Source of the DNA: a virus
IMG/VR virus record: IMGVR_UViG_3300028027_000225
Coordinates: 1 to 25,006 of that record
Strand: one strand, 5' to 3'
Length of the DNA: 25,006 nt
In this document: positions 1-25,006 of the stretch, in pieces
Layout: every line of letters starts with the position of its first letter
How positions within the stretch are numbered: the first letter of the stretch is position 1
Translations under genes and position numbers: made by a program
The notes under the pieces: generated by a model
Database searches by the model: none
What the model saw: only the letters and a program-made list of their open reading frames with translations
Told to the model about the DNA's origin: nothing

Positions 1-1
1 A

Positions 2-316
2 AAGGTAGCAAGTGGTTCATATTCATATGCTGGTGGAGCAAACACAATAGCATCAGGTTCATCCCAAACAGTAGTAGGATCATTCAATACACATGGAGAT
101 ATAACATCCAGATTTATTGTTGGTGGTGGGGCTAATGCTGGATCTCGAGTAGATGCATTTAAAGTAACAGACAGAAATACCATTGTGGTAGCCACACAAT
201 CAGCAGCACCATCATATACTGGTGTGGAAGGTGAAATGGTACCTGTAAACATTAGTGGTACTTGCTACCTTTATGTATATATTGGAGGTGGATGGAAGAA
301 AACACAACTTACATAA
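2..316 (+). CDS. Tail fibre / YadA-head-like structural protein, 3' end
   Basis: Only the last 104 codons lie in the window; the frame is open from base 2 to a TAA at 314-316. The visible start is a chain of short Ala/Gly/Ser repeats (ASGSYSYAGG, IASGSS, VVGSFN) like the left-handed beta-roll head of YadA-type trimeric adhesins, then GGGANAGSRVDAFKV, a motif often seen where such repeats end in phage fibre proteins. The tail closes with YLYVYIGGGWKKTQLT, an aromatic beta-rich cap of the kind found on phage fibres. The role would be an external, probably trimeric, fibre or decoration protein. The N-terminus and any virion-anchoring domain lie outside the window, so the exact part is unknown. 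Confidence 0.65.
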   Translation, partial: KVASGSYSYAGGANTIASGSSQTVVGSFNTHGDITSRFIVGGGANAGSRVDAFKVTDRNTIVVATQSAAPSYTGVEGEMVPVNISGTCYLYVYIGGGWKKTQLT

Positions 317-325
317 CCAACCATA

Positions 326-333
326 TATTTATA
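326..333 (+). promoter_or_regulatory. Putative late promoter core TATTTATA
   Basis: The octamer TATTTATA ends 14 nt before the ATG at 348. It is one of eight identical octamers placed just upstream of virion genes in this window. Confidence 0.5.
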
Positions 334-347
334 TCTAAAAACCACAC

Positions 348-611
348 ATGGAAACAGTTACAACCAATACAGTTATATCCACTGACGAATTACAATCACT
401 TAGAGATATACAAAAACAAACTCAATCCCTGGTTCTCGAACTGGGGGAAATTGAGTTAATGCGAATTCAATTAGACGAAAGACACGCATCCGCTAAAATA
501 CAATTAACCGAGTTAAGCAAACGCGAATCCGAATTCAACCAATCGCTATACGAAAAATACGGTCAAGTAAATCTAAACCCGGAAACTGGCGAAATATTCC
601 CATTAACTTAA
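348..611 (+). CDS. Small coiled-coil protein, unknown function
   Basis: An 87-residue acidic, Gln/Glu/Lys-rich protein with no recognised domain. Residues about 12-68 look like a continuous amphipathic helix with leucine/isoleucine spacing suited to a coiled coil, and the C-terminus has the short motif NLNPETGEI. There are no cysteines, signal peptide or membrane segment. I chose the ATG at 348 because a TATTTATA element lies 14 nt upstream; the longer frame starting at 262 is in another frame and overlaps the fibre gene. Its place between a fibre gene and the sheath genes suggests a virion or assembly role, but that is inference only. Confidence 0.7.
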   Translation: METVTTNTVISTDELQSLRDIQKQTQSLVLELGEIELMRIQLDERHASAKIQLTELSKRESEFNQSLYEKYGQVNLNPETGEIFPLT

Positions 612-631
612 CATATAATTAAATATTCACA

Positions 632-639
632 TATTTATA
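632..639 (+). promoter_or_regulatory. Putative late promoter core TATTTATA
   Basis: TATTTATA ends 24 nt before the ATG of the first sheath gene, in an A/T-rich intergenic gap of 52 nt. Confidence 0.5.
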
Positions 640-663
640 ATTAAAATTAAACCATAATCAAAC

Positions 664-2364
664 ATGCCAACAACTATTGTATCACCAGGGGTAGCCATTA
701 ACGTAAACGATAATTCTGCAGTAACTTCCCAACCAATACAAGCGGGAGCAGCCATCATCGGACCAACAGTTAAAGGACCTGTAGGTATCCCAACCGTAGT
801 AACTACATATAGTGAATATCAAAATAAATTTGGAGATACATTAGTAAGTGGATCTCAAACATATTCATACTTGACGTCAATTTCAGCGTATAATTACTTC
901 AACAACGGAGGTAGTTCACTTCTAGTTACTCGCGTTGTAAGTGGCTCATTTACACCTGCTACAGCATCTATTCAAACAGCATTCGTATTAGAAACATTAT
1001 CCGAAGGCGAAATCATGAACAGTGTTGGTGCTGAAATCAGCGGTTCACTAGTAAGCGGATCTGCCGATAACTACAGATGGCAAATCACATCACCAAACAC
1101 GGCATCAGGTACATTCTCGCTACTAATTAGAAAAGGAGACGATTCAGCATCATCACCATCTATACTTGAGGCATACAACAACCTATCGCTAGATCCATTC
1201 TCGCCAAACTACATTGAAAAAATCGTTGGTAATACTACCGAAAACGTATCTGAAGACAACGGTGAATTTTACCTTGAACTAACTGGTAGTTACTTAAACA
1301 ATTCAAAATGCGTTCGTGTTAAACAAGTACTTACACCTACACCAAACTATTTAGACAACAACGGTTTAGCAAAACCACAATACACTAGTTCCATCCCTAC
1401 TTTAGCTAGTGGATCATTCGGTGGAGCAACAGGTAAAAACATACCAACTGGAACCGCAGCCAAATACTACGAGGCAATTAGTGATACAAATACACAAGGT
1501 TTACCAGCATCAGCATATACACAATCAATTGCATTATTAGCAAATAAAGATTCATACCGATTCAATTTCATCACTGTTCCAGGTTTAATTGGACGTAATT
1601 CATTCACTAACCACTACAACGTTATCAACACTAAATTGATACCTATGGTTACTGAACGTGGTGATACAATGGCTATAGTTGATGTAGTTGAATATGGTCA
1701 AAATTTAACCACTACAGTTAACGCAGCCGCAGCATTCGATACATCATTCGTAGCAACATATTGGCCTTGGGCTCAAACAATTGATCCAGCAACTGGACAA
1801 AACGTATGGGTACCTGCATCCACATTAATACCAGGTGTATATATGGCTAGTGACAGAGTTTCGTACCCATGGATAGCACCAGCTGGTACTAACAGAGGTG
1901 TTGTAACTAACGTAACTCGTGTTGAACGCGTAGTTACACAAAGCGGAAGAGACGCGCTATACGAAGCAAACGTAAACCCATTAGCAACACTACCAGGATA
2001 TGGTGTAGTTGTATATGGTCAGAAAACGCTACAAAAGAAAAATACCGCATTGGATCGTGTAAACGTTAGACGTTTATTAATCGAATTAAATAACTACATT
2101 GGTCAAATAGCACAATCATTAGTATTTGAACAAAATACAGCAAGTACACGTAATGAATTTTTAGCACAAGTAAATCCATATTTATCTACTATACAACAAC
2201 AACAAGGTCTGTACGACTTTAATGTAGTAATGGACGATACGAACAACACACCAACCGTAATAGACAACAACCAATTAGTAGGACAAATATATATCCAGCC
2301 AACAAAAACATCCGAATTTATATTACTGGAATTCAATATCCTACCAACTGGAGTAACAATTTAG
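664..2364 (+). CDS. Tail sheath protein, copy 1 (T4 gp18 family)
   Basis: A 566-residue sheath subunit that would polymerise around the tail tube and contract on infection. The N-terminus has the sheath hallmark SPGVAINVND followed by AAIIGPTVKGP, which begins the conserved beta-rich core. The C-terminal third carries VNPLATLPGYGVVVYGQKTL, RVNVRRLLIEL and LVGQIYIQPTKTSEFILLEF, the conserved subdomain that contacts the tube and interlocks neighbouring subunits in contractile sheaths. The middle is Ser/Thr/Asn-rich and variable, as expected for surface-exposed domains. It is slightly shorter than T4 gp18 (659 residues). A paralogue follows after 54 nt and has its own TATTTATA element, so the two could be expressed at different levels. 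Confidence 0.93.
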   Translation: MPTTIVSPGVAINVNDNSAVTSQPIQAGAAIIGPTVKGPVGIPTVVTTYSEYQNKFGDTLVSGSQTYSYLTSISAYNYFNNGGSSLLVTRVVSGSFTPATASIQTAFVLETLSEGEIMNSVGAEISGSLVSGSADNYRWQITSPNTASGTFSLLIRKGDDSASSPSILEAYNNLSLDPFSPNYIEKIVGNTTENVSEDNGEFYLELTGSYLNNSKCVRVKQVLTPTPNYLDNNGLAKPQYTSSIPTLASGSFGGATGKNIPTGTAAKYYEAISDTNTQGLPASAYTQSIALLANKDSYRFNFITVPGLIGRNSFTNHYNVINTKLIPMVTERGDTMAIVDVVEYGQNLTTTVNAAAAFDTSFVATYWPWAQTIDPATGQNVWVPASTLIPGVYMASDRVSYPWIAPAGTNRGVVTNVTRVERVVTQSGRDALYEANVNPLATLPGYGVVVYGQKTLQKKNTALDRVNVRRLLIELNNYIGQIAQSLVFEQNTASTRNEFLAQVNPYLSTIQQQQGLYDFNVVMDDTNNTPTVIDNNQLVGQIYIQPTKTSEFILLEFNILPTGVTI

Positions 2365-2396
2365 TATATTAACTCGAATTTACATAATTAACAATA

Positions 2397-2404
2397 TATT
2401 TATA
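2397..2404 (+). promoter_or_regulatory. Putative late promoter core TATTTATA
   Basis: TATTTATA ends 14 nt before the ATG of the second sheath gene. The downstream A-rich flank resembles that at 640-655. Confidence 0.5.
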
Positions 2405-2418
2405 ATCAAAATCAAACA

Positions 2419-4161
2419 ATGGGAAACTTTACAATATCTCCAGGAGTAACATTAAACGAGCTAGATAATTCATATCTATCAGGTCAGCCTATTCAGGTTG
2501 GTGCCGCTATAATTGGCCCAACAGTTAAGGGACCAGTTGAGGTTCCAACTGTAGTTACATCTTATTCAGAATACAAAAACGTATTCGGTGACATCATCAC
2601 TAGTGGAAGTGATGTTTATTCTTATTTCACATCAATTGCTGCATACAATTACTTCAACTACGGTGGTCAATCATTGCTAGTTGCTCGTGTTGTGTCTGGT
2701 TCATATGCTCCAGCTACATCATCTGTCATTGCAAATGATTCAGCATATGTGTTTGACGGTTATGTTAGTTCTTCATACGTAGCAGGCGGTGGAGTAAATG
2801 TATTCCAACTTGAAACACTAAGTGAAGGTGTAGACCAAAACAACGCAACATTAGGTACATCTGGTAGCTTAACTTTAGGCACAGCAAATAATATTCGATT
2901 TGAAATTTCATCACCAAACACAGCATCAGGTACATTTAATGTAATTGTTCGTCAAGGTAACGACAAGACAAACAAGAAAGTGGTACTTGAAGCATTCAAC
3001 GGTGTAAACTTAGATCCAAAATCACCAAACTACATTGCACGTGTAATTGGCGATACTAAATTAAACTACAACCCATCAACACTACAGATGGAATTCAGTG
3101 GTTCTTACCCTAACGCATCAAAATACATTCGTGTAGCTGCAGTTAACTCAACAACACCTGACTATTTAGACACAAACGGTCAACCAAAAACAGGATACGC
3201 AGCAAAAATACCAGCAGCACAATTAGGTGTATTTGGTGGCGCTACAGGTACTGTTAAAGGAGGTGCTAATTTCTACGATGCAATTAACTCATCAAACACA
3301 CAAGGTTTAGTTGCAGACAACTACACAAACATGATTAATCTATTGTCAAACAAAGACGAATATAGATTCAACATATTAACTACACCAGGTTTAACTAACG
3401 ACTTACACACATCAACAATATCTACAATTATCACCAACACACAAAACCGTGGAGACAATTTATATATCGTTGATTTAACTGATTACAATTCAACAGTCAG
3501 TGAAGCAGTCGCTCAAGCACAGACACGCGATAATTCATACGCAACTACTTACTGGCCATGGTGTAACATGATCGACCCAGCAACTGGAAAATACGTTTGG
3601 GTTCCTGCATCTACATTAATACCAGGTGTATACGCAAACAACGACAAAATTGCTGCTCCTTGGTTCGCACCAGCGGGTATCAACAGAGGTGGTTTAAACA
3701 ACGTATCTCGCGCTCAATACAAATTGTCTCAAGCACAAAAAGACGAATTGTACTTAAGCAACATCAACCCATTAGCAACAATGCCAAAAGTTGGTGTAGT
3801 AATTTATGGACAAAAAACGCTACAAAAAGGTACATCCGCACTAGACAGAGTAAACGTTAGACGTTTATTAATCGAATTGAAAGGATATATCGGTCAATTA
3901 GCAGACAACATCGTATTCGAACAAAACACAGAACGTACACGTTCATTGTTCTTGTCCCGTGTTAACCCATACTTAGAAAACATCCAACAAAAACAAGGTT
4001 TGTACGCATTCCGTATCGTAATGGATGACACTAATAATGGCCCAGATGTTATCGACAGAAACCAATTAGTAGGACAAATTTACATTCAACCAACTAAAAC
4101 AGCAGAATTTATTTCACTTGATTTCATTGTATTACCAACTGGAGCAGAATTTCCTGGGTAA
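2419..4161 (+). CDS. Tail sheath protein, copy 2 (T4 gp18 family)
   Basis: A 580-residue sheath paralogue. The N-terminus (SPGVTLNELDNSYLSGQPIQ then AAIIGPTVKGPV) and C-terminus (NPLATMPKVGVVIYGQKTL, RVNVRRLLIEL, DRNQLVGQIYIQPTKT) closely match copy 1. The middle differs much more and has an extra stretch near residues 95-125. Both conserved ends are intact with no frameshift, so this is a working paralogue and not a decaying duplicate. It may form a heteromeric sheath with copy 1, cap one end, or replace it; the sequence does not say which. The tail tube gene follows after 47 nt, the usual sheath-tube order. Confidence 0.93.
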   Translation: MGNFTISPGVTLNELDNSYLSGQPIQVGAAIIGPTVKGPVEVPTVVTSYSEYKNVFGDIITSGSDVYSYFTSIAAYNYFNYGGQSLLVARVVSGSYAPATSSVIANDSAYVFDGYVSSSYVAGGGVNVFQLETLSEGVDQNNATLGTSGSLTLGTANNIRFEISSPNTASGTFNVIVRQGNDKTNKKVVLEAFNGVNLDPKSPNYIARVIGDTKLNYNPSTLQMEFSGSYPNASKYIRVAAVNSTTPDYLDTNGQPKTGYAAKIPAAQLGVFGGATGTVKGGANFYDAINSSNTQGLVADNYTNMINLLSNKDEYRFNILTTPGLTNDLHTSTISTIITNTQNRGDNLYIVDLTDYNSTVSEAVAQAQTRDNSYATTYWPWCNMIDPATGKYVWVPASTLIPGVYANNDKIAAPWFAPAGINRGGLNNVSRAQYKLSQAQKDELYLSNINPLATMPKVGVVIYGQKTLQKGTSALDRVNVRRLLIELKGYIGQLADNIVFEQNTERTRSLFLSRVNPYLENIQQKQGLYAFRIVMDDTNNGPDVIDRNQLVGQIYIQPTKTAEFISLDFIVLPTGAEFPG

Positions 4162-4177
4162 AACTTGAAAATGTGAA

Positions 4178-4185
4178 TATTTATA
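4178..4185 (+). promoter_or_regulatory. Putative late promoter core TATTTATA
   Basis: TATTTATA ends 23 nt before the tube ATG. The surrounding bases AATATTTATAAACAAAA recur almost exactly at 8776-8792 before another virion gene. Confidence 0.55.
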
Positions 4186-4208
4186 AACAAAATTAAAACT
4201 TACAAAAC

Positions 4209-4697
4209 ATGCCAATATTAAATTCAAGTGAGATCTTTTACACTGCATTCGAACCTAAGCAGTCAAATCGATTCGTAATGTACATTGACGGTATACCTGC
4301 TTATTTAGTAAAAGGGGTATCTGCAATATCATTAGACCAAACACCAGTAGAATTAAACCACATTAACGTTCAACGTTTCGTTAAAGGTAAAACTAAATGG
4401 AGCACAATTGACTTAACATTATTCGAATCAATCACTCCATCTGGTGCACAAGCGGTAATGGAATGGATCCGTTTAGGTCACGAGTCAGTAACGGGTAGAG
4501 ATGGTTACTCTGATTTCTACAAGAAAGACTTGACATTCAATGTACTTGGACCAGTAGGCGATATCGTAAGTGAGTGGGTTGTTAAAGGTGCATTTCCAAC
4601 CAACGTTAATTTTGGCGACTATAGCTACGATGACGACGGAGTTGCAGTAAACATCAAAATGACAATCCGTCCTGATTACTGTGTATTAAACTTTTAA
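4209..4697 (+). CDS. Tail tube protein (T4 gp19 family)
   Basis: A 162-residue protein, nearly the length of T4 gp19 (163), directly after the sheath genes. It should stack as hexameric rings to form the inner tube through which DNA passes. Visible family features are FEPKQSNRFVMYIDGIPAYL near the N-terminus, the central loop WSTIDLTLFESITPSGAQAV and the C-terminal strand VAVNIKMTIRPDYCVL. Alternating hydrophobic beta strands and the absence of signal or membrane segments fit the tube fold. A strong terminator follows 24 nt after the stop, which closes the sheath-tube unit. Confidence 0.93.
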   Translation: MPILNSSEIFYTAFEPKQSNRFVMYIDGIPAYLVKGVSAISLDQTPVELNHINVQRFVKGKTKWSTIDLTLFESITPSGAQAVMEWIRLGHESVTGRDGYSDFYKKDLTFNVLGPVGDIVSEWVVKGAFPTNVNFGDYSYDDDGVAVNIKMTIRPDYCVLNF

Positions 4698-4721
4698 ATA
4701 TACACCGACATATATCATTCA

Positions 4722-4755
4722 ACCCCACACCAAAAATGTGGGGTTTTTTGTTTTT
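4722..4755 (+). terminator. Rho-independent terminator after the tail tube gene
   Basis: An 8-bp perfect GC-rich stem, ACCCCACA (4722-4729) with TGTGGGGT (4737-4744), a 7-nt loop, and a T-rich run (TTTTTTGTTTTT) to 4755. It is the clearest terminator in the window and separates the sheath/tube genes from the next unit. Confidence 0.9.
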
Positions 4756-4782
4756 CCTTGCCTACCTACCACACTCATTGTA

Positions 4783-4790
4783 TATTTATA
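4783..4790 (+). promoter_or_regulatory. Putative late promoter core TATTTATA
   Basis: TATTTATA lies just after the terminator and ends 14 nt before the ATG at 4805, as expected for a restart of transcription. Confidence 0.5.
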
Positions 4791-4804
4791 CCATATATTA
4801 CAAT

Positions 4805-5176
4805 ATGAAAAACCACCCTATCAAACAAATCATCCGCGAGGAAATCAAACGCATACTAAGCGAGGACTACCAAGACAAATACAAAATGTCTGGTGGATTA
4901 GTTACCAACCTAGAGTTACGTCCACAAAAAGAGATATTGTCCGACATCCGCGCAATCACTGGTATTACCATTGTATCTGAAAAGGAGATATTGCCATACA
5001 ACGAACAAGACAAACGTAACTTCAAGGCCATATTAACAGTAAAAGTAGACGGATACCCATTCATGAAATCTGGTGGATTCAACCGCGACAAAATGGACGA
5101 TATAGCAGCACAAATACGTAAAGTAGAAGGTGTTGTTAATTTCAGTATGAATTCTGAGACTGTCGCACCAATTTAA
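4805..5176 (+). CDS. Unknown 123-residue protein with N-terminal IREEIKRIL helix
   Basis: I start this gene at 4805, not at the ATG at 4736: the upstream ATG lies in the terminator hairpin and would add a hydrophobic, non-phage-like leader, while 4805 is 14 nt after a TATTTATA element. The protein opens with a charged amphipathic helix (HPIKQIIREEIKRILSED). The rest alternates strands and helices (EILSDIRAITGITIVSEKE, FKAILTVKVDGYPF, MDDIAAQIRKVEGVVNF) in a pattern suggestive of a small ferredoxin-like fold. I do not recognise a function. Its position among tail genes suggests a virion-related role. Similar short N-terminal helices open two other small proteins here (17077 and 23558). Confidence 0.75.
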   Translation: MKNHPIKQIIREEIKRILSEDYQDKYKMSGGLVTNLELRPQKEILSDIRAITGITIVSEKEILPYNEQDKRNFKAILTVKVDGYPFMKSGGFNRDKMDDIAAQIRKVEGVVNFSMNSETVAPI

Positions 5177-5192
5177 TATATGTATATCCGAC

Positions 5193-5204
5193 AAATAAAG
5201 TTAT
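5193..5204 (+). promoter_or_regulatory. AAATAAAGTTAT element
   Basis: An AAATAAAGTTAT element lies 16 nt before the ATG at 5221. The same element stands before several replication genes in this window; no TATTTATA is present here. Whether it is a promoter or a translation-start element is not known. Confidence 0.3.
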
Positions 5205-5220
5205 AAACAAAATAAAGTAT

Positions 5221-5949
5221 ATGAGTGAATTTAAAATCCCTACTGAAACAGTAGAGTTACCGTCCAAAGGACTATTGTACCCTAAAGATTCAGAGTTAGC
5301 TAAAGGTGTAGTTGAAGTTAAATACATGACTGCAGCACACGAAGACATCTTAACTAACCAAACGTACATCAAAAACGGTACCGTATTGGACAAGTTAATC
5401 AAAGCATTAATTGTTAGTCCAATTAACTACGACGATTTACTAATTGGTGACAAAAACGCAATCATGGTTGCTGCCCGCGTATTAGGTTACGGAAGTGAAT
5501 ATAAATTCACATACGGTGGTGTAGACCAAACAGTTGATTTAGCTGCATTAGACAACAAACCAGTACACGAGGCAATTGAAAAAGCAGACAAAAACGAATT
5601 TGAGTACGTGTTACCATACACTAAAAACACAATCACATTCAAACTATTAACACACAAAGACGAACAAGACATCCAGCGCGAACTAGACGGTTTGAAAAAA
5701 ATCAACAAAGACTCATCACCAGAACTATCCACACGTTGGAAATACATCATCACTTCGGTGGAAGGTAGACGCGAAAAGAAAGACATCCGCGAGTTCGTTG
5801 ACAACTACTTGATCGCTAAAGATTCACGCGCGTTACGCGAATATATTCGCGAATTACAACCGGATGTTGATTTAACATTCCACGTTGATGGCGCTGACGA
5901 CAAAGTAAACATTCCGATTGGTATTAGTTTCTTCTGGCCAGATATTTAA
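5221..5949 (+). CDS. T4 gp26-like baseplate hub / assembly protein
   Basis: A 242-residue soluble protein. The N-terminal segment VELPSKGLLYPKDS matches the LPSxGxxY opening of the T4 gp26-type base plate family, which also includes proteins encoded just before the tape measure in many T4-like phages. The middle is an alpha/beta region (MTAAHEDILTNQ, LIKALIVSP) and the C-terminus ends in IGISFFWPDI. In T4, gp26 takes part in hub assembly. A role as a tail assembly chaperone is also possible, because the gene and its neighbour (5956) occupy the slot directly upstream of the tape measure. The next start codon follows the stop after two codons in the same frame. Confidence 0.6.
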   Translation: MSEFKIPTETVELPSKGLLYPKDSELAKGVVEVKYMTAAHEDILTNQTYIKNGTVLDKLIKALIVSPINYDDLLIGDKNAIMVAARVLGYGSEYKFTYGGVDQTVDLAALDNKPVHEAIEKADKNEFEYVLPYTKNTITFKLLTHKDEQDIQRELDGLKKINKDSSPELSTRWKYIITSVEGRREKKDIREFVDNYLIAKDSRALREYIRELQPDVDLTFHVDGADDKVNIPIGISFFWPDI

Positions 5950-5955
5950 TATGAA

Positions 5956-6285
5956 ATGGACGTTAGTAACAAAACTAGAAATCAACTAGCATTTTTCGGC
6001 CTCACACCCGAATCAGCAGCTGAAACTAAACTAGCAATATATACTCAAATACACGAGATAGTGTTTCATGGTAAAGGCGGATACGATTGGCAGACTATAT
6101 ACAATATGCCAATCTGGCTCCGCCGATTTACTTTCAACCAAATCAACAAATTCTACAGCGACGAAAACGATCGCGCCAATGCTCAAACACAAGGTAACAA
6201 AACCACTGTAATTGATAGTGATGGTACCATTAAGGCACCAGAACATTTAAAACAGCATATGGATAAACGTACAAGTTACCAATAA
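5956..6285 (+). CDS. Small hub-assembly or tail-chaperone-like protein (gp51-like?)
   Basis: A 109-residue protein placed 6 nt after the gp26-like gene and 42 nt before the tape measure gene. Residues 48-67 (IYNMPIWLRRFTFNQINKFY) resemble the short PxxLRxFxxxKL helix seen in myovirus proteins encoded beside the tape measure, including hub-assembly factors such as T4 gp51 and second tail assembly chaperones. The C-terminal 40 residues look disordered. It is in the same frame as the preceding gene, separated by one TAA and two sense codons, so translational coupling is likely and low-level readthrough conceivable. The exact family is uncertain. Confidence 0.6.
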   Translation: MDVSNKTRNQLAFFGLTPESAAETKLAIYTQIHEIVFHGKGGYDWQTIYNMPIWLRRFTFNQINKFYSDENDRANAQTQGNKTTVIDSDGTIKAPEHLKQHMDKRTSYQ

Positions 6286-6301
6286 AGTTATATTTATTCC
6301 A

Positions 6302-6309
6302 TATTTATA
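6302..6309 (+). promoter_or_regulatory. Putative late promoter core TATTTATA
   Basis: TATTTATA ends 18 nt before the tape measure ATG. An AATAAAGTTAT element sits just upstream at 6281-6291, so both motif classes occur in this gap. Confidence 0.5.
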
Positions 6310-6327
6310 ACGAAAATATCCCCATAA

Positions 6328-8748
6328 ATGGCTGACTCAAATAAAGACATACGAGACACAAATGACTTACTACGCGAGCAATTAGAATTACTTAAACAAG
6401 TAAAAGACCTTCAGCAAGACTCATACGATGTATCTGCAGCTGCTGTTGATTCAATTAAAGAGGCTTTGGGTATTAATTCACGTCGTTCTACATTTGAATC
6501 TGCTACTTTAAAAACTAACAAATCGATCGCCCAAGCTATACTGGACCAAAAAACAGGGCTGCGCGATTTAGAATCTATTGGCCGTCAAATTAACAAAAAC
6601 CAGGATTTACTAAACAAGGCGAAAATAATTGAGAATGGCCTTACTAATAACTTGGGAGGGACCGATTTAAGTAGACTTTCTACATTCATCGAAATATATC
6701 AAGCTCAACAAAACCTTATACATGAGTTAGAAACAGCACATAATTTATCGTTAAGTGAAATTCAAAACAAACAACTAGCAATCAAACTTAATGATGAATT
6801 GTTAGACCAGCTCACCCAACAAATGGGTGTCCATGAACTTCAATTAGCATACACTAAACTAAATACATCTGAGCTAGAAAAGCAGCAAGACCTACGCAAA
6901 ACCGAATTAGGCATCCAGCAACAACTAGAAGAACAGTTAGGGTTAGTTGGTAAAATTGCTAAAACATTTGGTCATTTTAAAGGAATATCTGAAGATGTAA
7001 ACAAAGCACTAGCCGATACTACCAAGGAAATGCAACGAATGGCTACCGAAGGGGGTAAAGTAATTGGTAAATGGCAATCATTTGGTATGTTTGTGAGTAA
7101 TTTAGGTAAAAACCTAACCAAACATCTCACGGACCCATTAGTAATATTAACATCATTCGTTAGTGTCTTCAAAGACATAGACTCAGGAGCTGGTAATTTT
7201 GCCAAATCCATGAACATAACGTACAGCGACGCATTAAATGTACGTGGAGAAATGGCTGATCTTGCCTCATTGTCCGGTGATGTTGCATTAAATTCTAAAA
7301 ATTTACAAGAATCGTTAGGTTACATTAACCAACAACTAGGTACCAACGGAAAATTATCCGAGCAAGACCTAATCACATTTACCAAACTGCGTGAACAATC
7401 TGGACTAACCAATGAACAGTTGTTCGCTATGCAAAAATACACCATGGCTACTGGTGGTACATTAGAAGACAACGTAGCAACATTCCAGGCAACATCTAAA
7501 ATATTATCATACCAAAACAAAGTATCCATTAACACCAAACAATTAATGGTGGATATGGGTAATGTTTCAAACCGAACCAAGTTATCCATTGAGGGCGGAG
7601 CCGAAGGTTTAGCCAAAGCAGCATTTAATGCTAAATTAATGGGTGGTAATTTGGAACAAGTAGCGGCAATTGCGGACCAATTACTCAATTTTGAGTCATC
7701 CATTGAGGCTGAATTATCCGCTGAACTATTAACCGGTAAAGACATTACGCTAGAAAAAGCGAGACAAGCCGCGTTAAACAACGATTTAGCCACAGTTGCA
7801 TCGGAAATCACGGACCAAATAGGTTCCGCAGCTAAATACAGCGAAATGAACCGAATCCAGCAAGAAGCAATGGCTAAAGCCGTTGGTATGAATGCGGATC
7901 AGTTAGCGGATGTATTAGTTGAGCAAGAAGCAATCCGCGCCATAGGTGGTAAGTTAAGCGACGACGAACAACGTGCATTTGAAACAGCTAAGGGAAGATA
8001 TGGTCTTGAGCAAGCATCCAAAATGCTGAAAGAAGGACAGTTAGACCAATTAGTTGACCAGCAATCAATCCAGGACCGATTTAACCAATCCGTAGAAAAA
8101 CTCAAAGACATATTTGTGTCATTGGCTGAACCAGTATTGCAAGTAGTTTCACCTATAGTTAATTTAGTAAATCTGCTTGGTTCAATTCCTGGTTTGCTTC
8201 AAGGCATAATTGGTGGGTTTACTGCAATAAAATTACTTCAAATAGCTATAGGGGCACAAGAAAAAGTAAACATTGGTCTGCAAGCAACCATGAACTTAAT
8301 GAAGGGCAAAGAGCTAATTACCCAAATAGGTATAGCTACCGCATGGGCTTTAGCTAACCCATTCCAAGCAGCCCTTGGTATAGGAGCAGCAGCTGTTATA
8401 GGATCATCCATATATTCAGCTATGAAAGGAGCAACTCCCGTAGGTGATTTTAATTACTCAAACAAAACAGGTGAAACAACTATATCTACTAAAGAGGGGG
8501 GTCTATACTCCATATCAGACAATGATGAAATAGCAGTAGCACCTCGAATCAATACCAGATTGTCATCCCCACCTTCCCCCCAACCTACACAAGATAATTC
8601 AGCATTAATAGCTGAACTGCGGGCAATGCGTAGTATATTTGAAAAAAACCAAAACCGACCGATTTATACTGAGGTTAAAGTTGATGGTGAAAAAATTGCA
8701 ACTGCAACAAATGATAACAACCGTAAGAACAGTTACGCAATATCATAA
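6328..8748 (+). CDS. Tail tape measure protein
   Basis: An 806-residue protein that sets tail length and is expelled on infection. Residues 1-250 are long charged/Gln-rich helices (coiled coil, for example KQQDLRKTELGIQQQLEEQL). Residues about 280-590 form a helical domain with many Ala/Gln segments (for example LEKARQAALNNDLATVASEI). Residues about 597-704 are hydrophobic and could form two or three membrane-inserting helices (IVNLVNLLGSIPGLLQGIIG; FQAALGIGAAAVIGSSIYSA), as expected of a tape measure that enters the inner membrane. A short segment GLYSISDNDEIAVAP and a polar tail follow. It is the longest helical protein in the tail cluster and sits downstream of presumed chaperone genes, which supports the call. 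T4 gp29 is shorter (590 residues). Confidence 0.87.
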   Translation: MADSNKDIRDTNDLLREQLELLKQVKDLQQDSYDVSAAAVDSIKEALGINSRRSTFESATLKTNKSIAQAILDQKTGLRDLESIGRQINKNQDLLNKAKIIENGLTNNLGGTDLSRLSTFIEIYQAQQNLIHELETAHNLSLSEIQNKQLAIKLNDELLDQLTQQMGVHELQLAYTKLNTSELEKQQDLRKTELGIQQQLEEQLGLVGKIAKTFGHFKGISEDVNKALADTTKEMQRMATEGGKVIGKWQSFGMFVSNLGKNLTKHLTDPLVILTSFVSVFKDIDSGAGNFAKSMNITYSDALNVRGEMADLASLSGDVALNSKNLQESLGYINQQLGTNGKLSEQDLITFTKLREQSGLTNEQLFAMQKYTMATGGTLEDNVATFQATSKILSYQNKVSINTKQLMVDMGNVSNRTKLSIEGGAEGLAKAAFNAKLMGGNLEQVAAIADQLLNFESSIEAELSAELLTGKDITLEKARQAALNNDLATVASEITDQIGSAAKYSEMNRIQQEAMAKAVGMNADQLADVLVEQEAIRAIGGKLSDDEQRAFETAKGRYGLEQASKMLKEGQLDQLVDQQSIQDRFNQSVEKLKDIFVSLAEPVLQVVSPIVNLVNLLGSIPGLLQGIIGGFTAIKLLQIAIGAQEKVNIGLQATMNLMKGKELITQIGIATAWALANPFQAALGIGAAAVIGSSIYSAMKGATPVGDFNYSNKTGETTISTKEGGLYSISDNDEIAVAPRINTRLSSPPSPQPTQDNSALIAELRAMRSIFEKNQNRPIYTEVKVDGEKIATATNDNNRKNSYAIS

Positions 8749-8777
8749 AACTGGTTATTCAATTCAGTAATTAGCAA

Positions 8778-8785
8778 TATTTATA
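8778..8785 (+). promoter_or_regulatory. Putative late promoter core TATTTATA
   Basis: TATTTATA ends 17 nt before the ATG at 8803, in a context (AATATTTATAAACAAAA) nearly identical to that at 4176-4192. Confidence 0.55.
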
Positions 8786-8802
8786 AACAAAACTAAATTA
8801 CC

Positions 8803-9189
8803 ATGGGAATTAAAAACATGCTTCAAACACAAGGCTCTCCATTCGCTGCCGAAAAAAACGGAGGGACTATTTTACCAAACCCACTTGAATTCGTAAATTC
8901 AACGAACACAACATACCCATTAACACCTGGTTCATTGCATTACAATGCAACAACAAAAACACCAAGTTATTCAGTGGACGGTTCAAACCAAGCAGCAGTA
9001 AACGCGGATTTCATTAAGTACAATGATGGTGTAGCAAATCAATTACCAACACCTACGGCATTTGACTTAGAGGATTCAGTTACAGCTGACCCAACCAACA
9101 AACCAAAATACAAAACAAACAACGGTTCATATGCCAATACTTATTTAAAGGTATTAGGTAAAGCTGCATCATTTCCAATTAAAGACTAA
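8803..9189 (+). CDS. Unknown small virion-associated protein
   Basis: A 128-residue protein of unknown function, rich in Asn, Thr and Pro with little predicted helix after the first 10 residues. Recognisable pieces are LNPLEFVNS-like Pro/Asn turns, SLHYNATTKTPSYSVDGSN and FDLEDSVTAD. There is no signal or membrane segment. The start at 8803 is preferred to the ATG at 8818 because of its spacing to the TATTTATA element. It lies between the tape measure and a large baseplate protein, 6 nt ahead of the latter, so co-translation and a baseplate or tail-tip role are plausible but unproven. Confidence 0.7.
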   Translation: MGIKNMLQTQGSPFAAEKNGGTILPNPLEFVNSTNTTYPLTPGSLHYNATTKTPSYSVDGSNQAAVNADFIKYNDGVANQLPTPTAFDLEDSVTADPTNKPKYKTNNGSYANTYLKVLGKAASFPIKD

Positions 9190-9195
9190 TTCTTA

Positions 9196-11286
9196 GTGGG
9201 TATATTAACGTCATATATTGAAAATGGGACTAAACTCAAATCACTTAAATTTGGTGACGACAAGTTTACCTCCCAGCCTTTCATTCAAACACCAATACCT
9301 AGCGACTCAACAGTAGTAACTAAACCTGCTACTCCACTCGCTGCGTACGCTGATGGTGTTGTGCGTGGAGCATTGATATCCGTGCAGCGATCAGCGCGTG
9401 ACGTTGAACGTTTAACGAAATATATGGCTACACCAAGTGGTGTGCAATTCGCGCTAAAGCAAAACCTACTATCTCGCGTTGCGGTTGGTACCGAAACTAG
9501 TGGATTCTTCAACGAAGGTATATATACACCATTATCAACACTAGCACAAGCTGGTGTTGGTATTTTGGGTATACATTTAAACAAACAAGGACTTGACCCA
9601 ACTGGACTAACCAAACTATCGTTAAAAAAATACGGTAGTACGGTATACAATGCCAATTTAATGGATCCAAATACATTCACTGACAATAGGTTAGTTAATT
9701 TGCATTTTGAATCAATTGAAGAACCGTCGGAATATGACACTAACCTTTATACCTACAAAGGTGGCCCTGGATCCATATTAGGTATTGGTAGTACCAAAAT
9801 TAAATATGCTACAGAGGGAGACGGAATGGTACCATTACGAGTAATGGGGTCAAACGGTTTAAACCCAAAAACATATTTGGTACCTGGTGGAAAAGACAAA
9901 TTATTTTCACCATCAATAGACGACGATACATTTAAACAATCGTTGCGTGATAAATTTACACCAATACTAGGTGCGTCCGTTAAATACGATTTATACAACA
10001 AAACCACAATATTATCCACATTATCCAAATCTAAATCTAACCTTGACTGGTTAGTAAATGGTGAACCTACGTATAGTGTATATGAATCTGGTTCATTAAC
10101 ACCTAAACCAAATATATCTAGTTATTTAGTACCTGATAAAACTGGTAAAACAGGGGTTGGTTTATCGTATGCTTATAATTTAACTCAACGTATTGATTTA
10201 ACCACAGGTTCATATTATTCATCAATTAATGATAAATTAATAAATGCTGGTGCCGGTAGACAAATTGTAGATAAATTAAATTTTGATCAATATAACCCCC
10301 TCGACATATCACCGAAAATAGAGGGATATACTGAATATTCATCTGCCATTACTATAAATGTAGACAAAGCATCTAGTGATGCATCTGCAGAAAACAAATA
10401 CCTTTCACTAAACGCACAGACTGGTTCATATTTAGCCAATATAGACAAAAATGTAGGTTACTACCCAGGCCCTGACGGTAAAATGGTATTTGGTCCCGTT
10501 AACCTTAAAGGAGAAGCCAAGGGAATTGGTCCTGACTTTAGGAAAGTAGACAGAATTGTACGTGGATTTATTGACTATAGCGGATCATACGATTACATTA
10601 CAAAAAAATCCGAGGATATAATTAAAGATGGTGATTACTATAAAGATGACAATAGATTAGTAGATCAAGTATATTATACTTCAGGAAATAAACGTAAATC
10701 CCGTGACTTCGGAACAGGTGATGACCTCATCACGTTCCGTATAGACATCATTGACCCAACACACCCAAACAACAACCCAGAACCACTTACATTCAGAGCA
10801 TATATCGACAACCTGTCAGACAATTACAGTCCGGACTGGAATTCACAAACATATATGGGACGTGGTGAAAAATTCCACAAATACAATTCATTCGACCGTA
10901 AAATATCACTTGGATTTACTGTGGTAGCTGAAGGTGTACACCATAGAGACAAAATGTACAGTCATTTAAACCAATTAGCATCATCATTAGCACCAACTTA
11001 TACAGCACAAGGATATATGGCTGGTAATATCCACAAATTAACTGTGGGTAACTATATTAACGCTCAGTACGGTATAATTAACGGAATGACATATGAAATA
11101 ATGGAAGAGTCACCGTGGGATATAGAATCAGGTAAACAATTACCAATGTATATTAAAGTAACTGGATTCCAGTTCACACCAATACATAACTTCAGACCTG
11201 AGTACAAATATGTTGCTCCTTTATTTCCGTTAATTAAAGAAGAGAAAAATTCACCTAAATTCGTCAATCAACACAATCAAGCATAA
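9196..11286 (+). CDS. Large baseplate/tail structural protein, GTG start
   Basis: A 696-residue protein. The only start in frame after the preceding stop is a GTG at 9196, six bases after the upstream gene ends, so it is probably translated by coupling. The N-terminus has ILTSYIENGTKLKSLKFGDD, then a helix (RSARDVERLTKYMATPSGVQ) and FALKQNLLSRVAVG. Residues about 510-690 contain DDLITFRIDIIDP, FRAYIDNLSDNYSPDWNSQT, YMGRGEKFHKYNSFDRKISL and a closing GFQFTPIHNFRPEY. The strands and the pattern resemble tube-like (tail initiator) domains of baseplate hub proteins in contractile systems. That similarity is my inference; the safe call is a baseplate or tail structural protein. Confidence 0.7.
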   Translation: MGILTSYIENGTKLKSLKFGDDKFTSQPFIQTPIPSDSTVVTKPATPLAAYADGVVRGALISVQRSARDVERLTKYMATPSGVQFALKQNLLSRVAVGTETSGFFNEGIYTPLSTLAQAGVGILGIHLNKQGLDPTGLTKLSLKKYGSTVYNANLMDPNTFTDNRLVNLHFESIEEPSEYDTNLYTYKGGPGSILGIGSTKIKYATEGDGMVPLRVMGSNGLNPKTYLVPGGKDKLFSPSIDDDTFKQSLRDKFTPILGASVKYDLYNKTTILSTLSKSKSNLDWLVNGEPTYSVYESGSLTPKPNISSYLVPDKTGKTGVGLSYAYNLTQRIDLTTGSYYSSINDKLINAGAGRQIVDKLNFDQYNPLDISPKIEGYTEYSSAITINVDKASSDASAENKYLSLNAQTGSYLANIDKNVGYYPGPDGKMVFGPVNLKGEAKGIGPDFRKVDRIVRGFIDYSGSYDYITKKSEDIIKDGDYYKDDNRLVDQVYYTSGNKRKSRDFGTGDDLITFRIDIIDPTHPNNNPEPLTFRAYIDNLSDNYSPDWNSQTYMGRGEKFHKYNSFDRKISLGFTVVAEGVHHRDKMYSHLNQLASSLAPTYTAQGYMAGNIHKLTVGNYINAQYGIINGMTYEIMEESPWDIESGKQLPMYIKVTGFQFTPIHNFRPEYKYVAPLFPLIKEEKNSPKFVNQHNQA

Positions 11287-11307
11287 ACCCACCCACATAA
11301 TACTAAA

Positions 11308-11334
11308 AAAGCTTGGCCTAGCCAGGCTTTCTTT
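11308..11334 (+). terminator. Rho-independent terminator after the large baseplate gene
   Basis: A 10-bp stem with one G-T wobble, AAAGCTTGGC (11308-11317) with GCCAGGCTTT (11321-11330), a CTA loop, then CTTT. It lies 21 nt after the stop at 11286 and just ahead of the next TATTTATA element. The T-tract is short, so termination may be partial. Confidence 0.7.
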
Positions 11335-11344
11335 GTATATTCCA

Positions 11345-11352
11345 TATTTATA
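11345..11352 (+). promoter_or_regulatory. Putative late promoter core TATTTATA
   Basis: TATTTATA ends 12 nt before the ATG at 11365, immediately after a terminator, which fits a new transcript start. Confidence 0.55.
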
Positions 11353-11364
11353 CATAAACCACTC

Positions 11365-11676
11365 ATGGCTCGCTATACATCAATACCCGTTATCACTACA
11401 CAAGACAACCCAAAACGTAGATTCATCAACGTTAAATATCCCGATATTCCACGCGACTTTTCGGACACATACGTATACACAACACAAGGTGACCGCTACG
11501 ACATATTAGCCCAAACATACTATGGTAATTCAAGCCTGTGGTGGGTAATATCCAGAGCCAACCCATCCCAACCATCTGATTCAATCTACCCGGGTATTGG
11601 GGCACAAATCAGAATACCATCAGCATCACGCATCCCAACCATTTTAGGTACATTTGAAAATTTAAACAGAATATAA
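11365..11676 (+). CDS. LysM-like baseplate protein (gp53 / gpX type)
   Basis: A 103-residue protein. Residues about 37-88 match a LysM-type module: GDRYDILAQTYYGNSSLWWV, then ISRANPSQPSDSIYPGIGAQ and IRIPSAS. The pattern 'D-x-L-A-x-x-x-Y-G ... W-W-x-I-x-x-A-N-P ... P-G-x-x-I-x-I-P' is typical of small baseplate components such as P2 gpX and of the LysM-like domain of T4 gp53, which help hold the hub or wedges together. There is no signal peptide. The stop is 4 nt before the start of the hub gene, so the two are almost certainly co-translated. Confidence 0.8.
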   Translation: MARYTSIPVITTQDNPKRRFINVKYPDIPRDFSDTYVYTTQGDRYDILAQTYYGNSSLWWVISRANPSQPSDSIYPGIGAQIRIPSASRIPTILGTFENLNRI

Positions 11677-11682
11677 AGTTAT
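11671..11682 (+). promoter_or_regulatory. ATATAAAGTTAT element at a start codon
   Basis: ATATAAAGTTATG overlaps the end of the LysM-like gene and the ATG of the hub gene. It has the same core (ATAAAGTTATG) as the leader of uvsX. In this position a translation-start role seems more likely than a promoter. Confidence 0.3.
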
Positions 11683-14600
11683 GCCAAACATCATAGGAGA
11701 ACCAATCCCTGACTACGTTGCAAAACAGATAAACCACCGTCAGCGAATCCATGGTTCGGGTCAAGACGGTACTGTACGAACAGCAGAACAAATCGCATAC
11801 CTTAACTCAAAAACAGCGTGGGTGAAATTGGCATCTGGTGTGTCATTAAACGATGCGCGTGTTACTGAAGAAAAACTACGTGGTGGTACAGACCAAATGC
11901 CCGGGAGTACATTAGCAACACGATACGTGTTATTTAATGGTACATCCCACATTGAAAATGGCTACTTAACCCAGCGTGGTACAGACCCACAAAAAGACAA
12001 CGTTACCGACTACTATACCGGAACATACAACGTAAACGCATTCACTGAAAACTCAGAATTTGGTTTAGTGCCTATGCCGGGTATCGAAAGCGCTGAAATC
12101 AAATGCATGAACCGTGGTTCAATCAAACGTGCCACAGTTAAAATCAAATGCTATTCACCCGAACAATTCCACATATTAGACTTGCTATACATGCGTATAG
12201 GTTATACCATGTTATTGGAATGGGGTAACAGTTTATACTGGAGTAATAGTCAAGACAACTTGCAAGAAATGGGATACACGCTAGTTGAGGACCCGGATGG
12301 TTTCTTTAGCGATAGTGTAAAGACATACTACGACATGATACCCCGAATTAAAAAATACCGTGCAGACAAATCTGGTAACTACGATGCATTGGTAGCCCGT
12401 GTAGTAAATTTCAGTTGGCAATTTGCCCAAGACGGTTCATATGACATCACACTAGAGTTACTTAGTATGGGTGATGTAATTGAGTCACTCAAAACAAACA
12501 TATCACCAAACCCAGACATTTTAAAGTTAATTGATACCACATACAATTCTACCACTGAAACTGGCACTGCTGACTCTGCATCTGACTTAATAGTTTCACC
12601 AACATCCAATGTTATCTCGTCGTATTTATACTACCAGTCATTGTTGAATAGTGACCGTACTAATTATTCTACTGAAAAAATAACCATTTCAGTAAAGGAC
12701 ACACCCACTCAAATGGGTCATTTCATTAAACCAGTGGAGGGAGATGTACCTGTACCGCAAAGTATAGAGACTTTAGGCCCGTATAATTCAGATTCAGCCG
12801 CTAGACAGGCAATAAAAACCCTATACCCTGAATCCACTGAATTTATTCGAAGCAGCAATATATTCCAAATAATTCAAACCATCCCCGTTAACCAATATTG
12901 GATAATGGAGAGTGGGGGTGAGTACTTGGTCAAATATCAACCTAAACCAACTGCATTTAATAATACCGACCAAGAAATAAAGGACGTCGCATTCATCGAA
13001 TACAGCAATGCTGCTAAAGATGACTACCTATTGGGATACTACATGCGTTTTGGACATTTACTAGATTTCCTTAGGGAATACGTTATCCCAAATATACACA
13101 ATGGAAACCAACCCATAGCCAAAATGCTAACCATAGACAGCAACACATATTCCAGTTTAATGTACCATTTCCCATTCCAGGTATCGTTAGACCCACAAGT
13201 ATGTATTGTGAATAACCACGATGAACCAGTAGGATCCAAACACTATTTCCACCAATTAAAACACTGGATAAACCCAGACAAGAAAGGATCTGCGTACATG
13301 ATGAACATATATATTCATCACCAAACAATCGATTCTTGTTTAAAAAACAATTTAGACGAGAAGGGCAATTTATCGCTATTTAACTTCTTGGACAGTATGT
13401 GTAAGGAATTAAACAAAGCGTTGGGCGGTATAAACACTCTGGAACCAATAATCGACGAAGAAGAAAACACTATTCGCATAATTGACCAAAGCTACTACGA
13501 ACCAAAACCACGTAAATACGAGTTAGAGTTGTATGGTTACAACCACGATTTTAAATCTTCAAACTTCGTACGCAATTTCAATTTAAAAACCGAAATTACC
13601 CCTGACTTCGCAAACATGGCCGCAATTAGTTCCACTGCTGGTGGATATGTTAAGGGCGTAGAAAACACCATGTTCTCGAAATGGAACAAAGGACTCAACG
13701 ATCGTCTCCAACCAGAAATATCTGCACCAATAAGCACTGGATTCAGCAATAGCCGAGACGAAGTAAAGGAGACATACTTGAAAAAATTCTGGTGGGGTCA
13801 CAAATCATCATTCGGTTTAAAAAACACAGACAAACCAGAATTAGACCCACAAATCATCGAGAACAACATATCCATAGTATCCGAATTCTACAAATCAATC
13901 CAGGCCGAAATACAATTAAACGTAGACGAAAAATATGCATCCCCAACAAACGGGTTTGTCCCAATTAACTTGGGTGTAACCATGGACGGAATTGGCGGTA
14001 TTAAAATATACAACGAACTAAGCGTAGCATCTCGATTTTTACCACCACGATACCCTGAAAATTTACACTTTATAATTAGAGGTGTACACCACAAGTTATC
14101 CAATAGCGACTGGGAAACATCAGTGGAAACAACATCCATAGCCAATAGCGACAACAACGGTTCCCACTATATGCAGTACGACAAGTTACTTGCGGCGGTG
14201 AAGAAAATACTTGGCGAAACTAATGAACAGGTTACAAATACTTCAATGCGTATAAACACCCAAATCAAAAACAATACACCATTTATATCTAAAGTAAAAC
14301 AAATAGCATCTAATCTTTCCATCAAACCTGAATACCTCATGGCTATTATGGAAATCGAATCAGCAGGTACATTTTCACCATCAATCCGAAATTCCTTAGG
14401 GTATGTAGGTCTTATCCAATTTGGCAAACCTGCAGCCCAAGATTTAGGTACAACTCGAGATAAATTAGCGTCCATGAGCGATTTAGAACAACTAGACTAT
14501 GTAGAGCGTTATTTTAAAAAATCCAAACTCCCAAAAAACGCATCTGCATCCACCATATATACTGCAGTGTTTATGCCTAAATTCATTAATGAATCTGAAT

Positions 14601-14734
14601 CATTCCACTTCCCACCTTATGCTTGGGTACAAAACCCAGCACTGCGTGACCCTACAAAACCGGGCATGCCTATCACCAAATCATATTTAGGTAAATTAGT
14701 TGAAAAAAGAGCAGTAAACTACAAAAACATATAA
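11681..14734 (+). CDS. Baseplate hub protein with C-terminal lytic transglycosylase-like domain
   Basis: A 1017-residue protein. Residues 1-60 carry EPIPDYVAKQINHRQRIHGS and LNSKTAWVKLASGVSL; further on are VPMPGIESAEIKCMNRGSIK and LLYMRIGYTMLLEWGNSLYW, then YYMRFGHLLDFLREYVIPNI. This long beta-rich region is my basis for a hub assignment (gp27-like position and role). Residues about 865-985 look like a lysozyme-fold transglycosylase: LMAIMEIESAGTFSPSIRNS then LGYVGLIQFGKPAAQDLG. Glu893, followed by Ser894, fits the catalytic Glu of the E-S ... G-x-x-G-L-x-Q pattern. It would cut peptidoglycan during tube entry. T4 puts its lysozyme domain in gp5 instead; here the activity appears fused to the hub. 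The hub name is less sure than the enzymatic domain. Confidence 0.7.
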   Translation: MPNIIGEPIPDYVAKQINHRQRIHGSGQDGTVRTAEQIAYLNSKTAWVKLASGVSLNDARVTEEKLRGGTDQMPGSTLATRYVLFNGTSHIENGYLTQRGTDPQKDNVTDYYTGTYNVNAFTENSEFGLVPMPGIESAEIKCMNRGSIKRATVKIKCYSPEQFHILDLLYMRIGYTMLLEWGNSLYWSNSQDNLQEMGYTLVEDPDGFFSDSVKTYYDMIPRIKKYRADKSGNYDALVARVVNFSWQFAQDGSYDITLELLSMGDVIESLKTNISPNPDILKLIDTTYNSTTETGTADSASDLIVSPTSNVISSYLYYQSLLNSDRTNYSTEKITISVKDTPTQMGHFIKPVEGDVPVPQSIETLGPYNSDSAARQAIKTLYPESTEFIRSSNIFQIIQTIPVNQYWIMESGGEYLVKYQPKPTAFNNTDQEIKDVAFIEYSNAAKDDYLLGYYMRFGHLLDFLREYVIPNIHNGNQPIAKMLTIDSNTYSSLMYHFPFQVSLDPQVCIVNNHDEPVGSKHYFHQLKHWINPDKKGSAYMMNIYIHHQTIDSCLKNNLDEKGNLSLFNFLDSMCKELNKALGGINTLEPIIDEEENTIRIIDQSYYEPKPRKYELELYGYNHDFKSSNFVRNFNLKTEITPDFANMAAISSTAGGYVKGVENTMFSKWNKGLNDRLQPEISAPISTGFSNSRDEVKETYLKKFWWGHKSSFGLKNTDKPELDPQIIENNISIVSEFYKSIQAEIQLNVDEKYASPTNGFVPINLGVTMDGIGGIKIYNELSVASRFLPPRYPENLHFIIRGVHHKLSNSDWETSVETTSIANSDNNGSHYMQYDKLLAAVKKILGETNEQVTNTSMRINTQIKNNTPFISKVKQIASNLSIKPEYLMAIMEIESAGTFSPSIRNSLGYVGLIQFGKPAAQDLGTTRDKLASMSDLEQLDYVERYFKKSKLPKNASASTIYTAVFMPKFINESESFHFPPYAWVQNPALRDPTKPGMPITKSYLGKLVEKRAVNYKNI

Positions 14735-14736
14735 AC

Positions 14737-15327
14737 ATGTACCTACCACAATCACAATACAAAGCAAACCTATTCACCAACGGTGGCGAATTTAAAATCG
14801 CTACCACCGGTGAAATATATTCAGGTTACTATTTCGAAACATACAAAAACGAAAGATATACCGGTAAATCACCACAAGACGGTACACCACAATTTTTGCT
14901 ACCACTAGTTGAACAAACCAATTTACCCAACAATTCAGTAACACCTGAACGTGTTGAAATATCCATTTCACCAAACATGGAATATTCACACACAGCTAAA
15001 CCACGTTTAATCCCACAACCAAACCCAACTCAACCCACACCGGATGACTATGTAAACGGTTTATTCACACGTTACTTCTGCAAGAAAAACAACGAACTAA
15101 AGTACATGGAAATCGACCAACCCACATACACCAAACTACAAGCAAAAGATGCATCTGTGGCTTGGGACTTATATACACCAACATCAATCCAGTGGTATAT
15201 TGCGGGTGAAATTGAGAAAGTGTACAATGTAAACAAGTCAATTGTGAATTTGGTGGAAGTGGAGGAAAAGTGGTATGGTTTCTCGCAATACTTTAAACAA
15301 GACTACGCAAAATACTTTGCTGTTTAG
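14737..15327 (+). CDS. Unknown presumed structural protein
   Basis: A 196-residue protein starting 2 nt after the hub stop codon (TAAACATG), so it is co-translated with the hub. It opens with a beta-rich stretch containing FTNGGEFKIATTGEIYSGYY and FETYKNERYTGKSP, where the Tyr-Gly repeats suggest a small beta domain. A Pro-rich linker (PRLIPQPNPTQPTPDDY) follows, then a mixed region with YFCKKNNELKYMEID and a helical C-terminus (WYGFSQYFKQDYAKYF). I do not recognise a family. Its operon position argues for a baseplate or virion protein. It is the last gene of the virion module in view. Confidence 0.65.
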   Translation: MYLPQSQYKANLFTNGGEFKIATTGEIYSGYYFETYKNERYTGKSPQDGTPQFLLPLVEQTNLPNNSVTPERVEISISPNMEYSHTAKPRLIPQPNPTQPTPDDYVNGLFTRYFCKKNNELKYMEIDQPTYTKLQAKDASVAWDLYTPTSIQWYIAGEIEKVYNVNKSIVNLVEVEEKWYGFSQYFKQDYAKYFAV

Positions 15328-15350
15328 TATTTTATTCGTATCTTCAACCC

Positions 15351-16598
15351 ATGTTTTGGCTAATTGAGGATACAGATAAAATCGACATTTTATGTCGCAT
15401 ACGTCATAAAAACGTATACGTGGACATACTCCCTATATCCCACACTCACCACGCACAAGAAAACGAGATATGTGCAATATACCTCAAACCCACACAAAAC
15501 GACAAAGGATATATACTCCCGGTAAACCACAACGACACAATCAATTTACCAATTGAACTGATTCAAGAAGTACTGGACAGCATCGAAACAATACACGTAC
15601 ACGACAAAAAGGAATTCCTCCACTACTTCACACACAAAAGCATTGCTTGTCCTGTACCTGGAATACACGTTAAACTACCCACACATACATCAACACACGA
15701 ATATTTTTACCGTTTATATCCAGACCGAGCAGACGTTAATGCAATAATACCAATTGTAAAACATTACGAATGGTTTGAGCAACGCTTTAGCGTGTTACCC
15801 GAAACTAACACTACGCATTTCTACAATAAAGCTTGTATTGCATACAACATGCTAGAACGCAGTGGAATATCAGTTAATACAGGCGAGTATAAGCGATGCT
15901 TCGGAAAAGACGATACACAACGCGTCTACACACACTACAATTTAAATACTACAACCACTAGACCGTCAAATACGTTTGGTGGTATTAACTTTAATACATT
16001 AAGTAAAGACAATGGCGAACGAGAATGCTTTATACCGAACAACGATACTTTCATTGAGCTGGATGTTAGTGCTTACCATCCTATTCTTCTTGCACATTTG
16101 GTGGATCATGACTTTGGTGGGCAAGATGTGCATTTATATTTTGCGGACCTATATAAGGTGGATTACCACAAAGCAAAGGAGATCACTTTTCAGCAACTTT
16201 ACGGAGGAATTTGGAAACAGTACGAAAATTTAGTATATTTCAGTAAAGTAAAAAAATATACAGACACATTATGGCACCAATTCACCACTAACGGCTACAT
16301 TGAATGTCCATTATCGCAGTATAAATTTGAGCGTGATAAGTTGAGCGACATGAACCCACAAAAGCTACTCAACTACGTGTTGCAAAACTACGAGACCGCA
16401 ACTAACGTTAAACTAATGTGGAAAATATTTAAACTGTTGCGTGGTAAAAACACAAAACTTGTATTGTCCGTATACGACAGTTTCCTATTTGACGTTGACG
16501 AATCCGAAACAGAAACCATGTCGCAAATACTGGACGTATTTAAACAATGTAAACTAAATGTGAAAGCCAAAGCGGGTGACACGTATAATTTCAAATAA
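15351..16598 (+). CDS. Family A DNA polymerase, short form
   Basis: A 415-residue polymerase. Motif A is FIELDVSAYHPILLAHL with Asp238, comparable to DYSQIELRVLAH. A TTTTRPSN segment (Arg204) corresponds to the TGRxSS element before it. Motif B is KAKEITFQQLYGG (residues 274-286). Motif C is SVYDSFLF with Asp376 in place of the usual VHDE. Residues 1-160 occupy the place of a 3'-5' exonuclease domain (VYVDILPISH, GYILPVNHND, HVHDKKEFLHYF) but I see no DxE motif, so proofreading is probably absent or supplied elsewhere. It is much shorter than bacterial Pol I. It sits 23 nt after the last virion gene with no terminator between. It probably serves as the replicative polymerase alongside the UvsX and gp32-like proteins encoded downstream. 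Confidence 0.8.
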   Translation: MFWLIEDTDKIDILCRIRHKNVYVDILPISHTHHAQENEICAIYLKPTQNDKGYILPVNHNDTINLPIELIQEVLDSIETIHVHDKKEFLHYFTHKSIACPVPGIHVKLPTHTSTHEYFYRLYPDRADVNAIIPIVKHYEWFEQRFSVLPETNTTHFYNKACIAYNMLERSGISVNTGEYKRCFGKDDTQRVYTHYNLNTTTTRPSNTFGGINFNTLSKDNGERECFIPNNDTFIELDVSAYHPILLAHLVDHDFGGQDVHLYFADLYKVDYHKAKEITFQQLYGGIWKQYENLVYFSKVKKYTDTLWHQFTTNGYIECPLSQYKFERDKLSDMNPQKLLNYVLQNYETATNVKLMWKIFKLLRGKNTKLVLSVYDSFLFDVDESETETMSQILDVFKQCKLNVKAKAGDTYNFK

Positions 16599-16606
16599 AA
16601 TCAGTT

Positions 16607-17080
16607 ATGTATCCAACCTTAGAAGAAGCTCCGTATACGTATAATACGAGTCATGGCTATGACTATGACCTATTTATGAATACAGACTTAAACATGAACA
16701 ATCGTTTACTATGTACTTTCACCACACTCGGTGACCTAGACAACCTAATTGGTGGTCTTTCAAACAAGTACAGCATACTATACAACAAAATGTTCGTTTT
16801 GCACATTAAAAGCAACAACGAATATGTGGTAACATACAACATTGACCAAGGCAATGTAACAGACATACCAGAAAATACAATTTTAGTGCACCGCAAGAAA
16901 GAATTCAATGTCTTGTACACCATTAACTCATTAAACGAACTAATTAAACGTTTAAACGGTGGTGTAGTTGACCCAAAATTCCCAATTGACTGGCAACACT
17001 ACAAAAACAGCATATTGTTAACGCAAGAGGGGCAAATCAAAACACTCCAAACGCGCATATACAAAATAATTGAAATATGA
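16607..17080 (+). CDS. Unknown 157-residue phage protein
   Basis: No family recognised. The N-terminal 25 residues are Tyr/Asn/Asp-rich; the rest alternates strands and helices (LLCTFTTLGDLDNLIGGLSN, VLHIKSNNEYVVTYNI, TILVHRKKEFNVLYTINSLN) and ends in a segment with FPIDWQHYKNSILLTQEGQI. No signal peptide or membrane helix. It starts 8 nt after the polymerase stop, with AAATAAAATCAGTTATG as leader, and its stop overlaps the next start by ATGA. This tight link to the polymerase and to the genes that follow suggests a role in replication or its control, which is inference only. Confidence 0.7.
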   Translation: MYPTLEEAPYTYNTSHGYDYDLFMNTDLNMNNRLLCTFTTLGDLDNLIGGLSNKYSILYNKMFVLHIKSNNEYVVTYNIDQGNVTDIPENTILVHRKKEFNVLYTINSLNELIKRLNGGVVDPKFPIDWQHYKNSILLTQEGQIKTLQTRIYKIIEI

Positions 17081-17481
17081 TTTATACTGAAGAAGAACTT
17101 AGGATGCAATTATTGGCTGGAATCATCACTGAAGGTATGTTTAAAGACGCCATGAGTAAATTAAAATCTGGTGTTCACAAAGTTATACTTGGAGCTGCAT
17201 TATCCGTAGCGTTATCATTAGGTTCATGTTCCAAAGACAACCCAAAGTACATATACCAATACTCATACCAAACCGAAAACCAATTAATCTACAACAAATC
17301 AAACCAAATTGATACTAGAACAACAGCAATGTACCCAGTAGACCACCGGTTAAGTTCATCTGAAGTAGAGTCACTTAAACAAGAGCTAGACGCTCAGGCA
17401 CCAATCAACAATGACGCTAAAGTACCAGGAACATCTAAATTAGTGCTATACACTATAGATACTCAAGGCGAATGGATGTAA
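17077..17481 (+). CDS. Lipoprotein with an extra N-terminal helix; two possible starts
   Basis: A 134-residue frame overlapping the preceding gene by four bases (ATGA). Residues 1-25 are a charged helix (TEEELRMQLLAGIITEGMFK). Met26 (ATG at 17152) begins what looks like a complete lipoprotein signal peptide: basic start (MSKLKSGVHK), hydrophobic core (VILGAALSVALSLG), and lipobox LGSC with Cys51. The following SCSKDN is a typical Bacteroidota lipoprotein start. The mature part (about 83 residues) is Tyr/Gln/Ser-rich and unrecognised. Initiation at Met26 would give an exported lipoprotein; at Met1 the signal would be buried. A role at the cell envelope, such as superinfection exclusion or lysis control, is speculative. 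Confidence 0.7.
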   Translation: MIYTEEELRMQLLAGIITEGMFKDAMSKLKSGVHKVILGAALSVALSLGSCSKDNPKYIYQYSYQTENQLIYNKSNQIDTRTTAMYPVDHRLSSSEVESLKQELDAQAPINNDAKVPGTSKLVLYTIDTQGEWM

Positions 17482-17509
17482 GCATTTAAACAAATGCTTG
17501 GCTCCCCAA
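17480..17509 (+). promoter_or_regulatory. Hairpin upstream of the gp32-like gene; possible autoregulatory RNA
   Basis: An 8-bp perfect stem AAGCATTT / AAATGCTT (17480-17487 with 17492-17499, loop AAAC) begins at the lipoprotein stop codon. A second short pairing, TTGG (17498-17501) with CCAA (17506-17509), overlaps its 3' arm. There is no T-tract, so it is a poor terminator. It is followed by an unpaired A/T-rich leader up to the start of the gp32-like gene. T4 gene 32 mRNA has an upstream pseudoknot plus an unstructured leader that gp32 binds to repress itself; the layout here is similar, but function is inferred. Confidence 0.4.
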
Positions 17510-17539
17510 TAAAGGTTCCGTATATTCAAGTTGTAAACA

Positions 17540-17552
17540 AATAAATAAGTTA
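17540..17552 (+). promoter_or_regulatory. AATAAATAAGTTAT-type element
   Basis: A variant of the AAATAAAGTTAT element directly upstream of the gp32-like ATG, preceded at 17517-17526 by TTCCGTATAT, comparable with TTCGTAC before uvsX and the helicase gene. Confidence 0.3.
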
Positions 17553-17555
17553 TAT

Positions 17556-18380
17556 ATGAACATTGACGCAATCAAACGCAAGTTAGAAGCAATGCAAAAT
17601 CCACAATCCTCTAAGAAGAGTGATGTGAAGTACCCGGACAAATTCAAACCAACAGTTGGTAAACAAACAGTTCGTGTAGTACCATTTAAATTCAACAAGG
17701 AAAATCCATTCACTGAGTTGAAATTCTACTACAATATCGGTAGTAAAAAAGTAATCGCTTCACCATTAAACTGGGGTGAAAAAGATCCTATCGCTGAATT
17801 CGCAAAACAATTGCGTGGTACTAACGACAAAGAAAACTGGAAGTTAGCCAAAAAACTTGACCCTAAAGTTCGTATCCAAGTACCTGTAGTTGTACGTGGT
17901 GCAGAAGAGGACGGTGTTAAAATGTGGGAATTTGGTAAGGAAATTTACGAAGCGTTCCTGCAATTAGCAGCTGACGAAGAAGTAGGTGACTTCACAGACA
18001 TCATGGTAGGTAGAGACATTAAACTAACTACTGTAGGACCTGAATCCACTGGTACTGCATACAACAAAACAACTATTTCAGTTGCAATTAAAACATCACC
18101 GTTATACGATGACGATGCTGTAGTTGAGCGTTTACTAGAAGAACAAACAAACCCGTTAGACACATACAAACCATTGCCATTTGACGACATCAAAGCAGCG
18201 TTGCAAGAATGGTTAGCACCTGTAGGTGAGGAAGACGAGGACAGTTTAGTATTCCCAGACGAGCAAAAAGCCGCACCTAAATCTAATTACAGCGTATCTA
18301 CTAAACCTGCAGCAAAAACAACGAAAGCGGACAAATTCGACGAGTTGTTTGAGGACGATGACGACGATATGCCGTTCTAA
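17556..18380 (+). CDS. Single-stranded DNA-binding protein (T4 gp32-like)
   Basis: A 274-residue protein. The basic N-terminus (MNIDAIKRKLEAMQ) matches the cooperative-binding region of gp32-like proteins, the core (residues about 30-200) contains KQTVRVVPFKFNKENPFTEL and KVRIQVPVVVRGAEEDGVKM, and the C-terminus is strongly acidic (DELFEDDDDDMPF), as expected of the tail that contacts other replication proteins. It coats single-stranded DNA during replication and recombination. There is no cysteine at all, so the zinc-binding subdomain of T4 gp32 is missing. It lies directly before uvsX, as expected of partner genes. A hairpin in the 75-nt leader may control its expression. Confidence 0.88.
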   Translation: MNIDAIKRKLEAMQNPQSSKKSDVKYPDKFKPTVGKQTVRVVPFKFNKENPFTELKFYYNIGSKKVIASPLNWGEKDPIAEFAKQLRGTNDKENWKLAKKLDPKVRIQVPVVVRGAEEDGVKMWEFGKEIYEAFLQLAADEEVGDFTDIMVGRDIKLTTVGPESTGTAYNKTTISVAIKTSPLYDDDAVVERLLEEQTNPLDTYKPLPFDDIKAALQEWLAPVGEEDEDSLVFPDEQKAAPKSNYSVSTKPAAKTTKADKFDELFEDDDDDMPF

Positions 18381-18406
18381 TTCGTACACAAATTATTTAC
18401 TACTTA

Positions 18407-18418
18407 AAATAAAGTTAT
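18407..18418 (+). promoter_or_regulatory. AAATAAAGTTAT element at the uvsX start
   Basis: AAATAAAGTTATG reaches into the ATG of uvsX. TTCGTAC stands upstream at 18381-18387. Likely a middle-gene promoter part or a leader suited to initiation without Shine-Dalgarno pairing. Confidence 0.35.
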
Positions 18419-19511
18419 GGCTAAAGGAAGACAATCACTGTCAGCAGCTGCTGACCAAGCAATCAAAGCAAATTTCAGTCTAGACAAATTTAAGCAGAGT
18501 AAAGGATTGGCATCCAACGTAAAGTTCAAGGAACAACGTTGGATTCCTTTTTCTCCCGCCCTGCAAGACGCGTTATCCATTCCTGGTTGTCCTATGGGGC
18601 ACATCATGATGGTGCGAGGCCGTTCAAATACTGGAAAAAGTACTACATCAATCGAATTAGCTGTGAATGCACAAAAAATGGGTGTGTTACCCGTGTTAAT
18701 CATCACGGAAATGAAGCATGACTTCAAGCATTGGCGAACAATGGGCTTCGAAATGGAGGACGTTATTGACGAATCAACTGGCGAAATCACTGACCACACT
18801 GGATTCTTCATTTACCGCGACCGTAGCACATTAAATTCAATTGAGGATATTGCTACATTCATGATCGACTTATTAAACGAGCAGAAAAAAGGCAACTTAC
18901 CATACGACTTATTGTTCTTGTGGGATTCAGTTGGATCTATTGCTTGCGACATGAGCATTGAGAAAGGCACAAACAACCCTATGTGGAACAGTGGAGCTAT
19001 CGCTACGCAATTTGGTAATTTCATTAACCAACAAATTGTATTGTCGCGTAAGGAATCATCCAAATACACCAATACATTCTTAATCATCAACAAAACAGGT
19101 GTAGCTCCAGCATTAACACCAATGTCTCAACCTCGTATGACCAATAAAGGAGGGGATACGTTTTACTACGATGCATCGTTATGTTTAACATTTGGTAATA
19201 TTACCAATGCCGGTACATCAAAAATCAACGCAACCAAAGACAAGAAAAAAGTAGAATTCGCGTTGCGTACTAAAATTGCATGTGATAAAAACCACATCAA
19301 CGGTATTACCACAACTGGTACCATTATTTCAACCACACACGGTTTCATTAAGGACGACCCGAACGCAATCAAAAAATACAAAGAAGAACATTCGCACGAA
19401 TGGGTGGACATTTTGGGTGCTGGAACATATGGTATCGACACAGACGATTCAGAATGGGGAGAAAAACAGGACAGTTACCCTACACCAGACGAAATTGACG
19501 CAATAATTTAA
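18417..19511 (+). CDS. uvsX: UvsX recombinase (RecA family)
   Basis: A 364-residue RecA-fold ATPase that forms filaments on single-stranded DNA and drives strand invasion for recombination-dependent replication. Walker A is GRSNTGKST (residues 68-76, Lys74). The likely catalytic Glu is Glu98 in IITEMKHD. Walker B is LLFLWD, Asp170. The C-terminus is acidic (DTDDSEWGEKQD). The length is close to T4 UvsX (391). It lies between the gp32-like gene and the 5' nuclease gene, as in a T4-type replication/recombination cluster; UvsX displaces gp32 from single strands with a mediator (UvsY) that is not visible in this window. Confidence 0.92.
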   Translation: MAKGRQSLSAAADQAIKANFSLDKFKQSKGLASNVKFKEQRWIPFSPALQDALSIPGCPMGHIMMVRGRSNTGKSTTSIELAVNAQKMGVLPVLIITEMKHDFKHWRTMGFEMEDVIDESTGEITDHTGFFIYRDRSTLNSIEDIATFMIDLLNEQKKGNLPYDLLFLWDSVGSIACDMSIEKGTNNPMWNSGAIATQFGNFINQQIVLSRKESSKYTNTFLIINKTGVAPALTPMSQPRMTNKGGDTFYYDASLCLTFGNITNAGTSKINATKDKKKVEFALRTKIACDKNHINGITTTGTIISTTHGFIKDDPNAIKKYKEEHSHEWVDILGAGTYGIDTDDSEWGEKQDSYPTPDEIDAII

Positions 19512-19522
19512 TTAACCAACCG

Positions 19523-20548
19523 ATGAAGAAAAATCTACTTAACCTACTTGACAATATCCAGGAAAACCAGGAAACACCAACTTACGAACGCTACATGCTA
19601 ATAGATTCATTAAATCTGTTCTTCCGCAATTTCAGCGCCATAAACGCAGTTAATTCAAACGGAGTCCATATCGGCGGGTTAGGTGGTTTTTTCCGCTCAT
19701 TGGGCGCGTTAATACGCCAAATACAACCAACACAAATCATCATGGTATTTGATGGTATTGGTTCATCCACATCCCGTAAAAACATTATTCCCGAATACAA
19801 GTCGGGGAGAAATGTTACCCGTGTAACCAAACACGAGTTATTTGACAATATCGACGAGGAAGACGAAGCAAAAATCGGCCAAATCGTTCGCATCATCCAA
19901 TACTTAAAAACACTCCCGGTTAAAACCATTACCTTGGGTAATGTTGAGGCAGATGATGTTATCGCATATCTGTCAGGTACATTGCCTAAACACGAGAACG
20001 ATCGTGTATTCATAGTATCCAGCGACAAAGACTATTTACAGCTGATTACGCGCCAAGTAATCGTTTATCGTCCAATTGAACGTGAATTCTATACTGAGGA
20101 AACGGTACGTGAAAAATTCAACCTTGACCCGCATAACTTCATACTATACAAGACACTACTAGGTGATGCCTCGGATGCATTACCGGGCATCAAAGGACTT
20201 GGTGCTGGGAAACTATTCAAGTTATTCCCCGAACTAAGTTCACACCCACTCACATTTGAAGACATACTTGAAATCAGTGAGCGCAACATTAAAGAACACG
20301 TAATATACGCAAGAGTGCTACACGATGTAGAACTACTTGAAAACAAATACAAAATCATGGACTTATCCAATCCCATGATGACCGATCAAGACAAACGCGA
20401 CGTTGACAATTTAATCCAGAACACACCACTTGAATTTCACCCTGAGGCATTCGTGGAAATGTACCACGAGGACCAGTTGGGCGGTTTAATTAGAAATGTA
20501 GACTACTGGATACAAGATACATTTAAAGATTTGTTGGACAACCAATAA
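19523..20548 (+). CDS. 5'-3' exonuclease / flap nuclease (T4 RNase H-like)
   Basis: A 341-residue FEN/PIN-domain nuclease that removes RNA primers and 5' flaps. Metal-binding acidic residues are in order: Asp28 (MLIDSLNLFFRNF), Asp77 (IIMVFDGIGSS, followed by a basic patch SRKNIIPEYKSGRN), Glu142, Asp144 and Asp145 (NVEADDVIAYL), Asp168 and Asp170 (VSSDKDYLQ), and Asp215 and Asp218 (LGDASDALPG). The latter start the helix-hairpin-helix (PGIKGLGAGKLFKLF). It is a little longer than T4 RNase H (305). It starts 11 nt after uvsX and would complete lagging-strand processing together with the polymerase and the gp32-like protein. Confidence 0.9.
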   Translation: MKKNLLNLLDNIQENQETPTYERYMLIDSLNLFFRNFSAINAVNSNGVHIGGLGGFFRSLGALIRQIQPTQIIMVFDGIGSSTSRKNIIPEYKSGRNVTRVTKHELFDNIDEEDEAKIGQIVRIIQYLKTLPVKTITLGNVEADDVIAYLSGTLPKHENDRVFIVSSDKDYLQLITRQVIVYRPIEREFYTEETVREKFNLDPHNFILYKTLLGDASDALPGIKGLGAGKLFKLFPELSSHPLTFEDILEISERNIKEHVIYARVLHDVELLENKYKIMDLSNPMMTDQDKRDVDNLIQNTPLEFHPEAFVEMYHEDQLGGLIRNVDYWIQDTFKDLLDNQ

Positions 20549-20568
20549 ATCATTCGTACATTTAATAC

Positions 20569-20581
20569 AAATAAAAGTTAT
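20569..20581 (+). promoter_or_regulatory. AAATAAAAGTTAT element before the helicase gene
   Basis: AAATAAAAGTTAT is preceded by ATTCGTAC at 20552-20559, the same pairing of short motifs as before uvsX. Promoter or translation-leader role not resolved. Confidence 0.35.
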
Positions 20582-20586
20582 ATAAT

Positions 20587-21951
20587 ATGGCAGCACTCCA
20601 ATCAATGGAAGAATATGGCGTTCCCTTTCAAATGAAAGTTATTTCGTCGTTACTCAACCACAAAGAATTCTTGCAAAACATCCACGATGTGCTTACCGAA
20701 GAACACTTTAGCAACCCGGCACACAAATGGATCATTGGTGAAATATTGGGCTACTACGGCAAGTATCACACAACTATATCAATGGACATGTTGAAAGTGG
20801 AAATGAAGAAACTCGACAACGATGTACTTAAAGTATCCATCCGCGAACAACTTCGTGAAGCATACAAAACAGATGTATCCGATTTGCCGTATGTACAGGA
20901 AGAATTCAGCACATTCTGCAAAAACCAGCAACTTAAAAAAGCATTGCTATCCAGTGTAGATTTACTTAAAGCTGGTGACTACGAATCAATCAAGTACATG
21001 ATTGAATCCGCAATGAAAGCCGGACAAGACAAGAACATCGGCCACGAATACAAACGCGACACTGAATCGAGATACCGTGAAGACCACAGAAAAACTGTAC
21101 CTACACCATGGGAACAAATCAACGAATTAATCCAGGGTGGTATTGGTAACGGCGATTTAGGACTTATATTTGGTGGTCCTGGTGGTGGTAAATCGTGGAC
21201 ATTAGTAGCCATGGGTGGATTGGCCGTTAAAATGGGATACAACGTTATCCACTACACACTGGAACTAAGCGAAGCATATACCGGTAGACGTTACGATGCG
21301 TTCTTCACTGGCGTTGATGTTGACCAATTAGACAAACACAAGGAAAAAGTGGAGGAAATCACCTCACAACTACCTGGTGAATTAATCATTCGTGAATTTG
21401 CAATGGGTAAAACAACCATGTCCACTATTGAGTCACACATCAATAAAGTAAGGGAAATGGGCATTGAGCCAGACTTAATCATCATTGACTACTTAGATCT
21501 ACTTGCAAGTAAAAAACGAAACACAGACACTAAAGGCGAAATAGACGATATTTATACTAGCGCAAAAGGCCTTGCTCGCCAAATGAACATACCTATTTGG
21601 TCGGTGTCGCAGGTGAACAGAGCTGGTGCAAAAGATAGCGTTATTGAAGGCGACAAAGCCGCAGGTAGTTATGCAAAAATGGCCGTAGCCGACTTATGTA
21701 TGTCGCTATCAAGAAAGAAAGAAGACAAAGTAAACGGTACTGGACGACTACACATCATGAAAAACAGATATGGTGGCGACGGTATGACTTACGAAGTTGA
21801 CATTAACACTAAAACAGGACACATAGTAATTGGGGATGCATACGATGAGGAAGCAGATACGGTACCAGCTAGACAAAACCGTAAATTTGAGGACTTCGAC
21901 AATTTGGACAAGCAATTACTTCGTGAGAAATTTTTTGAACTAAACACATAA
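20587..21951 (+). CDS. Replicative DNA helicase (DnaB family, T4 gp41-like)
   Basis: A 454-residue hexameric helicase that unwinds the fork 5' to 3'. The N-terminal domain (residues 1-150, including DVLTEEHFSNPAHKWIIGEI) is the DnaB-type primase-interacting helical bundle. The RecA-like motor has Walker A FGGPGGGKSWT (Lys202), Walker B LIIIDYLDLL (Asp301), and the DnaB motif IPIWSVSQVNRAG. The C-terminal acidic/Lys-rich tail is short. Size and motifs match T4 gp41 (475 residues). No primase gene is in the window. The next gene starts two bases after its stop. Confidence 0.92.
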   Translation: MAALQSMEEYGVPFQMKVISSLLNHKEFLQNIHDVLTEEHFSNPAHKWIIGEILGYYGKYHTTISMDMLKVEMKKLDNDVLKVSIREQLREAYKTDVSDLPYVQEEFSTFCKNQQLKKALLSSVDLLKAGDYESIKYMIESAMKAGQDKNIGHEYKRDTESRYREDHRKTVPTPWEQINELIQGGIGNGDLGLIFGGPGGGKSWTLVAMGGLAVKMGYNVIHYTLELSEAYTGRRYDAFFTGVDVDQLDKHKEKVEEITSQLPGELIIREFAMGKTTMSTIESHINKVREMGIEPDLIIIDYLDLLASKKRNTDTKGEIDDIYTSAKGLARQMNIPIWSVSQVNRAGAKDSVIEGDKAAGSYAKMAVADLCMSLSRKKEDKVNGTGRLHIMKNRYGGDGMTYEVDINTKTGHIVIGDAYDEEADTVPARQNRKFEDFDNLDKQLLREKFFELNT

Positions 21952-21953
21952 AC

Positions 21954-22472
21954 ATGGAATCGCTATCCACACTAATAGCCAGAGTATACCAAACCCAGTG
22001 CAACCACTATTCAAGCATAGACGAGCAAGTGGCTGCTACTGAACACTACATACTAAACGAAATCACGCAATGGGGTATACAAGTTAAATCGGCCCCAGGC
22101 ATGGTAACTTTTATTCCTGTTGGAAGTGATTTGGCTTCCCAATTTGAAGTTCGTTTATTGTACAAATCGAATTCGGATATGTGGGAGTTAAAATTTGGCA
22201 ATTTATCTGCAAATAGTGAAGAAGCGATGTACACATGGGAATCGACGGACCGATTGCAAAAAGCATTATTCGTGCGTGAGGTACTAGAGAAATACGTTGT
22301 ACCCGCATTAGAAAACGATACCCTCAATGGCATTGAATTCAGACCATATGCTGGTGACGGGTTAGAAAGCGATCGACTAAGTTACTTTAAAAATATGTAC
22401 AACAAATTAGCAAAATCAAAATATGTTATGTCTCAAGAAGGCAGCACATACTACATAACTAAACATATATAA
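21954..22472 (+). CDS. Unknown 172-residue protein between helicase and nrdB
   Basis: No family recognised. It starts two bases after the helicase stop (TAAACATG) and ends four bases before nrdB, so it is translated within the replication operon. The N-terminal half is helical (STLIARVYQTQCNHY, EHYILNEITQWG), the middle alternates strands (FEVRLLYKSNSDMWELKFGN), and the C-terminus has RLSYFKNMYNKLAKSKYVMS. No signal or membrane segment and no obvious metal-binding cluster. An accessory replication role is plausible from its position only. Confidence 0.7.
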   Translation: MESLSTLIARVYQTQCNHYSSIDEQVAATEHYILNEITQWGIQVKSAPGMVTFIPVGSDLASQFEVRLLYKSNSDMWELKFGNLSANSEEAMYTWESTDRLQKALFVREVLEKYVVPALENDTLNGIEFRPYAGDGLESDRLSYFKNMYNKLAKSKYVMSQEGSTYYITKHI

Positions 22473-22476
22473 AATT

Positions 22477-23430
22477 ATGGCATTAACAGAACCACGTTTA
22501 CATTACAAACCATTTGAATACCAAATAGCAGACGACTATTTCGAAAAACAACACTCCGCACACTGGTTAGCGAGCGAGGTACCATTAGCATCTGATTTAG
22601 CTGATTGGCATGGTAAACTAACTGAAAGTGAGAAAAATTTGCTGGGCAACATATTAAAATCATTCGCACAAACTGAAACATGCGTAAACGATTACTGGTC
22701 AACCAAAGTATCGCTATGGTTTCCTGTATTTGAAATCCAGTCCATGGCTAGAGCATTCGCTGACTTCGAGTCAATTCATGCAAAGGCTTACGCACGCCTA
22801 AACGAGGAACTTGGTTTAGACGATTTCTCCGCGTTCTTGGAAGACGAAACAGCAAAAAACAAAATTGACCATTTAGTTGAAACATCTGGTGAAACGTTAC
22901 ACGATAAAGCCGTGTCATTGGCTGTATTTTCGGCGTTTACTGAGGGAGTAAATTTATTCTCATCATTTGCCGTGCTCATGTCGTTCCAATTGCGTAATTT
23001 AATGAAAGGAACAGGGCAAATAGTAGCATGGTCTGTGCGTGATGAATCGTTACACTCACAAGCGGGATGTTGGTTATTCAGAACACTAATTGAGGAAAAC
23101 GAGCATTTGAACACACCAGAACTATCCCAAGCAATATATGATGCTTGTAGTGCGTCTGTGCAATTGGAATTCGATTTCATCGACAAAGCATTTGAAATGG
23201 GCGATATCGAAGGGCTATCGACTTCACAATTGAAAAATTTCATCAAGGAACGCGCCAACCAAAAACTAATTGAACTTGGGTTTAAACCACTATACAACGA
23301 CATTAATCCAAACCTGTTGAAACAAATGGAATGGTTCGGCCACTTAACCAGTGGTGTTGAGCAGCAAGATTTCTTTGCGCAAAGACCAACGGCATATGCC
23401 AAATCTACCGCAGATTGGAGCGACTTATAA
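22477..23430 (+). CDS. nrdB: Ribonucleotide reductase class I small (beta) subunit NrdB
   Basis: A 317-residue di-metal/tyrosyl-radical subunit. The ligand set is complete: Glu67 (SFAQTETCVND), Glu98 and His101 (FADFESIHAKAY), Glu156 (FTEGVNLF), Glu190 and His193 (VRDESLHSQ). Tyr105 lies at the spacing of the E. coli radical Tyr122. It generates the radical passed to NrdA for reduction of ribonucleotides to deoxynucleotides. It is shorter than E. coli NrdB (375), mainly at the N-terminus. The C-terminal tail, which docks on NrdA in this family, is present (AYAKSTADWSDL). Two small genes separate it from nrdA. Confidence 0.93.
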   Translation: MALTEPRLHYKPFEYQIADDYFEKQHSAHWLASEVPLASDLADWHGKLTESEKNLLGNILKSFAQTETCVNDYWSTKVSLWFPVFEIQSMARAFADFESIHAKAYARLNEELGLDDFSAFLEDETAKNKIDHLVETSGETLHDKAVSLAVFSAFTEGVNLFSSFAVLMSFQLRNLMKGTGQIVAWSVRDESLHSQAGCWLFRTLIEENEHLNTPELSQAIYDACSASVQLEFDFIDKAFEMGDIEGLSTSQLKNFIKERANQKLIELGFKPLYNDINPNLLKQMEWFGHLTSGVEQQDFFAQRPTAYAKSTADWSDL

Positions 23431-23451
23431 TTAAGCAAAAACAAAATAAAC

Positions 23452-23574
23452 ATGAAACCAAAAAAACAATTAACCGAGGCTGAACTAGCAGCAATAGATA
23501 AAGACATCCAGTTCATTCAACAAAGTATTGACCGAGCTAAAAAACGATTGAAACAATATGGAAAAATTAAGTAA
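23452..23574 (+). CDS. Very small basic helical protein (40 residues)
   Basis: A 40-codon frame starting AAACATG 21 nt after nrdB, with TAA at 23572-23574. The protein is lysine-rich and predicted as one long amphipathic helix (LTEAELAAIDKDIQFIQQ). It overlaps the next gene by 17 bases, a link that argues for translation. A leader AAAATAAACATG like those of other genes here supports it. No function recognised. It could be a chance frame, but the operon layout favours a gene. Confidence 0.55.
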   Translation: MKPKKQLTEAELAAIDKDIQFIQQSIDRAKKRLKQYGKIK

Positions 23575-23836
23575 ATTAATAGCTGAGGTCCTAGCATCAA
23601 CCTATATTAAAAATATCAGAACAATGATGTCTCAAATAAATTGGGAGGGAATTGAAGACGATTTCTCTAACCTTTATCAATCATCCAACATATTGATACG
23701 TAATATAGAAAATATAGGAGAATATGATGGTGAAGACCCTCAACAAAGGTTAAGGACATTAAAAAACCAAGCAAGCAGTATTTCATTCGTACTAAAGAAT
23801 TTGCTAGAACTTCAAAAACAAAACAAACATATATGA
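23558..23836 (+). CDS. Small helical protein upstream of nrdA
   Basis: A 92-residue protein that overlaps the 40-residue frame at its start and nrdA at its end (ATGA, 23833-23836). The first 18 residues form an amphipathic helix (MEKLSKLIAEVLASTY), similar in style to the N-terminal helices at 4805 and 17077. The rest is helical with an acidic turn (ENIGEYDGEDPQQRLRTLKN). No family recognised. The double overlap shows translational coupling with nrdA, so it may be an accessory to the reductase, or simply a small gene of the same operon. Confidence 0.65.
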   Translation: MEKLSKLIAEVLASTYIKNIRTMMSQINWEGIEDDFSNLYQSSNILIRNIENIGEYDGEDPQQRLRTLKNQASSISFVLKNLLELQKQNKHI

Positions 23837-24945
23837 GCAAAATAAACGTAGATACATCAAACTGGGTGAAAGGCAAAGACTACCCGGCGTGGCTCGATCA
23901 AATTGGTATGGCCACCATTTCACAAGGCTACTTACTGCCACACGAAAATGTATTCAAAGCATTCACACGTGTATCTAAAGCAGCATCTCGCCGCCTTAAA
24001 CGTAAGGACTTGCAGCAATACTTCTACGAAGCAATGGAGAAAAATTGGCTTTGCCTTGCATCACCAGTGCTATCCAATTTAGGTACGGAACGCGGAATGC
24101 CTATTTCATGCTTCGGTATTGATACACATGATTCCATTGACGGTATCGCATTAGCTAACGCTGAATTAATGCGTTTGGGTGCTTCCGGTGGTGGTGTTGG
24201 TATTGGTGTATCCCGCATCAGAGGACGTGGTAAAGAAATATCCGGCAACGGTGTGAGCGAGGGTGTTGTTCCGTGGTGCAAGATATTTGATTCTACCATC
24301 CTAGCAACAAACCAGGGTTCCGTTAGACGTGGTGCTGCATCAGTTAACCTTTCAGTTAACCACCCAGACATCGAGGAATTTCTTGGCATTAGACGACCAA
24401 AAGGAGACGTAAATAGACAATGTCTGAATTTGCACCAATGTGTTGTAATTGACGATTCATTCATGAACCGAGTTGAGGCGAAAGATCCACACGCACAGAA
24501 AATTTGGGGCGAGATACTAAAAACACGCCTTGAAACCGGTGAACCATATCTTATGTTTGAGGACAATGTAAACAATGCAAACCCGCAAGCATATAAGAAT
24601 TTCAATTTGAACGTGTCAATGACCAATATATGTGTGACTGGCGATACTAAAATCACTATCAAAACTGGCGACACCATTCAAGACATAGAGATACACAACC
24701 TGGAATACCATTTACATACCAACCCAGAAGTGTACATTTTGAGTTACAATACTGACACCAATGCACAAGAATTTAAACTAGTAACTAATTTTGGCTTGAC
24801 CCACCCAGACGCAGAATTGTTGGAAATCGAGGACGAGTCAACTGGATTTAAATTGCAATGTACACCTGAGCATAAAATCTTAACTAAAAACCGTGGTTGG
24901 GTTGAGGCACAACATTTAACTGAAGAAGATGAGCTTATATACTAA
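23833..24945 (+). CDS. nrdA: Ribonucleotide reductase large subunit NrdA, N-terminal part fused to an N-intein
   Basis: A 370-residue product: residues 1-266 are the N-terminal part of the class I reductase alpha subunit and 267-370 an intein fragment. In the reductase part, SNLGTERGMPISCF carries Cys93, the counterpart of a redox cysteine (E. coli Cys225); the barrel start follows (LGASGGGVGIGVSRIRGRGK, NQGSVRRGAASVNLSV). The fragment ends at NVSMTNI, exactly before the radical cysteine of the N-x-C-x-E-I motif. Only 266 residues precede it, against 438 in E. coli, and no N-terminal ATP-cone is visible, so dATP feedback may be missing. Without trans-splicing to a C-terminal half the product cannot be active. 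The C-terminal half is not in the window. Confidence 0.9.
   Translation: MSKINVDTSNWVKGKDYPAWLDQIGMATISQGYLLPHENVFKAFTRVSKAASRRLKRKDLQQYFYEAMEKNWLCLASPVLSNLGTERGMPISCFGIDTHDSIDGIALANAELMRLGASGGGVGIGVSRIRGRGKEISGNGVSEGVVPWCKIFDSTILATNQGSVRRGAASVNLSVNHPDIEEFLGIRRPKGDVNRQCLNLHQCVVIDDSFMNRVEAKDPHAQKIWGEILKTRLETGEPYLMFEDNVNNANPQAYKNFNLNVSMTNICVTGDTKITIKTGDTIQDIEIHNLEYHLHTNPEVYILSYNTDTNAQEFKLVTNFGLTHPDAELLEIEDESTGFKLQCTPEHKILTKNRGWVEAQHLTEEDELIY
24631..24942 (+). other. Split intein, N-terminal fragment (104 residues), in nrdA
   Basis: The intein starts with Cys267 (block A, CVTGDTKITI) and includes VYILSYNTDTNAQEFKLVTN and block B (CTPEHKILTKNRGWV, with TxxH). It ends EEDELIY and a TAA stop. At 104 residues it matches the N-halves of natural split inteins (Npu DnaE-N is 102), which stop at the same point. 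Similar split inteins in NrdA are known from phage-like marine metagenomic sequences. No endonuclease domain is inside it. The C-half (about 35-45 residues, ending HN before Cys) should lie downstream of 25006. Confidence 0.85.
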
Positions 24946-25006
24946 ACAACACTACACTGAAAAAATCCCTACCTCTCGCGGGCGATTTATGGGTCTACAC
25001 AAAGAC
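24929..25006 (+). CDS. Start of an unknown ORF overlapping the N-intein end; runs off the window
   Basis: An ATG at 24929 opens a frame that overlaps the last 17 bases of nrdA and is still open after 26 codons at the end of the window. It begins MSLYTKQHYTEKIP and continues SRGRFMGLHKD; a second ATG is at 24989. It is in a different frame from nrdA. Placement between two intein halves is where free-standing homing endonuclease genes are inserted in known fractured genes, so this may be such a gene. It could also be the C-intein plus NrdA C-half, whose C-inteins can begin MGLK. Too little is visible to decide. Confidence 0.5.
   Translation, partial: MSLYTKQHYTEKIPTSRGRFMGLHKD

What the first reader, a model, noticed from the sequence alone, without database searches (positions are those of the whole stretch)
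326..11352. Eight TATTTATA octamers mark virion genes: a likely late promoter that mirrors T4's
TATTTATA occurs at 326, 632, 2397, 4178, 4783, 6302, 8778 and 11345, each 12-24 nt before a virion-gene start codon; the replication module has none in intergenic DNA. It is the reverse complement of the T4 late promoter core TATAAATA. Either this phage's late sigma reads the opposite-sense octamer, or the sites fire in the other direction; fixed spacing to + strand genes favours the first. No upstream -35-type box is seen.
Basis: partly seen in the sequence, partly recalled or inferred. Interest (0 to 1): 0.6.

Follow-up and report, generated by a model that had tools for sequence, protein, structure and literature searches.

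The report
Late promoter of T4-like Bacteroidota phages
A nine-base DNA signal, ATATTTATA, sits in front of the particle-building genes of a large group of T4-like phages that appear to infect Bacteroidota; it looks like the group's late promoter, a two-base variant of T4's rather than T4's signal turned round, and the same phages carry an unannotated gene that is a likely distant relative of the T4 late sigma factor.

Summary
All eight octamers are at the stated places, 12-24 nt before a start codon in the virion block; none lies upstream of a replication gene. The true element is longer, ATATTTATAA, with no -35 box and an A-rich downstream stretch. It precedes the tail-tube gene in 80 of 80 relatives. 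Across the window, its relatives and long contigs, it precedes 275 of 597 virion genes and 0 of 84 replication/nucleotide genes. It is the most over-represented word upstream of genes (ATATTTATAA 314 seen, 3.7 expected; reverse complement 2).

The 'mirror of T4' reading is misleading. TATTTATA and TATAAATA share six of eight bases in the same sense and differ only in the central pair (TT for AA). Being reverse complements follows automatically.

Best explanation: a T4-like late promoter (-10-type element only), read towards the downstream gene. The likely reader is an unannotated gp55-like sigma (immuto gp118 family), found in at least 377 contigs. That gene never has the octamer upstream (0/80), but the next gene nearly always does (71/77). 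Replication genes instead carry a host-like -33/-7 promoter. The promoter is well supported by sequence; the sigma is probable; no transcription data exist.

The parts
325..333 (+). late promoter core ATATTTATA, 14 nt before ORF 348-611 (function unknown, virion block)
631..639 (+). late promoter core ATATTTATA, 24 nt before tail sheath gene 664-2364
2396..2404 (+). late promoter core ATATTTATA, 14 nt before second tail sheath gene 2419-4161
4177..4185 (+). late promoter core ATATTTATA, 23 nt before tail tube gene 4209-4697; octamer present at this gene in 80 of 80 relatives
4721..4745 (+). terminator-like hairpin just upstream of the octamer at 4783
4782..4790 (+). late promoter core ATATTTATA, 14 nt before ATG at 4805 (ORF 4805-5176, function unknown)
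6301..6309 (+). late promoter core ATATTTATA, 18 nt before ORF 6328-8748 (tape-measure position; no PHROG match)
8777..8785 (+). late promoter core ATATTTATA, 17 nt before ORF 8803-9189 (function unknown)
11308..11330 (+). terminator-like hairpin just upstream of the octamer at 11345
11344..11352 (+). late promoter core ATATTTATA, 12 nt before baseplate-wedge-like gene 11365-11676
15335..15347 (+). contrast element: early-class box TTCGTATCTTCAA before DNA polymerase gene 15351-16598
18381..18393 (+). contrast element: early-class box TTCGTACACAAAT before UvsX/RecA-like gene 18417-19511
20553..20565 (+). contrast element: early-class box TTCGTACATTTAA before DnaB-like gene 20587-21951

Best explanation
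The octamer is the core of a phage late promoter, 5'-A TATTTATA A[T/C]AAAA-3', read in the sense of the gene that follows. It takes the place of the -10 element and there is no -35 element. By analogy with T4 (box at about -13 to -6), transcription should start about 6 nt after the octamer and give a short A-rich leader. It differs from T4's late box only in the two central bases (TT for AA). It is most likely read by a phage-encoded, gp55-like sigma (immuto KNV73_gp118 family) bound to the host RNA polymerase core. Replication genes use a different, bipartite, host-like promoter, TTG-N16-TTCGTATATTTA. Shown by sequence: position, orientation, gene-class restriction, consensus, lack of a -35 element, conservation, and presence of the sigma-like gene in relatives.
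For: Exact octamer 13-27 nt before the tail-tube gene in 80/80 relatives while flanks diverge. ATATTTATAA is the top over-represented word upstream of genes: 314 against 3.7 expected, reverse complement 2. Inside genes the two strands are equal, 82 and 87. 275/597 virion genes against 0/84 replication genes, Fisher 3e-21. No -35 element, A-rich downstream stretch, as described for T4 late promoters (PMC2988020). Terminator-like hairpins enriched just upstream of octamers. In Mel-JY01 the box stays and the leader lengthens to make room for SD-like sequences. gp55 model hits only one gene per record, in six records, always the same orthologue; Sigma70_r2 hits it too in two records; profile comparison P=1e-4. 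Sigma gene 0/80 with octamer, next gene 71/77. A distinct bipartite promoter at replication genes.
Against: No transcription data. The sigma assignment rests on weak scores: E 0.0003-0.009 per record; profile comparison with a second alignment gives only P=0.005; no significant PDB fold match. Most virion genes (322 of 597) lack their own octamer, and the major capsid gene lacks it in 11/11, so read-through must be assumed. LR756508 has a sigma homologue but no octamer near its sheath gene. The window is a fragment in which no sigma gene was seen. Related sequences are not independent, so the Fisher value is not a true probability.
Confidence: 0.82

Rival explanations
1. The octamer is a late promoter, but it is read by a host sigma or by host holoenzyme modified by another phage protein; the gp118 family is not the reader.
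For: The gp118 match to gp55 is weak. In register, TATTTATA shares four of the six defined bases of the Bacteroidota -7 box TANNTTTG (consensus from PMC6847099).
Against: The TTTG end and a -33 TTG are missing at octamer sites, while the early-class sites have TTG at one exact offset in 25/37. gp118 is the only gp55-model hit in each record with a hit and lies immediately before an octamer-bearing gene in 71/77 cases.
Confidence: 0.13
2. The octamer is an mRNA-leader signal (translation enhancer, processing or stability site), not a promoter element.
For: It lies close to start codons in phages whose likely hosts do not use Shine-Dalgarno sequences (PMC6847099).
Against: Distance to the start codon varies from 6 to 44 nt; Mel-JY01 keeps the box but 32-37 nt away with SD-like sequence in between; it is confined to virion genes and absent from 84 replication genes that are translated by the same ribosomes; it tends to follow terminators.
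Confidence: 0.04
3. The octamer is an upstream activator box (like T4's MotA box at -30), with a separate -10 element downstream.
For: Some phages place a sequence-specific activator site upstream of a -10 element (established for T4 middle promoters).
Against: No second conserved element lies 9-40 nt downstream, only A-richness; with start codons often 12-17 nt away there is no room for a -10 element and a start site.
Confidence: 0.03
4. The sites are T4-type TATAAATA promoters that fire on the opposite strand.
For: The reverse complement of the octamer is exactly the T4 core.
Against: Nearly all genes are co-directional, yet the asymmetry is 351 to 4 in the sense of the downstream gene; the extended consensus (5' A, 3' A-rich) is oriented the same way; such promoters would run antisense into the preceding gene.
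Confidence: 0.02

Closest known systems
T4 late promoter (TATAAATA) with gp55, gp33 and gp45
   Same: 8-bp TATA-type box, no -35 element, AT-rich downstream, in front of virion genes; six of eight bases identical in the same sense; a gp55-like gene in the same phages.
   Different: Central TT instead of AA, a strong 5' A, shorter leaders in the Flavobacterium-type phages; gp55-like protein is longer (232 aa, extra C-terminal domain) and very divergent; no gp45 or gp44 detected in the complete immuto genome.
Cyanophage late promoter (NATAAATA; S-PM2, Syn9)
   Same: T4-like phages, late box upstream of structural genes (PMC2984593).
   Different: Cyanophages keep the AA centre; DSL-LC02 has 4 TATAAATA and 0 TATTTATA sense-upstream.
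Bacteroidota primary promoter (-33 TTTG / -7 TANNTTTG)
   Same: The early-class promoter of these phages (TTG-N16-TTCGTATATTTA) resembles it in spacing and -7 core.
   Different: The late octamer lacks the -33 part and the TTTG end.

Membership tests
T4-type late promoter (functional class) | TATA-type octamer upstream of late/virion genes and not of early genes | tested here: met
   275/597 virion genes, 0/84 replication genes
T4-type late promoter (functional class) | no conserved -35 element; A/T-rich downstream | tested here: met
   profile of 249 sites
T4-type late promoter (functional class) | consensus TATAAATA in the sense strand | tested here: not met
   after a leading A, TAT-TT-ATA in 351 upstream regions, TAT-AA-ATA in 6
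T4-type late promoter (functional class) | RNA starts about one helical turn downstream, late in infection | not testable with these tools
   no transcript data held
gp55 family of late sigma factors | sequence match to gp55 / sigma region 2 | tested here: inconclusive
   weak but consistent; no significant fold match
gp55 family of late sigma factors | binds host RNA polymerase core and directs it to the late box | not testable with these tools
   biochemistry needed
T4 late transcription system | gp45 sliding clamp as activator | tested here: inconclusive
   phrog_223 finds no gp45 in immuto, G001, G002 or Mel-JY01; gp44 loader present in G002 and Mel-JY01, absent in immuto; a divergent clamp could be missed
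T4 late transcription system | gp33 co-activator | not tested
   no gp33 model was searched
Bacteroidota primary promoter | -7 TANNTTTG with -33 TTTG | tested here: not met
   Octamer sites show no -33 TTG peak (at most 15/249 at any offset), while early-class sites have TTG at one exact offset in 25/37

The most novel reading that the evidence does not exclude
The gp118 family is a single-chain late sigma: a gp55-like region-2 domain plus a C-terminal helical domain acting as region 4. It drives clamp-independent late transcription from TATTTATA. That would be a natural counterpart of the fused late sigma that the T4 literature says has not been found (PMC2988020).
Probability: 0.2. Interest if true: 0.75.

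Novelty: new variant of a known kind. Interest (0 to 1): 0.56.

Why it matters
It gives a clear late-promoter signature and a candidate late sigma for a large and mostly unannotated group of T4-like phages (hundreds of IMG/VR contigs; cultured member immuto). It allows early and late genes to be read from sequence alone. It also makes a T4 question testable: how a late sigma and its box change together (AA to TT), and whether late transcription can run without the gp45 clamp.

Tried and rejected
Whole-genome count for the window: G000 is only the 25-kb fragment. PDB sequence search with profiles of the sigma candidate gave no sigma. Pfam on the sigma candidates showed only a weak Sigma70_r2 in LR756508. 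Fold searches gave no significant PDB match; sigma factors recur among the weak hits, and most named top viral hits are sigma-like. Sigma region 4 (PF04545) found nothing in the C-terminal half. Motif discovery near the LR756508 sheath gene found no clear box. Literature: TATTTATA occurs in 42 held papers; none of the 40 listed titles concerns a phage promoter, and the papers were not read. The tool's 'reversed pattern' control (ATATTTAT) is not a control here, because it lies inside ATATTTATA. The idea that a TATAAT -10 box overlaps the octamer was dropped because the window's own sites do not keep it.

Full report
OBSERVATION. Each is preceded by A, so the unit is at least ATATTTATA. The gaps to the start codons are 14, 24, 14, 23, 14, 18, 17 and 12 nt. 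Two more octamers lie inside genes (12623 and 21549) and behave as background. By count the excess over shuffles is moderate (10 against 3.0). By placement it is strong: 8 of 24 upstream windows against 0.34 expected (maximum 3 in 2000 shuffles), and virion block 8/13 against replication block 0/11.

CONTEXT. The window is a 25,006-base virus record. PHROGs identifies two tail sheath genes, tail tube, baseplate hub and wedge, then DNA polymerase, SSB, UvsX-like, exonuclease, DnaB-like and both ribonucleotide reductase subunits. The closest cultured phage is Flavobacterium phage immuto (sheath 50% identity). The host is therefore probably Bacteroidota; this is an inference.

FAMILY EVIDENCE. 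Eighty relatives found through the tail tube protein (69-95% identity) all carry the exact octamer 13-27 nt before the tube ATG, while the flanks diverge. Immuto has it before terminase, portal, sheath, tube, hub and tape measure genes. In 82 sequences (1.1 Mb) it lies within 60 nt upstream of a same-direction gene 368 times, against 43 for TATAAATA, while inside genes the two strands are equal, 82 and 87. A word count without prior choice ranks ATATTTATAA first: 314 against 3.7 expected, reverse complement 2. Of all TAT-NN-ATA forms after A, TT has 351, GT 23 and AA 6. Genes assigned to classes by BLAST show 275 of 597 virion genes and 0 of 84 replication or nucleotide genes with the octamer. 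This class test uses annotated immuto and window genes as references, and related sequences are not independent.

ANATOMY. On 249 non-redundant sites the element is A-TATTTAT-A-A-[T/C]-A-A-A-A. There is no conserved element from -60 to -6, only a weak T preference at -5 and -4, and an A-rich stretch follows. Positions 1-7 of that profile are fixed by how the sites were picked; the substitution counts are the unbiased test. Terminator-like hairpins precede octamers more often than control regions (21/249 against 32/938), including at 4721 and 11308 in the window.

WHY NOT A MIRROR. TAT-TT-ATA and TAT-AA-ATA are the same octamer in the same sense except for the two central bases, and that exchange always makes the reverse complement. 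In the T4 control the box is TATAAATA on the sense strand of the late block (13 + strand, 3 - strand). In a cyanophage that has gp55 the counts are TATAAATA 4 and TATTTATA 0 sense-upstream; Listeria LIS04 has neither and Streptococcus GXN1 has one TATTTATA, at similar G+C.

PROMOTER, NOT LEADER SIGNAL. Microcystis phage Mel-JY01 carries the sigma homologue and ATATTTAT[A/G] at 32-37 nt before tail and other late-block genes, with GGAG-type SD-like sequences in between. The box keeps its sequence while the leader length changes. The literature describes T4 late promoters as an 8-bp TATA box about one turn upstream of the start, with no conservation at -35 (PMC2988020).

EARLY CLASS. Upstream regions without the octamer are enriched in TTCGTATATTTA (TCGTATATT 21 against 0.2 expected, reverse complement 0). 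TTG sits at one exact offset, 19 nt before TTCGTA, in 25 of 37 sites. Window copies precede the DNA polymerase, UvsX-like and DnaB-like genes. This resembles the Bacteroidota -33/-7 promoter (PMC6847099). It is a likely early or middle class; the timing is inferred.

READER. The T4 gp55 family model phrog_234 (identified) gives a single hit in immuto (gp118, 'hypothetical protein'), G001 and G002, and in three of ten further records, always in orthologues. E-values are 0.0003-0.009 per record. Sigma70 region 2 hits the same gene in two records. Profile comparison with gp55 homologues gives P=1e-4 with one alignment and 0.005 with another. At least 377 contigs carry the gene, as do Mel-JY01 and LR756508. 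The gene never has the octamer upstream (0/80), while the next gene has it in 71/77. AlphaFold gives two helical domains; the N-terminal one alone is confident (pLDDT 87). Its top PDB match is a WhiG sigma complex, but no match is significant. I therefore call it a probable gp55-like sigma, not a proven member. In G001 the gene is split by a frameshift.

DIFFERENCES FROM T4. Immuto, a complete genome, has no detectable gp45 or gp44, so clamp coupling as in T4 is not shown. gp118 has a C-terminal half not covered by the gp55 alignment; whether it serves as region 4 is open (PF04545 finds nothing).

LOOSE ENDS. The major capsid gene lacks the octamer in 11 of 11 cases. LR756508 has the sigma homologue but no octamer near its sheath gene. 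No transcription data exist for any of these phages in the material held.

Noticed in passing
15335-15347, 18381-18393, 20553-20565; family sites: A second, bipartite promoter class (TTG-N16-TTCGTATATTTA) precedes replication genes; it resembles the Bacteroidota -33/-7 promoter and is probably the early class.
   Followed up: partly
11333-11352; immuto NC_055915 128566-128579: Places where an early-type box and the late octamer overlap or adjoin (TTTGTATATTCCATATTTATA; TTCGTATATTTATA), possibly genes expressed in both phases.
   Followed up: no
664-2364 and 2419-4161: Two tandem tail sheath genes, each with its own octamer.
   Followed up: no
immuto 126896-128506 and orthologues: The major capsid gene lacks the octamer in 11 of 11 relatives; it is probably read from an upstream promoter.
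   Followed up: partly
23833-24945: The ribonucleotide reductase large-subunit ORF is short (370 aa) and its C-terminal part matches a family labelled DNA helicase (phrog_16259); possible intein or split gene.
   Followed up: no
17077-17481: Small protein with a lipobox-like LGSCSKDN segment after a hydrophobic stretch, among replication genes; possible lipoprotein.
   Followed up: no
L203 (LR756508, 484 kb): An uncultured jumbo phage carries a 40%-identical gp118 homologue but no octamer near its sheath gene; its late box, if any, is unknown.
   Followed up: partly
G002:56981-57706: ORF that looks by eye like a divergent sliding clamp, 3.5 kb before a gp44-like clamp loader; not recognised by phrog_223.
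   Followed up: partly

What the first reader, a model, noticed from the sequence alone, without database searches (positions are those of the whole stretch)
24631..24945. NrdA is fractured by a split intein exactly at its radical cysteine
The sequence shows NrdA stopping after 266 reductase residues plus a 104-residue intein with block A (CVTGDTKITI) and block B (CTPEHKIL). It is broken immediately before the catalytic Cys of the reductase. Ending at the natural split point argues for a trans-splicing intein and not a decayed gene. The reductase would be inactive until two polypeptides are joined, which makes dNTP supply depend on trans-splicing. Split NrdA inteins have been described from metagenomic data; a full phage context with a likely host would be valuable.
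Basis: partly seen in the sequence, partly recalled or inferred. Interest (0 to 1): 0.85.

Follow-up and report, generated by a model that had tools for sequence, protein, structure and literature searches.

The report
Phage enzyme gene split by intein
A phage, probably of Flavobacterium-like hosts, carries its DNA-building-block enzyme gene in two pieces, each tipped with half of a self-splicing protein element, so the two proteins are probably stitched together right at the enzyme's catalytic cysteine; the arrangement is real and belongs to a known but uncommon kind, with an unexplained small companion gene as its newest part.

Summary
NrdA residues 1-266 run into a 104-residue class 1 N-intein (24631-24942) and a stop. 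The window is the whole record and ends 61 bases later. Another viral contig (L003), 99.98% identical over the last 5,379 bases, continues it: a small gene (ORF109) starting inside the end of the N-half gene, a GIY-YIG homing-endonuclease gene, then a 34-residue C-intein ending HN followed by Cys-Ser-Glu-Ile and the rest of NrdA. The joint falls just before the equivalent of E. coli Cys439. Eighteen contigs share this layout; 80 intein-less relatives and Flavobacterium phage immuto read TNI-CSEI uninterrupted there. Intein and exteins are under purifying selection, and the module is younger at synonymous sites than nrdA, as for a mobile element. This is a 'fractured gene' split intein, a known kind (ocean nrdA cases; AceL NrdHF with a GIY-YIG gene in the gap). 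New are the phage context, the swapping and loss of endonucleases, and ORF109, present in all 18 gaps, kept where the endonuclease is lost, its only other relative found also lying in an nrdA gap. Splicing itself is untested.

The parts
23833..24630 (+). NrdA N-extein (residues 1-266, ends ...NVSMTNI)
   Evidence: PF00317 and PF02867 over cut-off; matches to the alpha-subunit models NF006577 and TIGR02510, below their whole-protein cut-offs as expected of a half
24631..24942 (+). N-intein, 104 residues (C1, block B TPEH), class 1
   Evidence: TIGR01445 37.5 bits, cut-off 24.5; profile match to NrdJ-1 intein 8ubs E 5.4e-17; Cys1, Thr and His of block B invariant in the 12 sequences of A3
24943..24945 (+). 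stop codon that ends the N-half; at the same place in 18 contigs
   Evidence: shown
24929..25006 (+). first 26 codons of ORF109 (106-residue companion gene), ATG 17 nt inside the end of the N-half gene, +1 frame, cut by the contig end; whole in L003:5302-5619
   Evidence: found only at these 18 loci
22477..23430 (+). nrdB, small subunit of the same reductase, directly upstream
   Evidence: PF00268 2.8e-60

Best explanation
A naturally split, trans-splicing class 1 intein sits in the phage nrdA gene between the codons for Ile266 and the thiyl-radical cysteine (E. coli Cys439). The N-half protein (NrdA 1-266 + 104-aa IntN) and the C-half protein (34-aa IntC + about 309 further residues) are made separately, the intein halves associate, and the class 1 reaction (Cys1 thioester, Cys+1 branch, Asn cyclisation) joins Ile266 to the catalytic Cys, so the cysteine that serves as splicing nucleophile then becomes the radical cysteine. 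The gap between the halves carries a GIY-YIG homing-endonuclease gene (in L003) that would cut intein-less nrdA and copy the module in mixed infections, plus a conserved 106-residue gene, ORF109, of unknown role. Shown: both halves, the splice-site residues, the gap genes, the empty sites, purifying selection and lower synonymous divergence of the module. Inferred: splicing in trans, homing, co-expression.
For: Both halves in overlapping contigs of one phage. IntN and IntC over the NCBIfam cut-offs. Cys+1 = residue 439 of the NrdA chains (33-347 aligned to 438-759; the 2xay and 2xaz rows start 34 to 439). 80 of 80 relatives kept, and phage immuto, have uninterrupted TNI-CSEI. Contiguous mini-inteins at the same site in L061, L069, L071, L073, L080. 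Median dN/dS 0.088 for IntN, 0.092 for IntC, 0.137 and 0.068 for stretches of the exteins (11 loci, 39-55 usable pairs of 55). Median pS: extein 0.62, intein 0.46, ORF109 0.26; intein below extein in 34 of 36 pairs, ORF109 in 35 of 36 (9 loci); endonuclease C-terminus 0.40 against 0.64 for distal C-extein, lower in 63 of 66 pairs (12 loci), nrdB 0.64 (8 loci). In L003 GIY-YIG, NUMOD3 and TIGR01453 are over cut-off.
Against: No experiment. The C-half is not in the window record itself but in an overlapping contig of the same collection. Pfam's intein model stays below its cut-off for both halves. In the 8 pairs that involve L003 (the window's phage) the module is nearly as diverged as the flanks (N-intein 0.61-0.77, C-intein 0.41-0.66, ORF109 0.63-0.89; exteins 0.71-0.82), so the signal of recent movement comes from the other phages. 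The endonuclease and C-intein stretches are lower in G+C (0.29 and 0.31 against 0.34), which may account for part of the lower pS; G+C of N-intein and ORF109 was not computed. Pairs are not independent. The intein tree is poorly resolved (1 of 21 inner branches starred, 18 open), so the number of independent splits is unknown.
Confidence: 0.93

Rival explanations
1. The gene is a decaying relic: an intein-bearing nrdA broken by endonuclease insertion, no longer spliced, with the host reductase doing the work.
For: Endonucleases do decay at this locus (none of 60 aa or more in L012; an 87-aa remnant in L013, L015, L016).
Against: Intein halves and exteins show median dN/dS of 0.07-0.14 over 11 loci, and Cys1, the block B Thr and His, the C-terminal His-Asn and Cys+1 are invariant in the aligned sequences. 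Both halves stay open in the 18 contigs as far as each contig reaches.
Confidence: 0.04
2. The two polypeptides assemble non-covalently into an active reductase without splicing, as reported for the split NrdA of phage Aeh1.
For: Aeh1 NrdA, split by a mobE insertion, is reported as fully functional from two polypeptides (PMC2988022, passages).
Against: Here each half ends in a conserved intein half with intact catalytic residues; that would be pointless without splicing, and the unspliced tails would sit at the active-site cysteine (inference).
Confidence: 0.03
3. Sequencing or assembly error that broke one contiguous intein.
For: The window record ends just after the stop.
Against: L003 and 17 further contigs show the same stop, with genes in the gap. 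The 17-nt overlap of N-half stop and ORF109 ATG is the same in the window and in all 10 loci displayed (L005 and L009, where another gene lies between, were not among them).
Confidence: 0.01

Closest known systems
Fractured genes with split inteins from Global Ocean Sampling (Dassa et al. 2009; paper not held; its 7 nrdA and 2 nrdJ cases are cited in PMC3653736, passages read)
   Same: Enzyme gene cut in two by an intein with an endonuclease gene between the halves, mainly phage; nrdA among them (arrangement recalled from the abstract)
   Different: GIY-YIG endonucleases here in place of the Vsr-like family recalled for half of the original loci; a conserved companion gene, ORF109, in every gap of this type; a cultured relative points to Flavobacterium-type hosts. 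Whether any of the original nrdA cases uses the same insertion point could not be checked
AceL NrdHF split intein (PMC7891396, passages read)
   Same: Reductase gene fractured by a split intein with an intervening GIY-YIG endonuclease, phage-like contig, IntN 98 aa and IntC 48 aa
   Different: AceL is class 3 (Ala1) in the beta subunit; this one is class 1 (Cys1) in the alpha subunit at the radical cysteine
NrdJ-1 split intein (PDB 8ubs)
   Same: Only sequence match to the N-intein profile among solved structures at E 0.01, E 5.4e-17 over profile positions 20-104
   Different: Class II reductase extein (recalled)
Contiguous NrdA inteins at the same site, e.g. L061, L069, L080; probably Caulobacter phage Karma (L025)
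   Same: Insertion before the Cys439 equivalent; for Karma only the N-junction (SNL|C) and the tblastn coverage (query 19-362) were seen
   Different: Unsplit; Karma's intein is annotated as 307 residues
Phage Aeh1 split nrdA with mobE (PMC2988022, passages read)
   Same: nrdA of a T4-like phage split by a homing-endonuclease gene
   Different: The PMC2988022 passages describe two functional polypeptides and no splicing; a figure legend of PMC3653736 instead calls the Aeh1 split an intein

Membership tests
Fractured-gene split intein | One conserved enzyme gene in two ORFs, each with half an intein at the break | tested here: met
Fractured-gene split intein | Free-standing endonuclease gene between the halves | tested here: met
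   L003:5723-6571: GIY-YIG 22.9 bits (cut-off 22.6), NUMOD3 35.7 (20.4), TIGR01453 84.1 (56.05). In the wider family an endonuclease ORF with a catalytic domain is read in 14 of 18 contigs; of three more that were scanned, L007 passes GIY-YIG (23.1), L019 (22.0) and L005 (19.8) fall just short, and TIGR01453 is passed by L005 only. L012 shows none and L013, L015, L016 an 87-aa remnant
Fractured-gene split intein | Split at the usual endonuclease site of inteins (about 100 + 35-48 residues) | tested here: met
   104 + 34 residues; AceL 98 + 48
Fractured-gene split intein | Trans-splicing activity | not testable with these tools
   needs expression of both halves
Class 1 intein | Cys1, block B TxxH, C-terminal His-Asn, Cys/Ser/Thr at +1 | tested here: met
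   Cys1, Thr and His of block B invariant in A3 (12 sequences, window first); His33, Asn34, Cys35 invariant in A2 (10 sequences, L003 first)
Class I ribonucleotide reductase alpha subunit | All-alpha and barrel domains; radical cysteine | tested here: met
   best solved match of the C-half 6dqw, E 1.8e-72
GIY-YIG homing endonuclease | Cuts the intein-less nrdA allele | not testable with these tools
   empty alleles exist; cleavage untested
Known fold for ORF109 | Clear structural match | tested here: inconclusive
   best model pLDDT 94.1, the other four 70.2-77.5; best VIA-align Z 5.0 (rmsd 3.9, 70 residues) to UvrB

The most novel reading that the evidence does not exclude
ORF109 is a dedicated partner of the fractured nrdA: a small protein, usually made by coupling to translation of the N-half (17-nt overlap), that chaperones or times trans-splicing, or stabilises the N-half until the C-half is made. 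It is in 18 of 18 gaps of this type and was found nowhere else but for one distant relative, itself in the nrdA gap of another phage (L059). It survives where the endonuclease is lost or truncated and is under purifying selection. Against it: in L005 and L009 another gene separates it from the N-half, and split copies with HNH genes lack it. That would be the first protein helper of a split intein known to me.
Probability: 0.15. Interest if true: 0.75.

Novelty: new member of a known kind. Interest (0 to 1): 0.45.

Why it matters
It gives a phage context for a split-intein reductase, with a family of 18 contigs in which the intein is constant while the endonuclease is swapped, truncated or lost. 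Split inteins are valued protein-engineering tools, and a phage group whose closest cultured relative (phage immuto) has the empty site offers a natural plus/minus pair to test intein homing and whether splicing limits dNTP supply. ORF109 is a concrete candidate for an accessory role; the literature searches made here were on split inteins, phages and reductases and showed nothing like it, but a nameless ORF cannot be searched for directly.

Tried and rejected
Rfam on L059 and 9 other loci: 0 matches at gathering score; the single sub-threshold hit on L059 1-700 (24.7 bits, gathering 72.1) was taken as chance. ORF109 (L003 copy) had no Pfam or NCBIfam match, one weak PHROG match at E 0.053, no match in 50,697 phage records at E 0.01, and none confirmed in genome contigs (139 pattern stretches, 0 confirmed). 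The viral-contig scans rest on short peptide patterns, so diverged copies can be missed; L059's copy was missed and found by reading its gap. Foldseek gave no match to the ORF109 model at E 0.001 in PDB or BFVD; the UvrB rows (Z at most 5.0) are too weak to use.

The intein tree was meant to count independent splits. It is unresolved (1 of 21 inner branches starred, 18 open) and is not used. Two rows (L025, L026) fell out of it because the end pattern in the script found no match; L060 was shortened in the middle.

The 80 loci were fetched with a query that included L059's C-intein and were at first taken for intein carriers; all 80 are intein-less.

Paper searches (terms on split inteins, nrdA, homing endonucleases, GIY-YIG, Flavobacterium phage) listed no paper on this phage group. 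Passages only were read of PMC3653736, PMC10448857, PMC7090010, PMC2988022, PMC8772380, PMC7891396, PMC12350094, PMC12707363 and PMC6370689. Dassa et al. 2009 is not held; what I say of its arrangement and endonuclease families is recalled.

In the counts, one search dropped pairs with pS of 0.7 or more (39-55 of 55 usable), one search used 9 of the loci (L008 for its copy L006; L005 with only 88-94 C-extein codons), one search took 14 loci and kept the 12 with a long C-extein, one search left out L008 as a copy of L006.

Full report
WHAT IS THERE. The ORF at 23833-24945 encodes 370 residues. Residues 1-266 are the first half of a class I ribonucleotide reductase alpha subunit (PF00317 and PF02867 over cut-off; NF006577 and TIGR02510 matched below their whole-protein cut-offs). 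Residues 267-370 are an N-intein of 104 residues with Cys1 and block B CTPEHKIL (TIGR01445 37.5 bits, cut-off 24.5). The Pfam intein model alone is below its cut-off (26.9 against 35.8). nrdB lies upstream at 22477-23430. The record is a 25,006-base virus record and ends 61 bases after the stop, so the window cannot show the other half.

THE OTHER HALF. A scan of viral contigs with the N-intein found 21 loci. L003, a 10.3-kb piece of a 43-kb contig, matches window 19628-25006 at 99.98% over 5,379 bases, so it is the same phage or a near-copy. It continues with ORF109 at 5302-5619, whose ATG lies 17 nt inside the end of the N-half gene; a GIY-YIG/NUMOD endonuclease frame that ends at 6571; and at 6578-7606 MALKITKVNTTKPVYDVTVQDNHNFYANGAVVHN|CSEISLYTDE followed by the rest of NrdA (TIGR01443 36.8 bits, cut-off 15.6).

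THE SITE. In the C-half of L021, a more distant phage with the same kind of split, residue 34 (the Cys after HN) aligns to residue 439 of the NrdA chains (that 2r1r, 2xay and the like are E. coli NrdA, and that Cys439 carries the thiyl radical, is recalled). A2 aligns that Cys with the Cys of L003 and 8 others, 10 of 10. In 80 of 80 intein-less relatives kept, and in Flavobacterium phage immuto, the same place reads TNICSEI without interruption. The intein therefore sits between Ile266 and the catalytic Cys.

THE FAMILY. Eighteen of the 21 loci (L003-L020) share N-half, ORF109 and C-half as far as each contig reaches. Several are near-copies (L006/L008/L011, L013/L015/L016, L017/L018/L019). 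L021/L022 are another phage with an HNH gene in the gap; L023 is a different, contiguous intein. A C-half scan (53 loci, many of them the same contigs) brought further split copies with HNH-like genes in the gap, judged by eye (L062, L066, L068, L074, L081; Pfam was run on L021's only), one with a gap of about 40 bases (L077), and contiguous inteins at the same site (L061, L069, L071, L073, L080; L060 with an in-frame HNH). So one insertion site holds empty, contiguous and split alleles.

IS IT ALIVE AND MOBILE. Median dN/dS over 11 loci is 0.137 (75 codons of N-extein), 0.088 (N-intein), 0.256 (ORF109), 0.092 (C-intein) and 0.068 (90 codons of C-extein), over the 39 to 55 of 55 pairs that were not saturated. 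With 9 loci, 256 codons of N-extein and up to 309 of C-extein, the median synonymous difference is 0.62 in exteins, 0.46 in intein and 0.26 in ORF109; intein is below extein in 34 of 36 pairs and ORF109 in 35 of 36. With 12 loci the endonuclease C-terminus is at 0.40 and distal C-extein at 0.64 (lower in 63 of 66 pairs), with nrdB at 0.64 in 8 loci. The drop is sharp at the intein edge (C-intein 0.41, next 100 codons of extein 0.61). This fits a module that has moved between nrdA genes since they diverged. It is weak for the window's own phage: pairs with L003 show ORF109 at 0.63-0.89. That also argues against a general constraint on synonymous sites as the cause of the low values elsewhere. 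Pairs are not independent, and lower G+C of the endonuclease and C-intein stretches (0.29 and 0.31 against 0.34) may add to the effect.

ENDONUCLEASES AND CARGO. An endonuclease ORF with a catalytic domain is read in 14 of 18 contigs. L012 has none of 60 aa or more, and L013/L015/L016 have an 87-aa C-terminal remnant. Four were scanned with Pfam: GIY-YIG is over cut-off in L003 and L007 and just below it in L019 and L005. Two front ends (the L003 type, and a SegE-like one as in L007 and L017, PF19835 below cut-off) share one C-terminal region. In L005 and L009 an extra GIY-YIG gene lies before ORF109. Extra genes in the gap differ from phage to phage; several start with a common MKKSELKQLIKEEI-like segment.

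ORF109. It is in 18 of 18 gaps of this type. A scan of viral contigs with its alignment returned exactly these 18 contigs; nothing was confirmed in genome contigs or found in phage records. A distant relative lies in the gap of L059 (hhalign E 7.7e-08, probability 94.5; hmmsearch E 9.1e-07 over 9,941 ORFs). The other split copies in the loci then held gave no hmmsearch match. The best AlphaFold model has pLDDT 94.1, the other four 70.2-77.5, with no convincing fold match. Its retention where the endonuclease is gone suggests a use of its own; what use is unknown.

HOST. The best phage-record match for NrdA (66.5% over 71% of the query), tail sheath (50.3%) and recombinase (55.0%) is in each case Flavobacterium phage immuto. 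The host is therefore probably a member of the Flavobacteriia or a near relative (inference).

KNOWN OR NEW. PMC3653736 (passages) reports 7 nrdA and 2 nrdJ interrupted by inteins in ocean metagenomes, citing Dassa et al. 2009 (not held). PMC7891396 (passages) describes AceL NrdHF, a fractured reductase gene with a GIY-YIG gene between the halves. PMC7090010 (passages) lists NrdA-2 from metagenomics as a reported intein. The finding is thus a well-supported new member of a known kind. ORF109 and the range of gap contents are the parts for which the searches showed no precedent, though Dassa et al. could not be read.

Noticed in passing
L003:5677-5829 and the same place in 11 other loci: In 12 of 12 endonuclease loci examined a short frame MGRIKKYQTE.ER...KYHERK precedes the GIY-YIG frame, which lies in the +1 register. 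It is the frame under selection in that stretch: pooled pN/pS 0.23 against 0.64 and 1.04 for the other two frames, 11 loci. The endonuclease may be made by +1 frameshifting or by re-initiation.
   Followed up: partly
L059:1-126: This contig starts in the gap of another fractured nrdA with what looks like the last codons of a TnpB-type gene and the 3' end of its guide RNA (recognised from memory; no Pfam or Rfam support; no second copy in viral contigs), followed by an ORF109 relative and the C-half: possibly an RNA-guided nuclease in a split-intein gap.
   Followed up: partly
L005:3592-4452, L010:884-1855, L012:5618-6286, L008:5618-6313: Variable cargo genes in the gap. Three look like ADP-ribosyltransferases by eye (only L012 has a weak Tox-ART-HYD1 hit, E 0.037); L008's carries DUF6576 over cut-off. 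Those of L008 and L010 start with the MKxxELKxxIKEEI segment also seen on other ORFs of these phages.
   Followed up: partly
window 664-2364 and 2419-4161: Two tail-sheath-like genes side by side, 55% identical.
   Followed up: no
window 23558-23836: A 92-aa ORF of unknown kind between nrdB and nrdA; its stop overlaps the nrdA start.
   Followed up: no
L077:4533-4905: N- and C-halves separated by only about 40 bases with no gene between: a split intein without any endonuclease.
   Followed up: no
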